A DNA stretch of 64,000 nt from Bradyrhizobium cytisi (lineage in GTDB: Bacteria; Pseudomonadota; Alphaproteobacteria; Rhizobiales; Xanthobacteraceae), in contig NZ_VSSR01000071.1 in the NCBI RefSeq assembly GCF_008123515.1, positions 1 through 64,000 on the forward strand. Reading direction: 5' to 3'. A program made the position numbers and the translations under genes. A model generated the notes under the pieces. The model did not search any database. It worked only from the letters and a program-made list of their open reading frames with translations, and had not been told where the DNA came from. This document shows positions 1 through 64,000 of this stretch, piece after piece. The first letter of the stretch is position 1, and every line of letters begins with the position of its first letter.

Positions 1-11
1 CTAATGGGTGT

Positions 12-50
12 CACCGTAATTCCGTAATTCCACCGTAATTCCCGTAATTC
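12..50. repeat. Short tandem repeat of CCGTAATTC
   Basis: Four copies of CCGTAATTC begin at 14, 22, 33 and 42. They are arranged as two successive units of 19-20 bp, each starting CACCGTAATTC. The array touches the left edge of the window, so it may extend further. No function can be assigned. Confidence 0.75.
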
Positions 51-60
51 CGTTGAAGTA

Positions 61-82
61 AGGCCGCCCCAGTTGGCGGCCT
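61..82. terminator. Terminator-like hairpin
   Basis: Eight-base stem AGGCCGCC (61-68) pairs perfectly with GGCGGCCT (75-82) around a six-base loop, followed by CTTCT. It could end transcription of a gene lying left of the window. There is no true T-run, so termination is only suggested. Confidence 0.45.
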
Positions 83-268
83 CTTCTGAAGGTTCACGCT
101 TCCGACCTCAATGGTCTAATTTGAATCTCGCTGCGGCCTACTTTGCACTGCGGAATTTAGTATCTATTCGGGCAGAACAAGCGCCTAGTCATTCCATCAC
201 CGGCCCATCACGGTATCTATCGGTGACTGAGAGCTGCTCGTGCTCCCGCTATCACGCGGAGCCACCCC

Positions 269-457
269 ATGCGAACCAAACAAACCATTCCCGTAACCGT
301 TCGACTTGCCCAGTTGGCGGACGAAGCCCGCCGGCGCGCCGAGGCAGCACCGCCCGGAGCGAAACGCGAAGCTCTCCTGAAAGCGGCGCGTATAAGCGAA
401 ACCGCCCTCCAGCTTCAGCAATGGATTGGCTCCCCAGGATTGAAAGCGCCGACCTAA
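269..457 (+). CDS. Small conserved hypothetical protein (62 aa)
   Basis: The product is a 62-residue basic protein starting MRTKQTIPVTV. It has an Ala/Arg-rich amphipathic stretch (about residues 17-50) that should be mostly alpha-helical, with no signal peptide or membrane segment. It resembles small uncharacterised proteins I associate with Bradyrhizobium genomes; that is a memory-based impression, not a search result. An adequate ribosome-binding site is not obvious upstream (GGAGCCACCCC lies just before the ATG). It stands alone in a stretch otherwise lacking clear genes. Function unknown. Confidence 0.55.
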   Translation: MRTKQTIPVTVRLAQLADEARRRAEAAPPGAKREALLKAARISETALQLQQWIGSPGLKAPT

Positions 458-1264
458 CTGCGGAGTCGATCCAACTCGACGAGCATCGGTTTCGACCATC
501 TTAGCCCGCGCCTCTAGGAGCGGGTGACGTCGGAGAACTCGCCCTCGAAGGTACCTGCCGCAGGCAGTGTCCGGAGCTCGCCGCACAATCCTGCTTGTCG
601 GTGATCTGCCAATGGCCCGTCGAGCGCGGCGAAATCATCACCGATACGAATTTCGAAACGCGTATCCGGGTTGTGGTGGATCAGTTGCTGACCTTAATCG
701 GTGAAGGGCGCTCAATCGAAAAACCTGCATTGCCATTTCATCGAACGGGACAGCAGTGCTGGCTTGAAGAGCATCGCCGCCGGTCACATGTTGAGAGGAT
801 CGGGGATCGTTGGCCCGATACATTGGCAACGCACCCACCGCCTCATTGAAGGTCGCGTGCGTCCAAACAAGAGCGAGCACGGGCTGCGTTCGGGCACCGC
901 TCGACGCAGTACCTCTACGCAAATGCAACGGCACGAACCGCCGAGGGAGACCTTGGCGGCTTTTGCGTGTGGCCAGATATGCAAGGAACGGCAACTGTGG
1001 TCTTGCACTCAGATGCGAGTTAGGCGCCATTTCTTGCCATCTCTCTCGGCCTACGCCGGGCGCTTTGGCTCAAGTTGCGTTTTGCGGACAGCCCCCGGTC
1101 AACATCTCGCGAAGCTCGGCCTTGGTCTTGGGGGGCGTTTAGGTGATTGGCCTCGCATTCTGTCAGTGGCTACAGAGTTCGATCCCTGCGCGGTGTAAAT
1201 CCGCAAATCCCATAGTCTGGTGACTTGGCCGGGACGATATCGCCGTTCAACTCGGCGCGATCCA
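458..1264. other. Stretch without a convincing gene
   Basis: About 800 bp with several overlapping open frames on both strands (for example 595-849 plus and 638-1030 minus), none with convincing codon use, a good ribosome-binding site or recognisable motifs. The sequence TTCGATCC near 1171-1179 resembles a tRNA T-loop, but no acceptor or anticodon stems can be built around it. Probably decayed or non-coding DNA. Confidence 0.5.
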
Positions 1265-1453
1265 TTAGAAAAACGGCTTGACCGTTAGGCCCTTCGCTCG
1301 GGCGTCCTGAATGAAGGTATGCGCTTCCTCATTCGACAAGGTCAGCTCGGGACCACCAAGAAACTCCTCTCCCTGAGGAGTATTGGCGCGGAAGGTCGTC
1401 TCTCCTTGATTCACATGGACCGTATAATCAACATCGCCATGGGACTCTGGCAT
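1265..1453 (-). CDS. Small hypothetical protein (62 aa)
   Basis: The start is taken at the ATG whose complement lies at 1451-1453, because AAGGAGG sits just upstream on the minus strand; a longer version from 1483 lacks such a site. The product begins MPESHGDVDYTVHVNQGE and is acidic and soluble. A beta-rich first half is followed by a probable helix (TLSNEEAHTFIQDARAKG) and a hydrophobic end (VKPFF). No family is recognised. The strong ribosome-binding site and balanced composition argue that it is a real gene. Confidence 0.55.
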   Translation of the reverse strand: MPESHGDVDYTVHVNQGETTFRANTPQGEEFLGGPELTLSNEEAHTFIQDARAKGLTVKPFF

Positions 1454-1506
1454 GTTGGCCTCCTTGTCCCCACCCCGGTGCATATTGCGCCGATTTCAAC
1501 CCGTGA

Positions 1507-1629
1507 GACAAGGCGCTGATCGTCGCCAACCACTACCTCGAAACCGATCTGGAGAAACTAAATGCAGCGGTCTCGATGGGTTATGCGCGAGGGAAAGTTG
1601 TTCGAGGAGGCCAGGACGCTGCCGCGTGA
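1507..1629 (+). pseudogene. Possible C-terminal gene remnant
   Basis: After an in-frame TGA at 1504-1506, the frame reads about 40 residues (DKALIVANHYLETDLEKL and onward, ending GGQDAAA and TGA). It has protein-like composition but no start codon or ribosome-binding site in a sensible place. I read this as the surviving end of a decayed gene, but cannot name the family. A chance open frame is the alternative. Confidence 0.3.
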
Positions 1630-1690
1630 TCGTTAAGATTGGTATGATTGAGCCGGGTTGATTGGTCAGCGATTCTGACAGGAGCACAAG

Positions 1691-1972
1691 ATGGCTCTCC
1701 TAAAGCGCGAATTATATCGTCATGTGACAGGCCCTGAGGTCACCCACGCGGATCGTTGCACACTCATTTTCGATACCGACGCAAAGAAGTTATACGTCGA
1801 GCGCGAGGTGGCGGATTTTGATGCCAGCGTTGTTGGCACGATTCAGATCCAATCATCAACGATGGATATCGCTGACTACCTCAAGCAGGGCGGTCAAACT
1901 GCTGGTCACCGCGAGCTATGGCGCTTGCTGCAAACGATCTTCAAAGAGGACAACAATTCGGAAGAGATGTAA
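1691..1972 (+). CDS. Hypothetical protein (93 aa)
   Basis: A 93-residue protein with a clear ribosome-binding site (CAGGAG, 6 bp before the ATG). The first half looks like an antiparallel beta sheet (CTLIFDTDAKKLYVEREV followed by GTIQIQS), the second half like helices (IADYLKQGG and ELWRLLQTIFKED). There is no signal peptide or transmembrane segment. Similar short proteins exist in rhizobia as uncharacterised families; I cannot assign a function. Its codon use fits an alphaproteobacterial gene better than the surrounding open frames. Confidence 0.65.
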   Translation: MALLKRELYRHVTGPEVTHADRCTLIFDTDAKKLYVEREVADFDASVVGTIQIQSSTMDIADYLKQGGQTAGHRELWRLLQTIFKEDNNSEEM

Positions 1973-1989
1973 GTTGGATCAGGGGTTCG

Positions 1990-2196
1990 TTGGCATCCCC
2001 ACATAGTGTCCATGACCCAATGGCATGGCCGCAACGGACCGAGCGGCTTTGGGAAATCGGTGATATCGTCGAGGTGTTGAAAGCGTGGGAGGCCGCCCAA
2101 GTGGCGTCAGGACCGTTTGGGCCGTTTCGGAAGGGCCGTGACGCTCCACTTGAGTCCGAAATCGGCGCCAAAGCGGACATTTGGCGATCAATCTGA
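1990..2196 (+). pseudogene. Open-frame fragment, possibly transposase-tail remnant
   Basis: A frame without a plausible start encodes a stretch including RTERLWEIGDIVEVLKAWE, ending at a TGA. The pattern WEIGDIVEVLxAWE vaguely recalls C-terminal ends of some rhizobial transposases, but I cannot confirm this from memory. No inverted repeats or target duplications were found around it. Treat it as an unassigned remnant between the hypothetical gene ending at 1972 and the convergent gene ending at 2237. Confidence 0.2.
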
Positions 2197-2236
2197 ATTT
2201 GTCACTCGCGGTCCCTTTTTCTACGCTCTCAGTTCT

Positions 2237-2944
2237 CTAGGGCTTCGGCCGAACCACCCGCGTCAGCATCGGAAAATGCTTGTTGCCGCCCGCGAACGGC
2301 GGGAATTTTACGAAGTCCGCGCGCATGCGCTTGATCACGTCGGAGCCGAGCGCATGCGCGAGGGCTTGCGGGCTGTCGAACACCAGCTTGTTGCGCTGCA
2401 TGTGCTCGACGCGCTGCGACGGCAGCCGGTCGACCCAATCGATGCGGGTGTAGATTTCGATCTGGCGGACGTTCGGGAAGGTCCGCATGATCGACGGATG
2501 GTGCTCCAGATAATGCAGGTTCCAGGCGTTCATGTCCTCGGCTGGCCCGGGATAGTGGACGAGGTAACTGCACGGAGTTGTCGTTCCCGCCGGATGTTCG
2601 GCGACATCGACGGGAAACGCGCGCGTCAGCATCACCTGGTGCGTGACATCCAAGCCAGCGAGGCTCGGTAGTTCGGCTCCCGCCGCGAGATTGGCAAGGA
2701 TGCCGCCGCGATCCATCGCCGCCTCGCAAGCGAACAGGTCGGGAAACCGCAATTGAAACGCAAACACGGGACCGGAGCCGTCGGTCTTGTAGGGATGGTC
2801 GATCGACTGTTCGAGCGGCGTGAACAGCAAGGCCTCGGTCATGTCAGGGATCGATCCGACCAGCTGCGCGACGGCTGCAATTTCGCTAGGGCCAATCCGT
2901 CGTTCGCCTGCCGGATCTGAGAATGTCATGAAGAGCGAGATCAT
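2237..2944 (-). CDS. EthD-like dimeric alpha/beta-barrel protein
   Basis: A 235-residue soluble protein. The central part (LVHYPGPAEDMNAWNLHYL and onward to PNVRQIEIYTRIDW) has the look of EthD/dimeric ferredoxin-like barrel domains, which in aromatic pathways act as small decarboxylases, cyclases or isomerases. The N-terminal half may be a second, diverged copy of the same fold. The start codon overlaps the stop of the upstream thioesterase (ATGA), so it is the last gene of the leftward operon that includes the fumarylacetoacetate-hydrolase homologue. The exact reaction is unknown; membership in aromatic catabolism is inferred from its neighbours. Confidence 0.75.
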   Translation of the reverse strand: MISLFMTFSDPAGERRIGPSEIAAVAQLVGSIPDMTEALLFTPLEQSIDHPYKTDGSGPVFAFQLRFPDLFACEAAMDRGGILANLAAGAELPSLAGLDVTHQVMLTRAFPVDVAEHPAGTTTPCSYLVHYPGPAEDMNAWNLHYLEHHPSIMRTFPNVRQIEIYTRIDWVDRLPSQRVEHMQRNKLVFDSPQALAHALGSDVIKRMRADFVKFPPFAGGNKHFPMLTRVVRPKP

Positions 2945-3378
2945 GCCGGCGTTACCTCAGCCCCCTCGTCCGCGCTCACATGCGCCATGAGCGCGGCGCG
3001 AATGTTATCAGGCCACGGGATCGCATGATGATCGACAAGCGAGGTCGCGGCAAGGATCTGACGCGCACGCCAGCGCATGCCGGTCGCGCCCGAGACCACG
3101 TGCTCCAAATGGAGAGGCGATCCACCGACCCGGCCGATCTGCAACTTGAACGTCAGGAGATCGCCGAACATCGATGGCCGGGAGAAGTCGCAGGTCAGGT
3201 GCACCGTCGGCGTCCCGATCTTTCGGACCATGATCAGTTCCGGCCATGGAAAACCGATTGCCGCCCAAAAGTCTTCGACGACACCGTTGAGGATGTTCAG
3301 GTAGGAGGGGAAGTACGCGATGCCCGAGGGATCGCAGTCTCCGAACCTGAGTTCGCGATCGAACGAGAACGACGCCAT
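2941..3378 (-). CDS. Hot-dog fold acyl-CoA thioesterase (4-hydroxybenzoyl-CoA thioesterase type)
   Basis: 145 residues, the usual length for this family. The N-terminal motif ELRFGDCDPSGIAYFPSYLN is the classic 4-hydroxybenzoyl-CoA thioesterase signature, with the catalytic Asp in the DCDPSGIAYFP loop. Such enzymes hydrolyse aromatic or short acyl-CoA esters in the cytoplasm. Its ATG shares a base with the stop codon of the upstream gene (TGATG) and its own stop overlaps the next start, so it is translationally coupled on both sides. A CoA ligase is encoded at 12191-13813, so release of a CoA-bound aromatic intermediate is a plausible role. Confidence 0.88.
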   Translation of the reverse strand: MASFSFDRELRFGDCDPSGIAYFPSYLNILNGVVEDFWAAIGFPWPELIMVRKIGTPTVHLTCDFSRPSMFGDLLTFKLQIGRVGGSPLHLEHVVSGATGMRWRARQILAATSLVDHHAIPWPDNIRAALMAHVSADEGAEVTPA

Positions 3379-4286
3379 CAGATCGCAACGACCGGGTGCC
3401 TGATGACACCGACGCCGTCGACCCCTGCCTCCACCACGTCACCCGGCCACAGCCATTCCTGCGGGCTCATGCCGGCGCCGACGCCTTCCGGCGTTCCGGT
3501 CGCGATGATGTCGCCCGGCTCCAGCGTCATGCCCGATGAAATGTCCGATATCAGAACCGGAATGTCGAAGATCATGTATTTGGTATTGGAGTCCTGCTTC
3601 ATGATCCCGTTCTTGGTCAGCCAGAGCCGCAGGTCATGCGGGTTGGGAATCTCGTCCGCCGTCACGATGCAGGGGCCGAACGGCGCATAGGTGTCCATGC
3701 CCTTGGAGAAGATCCACTGGCCGGCGCGGCGATTGTCGCGCGCGGAAATGTCGATCATCACCGAATAGCCGAAGACGTGGTCCATCGCCTTCCCGGTCGC
3801 GACGCGGGTCGCGGTCTTGCCGATGATGACGGCGAGCTCGACCTCCCAGTCGAGCTGCTGCGTCATCTTCGCGTTGTGCTGGATCGCGCCGCCCGGACCG
3901 ATCACCGAGGTGGGCGGCTTGGAGAAGACGACCGGCTGCTTCGGCAGATCCTTTTCCGTATCCAGGCTCCTGGCGGACTCTGCGACGTGCGCACGGTAGT
4001 TCAGCCCGATGCCAAAAATGTTCTTTCGCGGCCGCGGGATCGGCGCTTGCAGCTTCCCGTCCTCGACCGGCACGGCAGAGCCAGGCGGCAAGCGTCCATT
4101 GGCGTTGTCCAGGCACTCCCTGAGCGCCGGCAGCAGCGTCACGCTGTTGTCGATCAACGACAGCATGTCGCTCGGCCATGCAAGGCCATGCGACGCACCG
4201 AGGCGTTCGACGTCCACAACCAAGCCATCAACGAGGACCCCGAGGCGGGCACCGCTGGAGCCCAAGGTGTAGGTAACAAGGCGCAT
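3378..4286 (-). CDS. Fumarylacetoacetate hydrolase family protein
   Basis: 302 residues. The FAH domain fills roughly residues 85-300, with the metal-binding core visible as IFGIGLNYRAH, DWEVELAVIIGK and the C-terminal GDIIATGTPEGVG segment. These proteins hydrolyse or decarboxylate beta-diketo acids formed after aromatic ring cleavage, such as fumarylpyruvate or acylpyruvates. The gene follows the gentisate-type dioxygenase by 45 bp and is coupled to the thioesterase gene. It is therefore likely to act on the ring-cleavage product of that dioxygenase. Precise substrate cannot be read from sequence. Confidence 0.9.
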   Translation of the reverse strand: MRLVTYTLGSSGARLGVLVDGLVVDVERLGASHGLAWPSDMLSLIDNSVTLLPALRECLDNANGRLPPGSAVPVEDGKLQAPIPRPRKNIFGIGLNYRAHVAESARSLDTEKDLPKQPVVFSKPPTSVIGPGGAIQHNAKMTQQLDWEVELAVIIGKTATRVATGKAMDHVFGYSVMIDISARDNRRAGQWIFSKGMDTYAPFGPCIVTADEIPNPHDLRLWLTKNGIMKQDSNTKYMIFDIPVLISDISSGMTLEPGDIIATGTPEGVGAGMSPQEWLWPGDVVEAGVDGVGVIRHPVVAI

Positions 4287-4331
4287 CGAATCTCTATCCG
4301 GCTGTTTCGGTTGAATTCTGCTGGAGGTACG

Positions 4332-5459
4332 TCAGGCAGCGACCGGCTGGTGACCGGCATTGTCGCCATAGGCCTCTTCCCGGTAGAAACCGAGGCCTTC
4401 GATGACAGGCAGATCGTTGAAGCAGAACAGGCAGGCATCCTCGCTCTCCGAGGCGTTGCCGTGCTCATGCCACGCCCAGGACGGAACGCAGAAGATGTCG
4501 CGCTCCTGCCACTCGAAACGCTTGCCTGCGATCACCGAATAGCCGCGGCCCTTGGCGACCTGATAGATAAAGCTGCCGGTGTGGCGGTGCGACTTCGTTC
4601 GTTCGCCCGGCCGCAGCAACTGCATGCTGGCGCCGATCGTCTGCATCACGTGCCCGCCGGTGATCGGATTGACGTAGTTCATGAGAATGCCGTCATAGGG
4701 CGAGCCGTCGGTCGCGTCCGTATATTTGCGCAAGGACTCGTAGGTCGGCTCCCACTCGTATTTGAACATCGGGGAATAGCCGTTCGACCATTTCGAGCCG
4801 GCCGGGCGAAGACCGGGATTGCCCCAGGTTTTGGTCATATCGTCGACGGGATAGCCGGACTCTTCCTGCTGAACCTTGGGATGGACCGCGAAGAAGTTGG
4901 CTTCCAGCGCGTTGACCAGGGGGATATCGAGGCCATCCTGCCAGATGCAGACGGAGCCGTTGGCTTCGACGCCATGCTCGTGCCAGGTGCCGTTCGGCGT
5001 CAGCACGAAATCCCGCGCCCCCAGCGTCATCTTGTGACCGTCGACGATGGTGTAGGCACCGGATCCTTCCATGATGAAGCGCAGCGCTGAAGCCGAATGC
5101 GCGTGCGCGGTCGCGACCTCACCGGGATGCATCACCTGCAATCCCGAATAGAGCCAGCCGACCGCGGCCGAGACGTCGCGGCGGCCGGGATTGTTGAGAT
5201 AGATCACCCGCCGCCCCGCCTTCTCCGGCGAGACCAGCTCGACCGAGCGCAGCACGTGCTCGCGCAGATCGTTGTAGCGCCAGAGCACGGGAACGGAGGC
5301 CGATTGCGGCGCCCACGGCTCGATCTTGTTGGCGACCGTCCACAGCGCGCCGGCCTCGTATTTTTCGAGGTCCTTGTAATAGGCCTTGAGCTCGGGGGTG
5401 TCTTCGACATTGGCCCGGCCGACGACGTTCTCGCGCATCCTGTCCTCCAAGTCCGTCAA
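4332..5459 (-). CDS. Gentisate 1,2-dioxygenase-type bicupin ring-cleavage dioxygenase
   Basis: 375 residues with two cupin domains, the normal size for gentisate/salicylate 1,2-dioxygenases. The N-terminal cupin holds the expected Fe(II) ligands His119 and His121 in ATAHAHSAS and His160 in GTWHEHG. The C-terminal cupin also keeps histidines (KSHRHTGS and AWHEHGN). The family opens the ring of 2,5-dihydroxybenzoate or related 2-hydroxybenzoates between the carboxylate and hydroxyl carbons. The downstream FAH-family gene would process the pyruvate-type product. Whether the substrate is gentisate, salicylate or a substituted anthranilate-derived acid cannot be decided from sequence. Confidence 0.88.
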   Translation of the reverse strand: MTDLEDRMRENVVGRANVEDTPELKAYYKDLEKYEAGALWTVANKIEPWAPQSASVPVLWRYNDLREHVLRSVELVSPEKAGRRVIYLNNPGRRDVSAAVGWLYSGLQVMHPGEVATAHAHSASALRFIMEGSGAYTIVDGHKMTLGARDFVLTPNGTWHEHGVEANGSVCIWQDGLDIPLVNALEANFFAVHPKVQQEESGYPVDDMTKTWGNPGLRPAGSKWSNGYSPMFKYEWEPTYESLRKYTDATDGSPYDGILMNYVNPITGGHVMQTIGASMQLLRPGERTKSHRHTGSFIYQVAKGRGYSVIAGKRFEWQERDIFCVPSWAWHEHGNASESEDACLFCFNDLPVIEGLGFYREEAYGDNAGHQPVAA

Positions 5460-5506
5460 GTGGCTTCAACCAAGCATGATGAATTTGCACGCGAATGTCT
5501 CCACAT

Positions 5507-5592
5507 CGTCATGGCCGGGCTTGTCCCGGCCATCCACGACCTTTCGCGCGGCACAAAGAACGTGGATGCCCGGGACAAGCCCGGGCATGACG
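5507..5592. repeat. REP-like intergenic palindrome
   Basis: Two 32-base arms (5507-5538 and 5561-5592) form an inverted repeat matching at 30 of 32 positions around a 22-base centre. Each arm is itself a smaller palindrome (core GGGCTTGTCCC). The two differences between arms fall at paired positions, so each arm keeps its own internal pairing. This is the structure of the dispersed palindromic elements seen in many bradyrhizobial intergenic regions. It lies between the nitrilase stop (5629) and the dioxygenase start (5459). No second copy was noticed in this window. Confidence 0.75.
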
Positions 5593-5628
5593 AGTTTGTG
5601 GTGCTACCATTCCCAACAACCATCCCCA

Positions 5629-6642
5629 TCATTCCGATTTGGGTGGTATCGACGAGAAGCTCGCCTGCTCGATGGCATCACCATCTGCGAGGTCCAGCGG
5701 CGCCAGCGGACGCCGGTTGATCCGCAGATCAAAAATGTCGAACCGATTATAGTGCCCGACAATGTCGTGCATCTGCTTCGGCTGGATGCAGCGGTCGAGA
5801 TCGATGTCGGCATAGACGATGCCCTCGTCGTCGATCAGGGCATCTCCGACCACGCGACCGTCCGGCCCGATGATGCCGGAGAAGGCACTGGATTTGCGCT
5901 GCAGGCGCGCACGCGCGTCGGGGACGACCGTTTCCATCGTCGTGATGATCTCCTCCGACACCGTCGAGCAGGAGACGACCGTAAAAATCTTGCCTTCAAA
6001 GGAATGCGCAATCGCGCGCAACTTGATCGCCTCCGCCATGTCGTAGTCGGGAGGTGCGACCGGAAGCGAGATGTAGCTGGCGACATGCACGAGCTCACCC
6101 TGACCCAACAGCGCAAAGCGCGCGAGCGTGTTGGTGTTCTCGCCGCAGGCAAGGCCTCCGAGACGCCCGATCTCGGTATCATAGACGCGCAGGCTCGATC
6201 CATCACCGCCGGTCCAGGTCAGCTTCTCTGCCCAGGTCGGGACCAGCTTGCGGTGCTTGCCCAGCAGCGCACCGTCCGGCCCGATGAACACCATCGTGTT
6301 GTAGATCGCCCCCAGCGACACCGGGCTGCGCTCGTTGACGCCGAGCACGACGTAGCAGGCGCAATCGCGCGCCGCTTTGCGAACGACATCGACCTCCGGC
6401 CCCGGCACCAGCACGGATGCCTTGGCGAGCTTCTCGAACCATGCGCCGCCGGTGACGGGATCGGTGATCCAGTTCCAGTAGGGATAGCCGGGAACGAACA
6501 CCTCGGGGAACGCGACGAGCTTCGCGCCATTGGCTGCGGCTTCACGGACCAGTGAAGCCGCCTTGTCGGCCGTCGCGCTCGGATTGAGATAGACAGGTGA
6601 AGCCTGGACGGCGGCAGCTCTAAAGCGCGGCAGCTTCAGCAT
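5629..6642 (-). CDS. Nitrilase (aliphatic/arylacetonitrilase type)
   Basis: 337 residues, typical nitrilase length. The catalytic triad is visible: Glu47 (FPEVF), Lys132 (KHRKLVPT) and Cys166 in LACGENTN, the CGENTN form being characteristic of true nitrilases rather than amidases. It would convert a nitrile to its carboxylic acid in the cytoplasm. The gene is first in the leftward arm, divergent from iorA, and separated from the dioxygenase by a REP-like palindrome. If the locus handles indole-3-acetate, indole-3-acetonitrile is an attractive substrate, but that is inference from context. Cyanide hydratase or arylacetonitrilase activity remains possible. Confidence 0.92.
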   Translation of the reverse strand: MLKLPRFRAAAVQASPVYLNPSATADKAASLVREAAANGAKLVAFPEVFVPGYPYWNWITDPVTGGAWFEKLAKASVLVPGPEVDVVRKAARDCACYVVLGVNERSPVSLGAIYNTMVFIGPDGALLGKHRKLVPTWAEKLTWTGGDGSSLRVYDTEIGRLGGLACGENTNTLARFALLGQGELVHVASYISLPVAPPDYDMAEAIKLRAIAHSFEGKIFTVVSCSTVSEEIITTMETVVPDARARLQRKSSAFSGIIGPDGRVVGDALIDDEGIVYADIDLDRCIQPKQMHDIVGHYNRFDIFDLRINRRPLAPLDLADGDAIEQASFSSIPPKSE

Positions 6643-6717
6643 TGGCCCTACCCTGTCGCCGGCTCACGACCGCCTTGTCGGAGCCGAGGTCCGCAAGCGT
6701 GATAACATGGCGCGGCG

Positions 6718-6754
6718 TTGACTTACTTCACATGTAAACGTATGCTATCGCATA
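6718..6754 (+). promoter_or_regulatory. Sigma70-type promoter with overlapping MarR-type operator (iorA)
   Basis: TTGACT (6718-6723) and TATGCT (6741-6746) are separated by exactly 17 bp. The -10 lies inside the perfect palindrome TATGC-TATC-GCATA (6741-6754), preceded by ACATGT at 6730-6735. The ribosome-binding site GGAGGG follows at 6760-6765. An operator covering the -10 fits repression by the MarR proteins encoded at the end of this same operon. A matching arrangement lies at 16611-16653. Confidence 0.7.
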
Positions 6755-6769
6755 TTTCTGGAGGGTGCA

Positions 6770-8929
6770 ATGGCTGAACGGTCTTTTGCTCGCGAGGTCG
6801 AGGATCTCCGGCTCGGCAACGGCGACACCTTTCGCGGCGAAGGCATCCTCGCCATCACCAAGGCGCTACTGCAATCCGGCGTCGCCTATGTCGGCGGCTA
6901 CCAGGGTTCGCCGATCTCGCACCTGATGGACGTGCTCGCCGACGCCAAGGACGTGCTCGACGATCTCGGCGTCGTGTTCCAGAGCTCCGCCAACGAGGCG
7001 GCCGCGGCGGCGATGCTGTCGGCGTCGGTGATGTATCCCCTGCGCGGCGCGGTTGCGTGGAAGTCCACCGTCGGCACCAACGTGGCCTCCGACGCGCTCG
7101 CCAATCTCGCCTCGGGCGGCGTCACCGGCGGCACCATGATCATCGTCGGCGAGGATTATGGCGAAGGCTCCTCGATCATGCAGGAGCGCACGCATGCGTT
7201 TGCGATGAAATCGCAGATCTGGCTGCTCGATCCCCGCCCCGATCATGAGTGCATCGTCAATCTGATCGAAAAGGGTTTTGAGCTCTCCGAGTTCTCGAAC
7301 ACGCCTGTCATGCTCGAGGTGCGTGTTCGCGCCTGTCACATGCACGGCAGCTTCGCCTGCAAGGACAACCGCAAGCCGGCTCACACCATCAAGGACGCGC
7401 TCAACAATCCCAGGCGCGACGTCAACCGCATCGTGCTGCCGCCGGCGGCCTATGAGCACGAGCAGGAGAAGATCAAGACGCGGATGCCCGCGGCGGTTGG
7501 ATTCGTCCGCGACAATAAACTGAACGAGTGGATGGGGCCGACGCAGGGCAAGGTCGGCATCATCATGCAGGGCGGCATGTACAACAATGTCATCCGCGCG
7601 CTGCAATATCTCGGACTGTCGGACGCCTATGGCAATACGCAAGTCCCGCTCTACGTCATGAACGTCACCTACCCCGTGATCGACACCGAGGTTGCCGAGT
7701 TCTGTGCCGGCAAGGAGGCCGTCCTGATCGTCGAGGAAGGCCAGCCGGAATATCTGGAGCAGGCCATCAACACGGTCCTGCGGCGCAAGGACATCCAGGC
7801 GCGCGTCCATGGCAAGGACGTGCTGCCGATGGGCGGCGACTACACCGCGCAGGTTCTGCTCGGCGGCGTCAGGGAGTTTTTGGAGAAGACCGAACCTCGG
7901 CTGCTCGGCAACCGTCCGCCGGCGCCGGACGCAACTCCCGTGCTCAATCACCCCGCGGTCGAGAGGCTGAAGCAGGTGGTGCCAGCACGCCCGCCCGGGC
8001 TCTGCACTGGATGTCCGGAGCGGCCGATCTTCGCCGCGATGAAGCTGGTCGAGGAAGAGCTTGGTCAGCACCACGTCTCGGCCGACATCGGCTGCCATCT
8101 GTTCTCGATCCTGCCGCCGTTCAATATCGGCGCGACCACGATGGGCTTCGGCCTCGGTCCGGCCTCGACCTCGGCCTTCAACGTCAAGGCCGACAAGCGC
8201 TCGATCGCGGTGATGGGCGACGGCGGCTTCTGGCACAACGGATTGACCAGCGGCATCGGCAATGCCGTGTTCAACAAGCATGACGGCGTCTTCGTCATCG
8301 TCGATAATTTCTACACCTCGGCCACCGGCGGTCAGGACATCCTGTCGTCGCGCGCGACCAACAAGCGGCGCGACACCAATAACTCCATCGTCAAGGCCGT
8401 GAAGGGCATCGGCGGCCAATGGGTGCGCCAGCTCGACCGCACCTACGACGTCGGCAAGATGCGCGACACGCTGAAGGAGGCGCTGACGACCAAGGACGAA
8501 GGTCCCAAGGTCATCGTCGCCTCCTCCGAATGCATGCTGAACAAGCAGCGCCGCGTGAAGCCGCAGATGAACAAGGCGATCAAGGACGGATTGCGCACCG
8601 TCAAGGAGCGCTTCGGCGTCGACGAGGACGTCTGCACCGGCGATCACGCCTGCATCCGGCTCTCGGGCTGCCCGTCGCTGTCGGTGAAGCAGCTCGACGA
8701 TCCCCTGCGCGACGATCCGGTTGCCGCGATCGATAATTCCTGCGTCGGATGTGGCAATTGCGGCGAGGTCGCGGAAGCCGCCGTGCTCTGCCCCTCGTTC
8801 TACCGTGCCGACGTCATTCATAATCCGACGCGCTGGGACAGCTTCAAATCGAAGGTCGCCATGACCGTGATCGGCTGGCTGCAGCGGCGGCGCGACCGGC
8901 GTCGTCCCGCGCTCGAGGCGCTGGCATGA
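6770..8929 (+). CDS. iorA: Indolepyruvate ferredoxin oxidoreductase, alpha subunit
   Basis: 719 residues carrying the pyrimidine-binding domain at the N-terminus, the thiamine diphosphate-binding domain (GDGGFWHNGLTSGIGN near residue 483) and a C-terminal iron-sulfur domain. With the next gene it oxidatively decarboxylates an aryl-pyruvate such as indole-3-pyruvate to the aryl-acetyl-CoA, passing electrons to ferredoxin. The start follows GGAGGG by four bases. The cluster motifs are unusual: the first reads CTGDHACIRLSGCP (from residue 622), with Asp where archaeal enzymes have the second Cys; the second is CVGCGNCGEVAEAAVLCP (from residue 658), with extra residues before the last Cys. The stop overlaps iorB (ATGA). 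Confidence 0.93.
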   Translation: MAERSFAREVEDLRLGNGDTFRGEGILAITKALLQSGVAYVGGYQGSPISHLMDVLADAKDVLDDLGVVFQSSANEAAAAAMLSASVMYPLRGAVAWKSTVGTNVASDALANLASGGVTGGTMIIVGEDYGEGSSIMQERTHAFAMKSQIWLLDPRPDHECIVNLIEKGFELSEFSNTPVMLEVRVRACHMHGSFACKDNRKPAHTIKDALNNPRRDVNRIVLPPAAYEHEQEKIKTRMPAAVGFVRDNKLNEWMGPTQGKVGIIMQGGMYNNVIRALQYLGLSDAYGNTQVPLYVMNVTYPVIDTEVAEFCAGKEAVLIVEEGQPEYLEQAINTVLRRKDIQARVHGKDVLPMGGDYTAQVLLGGVREFLEKTEPRLLGNRPPAPDATPVLNHPAVERLKQVVPARPPGLCTGCPERPIFAAMKLVEEELGQHHVSADIGCHLFSILPPFNIGATTMGFGLGPASTSAFNVKADKRSIAVMGDGGFWHNGLTSGIGNAVFNKHDGVFVIVDNFYTSATGGQDILSSRATNKRRDTNNSIVKAVKGIGGQWVRQLDRTYDVGKMRDTLKEALTTKDEGPKVIVASSECMLNKQRRVKPQMNKAIKDGLRTVKERFGVDEDVCTGDHACIRLSGCPSLSVKQLDDPLRDDPVAAIDNSCVGCGNCGEVAEAAVLCPSFYRADVIHNPTRWDSFKSKVAMTVIGWLQRRRDRRRPALEALA

Positions 8930-10485
8930 GAGACGAGACGGTCCGGCTCGCGCTGCCTGCCGCCGGTGAAGCGACCGAGCGGCCGATCTCGCTCGCGATC
9001 GTCGCGATGGGCGGCCAGGGCGGCGGCGTGCTGACCGACTGGATCGTTCAGCTCGCCGAGAACCACGGCTGGGTCGCGCAATCGACCTCGGTGCCCGGTG
9101 TCGCCCAGCGCACCGGCGCTACGATCTACTACATCGAGACGATGCCGCCGCTCGATGGCCGCAAGCCGATCCTGTCGCTGATGCCGACACCCGGCGACGT
9201 CGACGTGGTGATGGCCGCGGAGTTCATGGAGGCCGGCCGATCCATCCTGCGCGGCCTCGTGACGCCGGATCGCACCACGCTGATCGCCTCCAACCACCGG
9301 TCGTTTGCGATCGGCGAGAAGATCGCGCCGGGCAACGGCATTGCCGATGGCGGTGCCGTCACCGGTGCCATCGGGGTTGCCGCCAAGACCGAGATCATCT
9401 TCGACTTGAACGCGCTGGCGATCGCGCATGGCAGCGTCATTTCGGCCGCGATGTTCGGCGCGCTCGCGGCGGCCGGTGTGCTGCCGTTCAGCCGCGACAG
9501 CTATCTCGACGTGATCCGCGCAGGTGGGAAAGGCGCGAAGGCCAGCATCGAGACTTTTGAGGCCGCCTTTGACCAGGTCAAGACCGGCGCCGCCGACGTT
9601 GCCGCGCCGGCGCAAGCCAGACAGGCCGTCCCCTCTCCCGCAACGCGCGATCCGGATCTCGCCGGCCTCGTCGCGAGATTGAATCAGGAGCTGCCCGAAC
9701 CAGTGCTCGCCATGGCACGCGCGGGCTTGCGGAAGGTGGTCGACTTCCAGGACGTCGCCTATGGCGGCGAATATCTCGACATCCTCAGAACGTTGCACGC
9801 GGCCGACCGAAACGCCGGCGGTGGCGCGCACGCTTATGCCTTCACGCAGGCCGCGGCAAAATACCTGGCCAACGCCATGAGCTATGACGATGTCATCCGC
9901 GTCGCCGACCTCAAGACTCGCGCCGGTCGCCGCGCGCGCATCGAGAGCGAGCTCGAGATGTCGCAGGGCCAAGTGCTCCAGACCACCGAGTTCATGCATC
10001 CCCGCATGGAGGAGGTCATGGGCATGCTGCCCGCGGGCCTCAGTCGCTGGCTTGGCACCAAGCCGCGCCTGCTCGGCTGGCTCGATCGCCGCGTCAACCG
10101 GGGACGCCGGGTGCGAACCTACTCGCTGCCCTGGTTCCTGGCGCTCTATGTCGTGGGCGGACTGCGCGGCCTGCGCCGCCGCTCGCTGCGTCACGCCATC
10201 GAGACGGCGCACCGGGACGGATGGCTCAAGGCCGCAACCGACGCGGTCGGCACCAATTACCAGCTCGGCGTCGAGATCCTGCAATGCCGACGCCTCGTGA
10301 AAGGCTATTCCGATACCCACGCCAGAGGCCTGTCGAAATTCGACCGGACGCTCGCGGCCATCAAGCTGGTCGAGCGACGCGACGATGCCGCCGATTGGGC
10401 GCGCCGCCTGCGGGAGGCCGCGCTGAAGGACAGCGCCGGCAAGGAGCTCGATGGCGTGATCCAGACCATCAAGACTTTTGCATGA
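8926..10485 (+). CDS. iorB: Indolepyruvate oxidoreductase, beta subunit with C-terminal extension
   Basis: 519 residues. The first ~190 are the 2-oxoacid:ferredoxin oxidoreductase gamma-type domain (AIVAMGGQGGGVLTDWIVQ and SVPGVAQRTGATIYYIE are typical). The remaining ~300 residues form an extension found in the larger proteobacterial IorB proteins, function unclear. It is translationally coupled to iorA and to the following MarR gene (ATGA at both junctions). The pair is the only oxidoreductase in this operon, so the two genes plus two regulators form one rightward unit. Partner ferredoxin is not encoded nearby. Confidence 0.92.
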   Translation: MRDETVRLALPAAGEATERPISLAIVAMGGQGGGVLTDWIVQLAENHGWVAQSTSVPGVAQRTGATIYYIETMPPLDGRKPILSLMPTPGDVDVVMAAEFMEAGRSILRGLVTPDRTTLIASNHRSFAIGEKIAPGNGIADGGAVTGAIGVAAKTEIIFDLNALAIAHGSVISAAMFGALAAAGVLPFSRDSYLDVIRAGGKGAKASIETFEAAFDQVKTGAADVAAPAQARQAVPSPATRDPDLAGLVARLNQELPEPVLAMARAGLRKVVDFQDVAYGGEYLDILRTLHAADRNAGGGAHAYAFTQAAAKYLANAMSYDDVIRVADLKTRAGRRARIESELEMSQGQVLQTTEFMHPRMEEVMGMLPAGLSRWLGTKPRLLGWLDRRVNRGRRVRTYSLPWFLALYVVGGLRGLRRRSLRHAIETAHRDGWLKAATDAVGTNYQLGVEILQCRRLVKGYSDTHARGLSKFDRTLAAIKLVERRDDAADWARRLREAALKDSAGKELDGVIQTIKTFA

Positions 10486-10973
10486 CAGCACTCAAAGAGA
10501 ACATTGTTCCCGTCCCCGGGCAGATTGAAACCCGGCTGTGGCTGCAATTGCTGTCGCTGCATGGCGAACTGTTCGCGTCGCTGAGTGCGATGCTGAACTC
10601 CGAGTTCGGCTTGTCGCTCGCAAAATTCGACGTGCTGGCCCAGCTCGATCGTTACAGGGACGGCCTCGCGCTCGGGCAATTGTCGCAGAACCTGAAAGTC
10701 ACCGGCGGCAATGTCTCGGGGCTGGTGCAGCGTCTGCTCGCCGACGGCCTCATCAGCAGGGAAATGTCGAGCGAGGACCGGCGGTCCTTCATCGTGCGCC
10801 TGACGCCGAAAGGCGAAGCGCTGTTCAGGAAGGCCGCCGACGTCCACAAGAAGCATCTCGGCAAACGGTTCGAGAACGTTTCGGCCCGGGAGCTGGACGG
10901 CGCGCTGTCCGTGCTGAAATCGCTTTCTTCAAAACTTCATACCGAGACCAAGAAGCAAAGTCGCAAGAGATAA
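10482..10973 (+). CDS. MarR-family transcriptional regulator 1
   Basis: 163 residues. The winged helix covers about residues 45-115: helix-turn-helix LALGQLSQNLKVTGGNVSGLVQRLLADGLI followed by the wing SSEDRRSFIVRLTPKGEALF, which is diagnostic of MarR proteins. These dimers repress promoters and release on binding small aromatic acids. The ATG overlaps the iorB stop, and its own stop shares a base with the next MarR start (TAATG). The likely targets are the palindromes at 6741-6754 and 16611-16624. It differs clearly in sequence from the following MarR gene, so the two are not a recent duplication. Confidence 0.92.
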   Translation: MTALKENIVPVPGQIETRLWLQLLSLHGELFASLSAMLNSEFGLSLAKFDVLAQLDRYRDGLALGQLSQNLKVTGGNVSGLVQRLLADGLISREMSSEDRRSFIVRLTPKGEALFRKAADVHKKHLGKRFENVSARELDGALSVLKSLSSKLHTETKKQSRKR

Positions 10974-11455
10974 TGGCCAGAGAATCCAAGAGCAGATGGA
11001 AGTCGGGTCCGCCCAGGACAAGGGACCAGCTGCAAACCTACATCCCGTATCTGTTCAACCGGCTCGCCAATCGCTGGAACCTCGATCAGAACCGCGACCT
11101 GAGCGAGCACGGCGTCAACAATGTCGTGTTCCGGACGCTGTCGGTCCTGTTCATCTACAAGACCCTCACCGTCAACGAGGTCGCCGTTCTCGCGGTGACC
11201 GAGCAGTCGACCGCGAGCCGCATGGTCGAGTCCATGGTGTCGTCGGGCCTCGTCAAGCGCGAGATCGCCGAGGAAGACCAGCGCCGCCGCGTCGTGGGAC
11301 TGACGCCGGACGGCGAAGCGCTGCTGCGCAAGATCTGGCCGATCATGGCGAACAATTACGACAAGCTGATCGAAGGCATCGAGCCTGATGACATCGAGGT
11401 CTGTGCGCGGGTGCTGGCCAAGATGGTCGAGAATATCCGCCAGAACCAGATCTGA
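10973..11455 (+). CDS. MarR-family transcriptional regulator 2
   Basis: 160 residues with a basic N-terminus. The winged helix is evident as LTVNEVAVLAVTEQSTASRMVESMVSSGLV followed by the wing AEEDQRRRVVGLTPDGEALL. It is the last gene of the rightward iorAB operon and ends only four bases from the convergent SDR stop (11460), leaving no room for a conventional terminator. Two adjacent, dissimilar MarR genes inside one catabolic locus recall the iad auxin-degradation loci. One may sense substrate while the other modulates; which binds which promoter cannot be told from sequence. Confidence 0.92.
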   Translation: MARESKSRWKSGPPRTRDQLQTYIPYLFNRLANRWNLDQNRDLSEHGVNNVVFRTLSVLFIYKTLTVNEVAVLAVTEQSTASRMVESMVSSGLVKREIAEEDQRRRVVGLTPDGEALLRKIWPIMANNYDKLIEGIEPDDIEVCARVLAKMVENIRQNQI

Positions 11456-11459
11456 AGAA

Positions 11460-12188
11460 CTATGGACCGAGGCCGACAAGGCTGGTGCCGCCGCAGACAT
11501 AGAGCACCTGGCCGGTGACGAAATCGGAGCGGTCGTCGAGGAAGAACTCGATCGCGTGCGCGACATCCTCGCGCGAACCGAGCCGCCCGACCGGGACATT
11601 GCGCGCCATCCGCTCCTGCTGCTCGGAGCCCTTGGGGACGATGCCCCAGAAATTGTCGGTCAGGATCGGCCCCGGTGCGACGACATTCACGGTGATGCCG
11701 CTCGCGGCAAGCTCCAGCGCCCAGGTCCGCGCCATGCCATGCACGCCGGCCTTGGTCGCAGAATAGGCCGAGCGCGTCGCCGCGCCCATCGCAGCACGCG
11801 AGCTGACGAATACGATGCGTCCGAAGCGGCGCGCACGCATCCCCTCCAGCGCGGCCTGGGTCAGCAGCATCGGTGCGCCCAGGTGCAGCTGCGCCAGCAT
11901 CAGAATGTCTTCCGGCTTGGCATCGGGCAGCAGGTTCGGCAGGATCACGCCGGCGTTGTGCACGAGGCGATCGACGGCGTGATCCCGGCAGATTTCTTGC
12001 GCGATCTCGCGTGTCGCCTCGATGGAGGAGAGATCAGCGCAATAGGCCGCGAGCAGATCATGCGTCCAGGTTGGCTTCTCCAGCCCGACCGAGACCACGC
12101 GCTGCCCGCGCTCGAGGAGCTTTTTCGCCAGCGCCTCGCCGATCCCCGAATTGCCGCCGGTGATGAGTGTCGTGCGGGTCTCGCTCAT
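11460..12188 (-). CDS. Short-chain dehydrogenase/reductase
   Basis: 242 residues from the ATG; a TTG two codons earlier is possible. The Rossmann motif TGGNSGIGEALA is at the N-terminus and the catalytic Ser and Tyr-x3-Lys appear in VSSRAAM and YSATKAG. The NAG motif VHNAGVILP and the C-terminal PGPILTDNFW are also standard for classical SDRs. It probably oxidises or reduces an alcohol/ketone intermediate with NAD(P). The gene starts two bases after the CoA-ligase stop and is the last of the leftward Rieske-oxygenase operon. Substrate is unknown. Confidence 0.9.
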   Translation of the reverse strand: MSETRTTLITGGNSGIGEALAKKLLERGQRVVSVGLEKPTWTHDLLAAYCADLSSIEATREIAQEICRDHAVDRLVHNAGVILPNLLPDAKPEDILMLAQLHLGAPMLLTQAALEGMRARRFGRIVFVSSRAAMGAATRSAYSATKAGVHGMARTWALELAASGITVNVVAPGPILTDNFWGIVPKGSEQQERMARNVPVGRLGSREDVAHAIEFFLDDRSDFVTGQVLYVCGGTSLVGLGP

Positions 12189-12190
12189 GG

Positions 12191-13813
12191 TCAAACCTGC
12201 CGCTTCTTGAGGTCGCGCAGATCGAAGAAGGCGCCATCGCGCATTAGCCTTGCGACAACATCCTTCAGCCCGGCGCGCTGGATCTTCTCGGTTGCGGTCA
12301 GCGGCAGGCTGTCGACGAAGCAGATCCAGCCCGGCGCCTTGTAATAGGCCATCTGCACCAGGCTCCAGCGCACGATCTCTTCGGCGACCGCACGATCAGC
12401 GCCGGCCTGCTCGGTGATGATGACCGCTGCAACTTCGTCGCCGCGCACCTGATCGGGCGTGGCCGCAACCGCGGCCTGCCGGATCGCGGGATGGCGGTTG
12501 AGGACGGACTCGACCTCGACTGCGGCAATGTTCTCGCCGGATCGCCGGATCACGTTCTTCTTGCGATCGACGAAATGGAGATCGCCGTCCGCATCGCGCG
12601 ATACGATATCGCCAGTGTGCAACCAGCCGCCGTCCCACGCCTCGGCGGTCGCTTCCGGGTTCTTCAGGTACCCGCGGAAGAAGCCGTAGCGCGGATCCGC
12701 ACCGCCCCGCCGCACCAGCAGCTCGCCCGGCATTCCCACCGGCGCATCGTTGCCGCTGTCGTCGACGATACGAACGTCGATTTCGGGCGCCGGGCGGCCG
12801 AAGCAACTGGTGCCGATCTTGCGCGGCTCGACATTGGCGGCGATGACGCCACCGCTTCCGGTCTCCGTCATCGCCCAGGCCTCGAGCAGCGGAAAGCCGA
12901 AGCGCTGCTCGAATGGCGCATGCAGAAGCTTGTCGACGCCGGCGCCGAAGCCGAAGCGCACGGTGTGTGCGCGGTCCTGCTCCGAAGGCGGCGCACTCAT
13001 CAGCATCGAGGGCATCACCCCGAGATAATGCAGGCAGGTGGCGCGGCTGTCGCGGACGGAAGCCCACCAGGTGCGCGGGTGGAAGCGATCGAGCATGGTC
13101 AGGGTGCCGCCGACCGACAGCATCGCCATCAGCGACACCGCCATCGCGTTCATGTGAAACAGCGGCAGCGGCGTGATCATGCGCTCGCCGTCTGCCTTGA
13201 GGTCAATCAGCCCACCGACATCGCGATACCAGTTGCCGGAATGCAGGAAATAGGTGTTGGTGAGCACGCAGCCCTTGGGCTGTCCTGTTGTCCCCGACGT
13301 ATAGAGCAGCGCGCATTCGCTCGCCTCGCCTCCCACGGTCGAAGGTCGCGCCCCACCGAAGGGGACGGGAACCTCGTCCTGATCCGTCACCACCGGGATC
13401 GGTCGACCCGCCTGATGCGCCGCGGTCTCGACCTCGCCGCGCCGCTCGGCGAGGACGAACGCCGCATTCATCTCGGAATGCGCGACGATGTATTCGAGCT
13501 CGCTCAGCCGCAGATCCGGATTGATCGGCACCACGGAGACGCCGAGCGCGTTCAGCGCAAACCACAGCTCGATGAAAACAGGCCTGTTTTGGAGCAGCAA
13601 CCCGACCCGGTGGCCATCGCCATAGCCTCGGCTCGCAAATGCCGACCGCCAGTGCTCGACCCGATCGAGCATGGCGCGATAGGAGATCTCACCTGCCGCG
13701 ATGCCGTAGATGCCGGCCGTCTCCGGCAACACGTTGAGGAAGCCCGCCTCGCCTCGGCGCAGTGCGGTTTCACGGAAGCGGGCGTAGACTGTAGCGGTCA
13801 AGGCATTACTCAC
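12191..13813 (-). CDS. AMP-dependent acyl/aryl-CoA ligase
   Basis: 540 residues of the ANL adenylating superfamily. The AMP/ATP-binding motif LLYTSGTTGQPKGCVLTN, the A5-type region EAWAMTETGSGG, and the C-terminal hinge LHTGDIVSRDADGDLHFVDRKK (shown in part) are all intact; the catalytic C-terminal lysine lies near LPLTATEKIQRAGL. It would activate a carboxylic acid to its CoA thioester. The start is GTG, overlapping the dioxygenase beta-subunit stop (GTGA). A CoA step here matches the thioesterase at 2941-3378. Similarity in style is to crotonobetaine/benzoate-type ligases; the acid is unknown. Confidence 0.9.
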   Translation of the reverse strand: MSNALTATVYARFRETALRRGEAGFLNVLPETAGIYGIAAGEISYRAMLDRVEHWRSAFASRGYGDGHRVGLLLQNRPVFIELWFALNALGVSVVPINPDLRLSELEYIVAHSEMNAAFVLAERRGEVETAAHQAGRPIPVVTDQDEVPVPFGGARPSTVGGEASECALLYTSGTTGQPKGCVLTNTYFLHSGNWYRDVGGLIDLKADGERMITPLPLFHMNAMAVSLMAMLSVGGTLTMLDRFHPRTWWASVRDSRATCLHYLGVMPSMLMSAPPSEQDRAHTVRFGFGAGVDKLLHAPFEQRFGFPLLEAWAMTETGSGGVIAANVEPRKIGTSCFGRPAPEIDVRIVDDSGNDAPVGMPGELLVRRGGADPRYGFFRGYLKNPEATAEAWDGGWLHTGDIVSRDADGDLHFVDRKKNVIRRSGENIAAVEVESVLNRHPAIRQAAVAATPDQVRGDEVAAVIITEQAGADRAVAEEIVRWSLVQMAYYKAPGWICFVDSLPLTATEKIQRAGLKDVVARLMRDGAFFDLRDLKKRQV

Positions 13814-14286
13814 ATGAAGAGCTGGATGTTTCCGAACGGCGCATCAAAATTGACGAGATCGACGCGCTTGAGCTTGATCTTCAGGGCGTCACCGACCTCT
13901 ACGAATTCGTGCGACGCCCATCCCGAATAGCGCTCCAGCATGTCGCCGCGGGTCTCGGTGTAGATGTAGGACGTCCGCGCCTTGAATACGCCCGCAGCCG
14001 GGTCGCACGTCACGATGCGCGGCGCCTGGAGCAGATGGTGGCAGCGGCTCTTCGGCTTCTGGCTGAAGGTCCTCTCGCCGGCGAGACGCTCGACCCGCAC
14101 CTTGAGCAGCAGCAGGTCCTCGTACATCAGCGACGGCTGGAGCACCGGATCCTGCTGCTGCCATTCCAGCGGCATCCAGTAACGCCCCTCGGGGTGAAAC
14201 AGATCGAGCCACGCCTGCCATTGCATCGTGTCGAGAAATTCGGCCTCCCGGTAGATCAGGTCGGCGATCGTCTTCTCGGTGATCAT
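13810..14286 (-). CDS. Aromatic-ring-hydroxylating dioxygenase, beta subunit
   Basis: 158 residues of the NTF2-like fold used by small subunits of Rieske dioxygenases. The N-terminal EAEFLDTMQWQAWLDLFHPE and the conserved middle EDLLLLKVRVERLAG and SRCHHLLQAPRI are typical. It has a structural, substrate-shaping role beside the alpha subunit. Its start overlaps the alpha stop and its stop overlaps the CoA-ligase start, so all three are coupled. In the iad auxin pathway an equivalent alpha/beta pair with a reductase performs the first oxygenation; that correspondence is an inference. Confidence 0.93.
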   Translation of the reverse strand: MITEKTIADLIYREAEFLDTMQWQAWLDLFHPEGRYWMPLEWQQQDPVLQPSLMYEDLLLLKVRVERLAGERTFSQKPKSRCHHLLQAPRIVTCDPAAGVFKARTSYIYTETRGDMLERYSGWASHEFVEVGDALKIKLKRVDLVNFDAPFGNIQLFM

Positions 14287-15623
14287 TCGGCGGCCTCGAT
14301 GTGCTTGTCCATGTCCATGGTCATGAACTTGGCCCAGGCATGAAACTGGTTCCGCATCTGGCGCTCGGAGGTGCCGTTGATGACGGCGGTGACGTTCTGC
14401 TCTTCATTGCTCTCGTAGAGCCGCCGTAGATTGACCCATTGATTGCCGTTGGACTTCAGGCCTTCCTGCGCCCGCTCGTACATCTCCAGATCGTCGTGGC
14501 CGACGATCGAGGTCGGCGCATTGATGAAACGGTTGTACATCAGCGCGCGCTCGTAGAGCTTGTCGGGCGCGCCGACCAGACGATAGACCCAGCTCTCGAC
14601 CAACGTCCTGTCGACCGCGATCGGGATGAAGTTGCGCAGGATCTGGACGGCTCCCTTCACCATGATGTTGGGAAAATACACGGTGTTGTGCCTGACCTCG
14701 CCGAGAATTTCGTGCACCCGCGTCTCACCGTGAGCCGCGACCATCTGGTCGAGATAGCCCGGGATATCCGAATAGTTCGAATGGATGGAGTTGGCGACGC
14801 CGGTGTGGCCATGGCCGTTCGGCCAGATCCTGATGCCGCTCTGCTCGTAGAACTCGTACGGGCTCATGAAGGGACCGTAGAGCTGGACCGCCATCGGCGT
14901 TTCCGTGGAGCAGCCTTGCTCGCGCTTCCAGACCTTGACCGCGGTGCCGGCCGAGCTCTCATGCGCGACCATCGGATGGCAGGTGTCGGTCTGGTTCTCG
15001 ACCAGCATCTTCCAATTGCAGGTATGCATGTAGCGGATCGGCGTGGCCACGACGGCGAGCTTGCCCTCCGGGGAGCGGTCGACCATGTTGTCGATGGTCG
15101 AAAGGCTCTCGCCGAAATAGTCCTCGAAGGACACGCCGTTGTCGCTCAGTCGCGCGAAGATGAAATCGCGATAGATCACGACGTTCCTGACTTTCGACAG
15201 CCCCCCATTTGCCTGGGTGTCGCCAAAGCCGGTGCCCTCGTAGCCCTTCTTGAGCGGGATCGCGAGCAGCGACCCATCGGTCTTGAAAGACCAGGCGTGA
15301 TAGGGGCAACGGAAGAACTTACCGGTGTTGCCGCAGGGCTCGGACGCGATCTTCACGCCCTTGTGCGGACAGCGGTTGTAGAAGACGTGGATGGAGCCGT
15401 CGCTGTGGCGGCTCGCCAGCACCGGCTGCCGGCCGATATTGGCGGTGATGAAATCGCCGGGCTTTGCAAGCTGGCTCGCATGCCCGACATAGACCCAGCT
15501 GTTCGGGAACAGGTGCTCCATCTCGAGCTCGAAGACCTCGGGGTCGACATAGACGTCGCGGTGCACCTCGGCGTCGCGCACCAGCGCCGCAACCGCGTGG
15601 GCATTCCGTCCGTATTTCGCCAT
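14283..15623 (-). CDS. Rieske aromatic-ring-hydroxylating dioxygenase, alpha subunit
   Basis: 446 residues from the ATG with complement at 15621-15623, chosen because GAGGGAC lies just upstream; a start seven codons earlier (15644) would overlap the reductase stop. The Rieske [2Fe-2S] motif reads CPHKG then CPYHAW, and the mononuclear iron site is seen in ENQTDTCHPMVAHE. It inserts oxygen into an aromatic or indolic substrate using electrons from the adjacent reductase. The order reductase-alpha-beta-CoA ligase-SDR forms one operon. Length and motifs are those of benzoate/anthranilate-type oxygenases, and possibly an indole-3-acetate-attacking relative. Confidence 0.93.
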   Translation of the reverse strand: MAKYGRNAHAVAALVRDAEVHRDVYVDPEVFELEMEHLFPNSWVYVGHASQLAKPGDFITANIGRQPVLASRHSDGSIHVFYNRCPHKGVKIASEPCGNTGKFFRCPYHAWSFKTDGSLLAIPLKKGYEGTGFGDTQANGGLSKVRNVVIYRDFIFARLSDNGVSFEDYFGESLSTIDNMVDRSPEGKLAVVATPIRYMHTCNWKMLVENQTDTCHPMVAHESSAGTAVKVWKREQGCSTETPMAVQLYGPFMSPYEFYEQSGIRIWPNGHGHTGVANSIHSNYSDIPGYLDQMVAAHGETRVHEILGEVRHNTVYFPNIMVKGAVQILRNFIPIAVDRTLVESWVYRLVGAPDKLYERALMYNRFINAPTSIVGHDDLEMYERAQEGLKSNGNQWVNLRRLYESNEEQNVTAVINGTSERQMRNQFHAWAKFMTMDMDKHIEAAE

Positions 15624-15640
15624 TGCGTCCCTCGCCTCCC

Positions 15641-16591
15641 TCATAGATCCAGCACCAGACGTTTCGATTTCGCGCGTGACACGCAGATCTGCATGACCTT
15701 GTTGGAGGCCTTCTCGTCATCGCTGAGGATGACGTCGCGATGGTCGGGCACGCCTGCAATCACGCCGCACTGGCAGATGCCGCAATCGCCGCGCTGGCAG
15801 TCGTAGAGCACGTCGAGACCCGCCGCCTGCAGCGCCTGGATGATGGTCTGACCGGCCGCGACGCTGACGACCTGCCCCGACGATTTGAGCTCGACCTCGA
15901 ACGGCCTGTCTGGCGAGAACGGCTGCTCCGCCTTGAAGAGCTCGTAGTGGATGCGGTCGGCCGGAATGCTCGCGGCAAGCGCAGCCGCTCTCACCGCTTC
16001 GATCATGCCCGCCGGACCGCAGACGTAGATGTGGGAGCTTGCGGCTGCATCGCCGAGCGCGATTGCGATGTCCAGACGGGACTCGTCACCATCGTAGTGA
16101 ATGGACAGACTCTTGGCGCAAATCTCCTGGAGATGCGGCAGGAATGCCAACAGTCCTTGCGTGCGTCCCGAATAGTGCAGGCGAAACGGAGTTGCGCGGG
16201 CGGTTAGCTCCGCCGCCATCGACAGGATCGGCGTGACACCGATGCCGCCGGCAAACAGCAGCGCGGGCGCCGCGTTCTCATGCAGACGAAAATTGTTGAC
16301 CGGCGCACTCGCCTGCACGACATCGCCGATCTTCAGCGCATGCATGAATTGCGAACCGCCGCTCGAAGCCTCCTCGCGCAGCACCCCGAGCGCCAGCGTA
16401 CCCTCGGGGCGGCCGGGCAAAGCCATCAACGAGTACGGCCGGTCTCCTCCATTCGGGAGCGCCACGCGGATATGTGCGCCCGCCTGCCATCGCGGCACGA
16501 CGCCGTCCTCCACGTCAAACACAAGGCTCCGTATGAACGGCGTCTCCGCGGCATACGATCTCACCTTGAGCTTAAGCGGATGCGCGTCCAT
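15641..16591 (-). CDS. Rieske-oxygenase reductase (FMN/NAD plus C-terminal [2Fe-2S])
   Basis: 316 residues in the phthalate dioxygenase reductase/VanB order: flavin-binding barrel (RPYSLMALPG near residue 50), NAD-binding domain (LLFAGGIGVTPILSMA and IYVCGPAGMIEAV), then a plant-type ferredoxin with YDCQRGDCGICQCG and a fourth Cys in QICVSRAKS. It transfers electrons from NAD(P)H to the adjacent Rieske oxygenase. It is first in the operon, downstream of a promoter overlapped by the same operator type as iorA. The Shine-Dalgarno sequence is weak (GAGATG close to the ATG). Confidence 0.93.
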   Translation of the reverse strand: MDAHPLKLKVRSYAAETPFIRSLVFDVEDGVVPRWQAGAHIRVALPNGGDRPYSLMALPGRPEGTLALGVLREEASSGGSQFMHALKIGDVVQASAPVNNFRLHENAAPALLFAGGIGVTPILSMAAELTARATPFRLHYSGRTQGLLAFLPHLQEICAKSLSIHYDGDESRLDIAIALGDAAASSHIYVCGPAGMIEAVRAAALAASIPADRIHYELFKAEQPFSPDRPFEVELKSSGQVVSVAAGQTIIQALQAAGLDVLYDCQRGDCGICQCGVIAGVPDHRDVILSDDEKASNKVMQICVSRAKSKRLVLDL

Positions 16592-16939
16592 TCAGGCATC
16601 TCACAAATTATATGTATTTGCATATTTTTAGACATGTAATAATTGCCTGTCAATCGTCAGTACGGGTGCAGGTCCGGATTGCAGTCCGGTGCACCCGTTC
16701 CTGCGCACGTTGCCCCTAAGCGATTGAAAAGCCTGGAGCCCATCAGTCCGAAATCCCTGGTCGGATTCCTTTTCCTGGTTCAGTAGTTGCTTGCGGCACC
16801 CCTGATCAGCCCACGACAGCTGTGCACCATGCGCATCGAAACCAGATCTTTTCGACGCACCACATTGGTCGGATAGACGCTGTCAGGATCGGTGGTGTCG
16901 ACCGGGAGCCTGACCCGCAACGCCCGCGAAAACCGCGGG
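16592..16939. other. Intergenic region between oxygenase operon and ABC operon end
   Basis: About 350 bp. The left part is the reductase promoter. An imperfect stem-loop at 16662-16698 pairs ACGGGTGCA with TGCACCCGT and has an inner CCGGA/TCCGG stem. On the minus strand 16780-16938 an open frame reads as a Val/Arg-rich peptide ending in SNY with no start codon of its own. I see no complete gene and consider the frame a possible remnant. Confidence 0.5.
16611..16653 (-). promoter_or_regulatory. Promoter with MarR-type operator (oxygenase operon)
   Basis: On the minus strand TTGACA (complement of 16648-16653) is followed after 17 bp by TAAAAA (complement of 16625-16630). Immediately downstream is the palindrome TATG-N6-CATA (16611-16624), and ACATGT lies at 16632-16637. 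The same two elements, in the same order and with similar spacing, occur at the iorA promoter. This supports joint control of the two operons by the locus MarR protein(s). Confidence 0.65.

Positions 16940-16940
<1 letters not shown>
16922..16940 (-). terminator. Hairpin at the end of the CUT1 ABC operon
   Basis: GCCCGCG (16922-16928) pairs with CGCGGGC (16934-16940), with a short loop; on the minus strand it begins within the TAG stop of the ATPase gene. No U-run follows, so it could act as an mRNA end-protecting hairpin rather than a full intrinsic terminator. Confidence 0.5.
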
Positions 16941-18031
<1,091 letters not shown>

Positions 18032-18071
18032 GGATTCCTTTTTCCGTCCCTTATATCGACGGCCAACAAAG

Positions 18072-18099
18072 CCCGGATGATGCTTACGCATCATCCGGG
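18072..18099 (-). terminator. Strong intercistronic hairpin
   Basis: A perfect 12-bp stem, CCCGGATGATGC (18072-18083) with GCATCATCCGGG (18088-18099), closed by a four-base loop. It lies between the solute-binding protein stop (18117) and the ATPase start (18031). Hairpins here commonly stabilise binding-protein mRNA and reduce downstream expression; there is no U-run for full termination. Confidence 0.75.
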
Positions 18100-18116
18100 G
18101 CAGTCTCCGCGGGAAG

Positions 18117-19577
18117 CTAGTTCTTGGGTGGAAGACCCATCGCGGCGCGATAGGCCGCCAGTTGCTTCGCGCGGCCGAACTCATCGGTCAGGCGATTCCA
18201 TTCCTTCGCGACCGCGTCCAGCGCGGCCTGCGGCGTGGTCTGGCCGGCCAGCGCCTTGCCGAGCTCGATCTCGACGACCTCGGTGTAGGAGAAATAGCCG
18301 GGCAGACGCATGTCGAGCGCGACATTCTTGGCATTGATCGAATCCGCTTGCGCGCCAAGGTATTCCTTGGCCTCTTCCGGCGAGAAGTTCTTGCTCCACA
18401 ATTGCAGATTGGCCGTGTGCGATTTGCGGTAAGGATTGACCCCGGTGCCGCCGGTGATCGCCGCCTGCCCCGACACTTCGGGGCTCGTCAGCGTCTTGAC
18501 GAAGTCCCACGCTGCCTGCTGGTTCTTGCCGACCTTCGGTACCGCGATCTGCCATCCACCGAACGCCATGAATGGCGTCGGCAACACGCTTGCGAACTTG
18601 TCCCACTTCTTGGTCTTGGCATTCCAGATCTCATCCGATCCCGGCAGGATCGCCGAACCGACCTTGCCCGAAATCTTCGATTGCTTGGGATCGGCGGCGA
18701 TCACGCCGGTATCACCCCAGCCGATCGACTCGGCCACCTGGCCACCGGCCACGGCGGCATTGACCTCGCCGAACGAGAAGTTCAGCGCATTGGGCGGGCC
18801 AAGCTTTGAAGCCCGGATGTATTCCTCGAGTCCCTTCACCCAGCCAGGATTGTTGATCTGGGCATCCATCGTTTCGGGATCGAAGAACATCGCGCCCGGA
18901 TAGTTCGGGTTGTTGGTATAGGCCGCCGCGTGGCTGAAGAAGAACCAGAACTGCTGGCCGCCGCGACGGAAGGCTTCAGCTGTGCCCCAGAGCCCCTTGT
19001 CCGGGCGCTGGAAGAACTCCGCGATGTCGAGATATTGCTTCCAGGTCTTTGGCGGTGCCAGATCATAGCCGTACTTGGCCTTGAAGGCGTCCTTCTCCTT
19101 GGGATCGCTGAACAGGTCGGTGCGATAGGTGTAGGTGTGGACGTCGCCGTCCATCGACTGCGAATAGATCTTGCCTTCCCACACCATCAGGCGCTCGCGA
19201 TAGGCCGGCTCGACATCGTCCCAATCCTTGCCGGACTGCATCTCCTTCGGCATCTCGCTGAGAAAGGAGACAAAGTCCGGCAGCCAGGCCGGCGCAAAGC
19301 TGACCAGATCGAACGTCGCGTCCGACCCGGTAAGCGATGTAACGATCTTCGGGTAGAGCTCCGACCATGGAAACTCGACGACATTGACTTTGCCGCAGGT
19401 CTTCTTGGTCCATTCATCCGCGCCGAGCTTGAGCGCGGAGGCGATATACGGTCCGGTCTGCGACGCCACCGTCAAGGTGACGCCGGAGTAATCCGGGCTA
19501 CAGGCAGCGTTCGCCTGGCTCACGGTGCAAGCCATCGCGAGCGAGGTGGTCAGCATCAGAAATGTCCGTCGCAACAT
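18117..19577 (-). CDS. Sugar ABC transporter solute-binding protein (family 1)
   Basis: 486 residues with a cleavable signal peptide ([21 protein letters not shown] then ANAA). The mature part is a family-1 extracellular solute-binding protein, seen in [33 protein letters not shown] and the C-terminal [13 protein letters not shown] region. It captures a sugar in the periplasm and delivers it to the permeases encoded just upstream (19606-21515). The ligand cannot be read from sequence, but the operon encodes a sugar kinase, a mutarotase and DeoC, so a pentose or deoxysugar (or a glycoside of one) is likely. Confidence 0.92.
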
Positions 19578-19605
19578 CGTCCAGTCCTCCCTACATAAGT
19601 TTTTG

Positions 19606-20643
19606 CTATTTGATCGCTCCGAGCAGCAGGCCCGACCGCATCATGCGACTGAGCAGACCCGCCATGATCATCATCGGAATGATGGCGACGAGCGCCGCGG
19701 CCGAGATCGCCCACCATTCGTCGCCGCGCTGGCTGTTTTGTCCCGCCACCAGGATAGGCAGCGTCTGCCATCTGGAATTGGTCAGGAACAGCGCGAACAG
19801 GAACTCGTTCCAGACGAAGGCGAGCGTGATCATGAAAGTCGCCAGCAGCCCGTTCATCGACATCGGCACCACGATGCCGAGGAAGATGCGCCAGCTCGGC
19901 ACATTGTCGACCATCGCGGCTTCTTCGACCTCGATCGGAATGGCCTCGAAGAAGTCACGCATCAGCCAGACCACGATCGGCAGCGAGAACGCGACATAGC
20001 ACAGCGTCAGGCCGACATAGCTATCGATGAGCTGGAAGCCGAGCCGGCCGATTTCGCTGTAGAGCAGATACAGCGCGAAAGCCGTGACGATCGGCGGAAA
20101 CATGCGCTGGCTGACAAACCAGAACAGGATGTCCTCATTGCCGAGGATCGGCCCCGGCAGCGGCAGGCGGTTGGCCAGGATTGCAGCGGCAAGCGCGATC
20201 GGGAACGCCAGCAGCAGCGCCTGCGGGCGGGTGAATCCGAACGAATTGTTGAACAGCAGATAGCCGCCGAGCGCGAGCAGGAAGAAGATCAGGCCGGCGC
20301 CGAAGCGCACCCTGAATTCGAACCGCACCAGTGCATAGGCCGCCATTGCGCCGACTGCGGTCGCGATCGCTGCCGCCGACATTCCGACGATTGTCGAGTT
20401 CAGGAAGGTTCGGAAGAACTCGCCACGGATACCCTGGTAGAGATCGATGAAGGGCTGCAGGGTCGGCGTGAAGTCGACGAACGGAATATAGGTCGGGCCG
20501 CCGACCACGCCCGGCGGGGTCTTGAACGCCGTCACCACCACCCAATAGAGCGGAAACGCCGTGATCAGGCACCAGACGAGCACGCCGGCCGTGACCAGGC
20601 GGCGACTCCAGCTCGACAGTCCGGTCAGGCCCTGCCCGCTCAT
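19606..20643 (-). CDS. Sugar ABC transporter permease (MalG/UgpE type)
   Basis: 345 residues with about six or more hydrophobic segments. The EAA coupling motif appears in DFFEAIPIEVEEAAMVDNVPSWRIFLGIVVPM (in part), which contacts the ATPase. It is the second inner-membrane subunit of the importer. At 345 residues it is longer than the usual ~280, with extra hydrophobic sequence in the middle (LIFFLLALGGYLLFNNSFG region) that may add a membrane pair. Its start overlaps the stop of the other permease gene. Confidence 0.92.
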   Translation of the reverse strand: MSGQGLTGLSSWSRRLVTAGVLVWCLITAFPLYWVVVTAFKTPPGVVGGPTYIPFVDFTPTLQPFIDLYQGIRGEFFRTFLNSTIVGMSAAAIATAVGAMAAYALVRFEFRVRFGAGLIFFLLALGGYLLFNNSFGFTRPQALLLAFPIALAAAILANRLPLPGPILGNEDILFWFVSQRMFPPIVTAFALYLLYSEIGRLGFQLIDSYVGLTLCYVAFSLPIVVWLMRDFFEAIPIEVEEAAMVDNVPSWRIFLGIVVPMSMNGLLATFMITLAFVWNEFLFALFLTNSRWQTLPILVAGQNSQRGDEWWAISAAALVAIIPMMIMAGLLSRMMRSGLLLGAIK

Positions 20644-21515
20644 CGGCGCTTCTCCAGATGCGGCCGCAGCAGCGCCAGATAGGTCACGCCGATGATCGTG
20701 ATCGCGATCAGGAACAGGAAGCTGAGTGCCGACGTGTAGCCGAGATTGAACTTCTTGAAGCCCTCTTGATAGGCGAACAAGGTCAAGGTCTCGGTGTCCA
20801 CGCCGGGTCCACCGCCCGTCATCACGAACACGGTGTCCATGATCTTGTAGCTCTCGATCAGGCGGATGAAGACGACCGCAGCGGAGATCGGCAGCATCAT
20901 CGGGAACGTGATGCCCCAGAATTGCTGCCAGGCGCTGGCATTCTCGAGCTCGGCCGCCTCGTAGACATCTTCAGGGAGTGTTTGCAGGCCAGCCAGCATC
21001 ATCAGGATGATGAACGGCGTCCACTGCCAGATCTCAACCGCAATGATGCAGGCGAGCGCCCAATGTCCGTTGGTGAGGAACGGCAGGTTCGCCAGTCCGA
21101 ACATGGACAAAAGCTGGTTGAGCGGCCCCATGGTCGGATTGAAGATCATTCGGGCAACGAGCGCGACGGCAACCGGGGCCAGCAGCATGGGCAGCAGCAA
21201 GGCCACGCGAAACAGCCGTTCGCCCGGAATGCGCGCGTTCAGCGCGAGCGCAACGCCAAACCCGATTACGTACTGCAAACCGACCGCGATGAACGCGATC
21301 ATCGTCGTCGTGAAGATCGCATTCCAGAAGCGCGGCTCTTGCAAGAGCGAAACATAATTTCCGAGCCACACGACGCGCGGCGGGATCGGGGGAATCAGGC
21401 GATAGCTGAGGAAGCTCGTGGTGAACGAATAGATCAGCGGAAAGATCGAGATCGCCAGCACGACGAGCACCGCCGGCCAGATGAAGACATGCTTGATCGG
21501 ATCGTTCCGCATCAT
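20640..21515 (-). CDS. Sugar ABC transporter permease (MalF/UgpA type)
   Basis: 291 residues with six predicted membrane helices, the normal size for this subunit. The EAA loop reads EDVYEAAELENASAWQQFW, followed by ITFPMMLPISAAV. It pairs with the product of 19606-20643 to form the translocation channel. The gene lies seven bases downstream of the ribokinase-type gene, so importer and kinase are co-transcribed. The signature MTGGGPGVDTETLTLFAYQEGFK is typical of CUT1 permeases. Confidence 0.93.
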   Translation of the reverse strand: MMRNDPIKHVFIWPAVLVVLAISIFPLIYSFTTSFLSYRLIPPIPPRVVWLGNYVSLLQEPRFWNAIFTTTMIAFIAVGLQYVIGFGVALALNARIPGERLFRVALLLPMLLAPVAVALVARMIFNPTMGPLNQLLSMFGLANLPFLTNGHWALACIIAVEIWQWTPFIILMMLAGLQTLPEDVYEAAELENASAWQQFWGITFPMMLPISAAVVFIRLIESYKIMDTVFVMTGGGPGVDTETLTLFAYQEGFKKFNLGYTSALSFLFLIAITIIGVTYLALLRPHLEKRR

Positions 21516-21522
21516 GAGCAGA

Positions 21523-22455
21523 TCATCGCTTCAACAGGGCTTCAATCTCGGCACGCCGCGGCATGGCAGGCGCAGTCCCCGCACGCGTCACGGAAATCCC
21601 CGCCGTGGCCGACCCGAACCGCGCCGCTTCCAGTGGATCGGCGCCGCCCGCAAGCGCTGCTGCGAAGCCGCCGACGAATGCATCGCCCGCGCCCGCGGTT
21701 TCGACCACCTTGCCGGCGGCGAACGGGGGCACGTGCAGCGAGCGATCTCGCCCGTGAAACAGCGCCCCGCGTTCACCGAGCGTGATCAGCGCGGTCCCCG
21801 CTCCCTTGGCCAGCAACGCGTCTCCGGCGCGGCGGGCGCCGTCGAGATCGCTCACCGCGATCCCCGTCAGCGCTTCCGCCTCGGTCTCGTTGGGAACGAC
21901 GTAGTCGCACAATGCAAACAGGCTGTCGTCGAATGCGCCCGCGGGTGCCGGGTTGAACACGGTGACGCTGCCCGCAGCGCGCGCGATCTCGAGGCCGCGC
22001 TGCGCGGCGGCGACCGGTTGCTCGAGCTGGGTCACGAAGACGCGGCTGGTGCGGATCGCATCCGCGGCCGCGTCGACGTCGGCAGGGCTGAGACCGTCGG
22101 CCGCTCCGCTCACCACGATGATGGCGTTGTCGCCGCGTGTCTCGTGGACATAGATGAAGGCGGCGCCGGTTGGCGCCTCCGCAGTCCTGGCCACGCACGG
22201 GCGAATTCCCTCGGCCTCCCACGTCTTGATGGCAAGATCGCCGAAGGCGTCGCGGCCAATCCGGGAGATGAAGGTCACGTCCGCGCCCGCGCGCGCAGCG
22301 GCCACGGCCTGGTTCGATCCCTTGCCGCCTGGTCCCATGGCAAATCCCGAGCCTGCGATCGTCTCGCCGATCGCAGGCATGCTGCCGGCCCGAAAGGCCA
22401 GATCGACAACGAAGATGCCGAGCACTGCGACGCCAGTCTTGCTCATGGTCGTCAC
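21523..22455 (-). CDS. PfkB-family sugar kinase (ribokinase/deoxyribokinase type)
   Basis: 310 residues, usual ribokinase length. The N-terminal PfkB motif GPGGKGSNQAVAAARAGADV binds the sugar. The C-terminal ATP/catalytic motif ETAGAGDAFVGGFAAAL contains the base Asp of GAGD. It phosphorylates a pentose at O5 in the cytoplasm. Its start overlaps the mutarotase stop (ATGA). With deoC in the same operon, deoxyribokinase activity giving 2-deoxyribose-5-phosphate is the economical reading, although ribose cannot be excluded. Confidence 0.92.
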   Translation of the reverse strand: MTTMSKTGVAVLGIFVVDLAFRAGSMPAIGETIAGSGFAMGPGGKGSNQAVAAARAGADVTFISRIGRDAFGDLAIKTWEAEGIRPCVARTAEAPTGAAFIYVHETRGDNAIIVVSGAADGLSPADVDAAADAIRTSRVFVTQLEQPVAAAQRGLEIARAAGSVTVFNPAPAGAFDDSLFALCDYVVPNETEAEALTGIAVSDLDGARRAGDALLAKGAGTALITLGERGALFHGRDRSLHVPPFAAGKVVETAGAGDAFVGGFAAALAGGADPLEAARFGSATAGISVTRAGTAPAMPRRAEIEALLKR

Positions 22456-22907
22456 TCTTCGTCCGGCGCGATGACGCCCTTGGAGAACAGGAAGCAGCCG
22501 TAGAAGCGCCGCTCACCGGTGGCGATCACGCAATAGGCCGTCTTGGCCCTTTCATAGAAGGCATGGCGCTCGACCCCGACCAGCGGCCAGGAGCGTCCCT
22601 CGGCGCGGTCGATCGCGGCCTGCACCTCGCGCTGCACCGGCGGCACCTCCTGGGGCTGGCCGACGATCTCCATGCGGATCGCGGCATCGTCGACGAACGT
22701 ATCGAGCGGCAGCACCGAGAGGATGGCTTCGATCGCCTTTGCCGTGCTGACGTTGTCGATGCGAAGCAGCTCGCCGAACACGGTCTGGCGTGCGATCGAG
22801 TCAGCAGGAAAATTGGTATCGCACACCACGAGGCGGTCTCCGTGCCCCATCGCGCGCAAGGCATAGAGCACGTCGGCATTGAGCAGTGGATTGATGCCCT
22901 TGAGCAT
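22452..22907 (-). CDS. RbsD/FucU-family sugar mutarotase (pyranase)
   Basis: 151 residues from the ATG at 22905-22907, chosen for the GGGAGGGAC ribosome-binding site upstream. MLKGINPLLNADVLYALRAM, HGDRLVVCDTNFPAD and the C-terminal YCVIATGERRFYGCFLFSKG match FucU/RbsD proteins, which interconvert anomeric or ring forms of ribose or fucose. The His and Asp in GHGDRLVVCD are the expected active-site residues. It is coupled to the kinase gene, so it probably presents the kinase with the correct ring form of the imported sugar. Confidence 0.92.
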   Translation of the reverse strand: MLKGINPLLNADVLYALRAMGHGDRLVVCDTNFPADSIARQTVFGELLRIDNVSTAKAIEAILSVLPLDTFVDDAAIRMEIVGQPQEVPPVQREVQAAIDRAEGRSWPLVGVERHAFYERAKTAYCVIATGERRFYGCFLFSKGVIAPDEE

Positions 22908-22988
22908 GTTGCGTCCCTCCCTTGTCGTCAAAATCGCCCGAACTCTGATGGTTCGGATGCCAACCAGTATCACCGCAAGGTGACGTCT

Positions 22989-25379
22989 TCAGTCCCCGTA
23001 GGGAATCCAGATGTTCTTCACCTGCACCGCATGACGGAGCAGGATCGGACCTTCGCTCGCCGCCCGGTCGTACCAATCGAGCGCCAGCCCGTGGTCGACC
23101 AGCGTGCGCTTGAGGTTGCCGACCGACAGCCGCTCGGCGGCCGTCGAGGCCTCTTGCGAGCCGAACACCCAGAGCGCATCGACGTCGTCATGCTCGGCAA
23201 GGACCTTTGCCAGCACATCGCGCTCGCCGGTGACGATATTCACCACGCCTGACGGCACGTCCGACGTCTCCAGCACCTGGTAGAAATCGGTCGCTGCAAG
23301 CGGATGCCGCTCGCTCGGAACGGCGACGACACGGTTGCCCATCGCGATCAACGGTGCCACCAGGCTGATGAAGCCCAGCAACGGGGCCTCGTCCGGACAG
23401 GCCACCCCGACCACGCCGATCGGCTCGTGCATGGCCAGCGCCACGCCGCGCAACGGCGGCGCATGGATCGTCCCCTCGTATTTATCGGCCCACGCCCCAT
23501 AGCTGAACAGCCGCTCGATACTCGCCTCGACCTCCGCGCGCGCCTTTGCGGGCGAAACGCCGGTCATATCACCGATGCGCTTGGCGAACTCGTCGCCGCG
23601 CGCGGACAGATTCTCGGCAAGATAGTAGAGGATTTGGGCGCGATTATGCGTCGTCGCCCGCGCCCACCCTTCGGCCGAGCGCGCGGCGGCCACGGCGTTA
23701 CGGATATCCTTGCGATTGCCCTCGCCGGCTTCGCCGAGCTGCCGCCCCTTCGGCGACAGCACTGCGCGCGAATAATTTCCGTCAGGACGGACCTGCTTGC
23801 CGCCGACAAACAGCTTGGCGGTCCGATCGATCGACGGCGTGCCAAATCCGGCGCCGTCGGCAGGAGCCGCCGGGGATGGCGGCGGCACCTTCGCCCGCGC
23901 CTTCCGCCCGCTCCAGGCCTTCGGCTTGAGATATTCGTAGAGGCCTTCCCGGCCACCCTCGCGGCCGAAGCCGGACTCGCGATAGCCGCCGAAGCCGACG
24001 CTGGCATCAAACAAATTGGTCGCATTGACCCAGACCACGCCGGCCTGAAGTTTTGGCGCGATATCGAGCGCCAGGCCGATGGTCTCGCTCCACACGCTGG
24101 CGGCAAGGCCATAGCGCGTGTTGTTGGCGAGCATCACCGCCTCGTCCGGCGTCCGGAACGTCATCGCGACCAGCACCGGGCCAAAGATCTCCTCGATCGC
24201 CACGGTCGATGACGGATGCACGTTCCAGAGCAAGGTCGGGGGATAGAAGCATCCCTCGGCGGGGATCGGTCCCGGCGCCTGATACTTCTCGGCGCCCTCC
24301 TTCACTCCCGTTTCGACCAGCGCCTTGATCCGCTCGAGCTGCACTGGTGCGACCACCGCGCCCATGTCGATCGCCTTGTCGAGCGGCGGACCCACGCGCA
24401 GCGTCTCCATGCGGCGGATCAGGCGCTTGCGGAATGTCTCTGCAATGCCCTCCTGCAACAGCAGCCGCGATCCGGCGCAGCAGACCTGGCCCTGGTTGAA
24501 CCAGATCGCGTCGACCACGCCTTCCACGGCGCCATCGAGGTCGGCGTCGTCGAACACGATGAATGGCGACTTGCCGCCAAGCTCGAGCGTCAGCGATTTG
24601 CCGCTCCCGGCGGTCGACTGACGGATCAACCGCCCGACCTCGGTCGATCCGGTGAAGGCGATCTTGTCGACACCGGGATTTTCGACGAGCAACGCGCCGG
24701 TGGCGCCATCGCCCGTCACCACATTCAACACGCCGGGCGGCAGGCCGGCTTCCGCCGCGAGCTCGGCGAACAGCAGCGCGGTGAGTGACGTGAATTCTGC
24801 CGGTTTCAGCACCACGGTATTGCCGGTCGCCAGCGCGGGCGCGATCTTCCAGGCCAGCATCAGCAGCGGAAAGTTCCAGGGGATGATCTGGCCGACCACA
24901 CCGACCGGGACATGGTCGACGAATTCGCGCTCCTGCAACTGCGCCCAGCCGGCGTGATACAGGAAGTGGCGCGCGGCGAGTGGCACGTCGAGATCGCGGG
25001 TTTCCCTGATCGGCTTGCCATTGTCGATCGCTTCCAGCACCGCGAACAGGCGAGCGTGACGCTGCAGCATGCGCGCCAGCGCATAGAGATGACGGGCACG
25101 ACCGTGACCACCGAGCTTTGCCCATGACGACTGCGCCGATCGCGCGGCGCCGACGGCAGCCTCGACATCCGCAGCGATGCCTTGCGCGATCCTGGCCAGC
25201 GTCTTGCCGGTGGCCGGCTCGATCGTCGTCAGATGCTTGCCCGACGCTGGAGCTGCGAATTTGCCGGCAATGAAATGCCCAAACGTCGCCTCGTGCCGCT
25301 TCAGCCAGGCGCGCGCCTCGCCGTCCGCCTCGGGGGCAGGACCATAATCCATGGTCTCGTAGTAATGTGCGATACTCAT
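22989..25379 (-). CDS. Tandem-domain aldehyde dehydrogenase (ALDH16-like)
   Basis: 796 residues, about 1.6 times a normal ALDH. The first ~480 residues are a complete domain with the general base Glu in LELGGKSPF and the nucleophile Cys in NQGQVCCAGSR. A Pro/Ala-rich linker (KVPPPSPAAPADG) follows. The second domain keeps an ALDH-like Rossmann region (EPIGVVGVACPDEAP) but lacks both catalytic residues. That architecture is the ALDH16 family, where the second domain is catalytically dead. In this operon it would oxidise acetaldehyde released by DeoC to acetate. It starts two bases after the deoC stop. Confidence 0.93.
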   Translation of the reverse strand: MSIAHYYETMDYGPAPEADGEARAWLKRHEATFGHFIAGKFAAPASGKHLTTIEPATGKTLARIAQGIAADVEAAVGAARSAQSSWAKLGGHGRARHLYALARMLQRHARLFAVLEAIDNGKPIRETRDLDVPLAARHFLYHAGWAQLQEREFVDHVPVGVVGQIIPWNFPLLMLAWKIAPALATGNTVVLKPAEFTSLTALLFAELAAEAGLPPGVLNVVTGDGATGALLVENPGVDKIAFTGSTEVGRLIRQSTAGSGKSLTLELGGKSPFIVFDDADLDGAVEGVVDAIWFNQGQVCCAGSRLLLQEGIAETFRKRLIRRMETLRVGPPLDKAIDMGAVVAPVQLERIKALVETGVKEGAEKYQAPGPIPAEGCFYPPTLLWNVHPSSTVAIEEIFGPVLVAMTFRTPDEAVMLANNTRYGLAASVWSETIGLALDIAPKLQAGVVWVNATNLFDASVGFGGYRESGFGREGGREGLYEYLKPKAWSGRKARAKVPPPSPAAPADGAGFGTPSIDRTAKLFVGGKQVRPDGNYSRAVLSPKGRQLGEAGEGNRKDIRNAVAAARSAEGWARATTHNRAQILYYLAENLSARGDEFAKRIGDMTGVSPAKARAEVEASIERLFSYGAWADKYEGTIHAPPLRGVALAMHEPIGVVGVACPDEAPLLGFISLVAPLIAMGNRVVAVPSERHPLAATDFYQVLETSDVPSGVVNIVTGERDVLAKVLAEHDDVDALWVFGSQEASTAAERLSVGNLKRTLVDHGLALDWYDRAASEGPILLRHAVQVKNIWIPYGD

Positions 25380-25381
25380 GC

Positions 25382-26410
25382 TCAGCCCACGGGATGACGG
25401 TTGAAGGCCGAGTAGCGGCCGGTGACGTGATGCTCAAGCTGACGCTCGATGTCGGCGAGCAGGCTCGAGGCGCCGACGCGGAACAGATCCGGCTCGAGCC
25501 AATCGCGTCCCAACTCCTCCTTCATCAGGAACTGGTAGTTGAGCACGTCCTTCGCCGTCGAGATTCCGCCGGCCGGCTTGAAGCCGATCTTGAAGCCGGT
25601 GCGCTCCTCATAGACCCTGATCATGCGCAGCATCGCGAGCGTCACCGGCAACGTGGCATTGACGCCCTCCTTGCCGGTGGAGGTCTTGATGAAGTCGGCG
25701 CCCGCCATCATGCAGACCATCGACGCCTTGGCGACGTTGCGCAGCGTTTTGAGATCGCCCGTTGCCAGGATCGTCTTCAGATGCGCATCGCCGCAGGCGG
25801 CGCGGAAATCCCGGACCTCGGCGTAAAGAGCGCGCCAGTCTCCGGTCAGCACATGCTCACGCGTGATGACGATGTCGATCTCATGCGCCCCGTCCCTGAC
25901 GGACGCCTCGATCTCCTTGAGCTTCAGATCATGGGGCACGAGGCCAGCAGGGAATCCGGTCGAGACCGCAGCAACCGGAATGTCATACCCCTCGAGCGCT
26001 TCGACCGCGGTTGCGACGAAGCGGTGATAGACGCAGATCGCGCCCGTGTGCAGCCCGCGCCCGGCAAAGCCGAGTGCCTCGAGAAGGTCGCTTCGTATCG
26101 GCGCCCTCGCCTTGGCGCAGAGGCGCTTCACCCGCTCAGTCGTATCGTCGCCGTTGAGCGTCGTCAGGTCGATGCAGGTGATCGCCTTGAGCAACCATGC
26201 CGCCTGCGCGTCCTTCTTGACGGTGCGTCGGCCCGGCAGGCTGGCAACCCGGCGCTCGGCGGCGGACAGATTGATCCTGATCTCATCGACCCAGTCCATC
26301 TCGAGGGCGCGGCCGCTGTTGCGCGCGATCGGATGCGGACGATTGTGATCCCGCGCATGGGGCTGCGCCGGCACCGCGGATGGATTTGATATCAAGACGC
26401 CCTGCGCCAT
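25382..26410 (-). CDS. deoC: Deoxyribose-phosphate aldolase
   Basis: 342 residues from the ATG at 26408-26410; in-frame ATGs at 26491 and 26542 would add residues with no family resemblance. The core TIM barrel holds the Schiff-base lysine in GADFIKTSTGKEG and the proton-relay lysine in IGFKPAGGIST, both characteristic. It cleaves 2-deoxyribose-5-phosphate to acetaldehyde and glyceraldehyde-3-phosphate. It is first in the leftward sugar operon and divergent from the DeoR-family regulator. No good Shine-Dalgarno precedes 26410; a short upstream frame (26428-26478) has one instead. Confidence 0.93.
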   Translation of the reverse strand: MAQGVLISNPSAVPAQPHARDHNRPHPIARNSGRALEMDWVDEIRINLSAAERRVASLPGRRTVKKDAQAAWLLKAITCIDLTTLNGDDTTERVKRLCAKARAPIRSDLLEALGFAGRGLHTGAICVYHRFVATAVEALEGYDIPVAAVSTGFPAGLVPHDLKLKEIEASVRDGAHEIDIVITREHVLTGDWRALYAEVRDFRAACGDAHLKTILATGDLKTLRNVAKASMVCMMAGADFIKTSTGKEGVNATLPVTLAMLRMIRVYEERTGFKIGFKPAGGISTAKDVLNYQFLMKEELGRDWLEPDLFRVGASSLLADIERQLEHHVTGRYSAFNRHPVG

Positions 26411-26427
26411 CGGTACGCCGTGCGATG

Positions 26428-26478
26428 CTAGCGAATCGGCTGAAACGGCAGATAGACTGAATGTGCCGATTGCGACAT
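26428..26478 (-). CDS. Possible 16-residue leader peptide upstream of deoC
   Basis: A minus-strand ATG (complement of 26476-26478) sits 5 bp after GGGAGGA. It opens a 16-codon frame (MSQSAHSVYLPFQPIR) that ends at TAG 17 bases before the deoC ATG. The strong ribosome-binding site belongs to this frame and not to deoC, suggesting translational coupling or a leader. It could also be chance, or mark a true deoC start that I have mis-set. Confidence 0.3.
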   Translation of the reverse strand: MSQSAHSVYLPFQPIR

Positions 26479-26559
26479 GCGATCCTCCCATCCCTTGCCC
26501 GCTGGAGCTTCTGCTGCCTGCCATCGCGGACAGCGGCAACACCCTTCGGGCCAGATGTT

Positions 26560-26614
26560 ATTATTGTAACAAAATGGCGTTGCTAAACTCACATCATTGT
26601 AAGATCATTGTCAA
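26560..26614. promoter_or_regulatory. Candidate DeoR-family operator repeats
   Basis: Two adjacent 11-bp direct repeats, ATCATTGTAAG (26593-26603) and ATCATTGTCAA (26604-26614), with a third similar copy ATTATTGTAAC starting exactly 33 bp (three repeats) earlier at 26560. The region is AT-rich and lies between divergent deoC and the DeoR-type regulator. Repeats in one-helical-turn phase are usual for DeoR-family binding. A related TTGTTA pair precedes the CUT2 operon near 31388-31417. Confidence 0.55.
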
Positions 26615-26631
26615 CCGGATAAGCAAGCTCG

Positions 26632-27435
26632 GTGACGAAAATGACTGAAACGCCGACCGCACGCCCCAGCGAGACCCGCGTCCAGCGGCTGCAGCGGCTC
26701 CGCCGCGCCGTCGAGACGAGCGGCGCACTGCATCTGAAGGACGCCGCAGGACTGCTGAAGGTGTCGGAGATGACGGTCAGGCGCGACCTAGCCGGGCCCG
26801 AGGCGGTGCTCGCCCTGCTCGGCGGTTACGTCGTCAACGCGGCGTCGCCGACCGGGATCAAGTACACATTCGAGCAGGAAATCGACCAGCATACGCAGGA
26901 CAAGCTCCTCGCCTGCCGATCCGCAGCCGCCTCGATCAAGGAAGGTGATACCATCTTCATCGACTGCGGCACCACGATGCAGTCGCTCGCGGATTGCCTG
27001 CCCGAGGACATGCCTCTCTCGGTGATCTGCTATTCGCTGAACGTCGCCTCGATCGTCACCCACCGTGCAGCGACGCAGGTGATGTTGATGGGCGGGCTCT
27101 ACCATCCGTCGTCGCAGTCGTTCTCGTCAGATGACGGCCTGTCCTATCTGCGGCGGCTCGGGGTCAACAAGGCTTTCGTCTCGGCCGGCGGCCTGCACTG
27201 GACCCGCGGCGCCAGCTGCTCGAATTTCCACGAAGTCGCCATCAAGCAGGCCGTCATCGCGACCGCGATGGAGAGCATCCTCGTGGTCGACGCCAGCAAG
27301 CTCGGCAGCCTCAAGCCCGCGTTCTTCGCCGACGTCAGCTCGTTCTCGCGGATCATCGTCGGCGGCTCCGTGCCGGCAGACACGCGCAAGCACTTCCGCA
27401 GCCATCCGGTCGAATACGTCACCAGCGCAGCCTGA
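26632..27435 (+). CDS. DeoR-family transcriptional regulator
   Basis: 267 residues from GTG (an ATG follows three codons later). The N-terminal helix-turn-helix covers about residues 15-60 (LRRAVETSGALHLKDAAGLLKVSEMTVRRDL), then the DeoR sugar-phosphate sensor domain with IKEGDTIFIDCGTTMQSLA and the C-terminal VVDASKLGSLKPAFFADVS. These proteins repress sugar operons and respond to phosphorylated sugars such as deoxyribose-5-phosphate. It is divergent from deoC and convergent with the CUT2 operon, so it likely controls both. One or two residues of the recognition region (DLAGPEAVLALLGGYVV) differ from the common RRDLxxLE form. Confidence 0.92.
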   Translation: MTKMTETPTARPSETRVQRLQRLRRAVETSGALHLKDAAGLLKVSEMTVRRDLAGPEAVLALLGGYVVNAASPTGIKYTFEQEIDQHTQDKLLACRSAAASIKEGDTIFIDCGTTMQSLADCLPEDMPLSVICYSLNVASIVTHRAATQVMLMGGLYHPSSQSFSSDDGLSYLRRLGVNKAFVSAGGLHWTRGASCSNFHEVAIKQAVIATAMESILVVDASKLGSLKPAFFADVSSFSRIIVGGSVPADTRKHFRSHPVEYVTSAA

Positions 27436-27474
27436 TCCGGGCGTGAGCTGGTTCGCCAGGATGAGGTCCGCCGA

Positions 27475-27506
27475 ACAATGCGTGGTCCAGCGGGACCACG
27501 CATTGT
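27475..27506. terminator. Bidirectional terminator hairpin
   Basis: A perfect 14-bp stem (27475-27488 with 27493-27506) closed by a four-base loop, between the convergent DeoR-type gene (stop 27435) and the solute-binding gene (stop 27516). No strong T-run on either side, but stem length and location support termination in both directions. Confidence 0.75.
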
Positions 27507-27515
27507 ATGACAGGC

Positions 27516-28670
27516 TCAGTTGCAGGCAGGCTTCGCCTTGTTGCAGGCATCCGCCAGCTCGGCCGGCGGATCTTTCTTGAACACGGTCTTGTAGGACTCC
27601 AGCACATTCGACTGCGTCACCGGCAGCGACTGCACACCGATCCAGCCAGGCGTTTCCTTACCCAGCAGCGCGTTCATCATCGCCATCGCCTCGGCGACAC
27701 CCTGGTCGTAGGGACGCTGAGAGCCGGTCGCCTTCAGCGGCCCGCCCTTGGCGATCTCGATGGCCGATTGCAGGCCGAGGTCGACCGTCGTCATGGGAAT
27801 GTCGATGCCCTGGGCCCGCATCGAGCTCAACGTGTCGAGCGCCGGTTGATCCCACACCGCGTACAGTCCTTTGACGTCGGGATTGCCGGTCAGGAAGTCG
27901 CCGGCGATCTGCGAGACCTTCGGCGGATCGGTGAAATCGACCTGCTTCATCTTGATGTCGGGCCGGTTTGCTTTCATCCACTCCCGCACGCCCTTGGTGC
28001 GCTCGTTGGTGCTGAAATAATCGACGCCGAAATTGACGAGACCGATGGTGCCGCTCTGCGCCACGCAGGACGCCAGGATCTGTGCCGCGATCTGGCCGTT
28101 GCCCTGGCTATCGGCCGAGACCATCGTCGCATATTCCTCGGGATGCTTCAGGCCGGTCGGGATGCTGTCCATCAGCACGAGCTTGATGCCGGCTTTGGCG
28201 ATCTTCTTGTAGGTCGGCGCGGTCGCGGTGAAATCGACCGGGATCGAAATGATGCCGTCAGGATGCTGCTGTATGGTGTTCTCGATATCAGCGATCTGCT
28301 TGTCCACCTGATATTCGGCGGATGCGACACCCGTCACCGTCACGCCGTACTTCTTCAGCGTATCGGTGATGCCCTGGATCTGCAGCTGCGACCAGTCGAG
28401 GTTGACCGTCTGCATGGAGATGCCGACCTTGAAGTGCTTCTCCTTGACCTTGGCGGCGTCGGCCTCCGACAGCGCAAGCACCTCGGGGGAAGCCGCCTTC
28501 TCGCCATGGGGGCCCTGGCCGACGATCGATTTCGGCCCGAGCGTTGCGAGATCGACGCCCTTGACGCAGGTCGCGGGCACTTCGGCGCGGGCCGAGGGGA
28601 CAATCGAGACGGCTGCCGCAGCGGCCATCAACACAGTCAAAGGCAAGGTCTGTCGCAAGATTGGTTTCAT
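27516..28670 (-). CDS. Sugar ABC transporter solute-binding protein (RbsB/CUT2 type)
   Basis: 384 residues from the ATG preceded by GGAGGAAAC; further upstream codons are not needed. It has a signal peptide (residues 1-30, MKPILRQTLPLTVLMAAAAA to SARA). The mature protein is a periplasmic-binding-protein-I fold, with FKVGISMQTVNLDWSQLQIQ and YAVWDQPALDTLSSM typical of the RbsB group. It is the last gene of the CUT2 importer operon, 104 bp after the permease. Likely ligand is a monosaccharide handled by the deoC operon, though this is only contextual. Confidence 0.92.
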   Translation of the reverse strand: MKPILRQTLPLTVLMAAAAAVSIVPSARAEVPATCVKGVDLATLGPKSIVGQGPHGEKAASPEVLALSEADAAKVKEKHFKVGISMQTVNLDWSQLQIQGITDTLKKYGVTVTGVASAEYQVDKQIADIENTIQQHPDGIISIPVDFTATAPTYKKIAKAGIKLVLMDSIPTGLKHPEEYATMVSADSQGNGQIAAQILASCVAQSGTIGLVNFGVDYFSTNERTKGVREWMKANRPDIKMKQVDFTDPPKVSQIAGDFLTGNPDVKGLYAVWDQPALDTLSSMRAQGIDIPMTTVDLGLQSAIEIAKGGPLKATGSQRPYDQGVAEAMAMMNALLGKETPGWIGVQSLPVTQSNVLESYKTVFKKDPPAELADACNKAKPACN

Positions 28671-28774
28671 TGTTTCCTCCATTTTTGGTCGCCGATTCAC
28701 CAGAGGGCCAGCGACCTTGCCCCTACCCACGCAGCGCGATGAACTTGTGGCTCATGCGCCGCGCCTGACTTCGA

Positions 28775-29767
28775 CTAGCGTTTCGTGAAAGCAACCGCGG
28801 CCACGATGATCGCGCCCTTGATCACGAGCTGCATCGGCGAGCTCACGCCGAGCAGAACAAGGCCGTTGTTGAGCGTGCCAATGATCAAGCTGCCGAACAG
28901 CGTTCCCAGGATGTAGCCGCGCCCGCCGAACAGGCTGCAGCCCCCGAGGATCACCGCGGCGATGACGTCGAGCTCCATGCCCTGCACGACATCTGGCCGC
29001 GCGGCGTGTGAACGCGCCGACAGCACCAGCGCCGCTAATCCGGCCAGCGTGCCGGTCAGGACAAAGGCCGAAGTCGTGATCCGTTTGGTGTTGATGCCGG
29101 AATAGAGCGCCGCGGTCGGATTGCCGCCGACCGCATAGATGCGCCGGCCGAACACGTTGTAGTGCAGCAGCAGGATGCCGATGATCATCGCCGCCAACGT
29201 CCAGGCGATCGGAACCGGTATGCCGAGGAACGTACCTTCCCCAAAGATCGCAAAATAAGTCTCGTTGGTGATGATCACCGGCTTGGTGTTGGTCACCATC
29301 ATCGCCAGTCCCCGCGCCATGCTCAGCGAGCCCAGCGTCACCAGGAACGACGGGATCGATAGCTGCGTGGTCAGGATGCCATTGAGCAGCCCGACCAGCG
29401 CACCGGTGCCGAGCCCGGCCACGGCGCCCACGATCCAGCTGTTGTTGATCTGGCTCATCGCGAGAGCGGCCGCCATGCCTGATAGCGCCAATGTCGAGGC
29501 AACCGACAGATCGATCTGGCGCGCGATGATAATGAAGGTCATGCCGACCGCGATGATCGACACCAGCGTGGTCTGGCGCCCGATATTCAGGAAATTGTCG
29601 ACCGAGAGGAACCAGGGCGAGGACAGGCTGAACACGACCAGCAGGATCACGAAGGCGATGTACAGCATGTACGGCCGCTCGCCCCGCAGCAGATTCTGGA
29701 GAATCTTGCGGCGGCGATCGGATCGGGTCGACGAGGCGACCACGTTGGGAGCAGTCAGTTCTGTCAT
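28775..29767 (-). CDS. Sugar ABC transporter permease (RbsC/CUT2 type)
   Basis: 330 residues with 8-10 hydrophobic segments. Typical CUT2 permease sequences include GMTFIIIARQIDLSVASTLALSG and VIAAVILGGCSLFGGRGYILGT. It forms a homodimeric channel driven by the ATPase encoded just upstream. Its ATG overlaps the ATPase stop (ATGA), so they are translationally coupled. A basic N-terminal tail (SDRRRKILQN) is cytoplasmic. Confidence 0.93.
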   Translation of the reverse strand: MTELTAPNVVASSTRSDRRRKILQNLLRGERPYMLYIAFVILLVVFSLSSPWFLSVDNFLNIGRQTTLVSIIAVGMTFIIIARQIDLSVASTLALSGMAAALAMSQINNSWIVGAVAGLGTGALVGLLNGILTTQLSIPSFLVTLGSLSMARGLAMMVTNTKPVIITNETYFAIFGEGTFLGIPVPIAWTLAAMIIGILLLHYNVFGRRIYAVGGNPTAALYSGINTKRITTSAFVLTGTLAGLAALVLSARSHAARPDVVQGMELDVIAAVILGGCSLFGGRGYILGTLFGSLIIGTLNNGLVLLGVSSPMQLVIKGAIIVAAVAFTKR

Positions 29768-31338
29768 GCGGGAAGCTCTTGCAAGTGGCCTGGCCCGGAG
29801 GCCTGGTAGATCTGGAGGAGATGATGCAGCTCTTCGGCATCATCGATCTCGCCGCGCGAAAGCGTACGAGCCACATGCCCGTTGACGATCACGGAGATGC
29901 GGTCGCAGAGCTCGATCAACTCGACGAGATCGGACGAGACGACCAGGACCCCGCTGCCGTCGCGGACGGCATTCCGGATCACGGCATAGATCTCCTCGCG
30001 TGCGCCCACGTCGACGCCGACCGTCGGTTCGTCCAGGAGCAGCACGCGCGGCCGCGGATCATTCCATTTTCCGAACACGACCTTTTGCTGGTTGCCGCCG
30101 GAGAGTGTCCTGACCAGGCTGAACGCGCCCGGCGCTTTCACCGAAAGCCTGGCGACCGCGGTTTCGGCCCGCCTGGCAGCGGCGCGTTGCTGCATCCAGC
30201 CCCAGCGCGAGAAATGGGAAATCCGCGGCAAAGTGACATTTCGTTCGATCGAATGGTCCAGGACCAGACCCTGCACGTGCCGGTCTTCCGGCACCAGCGC
30301 GATGCCCTGCTCTATCGCATCGGCAGGTCCTCCCGGCAGCCATCGCCGGCCCTCGATCTCGATTGCGCCGCTCTCGAGCGGCCGGAGGCCGAACACTGTC
30401 TCCAGAATCTCCGTGCGTCCGCTGCCGATCAATCCGGCGAGGCCGTGGATCTCGCCCTTCAGCACGGACAGATCGACAGCGCGAAGCCGGTCGTTAGACA
30501 CATCCGACAGCGACAAGACCGGCAACGGATCCAATTCACGCTTCGCGGCGGGTTCGGTGCGCGGGCCAGTGGGTGTCGATCGATCGGCTCCGACGATCGC
30601 GTTCACCAGCCGCTTCATGTCGGTCTCGGCGGTGACGAACGTGCCGGCGTTAGCGCCATCGCGGAGCACAGTCACGCGCTGCGAGATCTCGAAGACCTCG
30701 TTGAGCCGATGGGTCACATAGATCACGCCGACTCCACGACGCGTTGCCTTCCCGATCGCATCGAACAGGATCCGGACCTCATCCGATGTCAGCGAAGAGG
30801 TCGGCTCATCGAGGATCAGAAGCCGAACCTCGCCCATCAGGGCCTTGGCGATCTCCGTCATCTGGCGATAGGCGAAAGGCAGCGAGCCGACAGTCGCTCT
30901 CGTATCCAGGGGAATGCCGAGCTCGTTCAGGAACGCCTCGGCCCTGGCCATCAGCGCGCGCTGCCGGACGAAGCCGAAACGCGCACGCGGCTCACGGCCG
31001 AGCAACAGATTATCCGCGACACTCAAGGATTCGACGAGGCTGAGGTCCTGATAGACGACGGCGATCCCCGCCTCGCGCGACTTCGCCGGGCTGTCGAATT
31101 CCACCGGCCTGCCGGCGATCTCGATCGTGCCGCTGTCGAGGGCATGAACACCGCTGAGGATCTTGATCAGCGTGGATTTTCCCGCGCCATTCTCGCCCAG
31201 CAGCGCGTGCACTTCGCCGGCGCGAACCTCGAGGTTGACGTCGCGCAGCGCTCGCACGCCGCCAAAACGCTTGTTGATGGCACTGACCATCAAAAGCGAG
31301 GTCGACGTCCCTGGCTCTGCCGTACCCGAACCGGACAA
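29764..31338 (-). CDS. Sugar ABC transporter ATP-binding protein (RbsA/CUT2 type)
   Basis: About 524 residues with two ABC domains. The first has Walker A LLGENGAGKSTLIK and Walker B LLILDEPTSSLT. The second has the degenerate Walker A-like LAGLIGSGRTEILE, signature LSGGNQQKV and Walker B VLLLDEPTVGVD, the normal asymmetry for RbsA. I place the start at TTG (31338), following GGGAGGAAGG. An ATG at 31389 gives 541 residues but has no ribosome-binding site and lies in the candidate operator; ATG 31290 is another option. First gene of the CUT2 operon. Confidence 0.92.
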   Translation of the reverse strand: MSGSGTAEPGTSTSLLMVSAINKRFGGVRALRDVNLEVRAGEVHALLGENGAGKSTLIKILSGVHALDSGTIEIAGRPVEFDSPAKSREAGIAVVYQDLSLVESLSVADNLLLGREPRARFGFVRQRALMARAEAFLNELGIPLDTRATVGSLPFAYRQMTEIAKALMGEVRLLILDEPTSSLTSDEVRILFDAIGKATRRGVGVIYVTHRLNEVFEISQRVTVLRDGANAGTFVTAETDMKRLVNAIVGADRSTPTGPRTEPAAKRELDPLPVLSLSDVSNDRLRAVDLSVLKGEIHGLAGLIGSGRTEILETVFGLRPLESGAIEIEGRRWLPGGPADAIEQGIALVPEDRHVQGLVLDHSIERNVTLPRISHFSRWGWMQQRAAARRAETAVARLSVKAPGAFSLVRTLSGGNQQKVVFGKWNDPRPRVLLLDEPTVGVDVGAREEIYAVIRNAVRDGSGVLVVSSDLVELIELCDRISVIVNGHVARTLSRGEIDDAEELHHLLQIYQASGPGHLQELPA

Positions 31339-31387
31339 TTCCAAACCTTCCTCCCGTCGCCCTGCGAGATGCTGGTACGATGGTGAC

Positions 31388-31446
31388 ATATTGTTATTTT
31401 TACAACTTATCTTGTTATAATTCTATCACCTCGGGCTGCCTGTCAA
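31388..31446 (-). promoter_or_regulatory. CUT2 operon promoter region with TTGTTA repeats
   Basis: AT-rich stretch with ATTGTTA (31390-31396), an inverted partner ACAA (31402-31405) and a second TTGTTA (31412-31417). TTGACA (complement of 31441-31446) and TAGAAT (complement of 31420-31425) could form a promoter, though the 15-bp spacing is short. The TTGTNA core is shared with the repeats between deoC and the DeoR-type gene, suggesting a common regulator. Confidence 0.5.
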
Positions 31447-31715
31447 TGGCAGATCGCGTATTGAAGCCGACTGAATGACTGCCACCCCGATCGGGCTTCG
31501 GGCGGTGAGGAACGATTTGCGACGCACCATTCAAAATGAGACTGCCCGTTAAGCCGCGCATGGCTCCGACGCGTGCGCCGCATCCGAGTTCGGTTAGCCT
31601 CCACCTCAAGAACCGTTGGCCTTGCAAAACGTCGCACCGCGCGGCGGACGCGCGAGGATGCGGTGAAAAACAACGAGTGAAAAACAACGACAAGAACGCC
31701 CCAGGGAGGAGAGCA
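31447..31715. other. Intergenic region between divergent ABC operons
   Basis: No gene is supported here. The right end holds a perfect tandem duplication of GTGAAAAACAACGA (31663-31676 and 31677-31690), then AGGGAGGAGAGCA as the ribosome-binding site for the next gene. Open frames crossing this region on either strand have no family resemblance. Confidence 0.6.
31663..31690. repeat. Perfect 14-bp tandem duplication
   Basis: GTGAAAAACAACGA occurs twice head to tail, ending 25 bp before the ATG of the solute-binding protein gene. It lies in the probable untranslated leader or promoter, so it may be regulatory or a slippage product. Confidence 0.7.
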
Positions 31716-32966
31716 ATGTTGAAAGGCAGTCTAGGACTGATCGCGTTGAGCAGCCTGTTGTTGTCGGGCACCGCCTTCGCGCAGGAGAAGATCAAGGTCG
31801 GCGTCACCGCGACGCTCGAAGGCACCTATACCGTGCTCGGCGAGGACGGCATCCGCGGCTTCCAGACCGCGCTCAACGTGCTCGGCAAGAAGGTTGGCGA
31901 CAAGGAGCTCGAATTCGTCATCGCCTCGACTGACGCAACGCCGGACTCTGCGGTCCGTGCGGTGCGAAAGCTGATCGAGCAGGACAAGGTGCAGATCCTG
32001 CTGTCGCCGCTGTCAGGCGACGAGGGCATCGCGGTCAAGAATTTTGCAAAGACCCATCCCGAGCTGACCTTCATCAACGCGGCCTCCGGGGCCCAGGAAA
32101 CGACCTATGTCGATCCGGCCCCGAACTTCTTCCGCTACAATATGGACGGCGCGCAGTGGCAGGTGGGCCTCGGCAAATACGCCTATGACGAGAAGAAGTA
32201 TCGCAAGATCGCGACCGTCGGTGAGGACTATTCCTTCATCTATACCCAGGTGTTCGGCCTCGTGCTGGAGTTCTGCGGCGCCGGCGGACAGGTCACCAAC
32301 CGGCAATGGGTGCCGCTCGGCACCAAGGACTTTGCCTCGGTCATCGCCGCCCTGCCCGACGACGTCGATGCGATCTATCTCGGCCTCGGCGGCGCTGACG
32401 CCGTCAACTTCCTCAACCAGTACCAGCAGGCCGGCGGCAAGGCGCATCTAATGGGCGGGTCGATCATGATCGATCAGACCATCCTGTCGTCCAAGGGCAA
32501 TGCCAAGAACGCGCTGGTCGGCACGCTGGCCGCGAGCGGCCAGGCCGACACCTGGGAAGATCCGGGTTGGCAGAAGTTCGTGAAGGACTATCAGGACGCC
32601 TTCCCGCCAAACAAGCGCTTCCCGAGCCCGTCGCTGCTCGCCACCAACTATTACGGATCGACCATGGCGCTGGTCCTGGCGTTGCGTCAGGTCAATGGCG
32701 ATCTCAGCGACAACCAGTCCAAGTACAAGGCTGCACTGGCCAAGATCGAGCTCGATGCGCCCAACGGCAAGATCAAGCTCGACGCCAACCGCCAGGCGAT
32801 CGGCACCAACTTCGTCACCGAAGTCGTCGACGACGGCAAGGGCGCGCTGTTCTCGAAGGTCGTGAAGGTGATCCCGAACGTGAACCAGACGCTGGGCTAC
32901 GACCCCGCCGTGTTCGCCAAGATCGGTTTGCCAAGCCGTACGGTACCGGAATGTAAGAAGTACTGA
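31716..32966 (+). CDS. Branched-chain-type ABC transporter solute-binding protein (LivJ type)
   Basis: 416 residues from the ATG after AGGGAGGAGAGCA; longer frames upstream are not needed. It has a signal peptide (MLKGSLGLIALSSLLLSGTA then FAQ). The mature protein is a type-I periplasmic binding fold: KIKVGVTATLEGTYTVLGED, the PLSGDEGIAVKNFA region, and IYLGLGGADAVNFLNQYQQ. These importers carry amino acids, but in catabolic loci often aromatic or amide compounds. It opens the rightward region of importer, AraC regulator and enzymes; two Cys residues near the start and end of the mature protein might form a disulfide. Confidence 0.92.
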   Translation: MLKGSLGLIALSSLLLSGTAFAQEKIKVGVTATLEGTYTVLGEDGIRGFQTALNVLGKKVGDKELEFVIASTDATPDSAVRAVRKLIEQDKVQILLSPLSGDEGIAVKNFAKTHPELTFINAASGAQETTYVDPAPNFFRYNMDGAQWQVGLGKYAYDEKKYRKIATVGEDYSFIYTQVFGLVLEFCGAGGQVTNRQWVPLGTKDFASVIAALPDDVDAIYLGLGGADAVNFLNQYQQAGGKAHLMGGSIMIDQTILSSKGNAKNALVGTLAASGQADTWEDPGWQKFVKDYQDAFPPNKRFPSPSLLATNYYGSTMALVLALRQVNGDLSDNQSKYKAALAKIELDAPNGKIKLDANRQAIGTNFVTEVVDDGKGALFSKVVKVIPNVNQTLGYDPAVFAKIGLPSRTVPECKKY

Positions 32967-33097
32967 CGTAGTCTTATCAGCAACGCCATGACTGACCGGG
33001 GAGAGATTTGCAAAGTGCGCGATACGTGCGCCCTTGCATTCTCTCCTTGGTTGTTGAACGCTATCAAAAAAAGACGAGAGCTTCTGGGAGAGAAGGC

Positions 33098-33925
33098 ATG
33101 AGCCGGGCGCTCGCCGTCTTCCACGGCCGCTTTGGCCGGGCGACGGTCTATCAGTTGAACCGCCCTTTCAACATCCACGCACATCGCGAAGGTCATTTGA
33201 TCTTCCATGTCGGGGGGCGTCCCGCATGCATCGATGTCAACGATGGACGCTACGAGCTCACCGAAGGTTCCGTGGTCGCAGTCAATCCATGGGAGCCGCA
33301 TAATTTCCTGCCGTCCGATCTCGACGGCGGCGCCGTGTTCTTCGTGCTCTATGTCAATGCAGAGTGGTTCGCGCCCGACGCGCCGGGCGCCGACCGCCTG
33401 CGGTTTGGCCGCACCCAGCTCACGCGGTCGGTTGCGCTGGACAAGCATATCAGGCACGCAGCCGCCCTTGTGTGCGGCGCACCCTCGCTGAATAGCCTCG
33501 ATGGCGAGCTGAGAAGCCTGATCGACATCTGCTACGACGAAAGCTGGCAGCAGGCCGAGCTCACGCGGGATCCACGCGCGAGCGGCTCCGTCACCGATTT
33601 TCGCGTGCGCAAATGCATCAAGATGATGTCGGAGAGCCCCGGCGCCGAGATCGAGCTCGACACCATCGCGCGCGAATCCGGCCTGTCGCGCCCCCATTTC
33701 TACCGGCTGTTCCGCACCCAGACCGGCGTTACCCCTCACCTCTATCTCAACACGCTGATGATGGAGCAGGCGCTGGAGGCGCTGGTGGCGAGCGAAGCGC
33801 CGATCGCCGATATCGGCTTCGATCTCGGCTTCTCCTCGCAGAGCGGTTTCACCCGTTTCTTCGCCGCCAATGTCGGGATGGCGCCGACCGATTATCGCCG
33901 CGCGGCCAAGGTTTTGCGCGGCTGA
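33098..33925 (+). CDS. AraC-family transcriptional regulator
   Basis: 275 residues from the ATG after GGGAGAGAAGGC. An N-terminal cupin effector domain (HAHREGHLIFHVGG and VVAVNPWEPHNFLP) is followed by a two-helix-turn-helix AraC domain (about residues 175-272: LDTIARESGLSRPHFYRLFR and IADIGFDLGFSSQSGFTRFF). It is probably an activator of the surrounding operon. The effector pocket keeps His residues that in other members sense aromatic or sugar ligands. It lies between the solute-binding gene and the permease genes, all in the same direction, with 200 bp before livH. Confidence 0.92.
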   Translation: MSRALAVFHGRFGRATVYQLNRPFNIHAHREGHLIFHVGGRPACIDVNDGRYELTEGSVVAVNPWEPHNFLPSDLDGGAVFFVLYVNAEWFAPDAPGADRLRFGRTQLTRSVALDKHIRHAAALVCGAPSLNSLDGELRSLIDICYDESWQQAELTRDPRASGSVTDFRVRKCIKMMSESPGAEIELDTIARESGLSRPHFYRLFRTQTGVTPHLYLNTLMMEQALEALVASEAPIADIGFDLGFSSQSGFTRFFAANVGMAPTDYRRAAKVLRG

Positions 33926-34126
33926 CGAGCACGCGAAAAGATACTCACGATCAAACGCGCTCCCGTGCGTCCCACTAGGATATGCAGAACGCGATCCCGA
34001 CAAGAGGATCGCGGTCGATAGGGAGCGTACGTTCATGGCAGGGCTTGCGGCCGCCAACGGTCTGCGTGCGACCTCGCCTCGCTTGAAAGCAGAGGGCTGG
34101 AGGGACGTGACGACGGAGCGGCGATC

Positions 34127-35137
34127 ATGACCCGCTTTGTCGAGCGCCATCCTGCATGGGCGCTGATCATCATCATCGCTGTCGCAGTGGCGCTGTGGCT
34201 GATCTTCGCGGTATGGCCACCGGGGCTTGAAGAGGCGATCGGCCGCAAACGGGTGTTCCTCAACGCGCTCTTCAACGGCATCACGCTCGGCGGTCTCTAT
34301 TTCCTCGTCGCCAGCGGCTTCACGCTGATCTTCGGCCTGATGCGCAACGTCAACCTCGCCCATGGCTCGCTCTACCTGTTCGGCGGCTATGTCGGTTACG
34401 CCATCAGTGCCTCGACCGGCTCCTGGATTCTTTCGTTCATCGTTGCCTTCATCCTGACGGCGCTGGTCGGCGTCCTGCTTCAGCTCCTTGTGTTCCGCCG
34501 CATGGAGGGCCAGGATCTGCGCCAGACCATGGTGACGATCGGGCTTTCGATCGTGTTCGCCGATCTCATGCTGTGGGCCTGCGGTGGCGACTTCTATCAA
34601 GTCCAGACACCGAACTGGCTGATCGGTCCGATTGAGCTGCCGCTGATCACCGCAGTGAAATCCTCGGGCGAACCGGTCTACCTGCGCTATCCGCTGGTGC
34701 GGCTTGTGATCTTCCTGGCATCCGTGATCATCGGCATCGCAATGTGGCTCGCGCTCAACCGCACACGGATCGGCATGATCATTCGCGCCGGCGTCGACGA
34801 TCGTGACATCCTCGCCGCAACCGGCGTGCGCATCCAGATCGTCTTCGTGCTCGTCTTCGCGCTCGGTGCCGGGCTTGCCGGCATCGCGGGCGTGGTCGGC
34901 GGCACCTTCCAGTCACTCTCCCCCGGCGAGGACATCCGTTTCCTGCTCGCGTCCCTCGTGGTCGTGATCGTCGGCGGCATGGGCTCGATCCCGGGTGCCG
35001 CGCTCGGCGCGCTGATCATCGGCCTCGCCGAGCAACTCGGCTCGGTCTACATCCCGACCTACGCCATCGTCGTGACGTTCCTGATCATGGTGCTGGTGCT
35101 GGCGCTTCGGCCGCAGGGCCTGCTCGCGAGGCGCTGA
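34127..35137 (+). CDS. livH: Branched-chain-type ABC transporter permease (LivH type)
   Basis: 336 residues with about eight hydrophobic segments plus an extra N-terminal helix (WALIIIIAVAVALWLIFAV). The LivH signature is seen in NGITLGGLYFLVASGFTLIFG and GLMRNVNLAHGSLYLFGGY. A GGAG ribosome-binding site precedes the ATG. It pairs with the next gene product to form the channel. At 336 residues it is longer than the usual ~300, due to the N-terminal helix. Confidence 0.93.
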   Translation: MTRFVERHPAWALIIIIAVAVALWLIFAVWPPGLEEAIGRKRVFLNALFNGITLGGLYFLVASGFTLIFGLMRNVNLAHGSLYLFGGYVGYAISASTGSWILSFIVAFILTALVGVLLQLLVFRRMEGQDLRQTMVTIGLSIVFADLMLWACGGDFYQVQTPNWLIGPIELPLITAVKSSGEPVYLRYPLVRLVIFLASVIIGIAMWLALNRTRIGMIIRAGVDDRDILAATGVRIQIVFVLVFALGAGLAGIAGVVGGTFQSLSPGEDIRFLLASLVVVIVGGMGSIPGAALGALIIGLAEQLGSVYIPTYAIVVTFLIMVLVLALRPQGLLARR

Positions 35138-35138
35138 C

Positions 35139-36227
35139 ATGTCCGTCACCCACGACGCTCGCGTCCAGATCCACAACCCCGCCGCCGCGGCACAGCGGCC
35201 GGCCGCGCGAAGCTGGCCCGACGCCAACAATCCCGCGGTCTGGATCGTGGCGGCCATCCTCCTGATCATGCCACTGATCGCCAACGGCTTCTTCCTGATC
35301 GAAATTTTTGCGACGACGCTGATCCTCGGCACCATCGCGCTCAGCCTGATGTTCTTGGCCGGTTATGGCGGCATGGTCAGCCTGATGCAGCTCACCATCG
35401 CCGGCTTTTGCGCCTACATGGTCGCGGTGTTCGGCGTCAGCGGCAATGCCAATATCAGCCTGGGCTGGCCGTGGTGGCTGGCGGTGCCGATGGCGCTGAC
35501 GCTCGCGACCATCTTCGGCACGCTCGGCGGCGCCCTCGCGGTGCGGACCGAGGGCATCTACACCATCATGATCACGCTCGCGATCGGCGCTGCTTTCTAT
35601 TACTTCACCAACCAGAACTGGGCGATCTTCAACGGCCACACCGGCATCAACAATGTCTCGACGCCGCATTTCTGGGGCGTCGACTGGCGCCGGGATATTC
35701 CCTTCTACTATGTCGTGCTCGCGGTCGCCGCGATCTGCTACTTCGCCGTCGACTACATCTCTCGCGCACCGTTCGGCCTGGCGTTGCAGGGCGTGCGCGA
35801 CAATCCGCGCCGCATGGCAGCGCTCGGCTTCAACGTCAATGCGCACCGCGTCGCGGCCTATGCGGTAGCGTCCTTCATCGCAGGCCTTGCCGGCGTGCTC
35901 CAGGTCTGGAACTACCGCCAGATCTCGCCCGGCTCAGTCAGCGTCGGCGCCTGCATCGACATTCTCATCATCGCCGTCGTCGGCGGCATTACCCGGCCGA
36001 TCGGTCCCTATATCGGCGCACTGGTCTTCGTCCTCCTGCGCACGTTTGCGCTCGATTTCCTGGTCAGGATCGGGCTCGACGGCAACCGGTTCCGGCTGTT
36101 GATTGGCCTCGGCTTCCTCGCCATCGTGTTCTGGTCGTCAGACGGTGTGATCGGCCTGTGGCAACGCTGGCGCCAGAGCCAACGTCCGCAGTCAGATCAC
36201 CCGGGCGGAGGGCGCGGCCATGGATAG
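35139..36227 (+). CDS. livM: Branched-chain-type ABC transporter permease (LivM type)
   Basis: 362 residues with around ten membrane segments after a soluble N-terminal tail of about 35 residues. The LivM hallmark FGLALQGVRDNPRRMAALGF is present, as is EGIYTIMITLAIGAAF. It starts one base after the livH stop and overlaps livG by eight bases. It is the second channel subunit of the importer. Confidence 0.93.
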   Translation: MSVTHDARVQIHNPAAAAQRPAARSWPDANNPAVWIVAAILLIMPLIANGFFLIEIFATTLILGTIALSLMFLAGYGGMVSLMQLTIAGFCAYMVAVFGVSGNANISLGWPWWLAVPMALTLATIFGTLGGALAVRTEGIYTIMITLAIGAAFYYFTNQNWAIFNGHTGINNVSTPHFWGVDWRRDIPFYYVVLAVAAICYFAVDYISRAPFGLALQGVRDNPRRMAALGFNVNAHRVAAYAVASFIAGLAGVLQVWNYRQISPGSVSVGACIDILIIAVVGGITRPIGPYIGALVFVLLRTFALDFLVRIGLDGNRFRLLIGLGFLAIVFWSSDGVIGLWQRWRQSQRPQSDHPGGGRGHG

Positions 36228-37002
36228 CGTCGCCCGGCGTCTCTCCGCGGTCGGTGCCGGTGCAGCACTCGAGCTGCGCGGCGTCACCCGGCTGTTCGGC
36301 GCGCTGGCGGCGCTGACCGACGTCACCATCACCGTGCGCCCCGGCGAGCGGCGCGCCGTGCTCGGCTCCAACGGCGCCGGCAAGACCACACTGTTCAACT
36401 GCATCACCGGCGACTTCCTGCCGACATCGGGCACGATCCGCTTCTTCGGTGAGGACGTTACGCACTTCCCGCCCTATGAGCGCATCCGCCGCGGGCTGAG
36501 GCGGACCTATCAGATCTCCGCGCTGTTCCCCGGCCTCACCGTCCAGGACAACGTCTATCTCGCCTGCCGTGGCGTCTCGCGCGGGCGCTTCTCGTTCCTT
36601 CGTCCGGGCCAGACCGATGCGCTGATGCAGGCCGCTGACAGTCTGGTGCAAGCCGTGCACCTCACCGCGGTGAAGGATCAGCGCGTCGCCGAGCTCGCAC
36701 ACGGCCAGCAGCGCCAGCTCGAAATCGCGCTGGCGCTGGCGGGCGCCCCGCGGTTCGTGCTGTTCGACGAGCCCGCCGCCGGCCTCTCACCGACCGAGCG
36801 GGCCGAATTGGTCGAGATCCTGACCTCGCTGCCGGCGCATATCGGCTACATCATCATCGAGCACGACATGGACGTGGCGCTGCGCGTCGTCGAGAGCGTG
36901 ACGATGATGCACAACGGCCGCATCTTCAAGGAAGGCGTGCCCGAGGAGATCCAGTCCGACCCCGAGGTGCAGGAACTTTATCTCGGAGGCGGCCATGAAT
37001 GA
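36220..37002 (+). CDS. livG: Branched-chain-type ABC transporter ATP-binding protein (LivG type)
   Basis: 260 residues. Walker A LGSNGAGKTTLFNCITGDF, Walker B FVLFDEPAAGLSPTE and the His switch in IIIEHDMDVAL are intact. The signature is AHGQQRQLEIALAL, with Ala-His in place of the usual Ser-Gly, a substitution common among LivG proteins. Eight-base overlaps with livM and with the next gene show tight coupling. It forms a heterodimer with the LivF domain of the next, fused, protein. Confidence 0.93.
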   Translation: MDSVARRLSAVGAGAALELRGVTRLFGALAALTDVTITVRPGERRAVLGSNGAGKTTLFNCITGDFLPTSGTIRFFGEDVTHFPPYERIRRGLRRTYQISALFPGLTVQDNVYLACRGVSRGRFSFLRPGQTDALMQAADSLVQAVHLTAVKDQRVAELAHGQQRQLEIALALAGAPRFVLFDEPAAGLSPTERAELVEILTSLPAHIGYIIIEHDMDVALRVVESVTMMHNGRIFKEGVPEEIQSDPEVQELYLGGGHE

Positions 37003-39211
37003 GGTCCGCCGCTCCCCCGCAGCGCTCGAGGTCCGCGGCCTCGACGTCTATTACGGCCATTCGCACGCGCTGCAGGGTGTCGACCTCTCGCTCGATGCCG
37101 GCGTTTTTTCCGTGGTCGGCCGCAACGGCATGGGCAAGACCACGCTGTGCAAGGCGATCATGGGCCTGGTGCAGGTGAGCGGCGGCTCGATCCGAATCCG
37201 CGGCGAGGACATCACACGGCGGCCACCCGCGCATATCGCGCGGCTCGGCGTCGGCTATGTGCCGCAGGGCCGGCGGCTGTGGCGCTCGCTCAGCGTCGAC
37301 GAGCATCTGCGGCTCGCCGGCGGCATGCGGTCCGGTGCCTGGACCGTCGAACGCATCTACGAGACCTTTCCGCGGCTCGCCGAACGCAAGGATCATGGCG
37401 GCGGCCAGCTCTCCGGTGGCGAGCAGCAGATGCTCGCAATCTCGCGCGCGCTGCTGACAAATCCGCAGCTGCTGATCATGGACGAGCCGACCGAGGGGCT
37501 CGCGCCCGTCATCGTCGCCCAGGTCGAGGAAATGCTGCAGCAGCTCGGCGAGGACGGCGACATGTCCGTGCTTGTGATCGAGCAGAACATTGGGGTTGCG
37601 ACTGCGATCTCGCGCAATGTCGCGATCATGGTCAACGGCCGCATCAACCGCATCATCGACTCTGGCCGGCTGTCCGCCGACCGCGAGCTGCAGCGGCGCC
37701 TGCTCGGCGTCGGACTGCACGCCGAGCTCGAACCCGAAATCGATGTGCCGGCTGCCGGCAGTGAAACGAAGCCGCTCCCGCAACCGACGCGCGCCAGCGG
37801 ACCGATCCGGATCTACATCTCCAATCCGACGCCGCCGACACGGTGGTCGCAGCCGGTCCCGATCGGGCGCATCGAGGCCGCCGCACGCACGCTCTCGACG
37901 CAGGTTCCCCGCCTCGACGAGACCGCGCGGCGCAAGCGTGAGCCGGTGACGGCGCAGACCTCCGGCCCTCCGGTCGTATTGGTCGTCGGCACGCTCGACA
38001 CCAAGGGCACGGAACTTCGCTTCATCCGCGACATCATCGTGGAAGGCGGCCTGCGTACGCGGCTGGTCGACGTCTCCACCAGCGGCAAGCACGCAACCTG
38101 CGATGTCTCCGCCCAGGAGATCGCGCTGAACCACGGTCGCGGCGGCTCGGCCGTGTTCGGCCCGGATCGCGGTGCTGCAGTCACCGCGATGGCTGACGCG
38201 TTCGCCAATTGGATCAAGCGGCAGGGCAATGTTGCCGGCGTGATTTCCGCTGGCGGCTCGGGTGCGGCATCTCTCGTCGCACCCGGCATGCGCACCCTCC
38301 CCGTCGGCGTGCCGAAGCTGATCATCTCCTCGGTCGCCTCCGGGGACGTCGGGCCTTATGTGGGGCCCGCCGACATCACCATGATGCATTCGGTCACCGA
38401 CGTGCAGGGCCTCAACTCGATCTCGCGCGCGGTGCTGTCGAACGGCGCCAACGCCATCGCCGGCATGGTCAAGGCGCGGCTCGACCAGCGCGAGAACAGG
38501 GAACGGGCTGCCAGCGCCGCGCTGCCGTCGGTCGGTATCACCATGTTCGGCGTCACGACGCCGGCGGTACAGAAGATCGCGGCCGATCTGCGCGAGGATT
38601 TCGAATGCCTCGTCTTCCACGCCACCGGCGTCGGCGGCCGCTCGATGGAGAAGCTGGTCGACTCCAGCCAGCTCGCCGGCGTGATCGACCTCACCACCAC
38701 CGAAATCTGCGACCTCCTGATGGGCGGCGTATTTCCGGCGACGGAGGATCGCTTCGGCGCGATCATCCGCACCCGCCTGCCCTATATCGGCTCGGTCGGC
38801 GCGCTCGACATGGTCAATTTCGGCGCGCCCGACACCATCCCCGAACGCTATCGCGGCCGCAAATTCCACGTCCACAATCCGCAGGTAACGCTAATGCGGA
38901 CGACGGTGGAGGAGAACGAACGCATGGGCCGCTGGATCGGCGAGCGGCTCAACCAGATGGACGGGCCGGTGCGTTTCTTCCTGCCCGAGGGGGGCGTCTC
39001 CGCGCTCGATGCCCGCGGCCAGCCGTTCTGGGATGGCGAGGCCGACGCCGCCCTGTTCCGCACGCTGGAGCGCACGGTGCGTTCGACGGGCAACCGCCAA
39101 CTGATCCGCGTCAAGCAGAACATCAACGATCCCGAGTTCGCCTCGACCATCACAGCTGCGTTCCGAACATTGTTCGGCCGCGCCGGGGCACGCCGGAGAC
39201 TAGCGAGGTGA
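36995..39211 (+). CDS. LivF ATPase fused to a Tm-1 N-terminal (UPF0261) domain
   Basis: 738 residues. Residues 1 to about 245 are a complete LivF ATPase: Walker A VVGRNGMGKTTLCKAI, signature LSGGEQQMLAISRAL, Walker B LLIMDEPTEGLAP. A Pro/Thr/Arg-rich linker (about 246-324) leads to a UPF0261/Tm-1-like ATP-binding domain from residue ~325 (PVVLVVGTLDTKGTELRFIRD, then GGSGAASLVAPGMRTLPVG and VTLMRTTVEENERMGRWI). The second part, ~414 residues, is the length of the N-terminal domain of the tomato Tm-1 protein. There is no frame break in the linker, so the fusion looks genuine. Function of the Tm-1 part is unknown. Confidence 0.9.
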   Translation: MNEVRRSPAALEVRGLDVYYGHSHALQGVDLSLDAGVFSVVGRNGMGKTTLCKAIMGLVQVSGGSIRIRGEDITRRPPAHIARLGVGYVPQGRRLWRSLSVDEHLRLAGGMRSGAWTVERIYETFPRLAERKDHGGGQLSGGEQQMLAISRALLTNPQLLIMDEPTEGLAPVIVAQVEEMLQQLGEDGDMSVLVIEQNIGVATAISRNVAIMVNGRINRIIDSGRLSADRELQRRLLGVGLHAELEPEIDVPAAGSETKPLPQPTRASGPIRIYISNPTPPTRWSQPVPIGRIEAAARTLSTQVPRLDETARRKREPVTAQTSGPPVVLVVGTLDTKGTELRFIRDIIVEGGLRTRLVDVSTSGKHATCDVSAQEIALNHGRGGSAVFGPDRGAAVTAMADAFANWIKRQGNVAGVISAGGSGAASLVAPGMRTLPVGVPKLIISSVASGDVGPYVGPADITMMHSVTDVQGLNSISRAVLSNGANAIAGMVKARLDQRENRERAASAALPSVGITMFGVTTPAVQKIAADLREDFECLVFHATGVGGRSMEKLVDSSQLAGVIDLTTTEICDLLMGGVFPATEDRFGAIIRTRLPYIGSVGALDMVNFGAPDTIPERYRGRKFHVHNPQVTLMRTTVEENERMGRWIGERLNQMDGPVRFFLPEGGVSALDARGQPFWDGEADAALFRTLERTVRSTGNRQLIRVKQNINDPEFASTITAAFRTLFGRAGARRRLAR

Positions 39212-39214
39212 CCG

Positions 39215-40048
39215 ATGGCCCGGTTTGAACGCGCACCATTGTTGAGACGGTTTCACGAGATGGCGAAACGCGGCGAGCCGATCGTCGGCGGCGGCGCTGG
39301 CACCGGCCTGTCGGCCAAATGCGAGGAAGCCGGCGGCGTCGATCTCATCGTGATCTACAATTCCGGCCGCTACCGCATGGCCGGCCGCGGCTCGCTTGCC
39401 GGGCTGATGCCCTATGGCGACGCCAACGCCATCGTGCTGGAGATGGCCGGCGAAGTGTTGCCTGTGGTCAGCAAGACGCCGGTGCTCGCCGGCGTCAACG
39501 GCACCGATCCGTTCCGCGACATGGATGTGTTTCTCGACCAGCTCAAGGCGCTCGGCTTTGCCGGCGTGCAGAACTTCCCGACCGTAGGCCTTATCGACGG
39601 CGTCTTCCGCGCCAATCTCGAAGAGACCGGCATGTCCTACGCGCTGGAGATCGACATGATCGCCAAGGCGCGCGAGAAGGACCTGCTGACGACGCCTTAC
39701 GTCTTCAGCGAGAAGGAAGCCGCCGCGATGGCGATCGCCGGCGCCGACATCATCGTCTGCCATCTCGGGCTCACCACCGGCGGCACCATCGGCGCGCAGA
39801 CCGCACCCAAGCTGAAGGACTGCCCGGCGCGCATCGACACCTGGGCGTCTGCCGCGCTCAGCGTCAATCCGGACATTCTCGTGCTTGCCCATGGCGGCCC
39901 GATCGCGGATCCGGCGGATGCCGATTTCATCATGAAGAACACCCGCTACTGCCACGGCTTCTACGGTGCCTCCTCGATGGAGCGGCTGCCGGTGGAGCGG
40001 GCGTTGACGGAGCAGGTACGCAAATTCAAGGCGATCGGCGCGCGATAA
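39215..40048 (+). CDS. Phosphoenolpyruvate hydrolase-like TIM-barrel protein (Tm-1 C-terminal type)
   Basis: 277 residues of the PEP-hydrolase-like/TIM-barrel family (PF09370 by recollection). Recognisable segments are [49 protein letters not shown] (in part) and [19 protein letters not shown]. In plant and fungal Tm-1 proteins this barrel is joined to the UPF0261 domain; here the two are adjacent genes, separated by three bases. That supports joint action. The reaction is not established; the family name comes from structural resemblance to PEP-utilising enzymes. Confidence 0.88.
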
Positions 40049-40074
40049 CGCCTGTAAGATTGAGGGAGGGAAAC

Positions 40075-42975
40075 ATGTCAGGGATCCTGGTCGGCGAGCT
40101 TATTCTCTGGCTGATCGTCGCGATCATCGTGATCGTGGTTGGCGTCTACATCGTCAACTGGCTCTACCACCGCTCCTCCAAGGAGGTGTCGTTCGTCCGG
40201 ACCGGTTTCCTCGGCGAACGCGTCGTGATCAACGGCGGTGCCTTCGTGCTGCCCTTCATTCACGATTACACGTCGGTCAACATGAACGTGCTGCCGATGG
40301 GGATCGTGCGTTCGCGGCAGGACGCCGTGATCACGCGCGATCGCATGCGCGTCGATATCGAGGCCGATTTCTATGTCAGGGTCCAGGCCACTCGCGAAGC
40401 CGTCTCGATCGCCGCCGCAACGCTCGGTCGCCGCACCATGGAGCCGGAACAGCTCCACGCGCTGCTGGCCGGCAAGTTCATTTCCGCGATCCGCTCGGTC
40501 GCTTCCGAAATGACCCTCGAAGAGATGCATGAACGTCGCGGCGACTACGTCGCGCGGGTCAAGACCAATGCGGCCGAGGCGCTCGCCCAGAACGGGCTCG
40601 AGCTCGAATCCGTCGCCATCACCGATCTCGACCAGACCGACCTCGAATTCTTCAACCCCTCGAACCGCTTCGACGCCGAAGGCTTGACCAAGCTGATGGA
40701 GGACATCGAGGCGAGGCGCAAGCTGCGCAACGACATCGAGCAGGACTCGATGATCAAGATCCGCACCCGCAATCTGGAGGCCGAGCGACAGGCACTCGAA
40801 ATCGAGCGCGAGAGCGAGACGGCGCGGCTGGAGCAGGAACGCGACATCGAGATGCGCCGCGCGCTCCAGCGCACGGAAGTCGCCCGCGAACGCGCCCTGC
40901 GCGAGACCGAGGCCGAGCAGGCGCAGATTTCCGCACGCGAGGCGATCGAGCGCTCGCGGATCGCCAATGAACAGGCGATTGCCGAGGCCCGTATCGCCTC
41001 CGAGCGCGAGACCCGCCAGAAGGAGATCGAGCGCACCCGCACCATCGAGGAGAAAGAGCTGCTGGCGCGCGAGGAGATCGAGAAGACGCGGATCGCCAAC
41101 CAGCGCTCGATCGACACGACGCGCATTGCGTCGGAACGCGAGGTCCGCCAGCGCGAGATCGAGCGGATGCGGACCGTCGAGGAAGCCGAGATCGCCGCGC
41201 GCGAGGCGATCGAGAAGGCCCGGATCCAGCAGGACCGCGTCGTTACCGATGCCCGCATCGCCAACGAAGAGGAAACGCGCCGCCGCGAGATCGAGCGCAC
41301 CCGCGCCATCGACGAAGCCGAGATCGCCGCCCGCGAAGCTACCGAGAAAGCGCGCATCGCCCAGACGCTGATCGTCAATGTCGAGCGTATCGCGTCAGAC
41401 GAGCGCACCCGCGCGCTGGAGATCCAGCAGGTCCGCACCATCCAGGAGGCCGAGATCGAGGCACAGCGCGCGGTCGAGGCGGCCCGCATCGCCCGCGAGC
41501 GGATGCTCGCCGCCGAGCGCATCGCTGCCGAGCAGAACACGAGGCAGCTGGAGATCGAGCGCAACCAGGCCCTTGAAGTTGCGGGCATCGCCGCACGCGA
41601 GACGACCGAAGCGAGCCGCATCGCTCAGGAGGAGCGCGTGCGTTCGCTGGAGATCGCGCGCAATCGCGCCGTCGAGGAAGCCGACATCGCCTCCCGCGAA
41701 GCGATCGAGGCGGCCCGCATCGCGCAGGAGAAGGCCGTTGCGGCCGAACGCATCCAGGCCGAGCGCGATACCCGCTCGCTGGAAATCGAGCGCACGGGCG
41801 TACTGGAGGCCGCCGAACTGAAACGGCGCGACACCATCGAGCGCCAGCGTATCGTGGTCGATCTTGCCCTGGAAGCTGAACGGATCAACTCCTCCAAGAA
41901 GCGCGAGGTGCTCAATATCGAGCAGAAGAAGGCGATCGAGATCGCTGACGAGGACCGCGTCATCGCCCTCTCCGCGAAGAAATCGGAGCGGATCGATGCC
42001 GACCGCCAGGTCCGGCAGGCCGAGATCGTCGCCCGCAAGGAGGTCGAGACCACCGACGTCTCGCGCGAGCAGGCGCTGGAAGCTGCCCGCCTCGAGCGCC
42101 GGCGCGCTATCGAGCAGCTCGAGGTCGCCCGGGTCCAGTCGTTGCAGGAGGCCGAGATCGCCTCCCGCGAGGAGGTCGAGCGCGCGCGCATCTCCTCCGA
42201 CCGCGGCCTGGACGAAGCCCGCGTCGGTCGCGAGCGCGAGCTGCGCAAGCTCGAGGTCAACCGCGAGAAGGAGGTCGAAACCGTCCTGATGGAGAAGGCA
42301 ATCGCGATCCATCAGAAGTCGCTGGAAGAATCCGCTGCCAAGGCGATGGCCGAGGAAGCGCGGATGCGGGCCACCGAGGCAACCGAGCGCGTCATCACCG
42401 CGCGCGAGAGCGAGATCGCCAAACGCCGCAAGACCGTCGAAATCATGATTGCCGAGAAGCAGGCCGAGGAGACCCGGATTGCCGCGGACGCCGAGCGTGT
42501 CCGTGCCACCGTCGAAGCCGAAGCCCAGCGGATGCTCAACGAGGCTGAGAACGTCCTTACCGACCAGGCCCGCTACTCGCTGTTCCGCAGAAAACTGCTC
42601 GACCGTATCGAGGGCATCGTGCGCGAGAGCGTCAAGCCGATGGAGAAGATCGAGGGCATCCGTATCCTCCAGGTCGACGGGCTCAATGGCAATGGCCATG
42701 GCGGCAATGGCGGCCGCAGCGCCACCGACGAGGTGATCGACTCGGCGCTGCGCTACCGCGTGCAGGCGCCGCTGATCGATTCGCTGCTGGCTGACATCGG
42801 CGTCGAGGGTGGCAGCCTCGCAAAAATGCCCGGCCTGATCCGCGAGGCCCGCGACATGCAGGGCATCAAGGAGTCCGCGCGCAGGGGCGGTGGCGGCGAC
42901 AAGACCGCAGCCCCTCCGCCTGCAGCTGAGGGCGGCGAACCGCCGGCCGAGCGTGGTCCGCGGAAGAAGAGCTGA
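40075..42975 (+). CDS. Giant flotillin-like membrane scaffold with 44-residue coiled-coil repeats
   Basis: 966 residues from the ATG after GAGGGAGGG. An N-terminal membrane helix (LILWLIVAIIVIVVGVYIV) precedes an SPFH domain (about 35-230). Residues 274-727 form a highly charged coiled coil of repeats, mostly exactly 44 residues (REAIEKARI and RIASERETRQxEIER motifs), some 33 or 36. The C-terminal ~200 residues resemble flotillin ends and finish in a Gly/Pro/Lys-rich tail. Ordinary flotillins are about 500-650 residues. Flotillins organise membrane microdomains; a scaffold for the importer or molybdenum enzyme is possible. Long open frames inside the gene in other phases are by-products of the repeats. 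Confidence 0.92.
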   Translation: MSGILVGELILWLIVAIIVIVVGVYIVNWLYHRSSKEVSFVRTGFLGERVVINGGAFVLPFIHDYTSVNMNVLPMGIVRSRQDAVITRDRMRVDIEADFYVRVQATREAVSIAAATLGRRTMEPEQLHALLAGKFISAIRSVASEMTLEEMHERRGDYVARVKTNAAEALAQNGLELESVAITDLDQTDLEFFNPSNRFDAEGLTKLMEDIEARRKLRNDIEQDSMIKIRTRNLEAERQALEIERESETARLEQERDIEMRRALQRTEVARERALRETEAEQAQISAREAIERSRIANEQAIAEARIASERETRQKEIERTRTIEEKELLAREEIEKTRIANQRSIDTTRIASEREVRQREIERMRTVEEAEIAAREAIEKARIQQDRVVTDARIANEEETRRREIERTRAIDEAEIAAREATEKARIAQTLIVNVERIASDERTRALEIQQVRTIQEAEIEAQRAVEAARIARERMLAAERIAAEQNTRQLEIERNQALEVAGIAARETTEASRIAQEERVRSLEIARNRAVEEADIASREAIEAARIAQEKAVAAERIQAERDTRSLEIERTGVLEAAELKRRDTIERQRIVVDLALEAERINSSKKREVLNIEQKKAIEIADEDRVIALSAKKSERIDADRQVRQAEIVARKEVETTDVSREQALEAARLERRRAIEQLEVARVQSLQEAEIASREEVERARISSDRGLDEARVGRERELRKLEVNREKEVETVLMEKAIAIHQKSLEESAAKAMAEEARMRATEATERVITARESEIAKRRKTVEIMIAEKQAEETRIAADAERVRATVEAEAQRMLNEAENVLTDQARYSLFRRKLLDRIEGIVRESVKPMEKIEGIRILQVDGLNGNGHGGNGGRSATDEVIDSALRYRVQAPLIDSLLADIGVEGGSLAKMPGLIREARDMQGIKESARRGGGGDKTAAPPPAAEGGEPPAERGPRKKS

Positions 42976-42985
42976 GGTCTGACCC

Positions 42986-43423
42986 ATGCCCCGCGTCTAC
43001 GTCTCCACCGTCGTCAATGCGCGCAATGACCGCGTCTGGGCGCGCGTGCGCGACTTCAATGGCCTACCGAACTGGCACCCGGCGATCGCTGAGAGCCGCA
43101 TCGAGGGCGGCGAGCCCTCCGACAAGATCGGCTGCGTCAGGGATTTTCGCCTGCGCAACGGCGACCGCATCCGCGAGAAGCTTCTGGGCCTCTCCGACTA
43201 CGACATGTTCTGCACCTACTCGATCCTGGAATCCCCGATGGGCGTCGAGAACTACGTCGCGACCTTGCGGCTGACGCCCGTCACCGACGGCGACCAGACC
43301 TTTGTGGAATGGACCGCCGAGTTCGACTGCGCGCCGGAGCGGGAGACGGAGCTCGTCGGCAACATCGGCGGCGGCGTGTTCCAGGGCGGCTTCGATGCCC
43401 TCAAGCGCGTGTTCGGAGGGTGA
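42986..43423 (+). CDS. SRPBCC-family protein 1 (CoxG/polyketide-cyclase-like)
   Basis: 145 residues of the START/SRPBCC fold: N-terminal VYVSTVVNARNDRVWARVRDFNG, central DKIGCVRDFRL, and a C-terminal helix ending LKRVFGG. These proteins bind hydrophobic ligands; CoxG members assist CO dehydrogenase-type molybdenum enzymes at the membrane. It starts ten bases after the flotillin stop and shares one base with the next gene, a paralogue. A role in attaching or maturing the molybdenum hydroxylase is suggested by position only. Confidence 0.87.
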   Translation: MPRVYVSTVVNARNDRVWARVRDFNGLPNWHPAIAESRIEGGEPSDKIGCVRDFRLRNGDRIREKLLGLSDYDMFCTYSILESPMGVENYVATLRLTPVTDGDQTFVEWTAEFDCAPERETELVGNIGGGVFQGGFDALKRVFGG

Positions 43424-43872
43424 TGGCGGTGCCGCATATCGTCAAAAGCACGATCCTGGACGCGCCGACCGATGCGGCGTGGTCGTTGCTGCGCGATTTC
43501 AACGGGCACGACCGCTGGCATCCGGCGGTTGAGACCTCCTCGATCGAGCGCGCACATTCCCCGGACAAGATCGGCTGCGTCAGGCGGTTCAAGCTCAAGG
43601 ACGGCGCAGAGCTGCGCGAGCAATTGCTGGCGCTGTCCGACCTCGAACAGAGCTTCAGCTACTGTCTGCTCGATACCCCGATCCCGATGTTCAACTACGT
43701 CGCCCATGTCCGCCTGCTGCCGGTCACCGACGGCGATCGCACCTTCTGGCATTGGGAGTCGCGCTTCACGACCAAGCCCGAGGACCGCGACCGCATCACC
43801 CACATGGTTGCCGAAGACATTTATCAGGCCGGGTTCGAGGCAATCCGCCGCCATCTGAGGGAGGCCGCATAA
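43423..43872 (+). CDS. SRPBCC-family protein 2 (paralogue of preceding gene)
   Basis: 149 residues from the ATG at 43423, which shares a base with the previous stop (TGATG). The order of motifs is the same as in the neighbour: WSLLRDFNGHDRWHPAV, DKIGCVRRFKL, LREQLLALSD, YVAHVRLLPVTDGDRTFWHWE. The two are clearly related but diverged, so the duplication is old. Likely a heterodimer or two ligand-binding partners for the molybdenum enzyme encoded next. The next gene begins immediately after its stop. Confidence 0.87.
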   Translation: MAVPHIVKSTILDAPTDAAWSLLRDFNGHDRWHPAVETSSIERAHSPDKIGCVRRFKLKDGAELREQLLALSDLEQSFSYCLLDTPIPMFNYVAHVRLLPVTDGDRTFWHWESRFTTKPEDRDRITHMVAEDIYQAGFEAIRRHLREAA

Positions 43873-44691
43873 ATGGGCGTGACAGTGAAGACTTTCACCA
43901 GCGCCAGTGAGGCGGCGGGCGCGCTGTCCACCGACCGCAGCGCGCGCTATCTCGGCGGCGGCACGCTGGTGATGCGCGCGCTGAACGAGGGCGACGTCAC
44001 AATCTCGACCGTCGTTCGCGCCCAGGACCAGGCGCTGACCCGGATCGATGCCTCCGGCCCGCGCATCACGCTGGGCGCCGGCGTCACTTTCGCGCGCGTC
44101 CTTGCCGAGCGAGATCTCGGCTTCCTTCACGCCCCTGCCCGTTCGATTGGTGGCCCGGCCGTGCGCAACATGGGGACTGTCGGCGGCAATCTCTTCGCCC
44201 CGAACCCGTATGGCGATTTCACCGTCGCGCTGCTGGCGCTCGATGCCACCGTCGCCGTGCAAGGCGGCTTTGGCGCGCGCGACATCCCGATTGAGGAGTT
44301 TTTGCAGGCCCGCGACCGTCAAGCCGGCACGCTGGTCCTGTCGGTCTCCTGCACCCGTCCCGCAAGCAGCGAAGCGTTTCGGTATCGCAAGATCGCGCGC
44401 ATCAAGCCGAAGGGCGGCTCTGTCATCACGCTGGCCGCGCATCTGCCGATCAGCGGCGGCCGGATCGCTGGCGCGCGGATCGCGTTGGGCTCGATGGCAC
44501 CGACCCAGATCCGGGCCCGCGCCGCCGAGCGGGCGCTGGAGGGCCACTCGCTGGATGCCGCAACCATAGCGGCGGCCGCATCCGCCGCCACTGAAGGAAC
44601 ATCGCCATCGGACAATGCGCTTGGCAGCGCCTGGTATCGCCGCGAGATCGTTGGCGTCCATCTGCGCCGTCTGCTGTCAGGACAGGAATAA
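43873..44691 (+). CDS. Molybdenum hydroxylase, FAD-binding medium subunit (CoxM type)
   Basis: 272 residues, normal for CoxM/xanthine dehydrogenase medium subunits. The FAD-binding motifs RYLGGGTLVMRAL and the second, GGPAVRNMGTVGGNLFAPNPYGDF, are present. It passes electrons from the iron-sulfur subunit to an acceptor. It is followed by small and large subunits in the M-S-L order of cox operons. No transit or Tat signal is seen, so the enzyme is cytoplasmic. Confidence 0.93.
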   Translation: MGVTVKTFTSASEAAGALSTDRSARYLGGGTLVMRALNEGDVTISTVVRAQDQALTRIDASGPRITLGAGVTFARVLAERDLGFLHAPARSIGGPAVRNMGTVGGNLFAPNPYGDFTVALLALDATVAVQGGFGARDIPIEEFLQARDRQAGTLVLSVSCTRPASSEAFRYRKIARIKPKGGSVITLAAHLPISGGRIAGARIALGSMAPTQIRARAAERALEGHSLDAATIAAAASAATEGTSPSDNALGSAWYRREIVGVHLRRLLSGQE

Positions 44692-44697
44692 ACGGTC

Positions 44698-45174
44698 ATG
44701 TCCAAGATCCCCCTGCAATTTCGTCACAATGGCCGCGACGTCGCGATCTTCGTCGACGGCGGCACCAATCTGCTGGTCGCGCTGCGCGAGCTGATCGGCG
44801 ACATGACGCCCAAATTCGGCTGCGGCCAGGGCGGCTGCGGCACCTGCAGCGTGCTGATCGACGGTGAGCTTCACCTCTCCTGCCTGACGCTGGCGGAAAC
44901 CGTCGCCGGCCGTTCGGTGGAGACGCTTGACGGCATGAAGCAGGGCCCGAACCTGCATCCGCTCCAGCGCGCCTTCGCCGACAATTTTGCCGCCCAGTGC
45001 GGCTATTGCACCCCGGGCATGCTGATGGCCGCAAAGGCCCTGCTCGACCGCAACCCGTCGCCGAGTCGCGACGAGGTCATTGAAGCCATCTCAGGCAACA
45101 TCTGCCGCTGCACCGGCTACGAGCCGATCATCAACGCCATCCTCGCCGCCGCCAGCGGCCGGGTCAGCGCCTAA
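44698..45174 (+). CDS. Molybdenum hydroxylase, [2Fe-2S] small subunit (CoxS type)
   Basis: 158 residues with both expected clusters: plant-type FGCGQGGCGTCSVLIDGE plus Cys in HLSC, and the helical-domain cluster QCGYCTPGM plus NICRCTGYEPI. Length is standard. It relays electrons from the molybdopterin site to FAD. All eight cysteine ligands are present. It lies six bases after the medium subunit and is followed by the split large subunit. Confidence 0.94.
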   Translation: MSKIPLQFRHNGRDVAIFVDGGTNLLVALRELIGDMTPKFGCGQGGCGTCSVLIDGELHLSCLTLAETVAGRSVETLDGMKQGPNLHPLQRAFADNFAAQCGYCTPGMLMAAKALLDRNPSPSRDEVIEAISGNICRCTGYEPIINAILAAASGRVSA

Positions 45175-45186
45175 GGGAACGTGACC

Positions 45187-46782
45187 ATGCTGGAACTGCG
45201 CAAGGACATCTTCGCCGACGAGCGCGACGACAATCTGAAGGAAATCGGCAAGGGCACCCAGCGCCAGGACATGCTCGGCCATGTCACGGGCACGTCGAGC
45301 TACTTCAACGACCACAAGCTCCAGGGCATGCTGCATCTGAAGGTCGTCCGCTCGACGCAGGCGCACGCCAGAATTCGCCGCATCGATACCACCGAGGCCG
45401 AGCGCTCCGCCGGCGTACGCCGGATCATCCGCGGCACTGATGTGCCGGTTAATCTCAACACGCTTCTGAGCCTGATCAATTTCGGCAAGGACGACGAGCC
45501 GTCGCTCGCGGTCGACAAGGTCCGCTACAAGGGCGAACCGATCGTCGCCATCGTTGCCGACAGCGAGCGCGAGGCCTTCGAGGCCATCGCAAAAGTCAAG
45601 GTCGACTACGAGCCGCTGGCGGCGGTGTTCGACGTCGAGGATGCGTTGAAGCCCGGCGCGCCCGTCGTCAACGAAACCTATCCCAAGAACACCTTCACCT
45701 ATCACGAGACCTACGACCACCAGAGGCTCCGCTTCGGCGATGCCGACGCGGCGCTCGCGACCGCCGACCACGTGCTGGAGCAGCGCTACCAGATGTCGCC
45801 GATCGAGCATGCGCCGACCGAGACCAATGGTGCGATCGCGGCGCCGGACACCAACGGCCGTTATGTGATCTACACCTCGACCCAGGCGCTGTTCTTCTCG
45901 GTCGACACCTGCGCCAAGATTCTGGACGTGCCGTCCAACACCTTCCACTTTATCGGCGGCACCGTCGGCGGCGGGTTTGGCGGCAAGGTGGACACGCTGA
46001 CCGAGCCGCTCGCCATTCTCGGCGCGATGCTGACCGGGCGGCCCGTGCGCTATGTGTTCGGGCGCGAGGAGGAGATGCAATACGGCCCGCCGCGCGGCGC
46101 CGAGCGCATCTACATCAAGGACGGCGTGATGCGCGACGGCCGCGTCGTCGCGCGCAAGATCCGCTGCTATTTTGACAGTGGCGCCTATACGCGGCTGTCC
46201 AGCTACGCCGCAGTGAAATGCGCAGCGCATTTGCCGGGTCCCTACACCATCCCCAACGTCTATGGCGACGTCTATTGCGTCTTCACCAACCGCACGCCGG
46301 CGACCGCCATGCGCGGTTTCGGCGTGACCGCGATGGACTTTGCCATCGAGTGCCAGATGGACAAGCTGGCACACCTCGTCAACATGGATCCGATGGAATT
46401 CCGCATCCTCAACGCCTATCGCGACGGCGACATGAAGGCGCACCGGCGCGAGGCCAAGAACACCGCGCTGATCGAATGCGTCCAGGTCGCGGCCGAGAAA
46501 GCCAAGTGGCCGCTTCGCGAGGAGTTCAAGCGAGCATCCTCGCGCAAGGACGGCGGCGGCAGCCGCGCGGTAATCCCGCCGACCCCGACGGATTCTTCGC
46601 GCGCGCGGCCCACCGCTCCGGCGCAGCAGCGCACCAGCTACGACCGTCTTCCACCCACCGTCACCCGCGAACCGCCGCGCGAGCCGCCACCACCACCTCC
46701 TCCGCCGCCCTCTCCGCGGCCAACCACGCCCTCGCATGGCGCGACCCGTTTCTCCTCCGTCTTCGGCACCAGGAGGCGCTAG
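45187..46782 (+). CDS. Molybdenum hydroxylase large subunit, N-terminal half (split gene)
   Basis: 531 residues from ATG 45187 (AGGGAA upstream; GTG 45181 possible). It matches the first part of xanthine dehydrogenase/CoxL large subunits: DMLGHVTGTSSYFNDHKLQG, the molybdopterin region GGTVGGGFGGKVDTLTEP, and PATAMRGFGVTAMDFAIE. Instead of continuing, it ends after a ~70-residue Pro-rich tail containing nine consecutive prolines. The second half is encoded by the next gene, with its own ribosome-binding site. Together they give the full set of cofactor-contacting motifs. Substrate unknown. Confidence 0.9.
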   Translation: MLELRKDIFADERDDNLKEIGKGTQRQDMLGHVTGTSSYFNDHKLQGMLHLKVVRSTQAHARIRRIDTTEAERSAGVRRIIRGTDVPVNLNTLLSLINFGKDDEPSLAVDKVRYKGEPIVAIVADSEREAFEAIAKVKVDYEPLAAVFDVEDALKPGAPVVNETYPKNTFTYHETYDHQRLRFGDADAALATADHVLEQRYQMSPIEHAPTETNGAIAAPDTNGRYVIYTSTQALFFSVDTCAKILDVPSNTFHFIGGTVGGGFGGKVDTLTEPLAILGAMLTGRPVRYVFGREEEMQYGPPRGAERIYIKDGVMRDGRVVARKIRCYFDSGAYTRLSSYAAVKCAAHLPGPYTIPNVYGDVYCVFTNRTPATAMRGFGVTAMDFAIECQMDKLAHLVNMDPMEFRILNAYRDGDMKAHRREAKNTALIECVQVAAEKAKWPLREEFKRASSRKDGGGSRAVIPPTPTDSSRARPTAPAQQRTSYDRLPPTVTREPPREPPPPPPPPPSPRPTTPSHGATRFSSVFGTRRR

Positions 46783-47805
46783 ATGACCCGGCATCGCGGA
46801 CGCGGCATCGCGTCGATCAACTATCCCATCGGCATGAATCTCGGCGGCGACCCCAGCCAGGCGCTGGTGCATTCCAACCCGAGCGGCAAGTTCACGGTGG
46901 CGCTGTCGTCGATCGACTTGGGACAGGGCATGAAGTCGGTGACGCGGCAGATCTGCGCGGAGACGCTGGGCGTGCCGGTCGAGGACGTCTATGTCGACAC
47001 CGCAGATTCCGACACCGGCCCGCATTGCATGGGCTCGTTCGCTTCGCGCGGCACCCATCGCGTCGGCAACGCCGTGATGGCGGCGGCCCGCGAGGCTCGC
47101 GGTGTCATGATGGAAGCTGCGGCCGAAGAGCTCGAGGTCAACGCCGCCGATCTCGAGACCGACGGGCGCGGCAACATCCACGTCAAGGGCGCGCCGCATC
47201 GCTCGATCTCGACCAAGGACGTCGCGATCGCCGCGCAGTTCAAGCAGGGCAAGACCATCTCGGGCCGCGGCATCTTCCTGGTGCCTCTCTCTGAAGTGAA
47301 TCCGGAGACCGGCGAGATGTCGCCCGCCACCTGCTACGCCCATGCCTGCCTGGTCGCCGAGGTCGAGGTTGACGACGAGACCGGCGAAGTTGCGATGGTG
47401 CGGATGGATTCGGCCTACGAGCTCGGCCGCGCGCTCAACCCGCGCCTGGTCGAGCAGCAGCTTGTCGGCGGCGCCTGGATGGGCGTCAGCCACGCGCTCT
47501 ACGAGACCCCGGAGCCATATTATCCCGAGCCCGTGCACGGCCCGCGCGACTTCGTCGAATATCTGATGCCCGGCCCCGGCGACATCTGCCCGCATGACAT
47601 TGCGGTGCTGGAGCGCCCTGCCCCCGACGGTCCATTCGGCGCCAAGGGTCCGGGTGAGATGTGTGCGAACCCCGTGCTGCCGGCGATCGCCAATGCGATC
47701 TTCAACGCGGTCGGTGTACGCATCGACGATCTGCCGATTACGCCGGAAAAAGTGTTGCGTGCGATCAAGGCCCAGGGCGGCACGCGGCCGCAGGCGCGGC
47801 GCTAG
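46783..47805 (+). CDS. Molybdenum hydroxylase large subunit, C-terminal half (split gene)
   Basis: 340 residues. Begins MTRHRGRGIASINYPIGMN, continues with DLGQGMKSVTRQICAETLGV and SFASRGTHRVGNAV, and ends with the active-site motif GAKGPGEMCANPVLPAIANA, whose Glu is the catalytic base in this family. AGGAGG at 46771-46776 lies inside the end of the previous gene, six bases before this ATG, showing separate translation. The stop/start junction is TAG-ATG with no overlap. It must assemble with the N-terminal half. Confidence 0.92.
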   Translation: MTRHRGRGIASINYPIGMNLGGDPSQALVHSNPSGKFTVALSSIDLGQGMKSVTRQICAETLGVPVEDVYVDTADSDTGPHCMGSFASRGTHRVGNAVMAAAREARGVMMEAAAEELEVNAADLETDGRGNIHVKGAPHRSISTKDVAIAAQFKQGKTISGRGIFLVPLSEVNPETGEMSPATCYAHACLVAEVEVDDETGEVAMVRMDSAYELGRALNPRLVEQQLVGGAWMGVSHALYETPEPYYPEPVHGPRDFVEYLMPGPGDICPHDIAVLERPAPDGPFGAKGPGEMCANPVLPAIANAIFNAVGVRIDDLPITPEKVLRAIKAQGGTRPQARR

Positions 47806-47817
47806 AGGGCCCGGTTC

Positions 47818-48699
47818 ATGGCGGTCCGCAGCAACATCGTCGGCATCGACAGCCCGGAGGCGCTGGAGAAGGCGCTGCGCGCCGCCTATTACCTTGCCGA
47901 CGAGGGCCTCGCGACTGCCGCCTACCTCGGCCTCGCGCTTGGCAAGCCGCTGTTGCTCGAGGGCGCACCGGGCGTCGGCAAGACAGAGGCCGCAAAAGCC
48001 ATCGCCGCCGTGCTCGGCCGCCGGTTGATCCGCCTGCAATGCTACGAGGGGATCGACGCCTCCGCGGCGCTCTACGAGTGGAACTACCCGCGCCAGATGC
48101 TCGCGATCCGCCAGGCCGGCGACGAAAGTATCGATATCTATGGCGAGACGTTTTTGATCGAGCGTCCCATGCTGGCGGTGCTGCGGGCCCCAGACTCCAC
48201 CGTGCTGCTCATCGACGAAATCGATCGCGCCGACCAGGAGTTCGAGGCCTTCCTGCTCGAATTTTTGTCCGACTTCCAGATTTCGATCCCCGAGCGCGGC
48301 ACGGTGCGCGCCACTGAGCGACCCGTCGTCGTGCTGACCTCGAACCGCACACGCGATTTGCACGAGGCGTTGCGCCGCCGCTGCGTCTACCACTGGATCG
48401 ACTATCCCACCGAAGAGCGTGAGGCACGCATCGTCATGCTGCGGGCTTCCAGTGTTGCGGAAGCGACCGCACGCGCCGTCGTCGCGGCCGTCGGCAGGCT
48501 CCGTCGCGAGCCGCTCAGCAAGGCGCCGGGCATCGCCGAAGCCGTCGATTGGGCCGAGGCCGCAACGCTCCTACACAGGGGCGGCGCGCGCTGGCCCGAC
48601 GCCTTCAGGCGCTCGATCGGCGTGGCGCTGAAGGATGAGGAGGATCTGCATTTCATCTCGCCCCGGCTCGACGCCATGCTCGCGGAGGCAACCGCATGA
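47818..48699 (+). CDS. MoxR-family AAA+ ATPase (CoxD type)
   Basis: 293 residues. Walker A EGAPGVGKTEAAK (residues 49-60), Walker B TVLLIDEIDRADQEF and sensor VVLTSNRTRDLHEAL are intact. MoxR/CoxD ATPases work with VWA partners to insert or mature metal centres, for example the CuSMo site of CO dehydrogenase. The gene is coupled to the VWA gene (ATGA). Its presence directly after the large-subunit genes argues that this hydroxylase needs a similar maturation step. Confidence 0.93.
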   Translation: MAVRSNIVGIDSPEALEKALRAAYYLADEGLATAAYLGLALGKPLLLEGAPGVGKTEAAKAIAAVLGRRLIRLQCYEGIDASAALYEWNYPRQMLAIRQAGDESIDIYGETFLIERPMLAVLRAPDSTVLLIDEIDRADQEFEAFLLEFLSDFQISIPERGTVRATERPVVVLTSNRTRDLHEALRRRCVYHWIDYPTEEREARIVMLRASSVAEATARAVVAAVGRLRREPLSKAPGIAEAVDWAEAATLLHRGGARWPDAFRRSIGVALKDEEDLHFISPRLDAMLAEATA

Positions 48700-49817
48700 G
48701 CACCGACCTCCAACTGCCACAGGCCGCCCGCATCTTCGTCTCCTTCGTTGCACTCATGCGCGCCAACAGCTTTGCCGTCGCCCCGGAGCAGACCACCGCG
48801 TTCCTCACAGCGATCGAGTTGCTCGGCCCACGCGACCTCGGGGATATCAGACAGGCGGCACTGGCCACTCTCGCTCCACCGCCCGAACGCCGCGCGAGTT
48901 TTGACCGCCTGTTCGACCTCCACTTCCGCGGCAGCGAAGCGTTGGAGCGCGTCGATGATGGCGAGGACGACGAGACCGTCAGGCTACAGGAAGAGGGCCG
49001 CGGCGACGAGGAGCCGCTGCTCTCCGAGGAGGCCAATGAGTCCGGCCTGACCGCCACCCGCACCGAGGCGCTGGTTGAACGCCGCTTTGCGCAGCTTTCC
49101 ACGACAGATGCACTCCGCCGCCTGTCGCGCGAGGCTCCCCGGCGGCTGCCGCGGCGGCGCGGCCATCGCCGCATGCGCGCCCGTCGCGGTCCCTTTGCCG
49201 ATCTCCGCCGCACCTTGCGCGACTCCGTCCGGAATGACGGCGAAATTCTGCGGCTCGGCCATATGAAGCGACGCCAGCGCCCGCGAAAGTTCCTGCTGCT
49301 GATCGACGTCTCCGGCTCGATGAAGAGCCGTACAGAGGAGAACATGAAACTCGCTCATGCGCTGGTCCAGGCTGCGCCCAATGTCGAGGTCTTCACCTTC
49401 GGCACCCGGCTGACCCGCGTCACTCGTTCGTTGCGGCTGAAGCGGCGCGAGCAGGCGCTGAGTGCGGCCGCGCATCTCGTCAGCGACTGGGACGGCGGCA
49501 CCCGCATCGGCGACGCGCTGCGGGCCTTCCTCGCAGTGCCGCGGTTCGGCGGGTACGCGCGAGGGGCGGCCGTGGTCATCGTCTCGGACGGGCTGGAGCG
49601 GGGCGAACCCGATGCACTCCGTGACGCCGTGGCCAAACTGTCGCGGCGGGCCTGGCGCGTCAGCTGGCTGACGCCGCTCGCGACCGGGCAGAGCTTCCGT
49701 CCGCAGACGGAAGCGCTGGTCGCCATCGAGCGCTTCGTCGACGACCTCGTCGACGGCGGATCCAGCACGTCGATCGTTGCCCACGTACTGGCACTGGGAC
49801 GAAGGAGAGTTGCGTGA
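48696..49817 (+). CDS. VWA-domain protein (CoxE type)
   Basis: 373 residues. The C-terminal half is a von Willebrand A domain with the metal-ion-dependent adhesion site DVSGSM (residues 204-209), then DGGTRIGDALRAF and VVIVSDGLERGEPDALRDAV. The N-terminal half is acidic then Arg-rich (APRRLPRRRGHRRMRARRG). CoxE proteins pair with CoxD ATPases as maturation factors. Overlaps both neighbours (ATGA upstream, GTGA downstream). Confidence 0.92.
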   Translation: MSTDLQLPQAARIFVSFVALMRANSFAVAPEQTTAFLTAIELLGPRDLGDIRQAALATLAPPPERRASFDRLFDLHFRGSEALERVDDGEDDETVRLQEEGRGDEEPLLSEEANESGLTATRTEALVERRFAQLSTTDALRRLSREAPRRLPRRRGHRRMRARRGPFADLRRTLRDSVRNDGEILRLGHMKRRQRPRKFLLLIDVSGSMKSRTEENMKLAHALVQAAPNVEVFTFGTRLTRVTRSLRLKRREQALSAAAHLVSDWDGGTRIGDALRAFLAVPRFGGYARGAAVVIVSDGLERGEPDALRDAVAKLSRRAWRVSWLTPLATGQSFRPQTEALVAIERFVDDLVDGGSSTSIVAHVLALGRRRVA

Positions 49818-50698
49818 CCGAGATTGTCGACGGGCATCATCATATCTGGCGGCAGGCCGATCTGCCCTGGCTGGTCGGCCCAATGCAGCCGCGCATCTTC
49901 GGACCCTACGAGGCGGTCCGGCGCGACTATCCGATCCGGGAATATCTCAACGACCTCGAGGGCAGCGGCGTCACCCGCTCGGTCTACGTTCAGACCAACT
50001 GGGCCAACGACCGCTTCGAGGACGAAGCCGCCTGGGTGCAGCAGACCGCCGACGAGCACGGCTGGCCACATGCCATCGTCGCCTATGCCAATTTCGCGGT
50101 CGACGACGTGCGCCCGCAGCTCGACCGCCTGAAGCGCTATCCGCTGGTGCGCGGCGTACGCATGCAGCTGCACTGGCACGAGAACCCGCTCTATCGCTTC
50201 GCCGCAAAGCCCGATCTCTGCATCGATCCCATGGTCCGTCGCAACATTGCGCACCTCGCCGACTACGGCTGGAGCTTTGATCTCCAACTCTTCGCGCCTC
50301 AGATGCCGGATGGAGCGCAGCTTGCGGGGTCCTGTCCCAAGGTGACCTTCGTCCTTCAGCATGCCGGCATGCACGAGGACCTTTCGCCTGGGGGGCGCGC
50401 TGCCTGGCGCGCCGGGATGGCCCGGCTCGCGACGTGTCCGAACGTGGTCTCCAAGCTGTCGGGGCTCGGCACGTTCATCCATCGCAACGACCCCGCGCAT
50501 ATCGCCGCCGTCGTCACCGACACCGTCGCGATCTTCGGCGCCGAGCGCTGCCTGTTCGGCTCCAATTTCCCGATCGAGAAGTTGTGGACCAGCTATCGCG
50601 AACTCGTCGACGCCTTTCGTGCAGCGGCAGCACCGCTGAACGCCGAGCAACGAGATGCGATCTTCAGAGGCACCGCAACGCGCGTCTATCGGCTTTGA
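49814..50698 (+). CDS. Amidohydrolase-2 family protein (lactonase-like TIM barrel)
   Basis: 294 residues, starting with GTG that overlaps the preceding stop; AAGGAGAG lies upstream. The N-terminal VDGHHHIW gives the paired metal/substrate histidines, and FGSNFPIEKLW near the end carries the conserved Asn/Pro region in place of the usual SDWP. PMVRRNIAHLADYGWSFDLQ and VSKLSGLG are typical of the group containing fuconolactonases and 2-pyrone-4,6-dicarboxylate lactonases. It probably hydrolyses a lactone or pyrone. The aspartate common in the last motif is replaced by Asn, which may alter activity. Confidence 0.88.
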   Translation: MTEIVDGHHHIWRQADLPWLVGPMQPRIFGPYEAVRRDYPIREYLNDLEGSGVTRSVYVQTNWANDRFEDEAAWVQQTADEHGWPHAIVAYANFAVDDVRPQLDRLKRYPLVRGVRMQLHWHENPLYRFAAKPDLCIDPMVRRNIAHLADYGWSFDLQLFAPQMPDGAQLAGSCPKVTFVLQHAGMHEDLSPGGRAAWRAGMARLATCPNVVSKLSGLGTFIHRNDPAHIAAVVTDTVAIFGAERCLFGSNFPIEKLWTSYRELVDAFRAAAAPLNAEQRDAIFRGTATRVYRL

Positions 50699-50728
50699 CA
50701 GATAAAAGCAGAACAGGGAGGGATACGA

Positions 50729-51577
50729 ATGGCGCTCGAGATCAAGATCCTGGATTACGGCGATATCGAGCTGGAATCGAGCTTCCTGGTGCTTGGCCGC
50801 GACTGCGGCCGCACCCGCCGCGTCCTTACGCTGGGCTTTCTGATCCTCGGCGGCAAATATCCGGTCGTGGTCGACACCGGCTATCGCTCCAACCAGATCA
50901 TGGAAACGCTGGGCATGCGCGGCTTGCAGTACCACGAGAACATGATCGAGAACCAGCTCGCACGCCACGGTGTGCGCATGGGCGATGTCCGCTTTGTCTG
51001 CCACACCCATCTGCACATCGACCATGCCGGCAAGGACGATCTGTTCCCGATGAACACGACTGTCGTCCTCAACCGCAAGGAGCTGGAATATTCGGTTTCC
51101 GGCCTGATGCATCCGCAATATCCGGCACCCGACATCAAGCACCTGATCGACCGCCTGCACACCAAGAGCGCGCTGCGCTTCCTCGACCTCGAGATCACCG
51201 GCCCGATCGAGCTGATGCCCGGCGTCTATTGCGACGCCGCCAACGCTCATACCGAGGGCTCGATGAACATCATCGTCGAGACCGCCGACGGCATCGCTAC
51301 CATCTGCGGCGATGTGATCTACGATATCAATGACCAGATCGTCACGCCCTTCAACGAGATCCACGATTGGGAGCCGCGCACGACCGGCAATCACGGCACC
51401 AGCAAGCGCGCGGAGAAGGCCGCGATCAAGAAGCTGCTCAGCAACTCGCGCTATCTGCTGCCGGTGCACGACCGCCCCGCCAAGATCGAAGGCGGCAACG
51501 TCGTGGGCCGTCTCCAGGACCAGGTGCCGGGCCCGATCGTGCAGTCCCTGCCCGCGCGGAACTGGTTTCCGGCCTGA
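50729..51577 (+). CDS. Metallo-beta-lactamase-fold hydrolase (AHL-lactonase-like)
   Basis: 282 residues. The metal motif HTHLHIDHAGK, later AHTEGSMNIIV, CGDVIYD and LPVHD supply the dinuclear zinc ligands of the N-acyl-homoserine-lactone lactonase group. The ATG follows AGGGAGGGA. Many members cleave other lactones or esters, so quorum quenching should not be assumed; the neighbouring amidohydrolase and SMP-30 domain are also lactonase-like. No signal peptide. Confidence 0.9.
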   Translation: MALEIKILDYGDIELESSFLVLGRDCGRTRRVLTLGFLILGGKYPVVVDTGYRSNQIMETLGMRGLQYHENMIENQLARHGVRMGDVRFVCHTHLHIDHAGKDDLFPMNTTVVLNRKELEYSVSGLMHPQYPAPDIKHLIDRLHTKSALRFLDLEITGPIELMPGVYCDAANAHTEGSMNIIVETADGIATICGDVIYDINDQIVTPFNEIHDWEPRTTGNHGTSKRAEKAAIKKLLSNSRYLLPVHDRPAKIEGGNVVGRLQDQVPGPIVQSLPARNWFPA

Positions 51578-51598
51578 GATGATCTTGAGGACCGACCC

Positions 51599-53176
51599 AT
51601 GACACACGTCACCTTGCGCTCCGAATTCGAGACGCTGATCGACCCTTACGCGCCGGTCGCGCAGGTCGGCACAGGTTTTGACTTCACGGAAGGGCCGATC
51701 TGGCATCCCGTTGATCACTACCTTCTGTTCTCGGACATGCCGGGCGACGTGCGCCGGCGCTGGGATGCGCGGCGCGGCGTTGCCGAGGTCAAGCGTCCGT
51801 CGAACAAATGCAACGGCATGACTTACGATTCCGAGCTCAACCTGATCGTCTGCGAGCACGCGACCTCGTCGCTGATCCGCGAGCGGCCGGACGGACGGCG
51901 CGAGGTGCTGGCCTCGCACTTTGGCGGGCAGGAGCTCAACAGCCCCAACGACGTCTGCGTGCACTCGTCCGGCGCGATCTATTTCTCGGATCCCTGGTAC
52001 GGCCGCATGCCGGTCTACGGCGTCGAACGGCCGCGCCAGCTCGGCTTCCAGGGCGTCTATCGCGTGGTGCCCGGCAGCGAGCCCAAGCTGGTGGTCGACA
52101 GAACCCTGTTCGATCAACCGAACGGACTGTGCTTCTCGCCCGACGAGACATTGCTTTATGTCAATGACACCGTGCAGGCGCTGGTCCGCGTCTTCGACGT
52201 CAATGCCGACGGCACGTTGTCGAACGCGCGGGTGTTCGCAAGCGGCATCCGCTCCGAGCTGGAGCCGGGCCTGCCAGACGGCATGAAGTGCGACCAGCAC
52301 GGCAACGTCTGGGTCACCGCACCCGGCGGCGTCTGGGTCTATTCGCCGCGCGGCGAGCTGCTTGGAAAAGTTCGCGTGCCCGAGCTCGTCGCCAACCTCG
52401 CCTGGGGCGGACCGGATTTCCGCACGCTGTACCTGACCTCGACGCATTCGGTTTATGCCATCCCGACCAAGGCCGGCCCGCGCCACGAGCCCTACATGAG
52501 CGGCAGGCGCAGTGGTGGCGGCACCACGAGCGCCGGCCCTGCCGCCGCGGCGCCAATCCTGGCCGACGGCGAGTTGCGCCTCGATCCAAACCGCTGCGCC
52601 ATGATCATCCAGGACCTCCAGAACGACGTCATCATGGACGGCGGCGCCTTCGCCGAGTCCGGCGCGCCAGGGCACGCGAAGCAGCAGCATGTCGTCGAGA
52701 ATGTCCGCCGCCTCGCGGAGGCCGCGCGTGCCCGAGGCGTGGTCATCATCCACGTCTGGTTCGTGGTCGAGCCCGGCGCACCCGGCGTGACGCTGAACGC
52801 GCCGCTGTTCGAGGGTCTCGTCGACAGCAAGGCGATGGTGCGCGGCAGCTGGGGGGCGGCGCCGGTCTCCGGCCTCGAGCCGCGGCCCGGCGACTTCGTC
52901 GTCGAGAAGATGCGGATGAGCGCCTGGGAAGGCACGCGGCTCGAGACGATCCTCAAAGCCACCGGCCGCGACATGATCATCAACACCGGCGCCTGGACCA
53001 ACATGTCGGTCGAGCACACCGCGCGCACCGGTGCCGACAAAGGTTATTTCATGATCGTGCCGGAGGACTGCTGCTCGACCATGAATGCCGACTGGCACTC
53101 GGCCTCGATCAACTTTGCCATGCAGAACGTCGCGGTGGTCACCCGCGCGGACGCCGTCATTAGAGCGCTGGGATGA
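51599..53176 (+). CDS. SMP-30/gluconolactonase fused to isochorismatase-like hydrolase
   Basis: 525 residues. Residues ~1-300 are an SMP-30 beta-propeller (FTEGPIWHP, LNSPNDVCV and GLPDGMKCDQHGNVWV carry the metal ligands). After a Gly/Ala linker, residues ~328-525 are an isochorismatase-like domain with Asp339 (IIQDLQND) and Lys437 (VVEKMRM). The position of the usual nucleophilic Cys in TNxCVExTAR is Ser470 (TNMSVEHTAR). So the second domain either uses Ser, works like Cys-less true isochorismatases, or is inactive. The fusion suggests lactone hydrolysis followed by amide or ether cleavage. Confidence 0.9.
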   Translation: MTHVTLRSEFETLIDPYAPVAQVGTGFDFTEGPIWHPVDHYLLFSDMPGDVRRRWDARRGVAEVKRPSNKCNGMTYDSELNLIVCEHATSSLIRERPDGRREVLASHFGGQELNSPNDVCVHSSGAIYFSDPWYGRMPVYGVERPRQLGFQGVYRVVPGSEPKLVVDRTLFDQPNGLCFSPDETLLYVNDTVQALVRVFDVNADGTLSNARVFASGIRSELEPGLPDGMKCDQHGNVWVTAPGGVWVYSPRGELLGKVRVPELVANLAWGGPDFRTLYLTSTHSVYAIPTKAGPRHEPYMSGRRSGGGTTSAGPAAAAPILADGELRLDPNRCAMIIQDLQNDVIMDGGAFAESGAPGHAKQQHVVENVRRLAEAARARGVVIIHVWFVVEPGAPGVTLNAPLFEGLVDSKAMVRGSWGAAPVSGLEPRPGDFVVEKMRMSAWEGTRLETILKATGRDMIINTGAWTNMSVEHTARTGADKGYFMIVPEDCCSTMNADWHSASINFAMQNVAVVTRADAVIRALG

Positions 53177-53806
53177 GTGGCGGTGAAGCTTCTGCACCTC
53201 TCCTGCTCCCCACGCGCCGATTCCGAGTCGAGCGCCGGTGCACGGACGTTCCTTGACGGCTTTCGCCAGGCCCGCCCCGACTGGGACATCGACGTCGTCG
53301 ATCTCTGGCGCGAGCTCATGCCGGAATTTGCAGGCCCCATCGTCGAGGCCAAATATGCGCGGATGAACGCGCTGGCCTTCAACGACGCGCAGCGGGACAG
53401 CTTTGCGCAGGCCGAGCGGATGGCGCTGCGCTTTTCGCTGGCCGACCGCGTGCTGATCTCGACGCCGATGTGGAATTTCGGCATCCCCTACAAGCTGAAG
53501 CAGTGGTTCGACATCGTCATCCAGCCCGGCCTGACGTTCCGATTCGATCCGGCGCAGGGTTACCTTCCTTTGCTGAAGGATCGGCCGACGATCGTCATCC
53601 TCGCCTCCGGCAGCGACTTTGCCACCGGCATGAACCGCGGCCGCATCGACATGGCGACTCCGTACCTGCGCGAGGCGCTTCGTTTCATAGGCGTCAGCGA
53701 CGTGCGCTTCGTGCCGATCGGCCCGACGGCAGGCCCGGCCGAGCCGATCCGTGCCGCCCGCGACACCGCCCACCGCCGCCTCGCCGAGATAGCGAAGCGG
53801 TTCTGA
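53177..53806 (+). CDS. Flavodoxin-fold NAD(P)H:quinone/azo reductase (AzoR type)
   Basis: 209 residues. The start is GTG immediately after the preceding stop; a second GTG two codons on is possible. The FMN-phosphate loop SCSPRADSESSAGA and the signature ISTPMWNFGIPYKLKQWFD are those of FMN-dependent NADH-azoreductases and related quinone reductases. It would reduce a quinone, nitro or azo compound by two electrons using NAD(P)H in the cytoplasm. It is the last gene of the rightward operon; the next gene is convergent. Confidence 0.9.
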   Translation: MAVKLLHLSCSPRADSESSAGARTFLDGFRQARPDWDIDVVDLWRELMPEFAGPIVEAKYARMNALAFNDAQRDSFAQAERMALRFSLADRVLISTPMWNFGIPYKLKQWFDIVIQPGLTFRFDPAQGYLPLLKDRPTIVILASGSDFATGMNRGRIDMATPYLREALRFIGVSDVRFVPIGPTAGPAEPIRAARDTAHRRLAEIAKRF

Positions 53807-53957
53807 GCTGCGCTCTTGTCACCCTTGCAGCGACTGAAGATCCGGCATCCCCGATTCAATGGCGGTCGGGATATCAGGCGCGCCGCTCGATCGCTTGTCG
53901 GGTGTGACCGCGAGCAGCCGTATCTTGCCCGCCTGACTCAAGAACCCTTGGCCACCG

Positions 53958-54473
53958 CTAGCCTCCCGCAGCAGCCGCACGTCGCGGCAGCTTCCAGTCC
54001 GGCCGGATGAAATGGCAGGTGTAGCCGTCGGGATAGCGTTCGAGATAATCCTGATGCTCGGGCTCGGCCTCCCAGAATTCGCCGGCGGGGGCGACTTCCG
54101 TCACCACCTTGCCGGGCCACAGGCCCGATGCCTCGACATCGGCAATGGTGTCTTCGGCGACGTGCTTCTGTTCGTCTGACGTGTAGAAAATCGCGGAGCG
54201 GTAGCTCGTGCCGAGATCATTGCCCTGACGGTTGAACGTCGTGGGATCGTGGATCTGGAAGAAGAACTCAAGCATGGTCCGGAAGCTGGTCTTCGCGGGA
54301 TCGAACATGATCTCGATTGCTTCGGCGTGGCCTTCGTGATTGCGATAGGTGGCGTTCTTCACCCGACCGCCGGTGTAGCCGACCCGCGTCGAGATCACGC
54401 CAGGCTGCTTGCGGATGAGATCCTGCATGCCCCAGAAACATCCTCCAGCCAAAACTGCGCGCTCTGTCGTCAT
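53958..54473 (-). CDS. msrA: Peptide methionine-S-sulfoxide reductase
   Basis: 171 residues from the ATG at 54471-54473, which has TGGAG upstream; in-frame ATGs seven and four codons earlier are possible. The active site GGCFWG (Cys12) is near the N-terminus as usual, with [17 protein letters not shown] and [18 protein letters not shown] all conserved. It repairs oxidised methionine in proteins with thioredoxin. It stands alone, convergent with the azoreductase gene. Confidence 0.95.
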
Positions 54474-54572
54474 TTGATGCTCCATCTGCTCCATCGGGAT
54501 TGCCGCGATTCAAGCGGAAACACCCCATCCTCGACGGCCCCTCGCCCAGGACTTTGCCTTCATCAGGCCGAT

Positions 54573-54620
54573 GCCGGCAAGTCCTGGTGTCGGCAAGTCC
54601 TGGTGCCGGCAAGTCCTGGC
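54573..54620. repeat. Three tandem 16-bp repeats
   Basis: GCCGGCAAGTCCTGGT (54573-54588) is followed by two near-identical copies (54589-54604 and 54605-54620), each differing by one base. The array lies between the osmC-type stop (54639) and the msrA start. A degenerate earlier piece may extend it leftwards. Such minisatellites vary in copy number between strains. Confidence 0.8.
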
Positions 54621-54638
54621 GCAGCTCCCAATATTCGG

Positions 54639-55061
54639 CTAGGTCAATTTGGCGTCGAGCGTAATCGTCGCGTTGAGCACTTTCGACACCGGACAGTTCT
54701 TCTCGGCCTCGCCGGCGATACGGGCAAAACCGGCGTCGTCGAGGTTGGGCACTTTGGCACGCAAGGTCAGCGCCGACTTGCTGATCTTGAATCCCTTCCC
54801 TTCGGGATCGAGGGTAACCGCGGCCTCGGTGGAGAGCTCAGTCGGCGTGAAGCCAGCGAGCTGAAGACCGAAGGCCAGCGCCATCGTGAAGCAGCCGGCG
54901 TGGGCCGCTGCGATCAATTCCTCGGGATTGGTGCCCTTCTCGTTCTCGAACCGCGTCTTGAACGAATAGGGCGTCTCGGCGAGCACGCCGGATTCGCTCG
55001 ATAGATGGCCGGTCCCATCGCGGCCGGTGCCCTGCCATACTGCCTTTGCCTTGCGGATCAT
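54639..55061 (-). CDS. OsmC-family peroxidase
   Basis: 140 residues. The two redox cysteines are in AAHAGCFTMALAF (peroxidatic) and AEKNCPVSKVL (resolving). The start MIRKAKAVWQGTGRDGTGHLS is typical of the OsmC rather than Ohr subgroup, and AAGAG precedes the ATG. It detoxifies organic hydroperoxides in the cytoplasm using dihydrolipoyl or thiol partners. It may be transcribed with msrA, both being oxidative-stress genes on the same strand. Confidence 0.92.
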   Translation of the reverse strand: MIRKAKAVWQGTGRDGTGHLSSESGVLAETPYSFKTRFENEKGTNPEELIAAAHAGCFTMALAFGLQLAGFTPTELSTEAAVTLDPEGKGFKISKSALTLRAKVPNLDDAGFARIAGEAEKNCPVSKVLNATITLDAKLT

Positions 55062-55316
55062 CTCTTTCTCCTGGTTTTGCTTGCCTGCTTGCGCACCGCG
55101 CCGACGGAAGGCTATCCCGGCGTCACCGCGGTGTCGCCCTTCAACCGTTCGAGCGCCGGAGCGGTTCCGTCAAATACCGACCTGTCCGGCGTGGAAGCCT
55201 AGGCCTAGCCGGATTTCGACGTCGCCCGCGCGGTGGAAACCACGCGCCGCTCCAGCCGGATGTCTTCAGCCGCGACAGATGATCAGCTTGCGATCGACGT
55301 TGGCTGAAGAGGTTCT

Positions 55317-56300
55317 TTATCCCGCCGGCAGCGCATCGAGGTGGCAGGCCACCCACTGTTCGCCCCCAGCCGAACGAAGCTGCGGCTCTTCGGTCCGGCA
55401 GCGATCGAACACGTAGGGGCAGCGGGTGTGGAAGCGGCACCCGCTCGGCGGATTGATCGGGCTCGGCACGTCGCCGCCCAGGATGATGGGGTTGCGCTGC
55501 GCACCGGGCTCCGGCAACGGAACTGCCGAGAGCAGCGCCTTGGTATAGGGATGCCTGGGCGCCGCAAATATCTCCCGGCGCGGCGCCACCTCGACGATCT
55601 TGCCGAGATACATCACCGCAACGCGGTGGGTCATGTGCTCGACGATCGCGAGGTCATGGCTGATGAACAGCAATGCCAGCCCGAACTCGCGCTGAAGATC
55701 CTGCAAGAGGTTGACGATCTGCGCCTTGACCGAGACGTCGAGCGCCGAAACTGCCTCGTCGCAGACGATCAGCTCCGGCTCGGCCGCGAGCGCCCGTGCA
55801 ATGCCGATGCGCTGGCGCTGGCCGCCGGAGAATTCGTGTGGCCTGCGGTTGAGCGCTTCCCGCGGCAAGCGCACCGTGTCCATCAGCGCGGTCACGCGCG
55901 TCTCGAGGTCGGCCGCAGATTTGGCGAGGCCGAAATTGCGGATCGGCTCCGCCAGGATGTCGCGCACGCGCATGCGCGGATTGAGGCTCGAGAACGGATC
56001 CTGGAACACCACCTGCATGCGTTGCCGCATCTGGCGCATCGTGCTCGGATGCGCGTCGTCGATGCGCTGGCCATCGAGGATCACCTGGCCCGACGTCACG
56101 TCGAACAGCCGCAGGATTGCGCGGCCGACCGTCGACTTGCCGCAGCCGGATTCGCCGACCAGCGACAACGTCTCGCCGCGCGCAATCTCGAACGACACGC
56201 CGTCGACCGCGTAGACCCATTCGGACTTGCGCCCGAACAGGCCGGTCTTGACCGGAAAATGCTTCTTGAGGTCGTTGACCTGGAGCAGCGGGGGGCTCAT
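55317..56300 (-). CDS. Dipeptide/oligopeptide-type ABC transporter ATP-binding protein (DppF type)
   Basis: 327 residues. Walker [19 protein letters not shown], signature [16 protein letters not shown] and Walker [17 protein letters not shown] are intact. The C-terminal oligopeptide-transporter domain has the four-cysteine iron-sulfur region seen as [15 protein letters not shown] with a later Cys in VACHL. Its start overlaps the partner ATPase stop (ATGA). It is the last gene of the importer operon that follows the hydantoinase and D-carbamoylase genes. Confidence 0.93.
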
Positions 56301-57286
56301 GCCGCAACCGCTCCCTTGGCGGCGTAATGGCAGGCAGCGATGTGGCGCGGCGCCTTTTCCTCGAGACCCGGCGCATATTGCCGGCAGAGATCGGTCGCGA
56401 GCGCGCAGCGGCCGGCGAAGACGCAGCCGGTGATGGGCTTGCGCAGATCGGGCACCTGTCCGGGAATCTCGGCGAGCCGCCTCGCGGCGCCGGTCAGCGA
56501 GGAGCCGAGCCTCGGCACCGCGCCGAGCAGGCCCTGCGTATAGGGATGGCGCGGCGAGCGGAACAGCTCGGCGACCGGCGCCTCCTCGACTTTACGGCCG
56601 GCATACATGACCATGACGCGTTCGGCGATTTCGGCGACCACGCCGAGATCGTGCGTGATCAGGATGATCGCCGCACCGACACGGCGCTTCAAATCCAGCA
56701 TCAGCTTCAGGATCTGTGCCTGGATTGTGACGTCGAGCGCGGTGGTCGGCTCGTCCGCGATCAGGAGCTTCGGATTGCAGGCGAGCGCGATCGCGATCAT
56801 CACGCGCTGACGCATGCCGCCGGAAAGCTGGTGCGGATATTCGCGCACGCGCCGTTTCGGCTCGGGAATGCCGACCAGCGTCAACATCTCGATCGCGTGC
56901 GCCTCGGCGGCCTGCTGGTCCAGCCCCTGATGGATCATCAGCGTTTCACGGATCTGACGGCCGACGGTCAGCACCGGATTGAGGCTCGTCATCGGTTCCT
57001 GAAAGATCATCGAGATGTCGTTGCCGCGGATCGCGCGCATCTCGCGATCTGAAAGCTTCAAGATATCTTTGCCCGCGAAGCGGATGGCGCCTGCGATCCT
57101 GCCCGGCGGCTCCGGGATCAGCCGCATCAGGGACATCGAGGTCACCGACTTGCCGCAGCCGGACTCCCCGACGATGGCCAGCGTCTCGCCCTCATTGACG
57201 TGGAAGGATACGCCGTCGACCGCGCGGTTGATGCCGCTGGGCGTGCGGAAGTGGGTCTGCAGATTCTCGACTTCGAGCAGTGCCAT
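56297..57286 (-). CDS. Dipeptide/oligopeptide-type ABC transporter ATP-binding protein (DppD type)
   Basis: 329 residues from ATG 57284-57286 (earlier in-frame codons lack family similarity). Walker [18 protein letters not shown], signature [16 protein letters not shown], Walker [14 protein letters not shown]. The C-terminal [15 protein letters not shown] region matches the DppD iron-sulfur-like cysteines. It heterodimerises with the DppF-type ATPase. Located 20 bp downstream of the permease gene. Confidence 0.93.
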
Positions 57287-57305
57287 CGCGATCAGCCTCG
57301 ATACA

Positions 57306-58229
57306 TCAGAGGCTCTTGGCCATGCGCGGATCGAGCGCATCGCGAAGGCCGTCGCCCAGCAGGTTGACCGCGAGCACGGTGACGGACAGGAATGCCGCCG
57401 GGAAGAACACGATATAGGGCTTGACCTGCCACAGCGCGCGGCCCTCGGCCATGATGTTGCCCCAGGACGGAATGGTCGGCGGCGTGCCGGCGCCGATGAA
57501 GGACAGGATCGCCTCCGTGATCATCGCGCTGGCGCAGATATAGGTCGCCTGCACCAACATCGGCGCCAGCGTGTTGGGCAGGATATGGCGCAGGATGATC
57601 ATCGGCGTGCGCGTGCCGCAGGCTACCGCCGCATCGACATAGGGCTGTTCGCGCAACGACAGCACGACGCTGCGGACGAGGCGCGAGACGCGCGGGATCT
57701 CGGCAACGGTGATCGCCAGGATGACGTTACCGACGCTGCCGCGCGTCAAGGCCATCAGCGCGATCGCCAGCAGGATCGGCGGGATCGACATCAAGCCGTC
57801 CATGAAGCGCATCAGGATGCCATCTGCCCAGCGGATGAAGCCGGCGACGATTCCGATGGCAAGACCCGCCGCGGACGCGAATATCGCAACGGACAGACCG
57901 ACCGTGAGCGAGACCCGCGCGCCAAACAGCACGCGCGAGTAGATATCGCGGCCGAGCACGTCGGAGCCAAACCAGAAAATAGCCGAGGGCGCGCGGGTCC
58001 GCTTGGCTGGTGCGAGCGCGGTCGGATCGACCGTGCCGAGATAGGGCGCAAAGACCGCGATAAGAACTAGCATCAGCAGCAGCGCGCCGCCGATGGCGAC
58101 CGTCGGATGGCTGCGCAGAAAACCGACGATGCCACGCCGGATCACAACGGGCCGAAGGATTTCGGGCAGTTGAGGCGCGACAACGAGGCCGGCCGGGAGC
58201 GCGTGCGGGTTGACGGTCATGTCGGTCAA
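57306..58229 (-). CDS. Dipeptide-type ABC transporter permease (DppC type)
   Basis: 307 residues if translation begins at TTG 58229, which has GAGGAT upstream and overlaps the DppB-type stop; ATG 58220 is an alternative. It has six membrane helices and DppC hallmarks [20 protein letters not shown] and the EAA loop [20 protein letters not shown]. It forms the channel with the DppB-type protein. Confidence 0.92.
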
Positions 58230-59167
58230 TAGCGGATCCTCGGGTCAACGATCGTATAGGTGACGTCGATCATCAGATTGACCAACACGTAAACAAAGCT
58301 GAACAGCAGCACGATGCCCTGGATGACGGGATAGTCGCGGCGCAGGATCGCATCGATCGTCAGCCGCCCAAGGCCCGGGATCGCAAACACGCTTTCAGTC
58401 ACGACCGCGCCGCCGATCAAAAGCGCGATGCCGATCCCGATCACAGTGACGATCGGCACGGCTGCGTTCTTCAGCGCATGAACGAAGAGGATGCCGCCCT
58501 GCCCCAGGCCCTTGGCCCGCGCCGTGCGGATATAGTCCTGCTGCAGCACTTCGAGCATGGTCGCGCGAGTAATGCGCGCGATCAGCGCGATGTAGACGCA
58601 GCCGAGCGCGACCGCCGGCAGGATCAGATTTTGCAGCCAGGGCCAGAATCCCTCCGTGAGCGGCGTGTAGCCCTGCACTGGAAGCCATTCGAGCTCCAGC
58701 GCGAAGATATAGGCAAGGACATAGCCGACCACGAAGACCGGCAGCGAGAAGCCGAACACGGCGAACGCCATGATGGCGCGGTCGATCAGGCTGCCAGCCT
58801 TCCACGCGGCCACGACCCCGAGCGGCACCGCGACCACGATCGTGAGCAGCAGCGTGACCATCATCAGCGACAGCGTCGGCCCGAGGCGCTGGCCGATCAT
58901 CGTCGAAACCGGCAGGTTGGTGAAGATCGAGGTGCCGAGGTCGCCATGCAGGATACGCCAGACCCAGCTTCCGAACTGGATCAGGAAGGGCCGATCGAGG
59001 CCGAGGCTCTGGCGGATGCGCTCCACATCCTCCGGGCTTGCCTGGTCGCCCGCAATCACCACGGCGGGATCACCCGGCGCGATGTAGAGCAGGCTGAACA
59101 CGAACAGCGCGACGATTGCCATCACTGGCAAGGTCGAGACGATGCGCCGGAGGATGTAGGAGAGCAT
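58226..59167 (-). CDS. Dipeptide-type ABC transporter permease (DppB type)
   Basis: 313 residues, six membrane segments. Typical features include the N-terminal MLSYILRRIVSTLPVMAIV, IRQSLGLDRPFLIQFGSWV, and the EAA loop LEVLQQDYIRTARAKGLGQG. It is the first permease after the solute-binding gene (17 bp). Substrate could be peptides, but importers of this class also carry opines, nickel, or small amides. Confidence 0.93.
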   Translation of the reverse strand: MLSYILRRIVSTLPVMAIVALFVFSLLYIAPGDPAVVIAGDQASPEDVERIRQSLGLDRPFLIQFGSWVWRILHGDLGTSIFTNLPVSTMIGQRLGPTLSLMMVTLLLTIVVAVPLGVVAAWKAGSLIDRAIMAFAVFGFSLPVFVVGYVLAYIFALELEWLPVQGYTPLTEGFWPWLQNLILPAVALGCVYIALIARITRATMLEVLQQDYIRTARAKGLGQGGILFVHALKNAAVPIVTVIGIGIALLIGGAVVTESVFAIPGLGRLTIDAILRRDYPVIQGIVLLFSFVYVLVNLMIDVTYTIVDPRIRY

Positions 59168-59184
59168 CTGGCTTCAGCGCGCGG

Positions 59185-60789
59185 TCATGCGGATTTCGAC
59201 ACGCCCCAGAAGAACGGCAGCGGCCCTTTCGTGATGCCGGAGATGTTCTTGCGCCACGCCGTATAGCTCAGGAAGAATCCGGTCGGGGCGTACACGACAT
59301 CATCGAGTGCCGCCTTGTTGAGGCGACCGATGGCGGCCTTCTCCTCATCGAGGTTCTTGGCCTCGAACCAGGAAGAGACTTCCTTCTCGGTATTGGGGCT
59401 GCTGGGCCAGCCGAACCAGGCCTTGTCACCGTTGGCGCGAATGGCGGTGTAGGGCGCGGGATTGATGCAATCCGCGCCGGCGTGCCAGGTGTGGAACATG
59501 TTCCAGCCGCCCTGTCCCGGCGGCGTCTTCGCCGCGCGGCGCGAGCCGACCGTGCCCCAATCGGTGGCGACGAAGTCGACATTCATGCCGAGCTGCTTGA
59601 GGAGGTCCGCGGTCACATCGCCCTGCGCCTTGGTGATCGGCTGGTCCTGCGCCACCAGGCACGTCACCGGCTGGCCGGAATAACCGCTCTCGGCGAGCAG
59701 CTTCTTGGCCGCATCGAGATCGCGCTTGCCCTTCAGGATCTCGCCGCCCATCTCGGAATAGAGCGGCGTGTCCGGCGTGAAGTAGCCGGGCAGCGGCTTC
59801 CACAGCGAATTGTCGTCGCCGACGATGGCGCGCATATAGTCTTCCTGGCTCATCGCCATCAGCACCGCACGCCGCGCCCGCACGTCGTTGAAGGGCGGAT
59901 ACAGGAAGTTCATGCGGAACGAGCCGATATTGCCGAGGGGATCGCCGATATCGACGCTGATGTTCTTGTTCTTCTTCAGGACCGGAACGAGGTCGGCGAT
60001 CGGGCTCTCCCACCAGTCGACTTCGCCGTTCTGCAGCGCGGCCGCTGCGGTCGCCGCGTCCGGCATCACGATCCATTCAACGCGATCGACCAGGATCTGC
60101 TTGCCGCCGGCGAGCCACGACGCTTTCTCTTGCCGCGGCGCATAGTCGGCGAATTTCTCGAACACGGCTTTCGCGCCGGGGACCCACTCGCTCTTGGCGA
60201 ACTTCATCGGCCCGGAGCCGACATAGTCACCGATCTGCTTGAACGGGTCGGTCTGAGCGATCCGCTCCGGCATGATGAAGGCGCAAGGCGAGTTGTTCTT
60301 CGCGAGCGCGTAGAGCAACTTCGGGAAAGGCTGCTTCAGCACCCATTTGAAGGTGCGGTCGTCGACCGCGGTGAGCTCCTGCTGGAGCGCCTTGATCATC
60401 AGACCCATCGGATCGCGCGCCGCCCAGCGCGCAAGACTCGCGACGACGTCCTTGCTCAGCACCGGCTCGCCGTCATGGAATTTGAGCCCCGATCGCAGCT
60501 TGAACGTCCAGGTCGTGCCATCGTCGGTTACTTCCTCGGATTCGACCATCTGACGTTGCGGTTGAAGCGAGGAATCGATGCCGTAGAGCGTATCCCAGAC
60601 CAGCGCCGCCGCGTTGCGCACGACATATTGGGTGCCCCAGATTGGATCGAAATTGGCGAGATTGGCCTGTGGCACGAAGCGCAGGGTGCGGGCTGACGCG
60701 CCTTGCGCGATCGCAGGCGCCGAGAGGCTCCCCGACAGTGCCAAACCGCCCGCGCCGGCCAGTCCCTTCAATACGGTCCTGCGATCCAT
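59185..60789 (-). CDS. Dipeptide-type ABC transporter solute-binding protein (family 5)
   Basis: 534 residues from ATG 60787-60789, preceded by GGAGGATTTC. The signal starts MDRRTVLKGLAGAGGLALSG, which has a Tat-like basic pair, and ends near APAIAQG. Mature sequence has the family-5 features LRFVPQANLANFDPIWGTQY, GTTWTFKLRSGLKFHDGEP and the C-terminal FFLSYTAWRKNISGI. It gathers the ligand in the periplasm. An 18-bp perfect-arm dyad lies 62 bp upstream. Because hydantoinase and D-carbamoylase genes precede it on the same strand, hydantoins or carbamoyl amino acids are candidate ligands. Confidence 0.93.
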   Translation of the reverse strand: MDRRTVLKGLAGAGGLALSGSLSAPAIAQGASARTLRFVPQANLANFDPIWGTQYVVRNAAALVWDTLYGIDSSLQPQRQMVESEEVTDDGTTWTFKLRSGLKFHDGEPVLSKDVVASLARWAARDPMGLMIKALQQELTAVDDRTFKWVLKQPFPKLLYALAKNNSPCAFIMPERIAQTDPFKQIGDYVGSGPMKFAKSEWVPGAKAVFEKFADYAPRQEKASWLAGGKQILVDRVEWIVMPDAATAAAALQNGEVDWWESPIADLVPVLKKNKNISVDIGDPLGNIGSFRMNFLYPPFNDVRARRAVLMAMSQEDYMRAIVGDDNSLWKPLPGYFTPDTPLYSEMGGEILKGKRDLDAAKKLLAESGYSGQPVTCLVAQDQPITKAQGDVTADLLKQLGMNVDFVATDWGTVGSRRAAKTPPGQGGWNMFHTWHAGADCINPAPYTAIRANGDKAWFGWPSSPNTEKEVSSWFEAKNLDEEKAAIGRLNKAALDDVVYAPTGFFLSYTAWRKNISGITKGPLPFFWGVSKSA

Positions 60790-60850
60790 GAAATCCTCCC
60801 GGTAATGCCGTGATGCCGGCCGTATTGGCCAAGGGCAGGTGAAACAGAGC

Positions 60851-60868
60851 CCATTTGCGTGCAAATGG
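60851..60868. promoter_or_regulatory. Palindromic operator candidate
   Basis: CCATTTGC and GCAAATGG form perfect 8-bp arms around a 2-bp centre, located 62 bp upstream of the solute-binding protein start and within the 215-bp gap after the hydantoinase stop. Size and symmetry fit a dimeric regulator such as GntR, LacI or TetR types. No such regulator gene is present next to it in the window. Confidence 0.6.
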
Positions 60869-61004
60869 TATGCCAGTAACCGCGGGGCCGCCAGCGGGTT
60901 CTCATCGCCTTTTGGCCTATCGTTGCGCAGCAGCACGGACGAGACCGCGCCAAGGACACGCGAGGTGCTGGTCCGCGACGATCCTCATCGCGCCAGGTCC
61001 GCGA

Positions 61005-62474
61005 TCACAGCAGTTCTGCTCCGAAATTCCGCTCAGGATCCATGTCCGCCACCAGCCGGCCCGTCGGCCTTGCCGCCCCGCCGCCGCTCCGCGCCAGGAA
61101 TTTGCCGCTGCCGGCGCTGGCGAGGCACTTGTCGCCGTCGACGATCACGCGGCCGCGCGAGAGCACCGACACCGGCCACCCCTTCAGCTTGCGGCCCGCA
61201 AACGGCGTGTAGCCGGCAAGATCGTGCATCATCTCGTCCGCAATCGTGGTCTCGCGATTGGGATCCCAGATCGCGATATCGGCATCCGCGCCGACCGCGA
61301 TCGAGCCCTTGCGCGGATGCAAATTGTAGATTTTTGCGGGTGCCGTCGCGGTCAGCTCGACGAACTTTTCAAGGCCGAGCCGTCCTTTCGACACCATCGC
61401 GTCGAACAGCAGCGGCAGCCGCAGCTCCAGTCCCGGCAGGCCGTTCGCGACCTGCTTGAAGTTCGGATTGGGGCCAGCGCGCAGCTTGCCGGTCTCGTCG
61501 TAACGATACGGCGCGTGGTCCGATGAGATGGTCTGGAGATCGCCGAGCGAAAGCGCCTGCCACAGCGCCTCCTGGTCCGAATGCGTGCGCGGCGGCGGGC
61601 TGCACATCCACTTCGCCCCTTCCGCGCCGGGCTTGTCGAGATCATCAGCCGTGAGGAACAGGTATTGCGGACAGGTCTCGGCAAACACCTTGAGCCCCTG
61701 CCCGCGCGAGTCGCGGATGACCTTGGCGCCTTCGGCGGTCGAGACATGGAAGATCATGATGGGCTGATCGATCAGCGCCGCCATGCCGATCAGCCGGGTG
61801 AAGGCTTCGGCTTCAGACACACGCGCGTGGCTGACGGCGTGGTATTTCGGCATCGTGTAGCCGCGCGCGAGCAGCCGCTTCACCATCCAGGCGATGATGC
61901 CGTGATTTTCGGCATGGGCGCACAACATCGCGCCGGACTGGCGTGCGGCGAGGAGAATGTCGAGCAGCGGCTCGTCGTCGACCTTGAGCCGGTCGTAGGT
62001 CATGAAGATCTTGATCGAGGCGTGCCCCTGCCTCACCAGCGCCGGAATGTGCTCCTCGACCGTCTCCCTGGTCGCGTCCGCGATGATCATGTGAAAGGCG
62101 TAGTCGATCACGGCGCCTTTCTTCGCAAGCGCGTGATAATCCTCCACCACCTGCGGCAGCTTCATGCCGACGTGCTGGGCCGCGAACGGGATCACCGTGG
62201 TCGTACCGCCAAAGGCCGCCGACACGGTCGCGCTTTCAAAAGTGTCGGCATTCATGATGCCGGCCGCGGACAGCTGCTCGATATGCGCATGACTGTCGAC
62301 ACCGCCGGGCAGCACCAGCTTGCCGCGTGCGTCGATCTCGCGCGTGGCGGACGGAAGCCCGCGGCCGATGGCTACGATGGTCTCGCCGGAGATTGCGACA
62401 TCGGCCTCGAACACATCTGTCGTGGTAGCGACGCGGCCGCCGCGGATGATCAGATCGTAAGTGGGTTCAGTCAT
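61005..62474 (-). CDS. Dihydropyrimidinase/D-hydantoinase
   Basis: 489 residues from ATG 62472-62474 with GGAG upstream. Metal ligands appear as DSHAHIEQ near the N-terminus, the carboxylated lysine in ASIKIFMTY, His in LCAHAENH, and Asp in SDHAPYRYD. It opens the ring of dihydropyrimidines or 5-substituted hydantoins to N-carbamoyl amino acids. The next upstream gene on this strand encodes a D-carbamoylase, the enzyme for the following step, which favours a hydantoin role over pyrimidine breakdown. The first metal motif is HAH rather than the more usual HTH form. Confidence 0.93.
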   Translation of the reverse strand: MTEPTYDLIIRGGRVATTTDVFEADVAISGETIVAIGRGLPSATREIDARGKLVLPGGVDSHAHIEQLSAAGIMNADTFESATVSAAFGGTTTVIPFAAQHVGMKLPQVVEDYHALAKKGAVIDYAFHMIIADATRETVEEHIPALVRQGHASIKIFMTYDRLKVDDEPLLDILLAARQSGAMLCAHAENHGIIAWMVKRLLARGYTMPKYHAVSHARVSEAEAFTRLIGMAALIDQPIMIFHVSTAEGAKVIRDSRGQGLKVFAETCPQYLFLTADDLDKPGAEGAKWMCSPPPRTHSDQEALWQALSLGDLQTISSDHAPYRYDETGKLRAGPNPNFKQVANGLPGLELRLPLLFDAMVSKGRLGLEKFVELTATAPAKIYNLHPRKGSIAVGADADIAIWDPNRETTIADEMMHDLAGYTPFAGRKLKGWPVSVLSRGRVIVDGDKCLASAGSGKFLARSGGGAARPTGRLVADMDPERNFGAELL

Positions 62475-62534
62475 GAGGCACTCCATGATAGGCCTGAGCG
62501 AAATGATTGCAGGTTTGCAGGAACACCATGGGCA

Positions 62535-63467
62535 TCATTTCTCCGGCGGCGGCACCGCGCCGGTACGGCTGGTGATCAGGCCGTAATGCTCGATGCGGCG
62601 GTGCTGTGCAAAGTTGAAGATCGTGGTTTTGCCGAAGGTGGTGGCCTCGAGATCGCAGGGATGGACAAGTAGCTCGTCGCCTTCCGTCTCGGCTTCGGCA
62701 ACGATCTCGCCGTCGGGATCGACGATCAGACCGCCGCCAAACAACGCATGGCCGTCCTCGACGCCTGCCTTGGCCACCGCGACCACCCAGGTCGCATTCT
62801 GATACGCGCCGGCCTGCACGGAGAGGCGGTTGTGAAACAGGCGCTTCTCGACGCCCTCCTCGCTTCGCTCCGCATTCACCGATGGCGTGTTGTAGCCTAT
62901 CAGCACCATCTCGACACCCTGCAGGCCCATGACGCGATAGGTCTCCGGCCAGCGGCGGTCGTTGCAGATCGCCATACCGATGATGCCGCCCAGCTCGCGC
63001 CAGACGTTGAAGCCGAGATCGCCCGGCTCGAAATAGCGCTTCTCCAGATGCTGGTGCGATCGATTGGTGTCGTATTCCGCATGGCCGGGCAAATGGACCT
63101 TGCGATATTTGCCGACGATCTTGCCAGACTTGTCGGTGAGGATCGCCGTGTTGAAGTGGCGGCCGTCGGGCGTCAGCTCGGCATAGCCGAAATTCATTGC
63201 CATCTGATGCTGCGCGGCACGCTCGAACAGCGGCTTGGTCGCAGCGCTCGGCATCTCGCGTTCGAACCAGCTGTCGAACTCCGCCCGGTCCTCTGCGTAC
63301 CAGCGTGGGAAGAACGTTGTCAGCGCCAGTTCCGGATAGACGATCAGGTCGGCGCCTTTGGCCTTGGCTTCGTCCATCAGCGCGATCATGCGCTTGACCA
63401 CGGCCTCGCGGCTGTCGGCCTTCTGGATCGGGCCCATCTGGGCGGCGGCAACATTGACGATACGCAT
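62535..63467 (-). CDS. N-carbamoyl-D-amino-acid hydrolase (nitrilase superfamily)
   Basis: 310 residues from the ATG at 63465-63467. The catalytic triad Glu46 (YPELAL), Lys123 (KYRKVHLPG) and Cys168 (MAICNDRRWPE) is intact. AICNDRRWPE is distinctive for D-carbamoylases, whose usual length is about 304. It releases D-amino acid, CO2 and ammonia from the carbamoyl compound made by the hydantoinase. The hydantoinase gene begins 60 bp downstream, so they are probably co-transcribed. A longer frame upstream has no family match and is not used. Confidence 0.93.
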   Translation of the reverse strand: MRIVNVAAAQMGPIQKADSREAVVKRMIALMDEAKAKGADLIVYPELALTTFFPRWYAEDRAEFDSWFEREMPSAATKPLFERAAQHQMAMNFGYAELTPDGRHFNTAILTDKSGKIVGKYRKVHLPGHAEYDTNRSHQHLEKRYFEPGDLGFNVWRELGGIIGMAICNDRRWPETYRVMGLQGVEMVLIGYNTPSVNAERSEEGVEKRLFHNRLSVQAGAYQNATWVVAVAKAGVEDGHALFGGGLIVDPDGEIVAEAETEGDELLVHPCDLEATTFGKTTIFNFAQHRRIEHYGLITSRTGAVPPPEK

Positions 63468-63713
63468 CAGCGAGTTCCTGATTATTTGAAAAATTTCTTG
63501 GCGAGGCTGGGGATCGCAGCTTCTGGGGGGCGGCACGCGCAGCATAACGCAGCCTCGCGCCGTTTTTCCAGCCAAGCAGCTTTCATGCCGCCGCCCCCGT
63601 TCGGCGGACAAGTCGCTCCATCCGAGCTACAAGCATGCGGAACCTCTCTCTTCGCTTCGGTTTATAGCTGCGCCCCCCTCTCCTCTTCCCCAATCCCCTC
63701 CGGAGCTTTGCGA

Positions 63714-64000
63714 ATGACATCAGCCGACCGTCCGGCGACGCGGCTCGCCACGCGCCTCTCGTTCCTGGTCGCCGGCTTCGGCATTGCGTGCTGGGCGCCG
63801 CTGGTGCCGTTCGCGAAGCAACGGCTCGCGGTCGATGACGCGGTCCTTGGCTTGCTGCTGCTCAGCCTCGGTATCGGCTCGGTCATCGCGATGCTCGCAA
63901 CCGGCATCTTGAGCGCACGCCACGGCACCAAGCCGATCATCATCGCGGGCGGAATTGCCCTCGCCCTGGTGTTGCCCCTGCTGGTCATCGCCGGCACGCC
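63714..64000 (+). CDS. MFS transporter, N-terminal part (runs off window)
   Basis: At least 95 residues, truncated by the right edge. The start MTSADRPATRLATRLSFLVAGF follows CGGAG. Three hydrophobic segments are visible, and LLLLSLGIGSVIAMLATGI then SARHGTKP is the first loop pattern of the YbjJ-like major facilitator group. It is divergent from the D-carbamoylase gene, with ~246 bp between them that could hold both promoters. Substrate unknown. Confidence 0.85.
   Translation, partial: MTSADRPATRLATRLSFLVAGFGIACWAPLVPFAKQRLAVDDAVLGLLLLSLGIGSVIAMLATGILSARHGTKPIIIAGGIALALVLPLLVIAGT

Follow-up and report, generated by a model that had tools for sequence, protein, structure and literature searches.

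A LivF-type ABC ATPase fused in frame to a complete UPF0261 unit in a Bradyrhizobium gene cluster pointing to a possible physical link between uptake and catabolism

Why does an ABC importer carry a complete UPF0261 unit on one of its ATPase subunits? The question is raised by a locus in the first 64,000 nucleotides of contig NZ_VSSR01000071.1 of Bradyrhizobium cytisi (assembly GCF_008123515.1), here called the window. The original prediction of one uninterrupted frame joining a complete LivF-type ATPase to a complete UPF0261 domain was borne out. The frame at 36995-39211 (+) has 738 codons without an internal stop and encodes a polypeptide of 738 amino acids, consisting of a LivF-type ABC ATPase (residues 1-240, 36995-37714; Walker A GRNGMGKTT, signature LSGGEQQ, Walker B LLIMDEP), a linker of 82 residues (241-322, 37715-37960) and a UPF0261 unit with N and C subdomains (37961-39211, Pfam matches over residues 327-726). 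A Pfam search identified, in this one frame, ABC_tran (PF00005, residues 26-166, E 7e-28), UPF0261 (PF06792, residues 327-495, E 6e-59, 199 bits against a cut-off of 27) and UPF0261_C (PF23189, residues 511-726, E 7e-91, 304 bits against a cut-off of 27). The latter two exceed the gathering score over almost their whole length, which places the second part in the family and disposes of the possibility that it matches nothing in UPF0261. Among proteins of known structure, sequence matches were found to tomato Tm-1 (3wry, fusion residues 319-724, E 2e-95), to 9mpy (residues 325-727, E 1e-56) and to a Thermotoga ABC ATPase (1ji0, residues 9-234, E 1e-49). These matches indicate that the fusion covers Tm-1 residues 3-426, including both UPF0261 subdomains, and the predicted relationship to the N-terminal half of Tm-1 thus extends over nearly that whole half.

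UPF0261 proteins occur in plants, fungi, archaea and bacteria, and in plant Tm-1 the unit is fused to a TIM barrel (PMC5028733, available passages), whereas here the TIM barrel is the next gene. The unit itself closely resembles that of tomato Tm-1 and plant Tm-1-like proteins (3wrw, 3wrx, 3wry), with 384-397 residues aligned at Z around 45 and 44-45% identity, but its partner differs, being an importer ATPase that precedes UPF0261 in the chain. The Tm-1 arrangement of UPF0261 and PF09370 in one protein is not found, PF09370 being encoded separately (39215-40048). A bacterial UPF0261 protein, Saro_1862 of Novosphingobium aromaticivorans (9mpy, with bound acetovanillone according to its title), is more distant than Tm-1 (31-33% identity) and has no ATPase, since its chain comprises 406 residues. 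A free-standing same-genus paralogue (L138) scores 170 bits with 9mpy versus 161 bits with Tm-1.

The labels 'second ATP-binding domain' and 'antiviral', which had been attached to this part, found no support. The name 'Tm-1-like ATP-binding domain' comes from databases only and is absent from the literature searched. The Pfam and NCBIfam entries for UPF0261 describe no activity, and the accessible literature passages on the family show no use of ATP. In the portions of the literature that were accessible, no report was found of a UPF0261 activity under the family name or of an ordinary, non-antiviral function. The accessible portions of PMC3855732 and PMC12140429, checked for dimer, ATP and enzyme content, and of PMC11837543, PMC12607616 and PMC9618137 contain nothing on UPF0261 activity. 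Antiviral action belongs to the tomato protein. PADLOC gave eight matches on the fusion, the strongest being mad3 at 71 bits; every one falls inside residues 23-214, in the ATPase part. There were none on the TIM-barrel and flotillin proteins encoded downstream; a defence role was rejected because the matches are confined to the ATPase.

In an alignment of 44 fused proteins the Walker A, Walker B and signature residues are invariant, with G45, K48, S140-G142 and D163-E164 among the invariant columns, and the livF part adjoins livG, livH, livM and a binding-protein gene, as in branched-chain-amino-acid-type (HAAT) importers. The protein is similar to LivF and UrtE of such systems in sequence and in its operon with LivG, LivH, LivM and LivJ, but it carries ca. 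500 extra residues and scores below the curated NCBIfam cut-offs (222 bits versus 285.8 for UrtE, 153 bits versus 441 for E. coli LivF). Because of the latter score we call it LivF-type rather than a leucine-transport LivF.

Most of the information is carried by the neighbours, which the original prediction left aside: the TIM-barrel, flotillin, SRPBCC and Mo-hydroxylase genes described here and the split operons found elsewhere. All genes lie on the + strand. Upstream are a LivJ-type periplasmic binding protein (PF13458, 31716-32966, start inferred), an AraC-family regulator (33008-33925, start uncertain), LivH-type and LivM-type permeases (both PF02653, 34127-35137 and 35139-36227) and a LivG-type ATPase (36220-37002) that overlaps the start of the fusion by 8 bases. 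Three bases past the fusion stop follows the PEP-hydrolase-like (PEPH) TIM barrel (PF09370, E 1e-129), whose solved relative is Mll9387 (2p10, E 6e-119); according to the accessible part of PMC5028733, plant Tm-1 proteins have a member of this family as their C-terminal half. Next come a long flotillin of 966 amino acids with both Band_7 (PF01145) and Flot (PF15975) domains (40075-42975) and two SRPBCC proteins (PF10604; 42986-43423 and 43423-43872, the second start inferred from sequence). A Mo-hydroxylase block (43873-49817) encodes an FAD subunit (43873-44691), a [2Fe-2S] subunit (44698-45174), a Mo subunit split over two genes (45181-46782, 46783-47805), a MoxR-like AAA protein (47818-48699) and a CoxE-like VWA protein (48696-49817). 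The usual order among fused loci is Liv genes, LivF::UPF0261, PEPH, long flotillin and two SRPBCC genes. In the literature searched for the operon as a whole, no paper brings together three or more of flotillin, branched-chain amino acid, xanthine dehydrogenase and SRPBCC.

The conserved gene content suggests a physical link between the uptake of a compound and its degradation. We propose, with a probability of about one half, a bifunctional importer motor with a tethered catabolic enzyme subunit, PEPH as its partner and flotillin as the grouping factor. The LivF half would power the HAAT-type importer together with LivG, LivH, LivM and LivJ, while the UPF0261 half would act as an enzyme subunit held at the inner membrane by a flexible linker. 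UPF0261 and the adjacent PEPH may act together on the cargo itself or on something formed from it early in the pathway, and the context points to a ring or carbonyl compound as substrate. The conserved Arg-Trp motif in the linker could serve docking, and the flotillin probably concentrates transporters of this kind in a patch of membrane, in which uptake and the first catabolic steps would be co-located. The original prediction that import is directly coupled to a first enzymatic step stands insofar as the operon makes coupling to catabolism economical; UPF0261 as the first step is one option of several. The fusion assigns UPF0261 to a machine of importer and TIM barrel, so that the normal role of Tm-1 proteins can be addressed experimentally in a single operon. 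Should uptake prove to be coupled to the first step, this would be a new way of cargo channelling by an ABC importer, with a flotillin encoded alongside.

Structure prediction with AlphaFold gave a mostly disordered linker (pLDDT below 50 at residues 240-287 and 297-321) and no fixed mutual orientation of the LivF and UPF0261 domains (pTM 0.53). Within this otherwise mostly disordered segment Thr282-Arg283-Trp284 (37838-37846) belongs to a [TN]RW motif present in 101 of 103 fused linkers; shuffled linkers gave a mean of 1.03 and a maximum of 4 in 300 rounds. The Arg and the Trp are each conserved in 43 of 44 aligned rows, and the 101 linkers with the motif range from 72 to 162 residues. The motif is absent from the six LivF ends and the unfused UPF0261 N-termini inspected, and the window genome has no convincing second linker copy, the next best match being a 67-aa frame at E 0.011. 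Flotillins organise bacterial membrane microdomains; here the flotillin gene lies within a transporter operon, a connection seen at the level of genes. As the partner of the motif flotillin is unsupported, because L103 and L217 have the motif without an adjacent flotillin and L159 and L160 an adjacent flotillin without the motif. A bolder version of the proposal, an 'uptake-and-digest' membrane patch in which the enzyme built into the motor is docked by Arg-Trp and the importer is clustered by its own flotillin, is rather unlikely in our judgement; in its boldest form the ABC system would chemically modify, perhaps phosphorylate, the entering cargo.

Fused loci span alpha-, beta- and gammaproteobacteria and one Rokubacterium. 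Flotillin accompanies 97 of the 103 and SRPBCC 92 (short contigs counted). In the 133 of 151 rows that offer 5 kb or more of downstream sequence (largely one lineage), flotillin follows in 89/91 fused versus 1/42 unfused cases. The sole unfused exception (L189) resembles a frameshifted fused gene, and L103, one of the two fused loci without adjacent flotillin, has a 980-aa flotillin frame elsewhere on the same contig. Only three independent contrasts between fusion and flotillin fall on supported branches (about two agree, none opposes, one shows no difference; median p 0.5); these are too few to serve as statistical proof of joint change, since for the most part the fusion and the flotillin were acquired a single time. 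In L125, L126 and Thermomicrobium roseum, LivH, LivM, LivJ, LivG, LivF, UPF0261 and PEPH are separate adjacent genes, and their LivFs share a 51-row fork with the fused LivFs (SH-aLRT 96), from which we conclude that adjacent genes were joined later. The LivF of another split locus (L145) is unrelated to the fused ones. The UPF0261 tree requires six label changes between fused and unfused, and some unfused rows (L122, L127, L133, L175 and L203, for example) are nested together with fused copies.

This history also allows a simpler explanation, namely that the fusion merely equalises the amounts of LivF and UPF0261, with independent halves and nothing coupled. As livF and UPF0261 are neighbours in split operons, loss of a stop codon could have been fixed by drift; the linker is disordered, and some rows nested among fused ones (L133, L203) are unfused. 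However, the fusion is retained in 103 loci over several classes, and linkers of such variable length keep a single motif far above the shuffled expectation of about 1. We regard this explanation as unlikely, although it survives best among the alternatives.

Another possibility is that UPF0261 is a sensor that binds the imported compound or its product and throttles LivF. In MalK, MetN and ModC, C-terminal regulatory domains of the ABC ATPase throttle transport, and the fusion likewise has its extra cytoplasmic domain C-terminal to the ATPase. The small aromatic ketone in 9mpy fits a ligand-binding role, as does the weak similarity of the C-half to LacI-type sensor and sugar-binding folds (Z ca. 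9-11, 5-16% identity). Unlike those regulatory domains, UPF0261 also exists elsewhere as a whole protein family in its own right, encoded near catabolic genes, and its free-standing pairs with PEPH lie beside other transporter types, which suits an enzyme. PEPH is adjacent in 82/96 usable fused and 30/40 usable free loci. The window protein retains 63 of 65 family-conserved residues (columns conserved in 95% or more of 45 non-fused rows), which suggests that fusion left the function unchanged; fused copies retain a median of 98%. K337, H542 and E570 are among the conserved UPF0261 residues. A regulatory role is therefore rather improbable in our judgement, and we continue with the enzyme subunit.

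The association with PEPH is not strict. Of the 96 fused loci that have 2.5 kb or more of downstream sequence, 14 lack an adjacent PEPH; five such genomes were searched whole, of which three have PEPH elsewhere and two have none. The fused UPF0261 of G556 (L108), a genome without a PF09370 match, retains only 75% of the conserved columns; that of G440 (L091), also without PEPH, is not among the degenerate rows. The window genome has a single UPF0261 and a single PF09370 match, adjacent at this locus. In a distant UPF0261 clade (L138, L113) the neighbours are aldehyde dehydrogenases, class-III aminotransferases and a copper amine oxidase or amino-acid permease, no PEPH was found in these neighbourhoods, and the context did not settle the UPF0261 reaction. 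Fold comparison did not yield an enzyme class either: beyond Tm-1 and 9mpy the matches are generic sugar-sensor, cutinase and epimerase folds (Z 9-11), with UDP-GlcNAc epimerase and a predicted acyl-CoA synthetase (3dmy, E 2e-4, TM 0.26) among the low-TM rows, none decisive.

That UPF0261 is an ATP-dependent kinase of phenolics, by which the importer would phosphorylate and trap its cargo as an ABC counterpart of the PTS, is highly improbable. The database name, the acetovanillone in 9mpy and the available text of PMC13101465, in which acetovanillone catabolism of the same species starts with the single-component kinase MarK, speak for it. On the other side, HpeHI, a characterised kinase of the acetovanillone pathway, resembles PEP synthase and rifampin phosphotransferase and not UPF0261 (PMC12167813, accessible part), in Thermomicrobium, genes of the PEP/pyruvate-binding and PEP-utilising kinds lie next to UPF0261, and the fold matches listed include a single kinase, a phosphofructokinase ranked 30th (E 4e-3, probability 0.28).

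An artefact joining two genes by frameshift or assembly error, of which L189 illustrates how a single shift can alter the picture, has a negligible chance and was rejected, because both domains lie in a single frame in 103 of 151 assembled loci (a sample biased towards fusions) and in 115 of 146 same-genus genomes the frame that matches UPF0261 measures 738-782 aa from stop to stop. One further genome (G127) has a UPF0261 frame of 662 aa. Whereas a frameshift is thereby excluded, a separate start within the linker is generally possible, since 40 of 42 fused loci examined, the window among them, contain one or more potential start codons (ATG, GTG or TTG) in frame there; L115 and L117 have none. 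Compared with five same-genus copies (four named Bradyrhizobium), dN/dS of the window gene is 0.09-0.13 for LivF, 0.17-0.25 for the linker and 0.12-0.16 for UPF0261. In two public records the fused protein is named 'ABC transporter permease', which hides the fusion.

The gene at 36995-39211 (+) encodes a single stop-free frame of 738 residues, in which Pfam searches matched ABC_tran (residues 26-166) and the N- and C-terminal domains of UPF0261 (327-495 and 511-726). This bears out the original prediction of an ABC ATPase and a UPF0261 unit in one unbroken frame. The proposed kinship of the second part to the N-terminal half of tomato Tm-1 also held, as this part matches the solved structure of that half by sequence (3wry, residues 3-426; E 2e-95); the UPF0261 protein 9mpy is a further sequence match. 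The start of the fusion gene is overlapped by livG over 8 bases, and the gene for a PEP-hydrolase-like TIM barrel (PF09370, called PEPH here; 39215-40048, +) starts 3 bases past the fusion's stop. A search of the whole 8.85 Mb B. cytisi genome gave one UPF0261 and one PF09370 match, and the nearest named relatives of the window sequence in the UPF0261 tree are Bradyrhizobium. LivF-type ATPases and UPF0261 are both known families; an open-licence PubMed Central search, mostly of listings, found no prior description of their join or of how widely it is spread, nor of the linker motif and the partner genes in the operon. Two fused copies are labelled 'ABC transporter permease' in public annotation.

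The joining of LivF and UPF0261 is not due to chance. By row count, a stop-to-stop UPF0261 frame of 738-782 amino acids is present in 115 of the 146 genomes sampled in the genus, and UPF0261 of any frame length in 119 (the frame of genome G127 has 662 amino acids). UPF0261 was found in 21/149 family, 108/297 order and 38/398 phylum genomes, samples which overlap, with many frames of similar size. For comparison 151 loci were assembled: 60 stretches from genome searches (40 picked mostly for long frames, 38 of them fused, and 20 for short frames, none fused), 10 plasmid regions with 3 fusions, 80 named loci with 61, and the window. The resulting 103 fused loci, 6 with livF just upstream in another frame (split) and 42 with no livF just upstream (alone) describe a chosen sample, not natural frequency; L157 was scored as alone, though its contig reaches no further upstream of the UPF0261 match than about 215 bases. 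Named lineages were resolved for 59 fused loci, many of them metagenome-assembled: 22 are from Hyphomicrobiales and 15 from Burkholderiales, and the remainder come from other alpha-, beta- and gammaproteobacteria, apart from one unclassified proteobacterium and one Rokubacterium.

In the UPF0261 tree (150 of the 151 rows) the fused rows share a 111-row fork (SH-aLRT 82; 103 fused with 6 alone and 2 split), which sits inside a fork of 114 rows (SH-aLRT 95), and 6 label changes are needed vs 40 in shuffles. Of the two split rows, L189 from Mesorhizobium sp. AR07 looks from its sequence like a frame-shifted fused gene: at about 9600-9750 an apparent frame shift occurs at the LivF end, and UPF0261 and an NRW linker go on in another frame. 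In the LivF tree, for which 45 fused rows were sampled, the separate LivFs of L174, L125, L126 and Thermomicrobium (L140) group with the fused LivFs in a 51-row fork (SH-aLRT 96) that includes a single other row, L198, and leaves out the separate LivF of L145. From these placements livF and UPF0261 were therefore most likely adjacent genes at first, in the order LivH-LivM-LivJ-LivG-LivF-UPF0261-PEPH, with the joining a later and mostly single event. On the plasmid of Thermomicrobium roseum the separate livF/UPF0261/PEPH operon adjoins PEP/pyruvate-binding and PEP-utilising enzyme genes and lies beside FAD and Mo-hydroxylase genes, a mix reminiscent of phenol-phosphorylating pathways.

The linker carries a conserved [TN]RW motif (Thr282-Arg283-Trp284 in the window protein, whose linker is predicted to be mostly disordered). 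Of the 103 linkers 101 carry it, the exceptions being L159 and L160, whereas 300 rounds of shuffling, a control that leaves the kinship of the rows in place, gave a mean of 1.03 and at most 4. The 101 motif-bearing linkers span 72-162 residues. The motif is absent from the six separate LivF ends and the unfused UPF0261 beginnings compared, and a genome search found no good second copy in B. cytisi. It may dock onto LivG, PEPH or flotillin.

Two operon arrangements recur across the fused loci. Form A, that of the window, comprises LivJ, AraC, LivH, LivM, LivG, LivF::UPF0261 (the fusion), PEPH, flotillin, two SRPBCC and Mo-hydroxylase genes, and its proteins hold the motif within a longer stretch like RIYISNP..PTRWSQPVPV..IE..ART. 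Form B runs LivH, LivM, LivJ, LivG, LivF::UPF0261, PEPH, flotillin, SRPBCC, SRPBCC; one Variovorax example has two amidohydrolases, an alpha/beta hydrolase and a fumarylacetoacetate hydrolase family gene upstream. Among the 133 of 151 loci with at least 5 kb downstream, flotillin follows in 89/91 fused vs 1/42 unfused loci, the latter being the apparently frame-shifted L189. The fused loci L103 and L217 have no flotillin downstream; in the L103 genome one is encoded by a 980-aa frame at another position of that contig. Since the fusion arose mainly once, the association may be a habit of one lineage, and the independent contrasts (only about 2 agree, 0 oppose) fall short of statistical proof.

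Of 65 UPF0261 columns conserved to at least 95% in 45 non-fused rows, the window retains 63, and the median of fused rows is 98%. The clear exception is fused L108 (75%), in whose genome, rated 100% complete, a whole-genome search gave no PF09370 match; this suggests that constraint on UPF0261 is lost once PEPH is gone, and L108 is a possible natural loss of the putative enzyme half. Against this reading, the 93% complete genome of L091 lacks PF09370 yet has a UPF0261 that does not rank with the low scorers, and adjacent PEPH is missing in 14 of 96 usable fused loci. PEPH occurs elsewhere in 3 of 5 whole-searched genomes without an adjacent copy, each time within about 1.5 kb of the genome's second UPF0261. 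A more distant paralogue at L138 (same genus) and L113 (same order) has class-III aminotransferase and aldehyde dehydrogenase genes as neighbours, and PEPH was not found at these two loci.

Modelled separately, UPF0261 (pLDDT 92) superimposes on Tm-1 with Z 45 over 384 residues (1.9 A) and on 9mpy with Z 31.7 and rmsd 7.0, the high rmsd perhaps reflecting a different angle between subdomains. By its title 9mpy is Saro_1862, a UPF0261 domain protein of Novosphingobium aromaticivorans with acetovanillone bound; in the same species the kinase MarK starts acetovanillone catabolism (PMC13101465). For PF09370, 2p10 is the one solved relative that reaches a significant E. Plant Tm-1 proteins join both families, whose interaction was inferred from co-evolution in 2016 (PMC5028733). 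The relevant passages on a fungal expression table (PMC6867892), a wheat grain-weight gene carrying both domains (PMC5167734) and a Brucella genome comparison (PMC2364660) name UPF0261 only once or twice each, with no activity given. Free-standing UPF0261-PEPH pairs adjoin sugar-type ABC, cupin, Gfo/Idh/MocA and SRPBCC genes or occur with SRPBCC in the vicinity of further catabolic genes. On the chemistry evidence, these neighbours included, UPF0261 and PEPH are therefore most likely one enzyme or two successive steps acting on a carbonyl- or ring-containing compound.

We give a probability of about 0.5 to import coupled to catabolism via LivF::UPF0261. Gene order, fusion and conservation are observed; the activities and coupling that we infer would run as follows. 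LivJ would capture the compound, LivHM, LivG and LivF::UPF0261 would bring it in, and the tethered UPF0261 and PEPH, which closely follows it, would act on the compound at the inner membrane face, with flotillin gathering the importer-enzyme units. SRPBCC proteins would act next, joined in form A by the Mo-hydroxylase with MoxR and CoxE helpers. UPF0261 might instead be a regulatory domain of the importer, which we consider unlikely, and it is similarly doubtful that the fusion serves co-expression only.

Around the coupled importer proposed here, the Mo-hydroxylase large subunit is split into two genes (45181-47805) with MoCoBD_1 and MoCoBD_2 parts, the first (45181-46782) ending in an odd proline-rich tail. 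A frame matching the MoCoBD_2 part occurs in 26 fused loci, a match that alone does not make it a separate gene there; Yoonia has two molybdopterin-binding genes side by side. Divergently upstream of LivJ, a 541-aa frame (29764-31389, -) with two ABC cassette motifs resembles, from its translation, a sugar-type ABC ATPase. The same neighbourhood holds a second fusion (51599-53176), of SMP-30/gluconolactonase (29-283) with an isochorismatase-type hydrolase (333-518).
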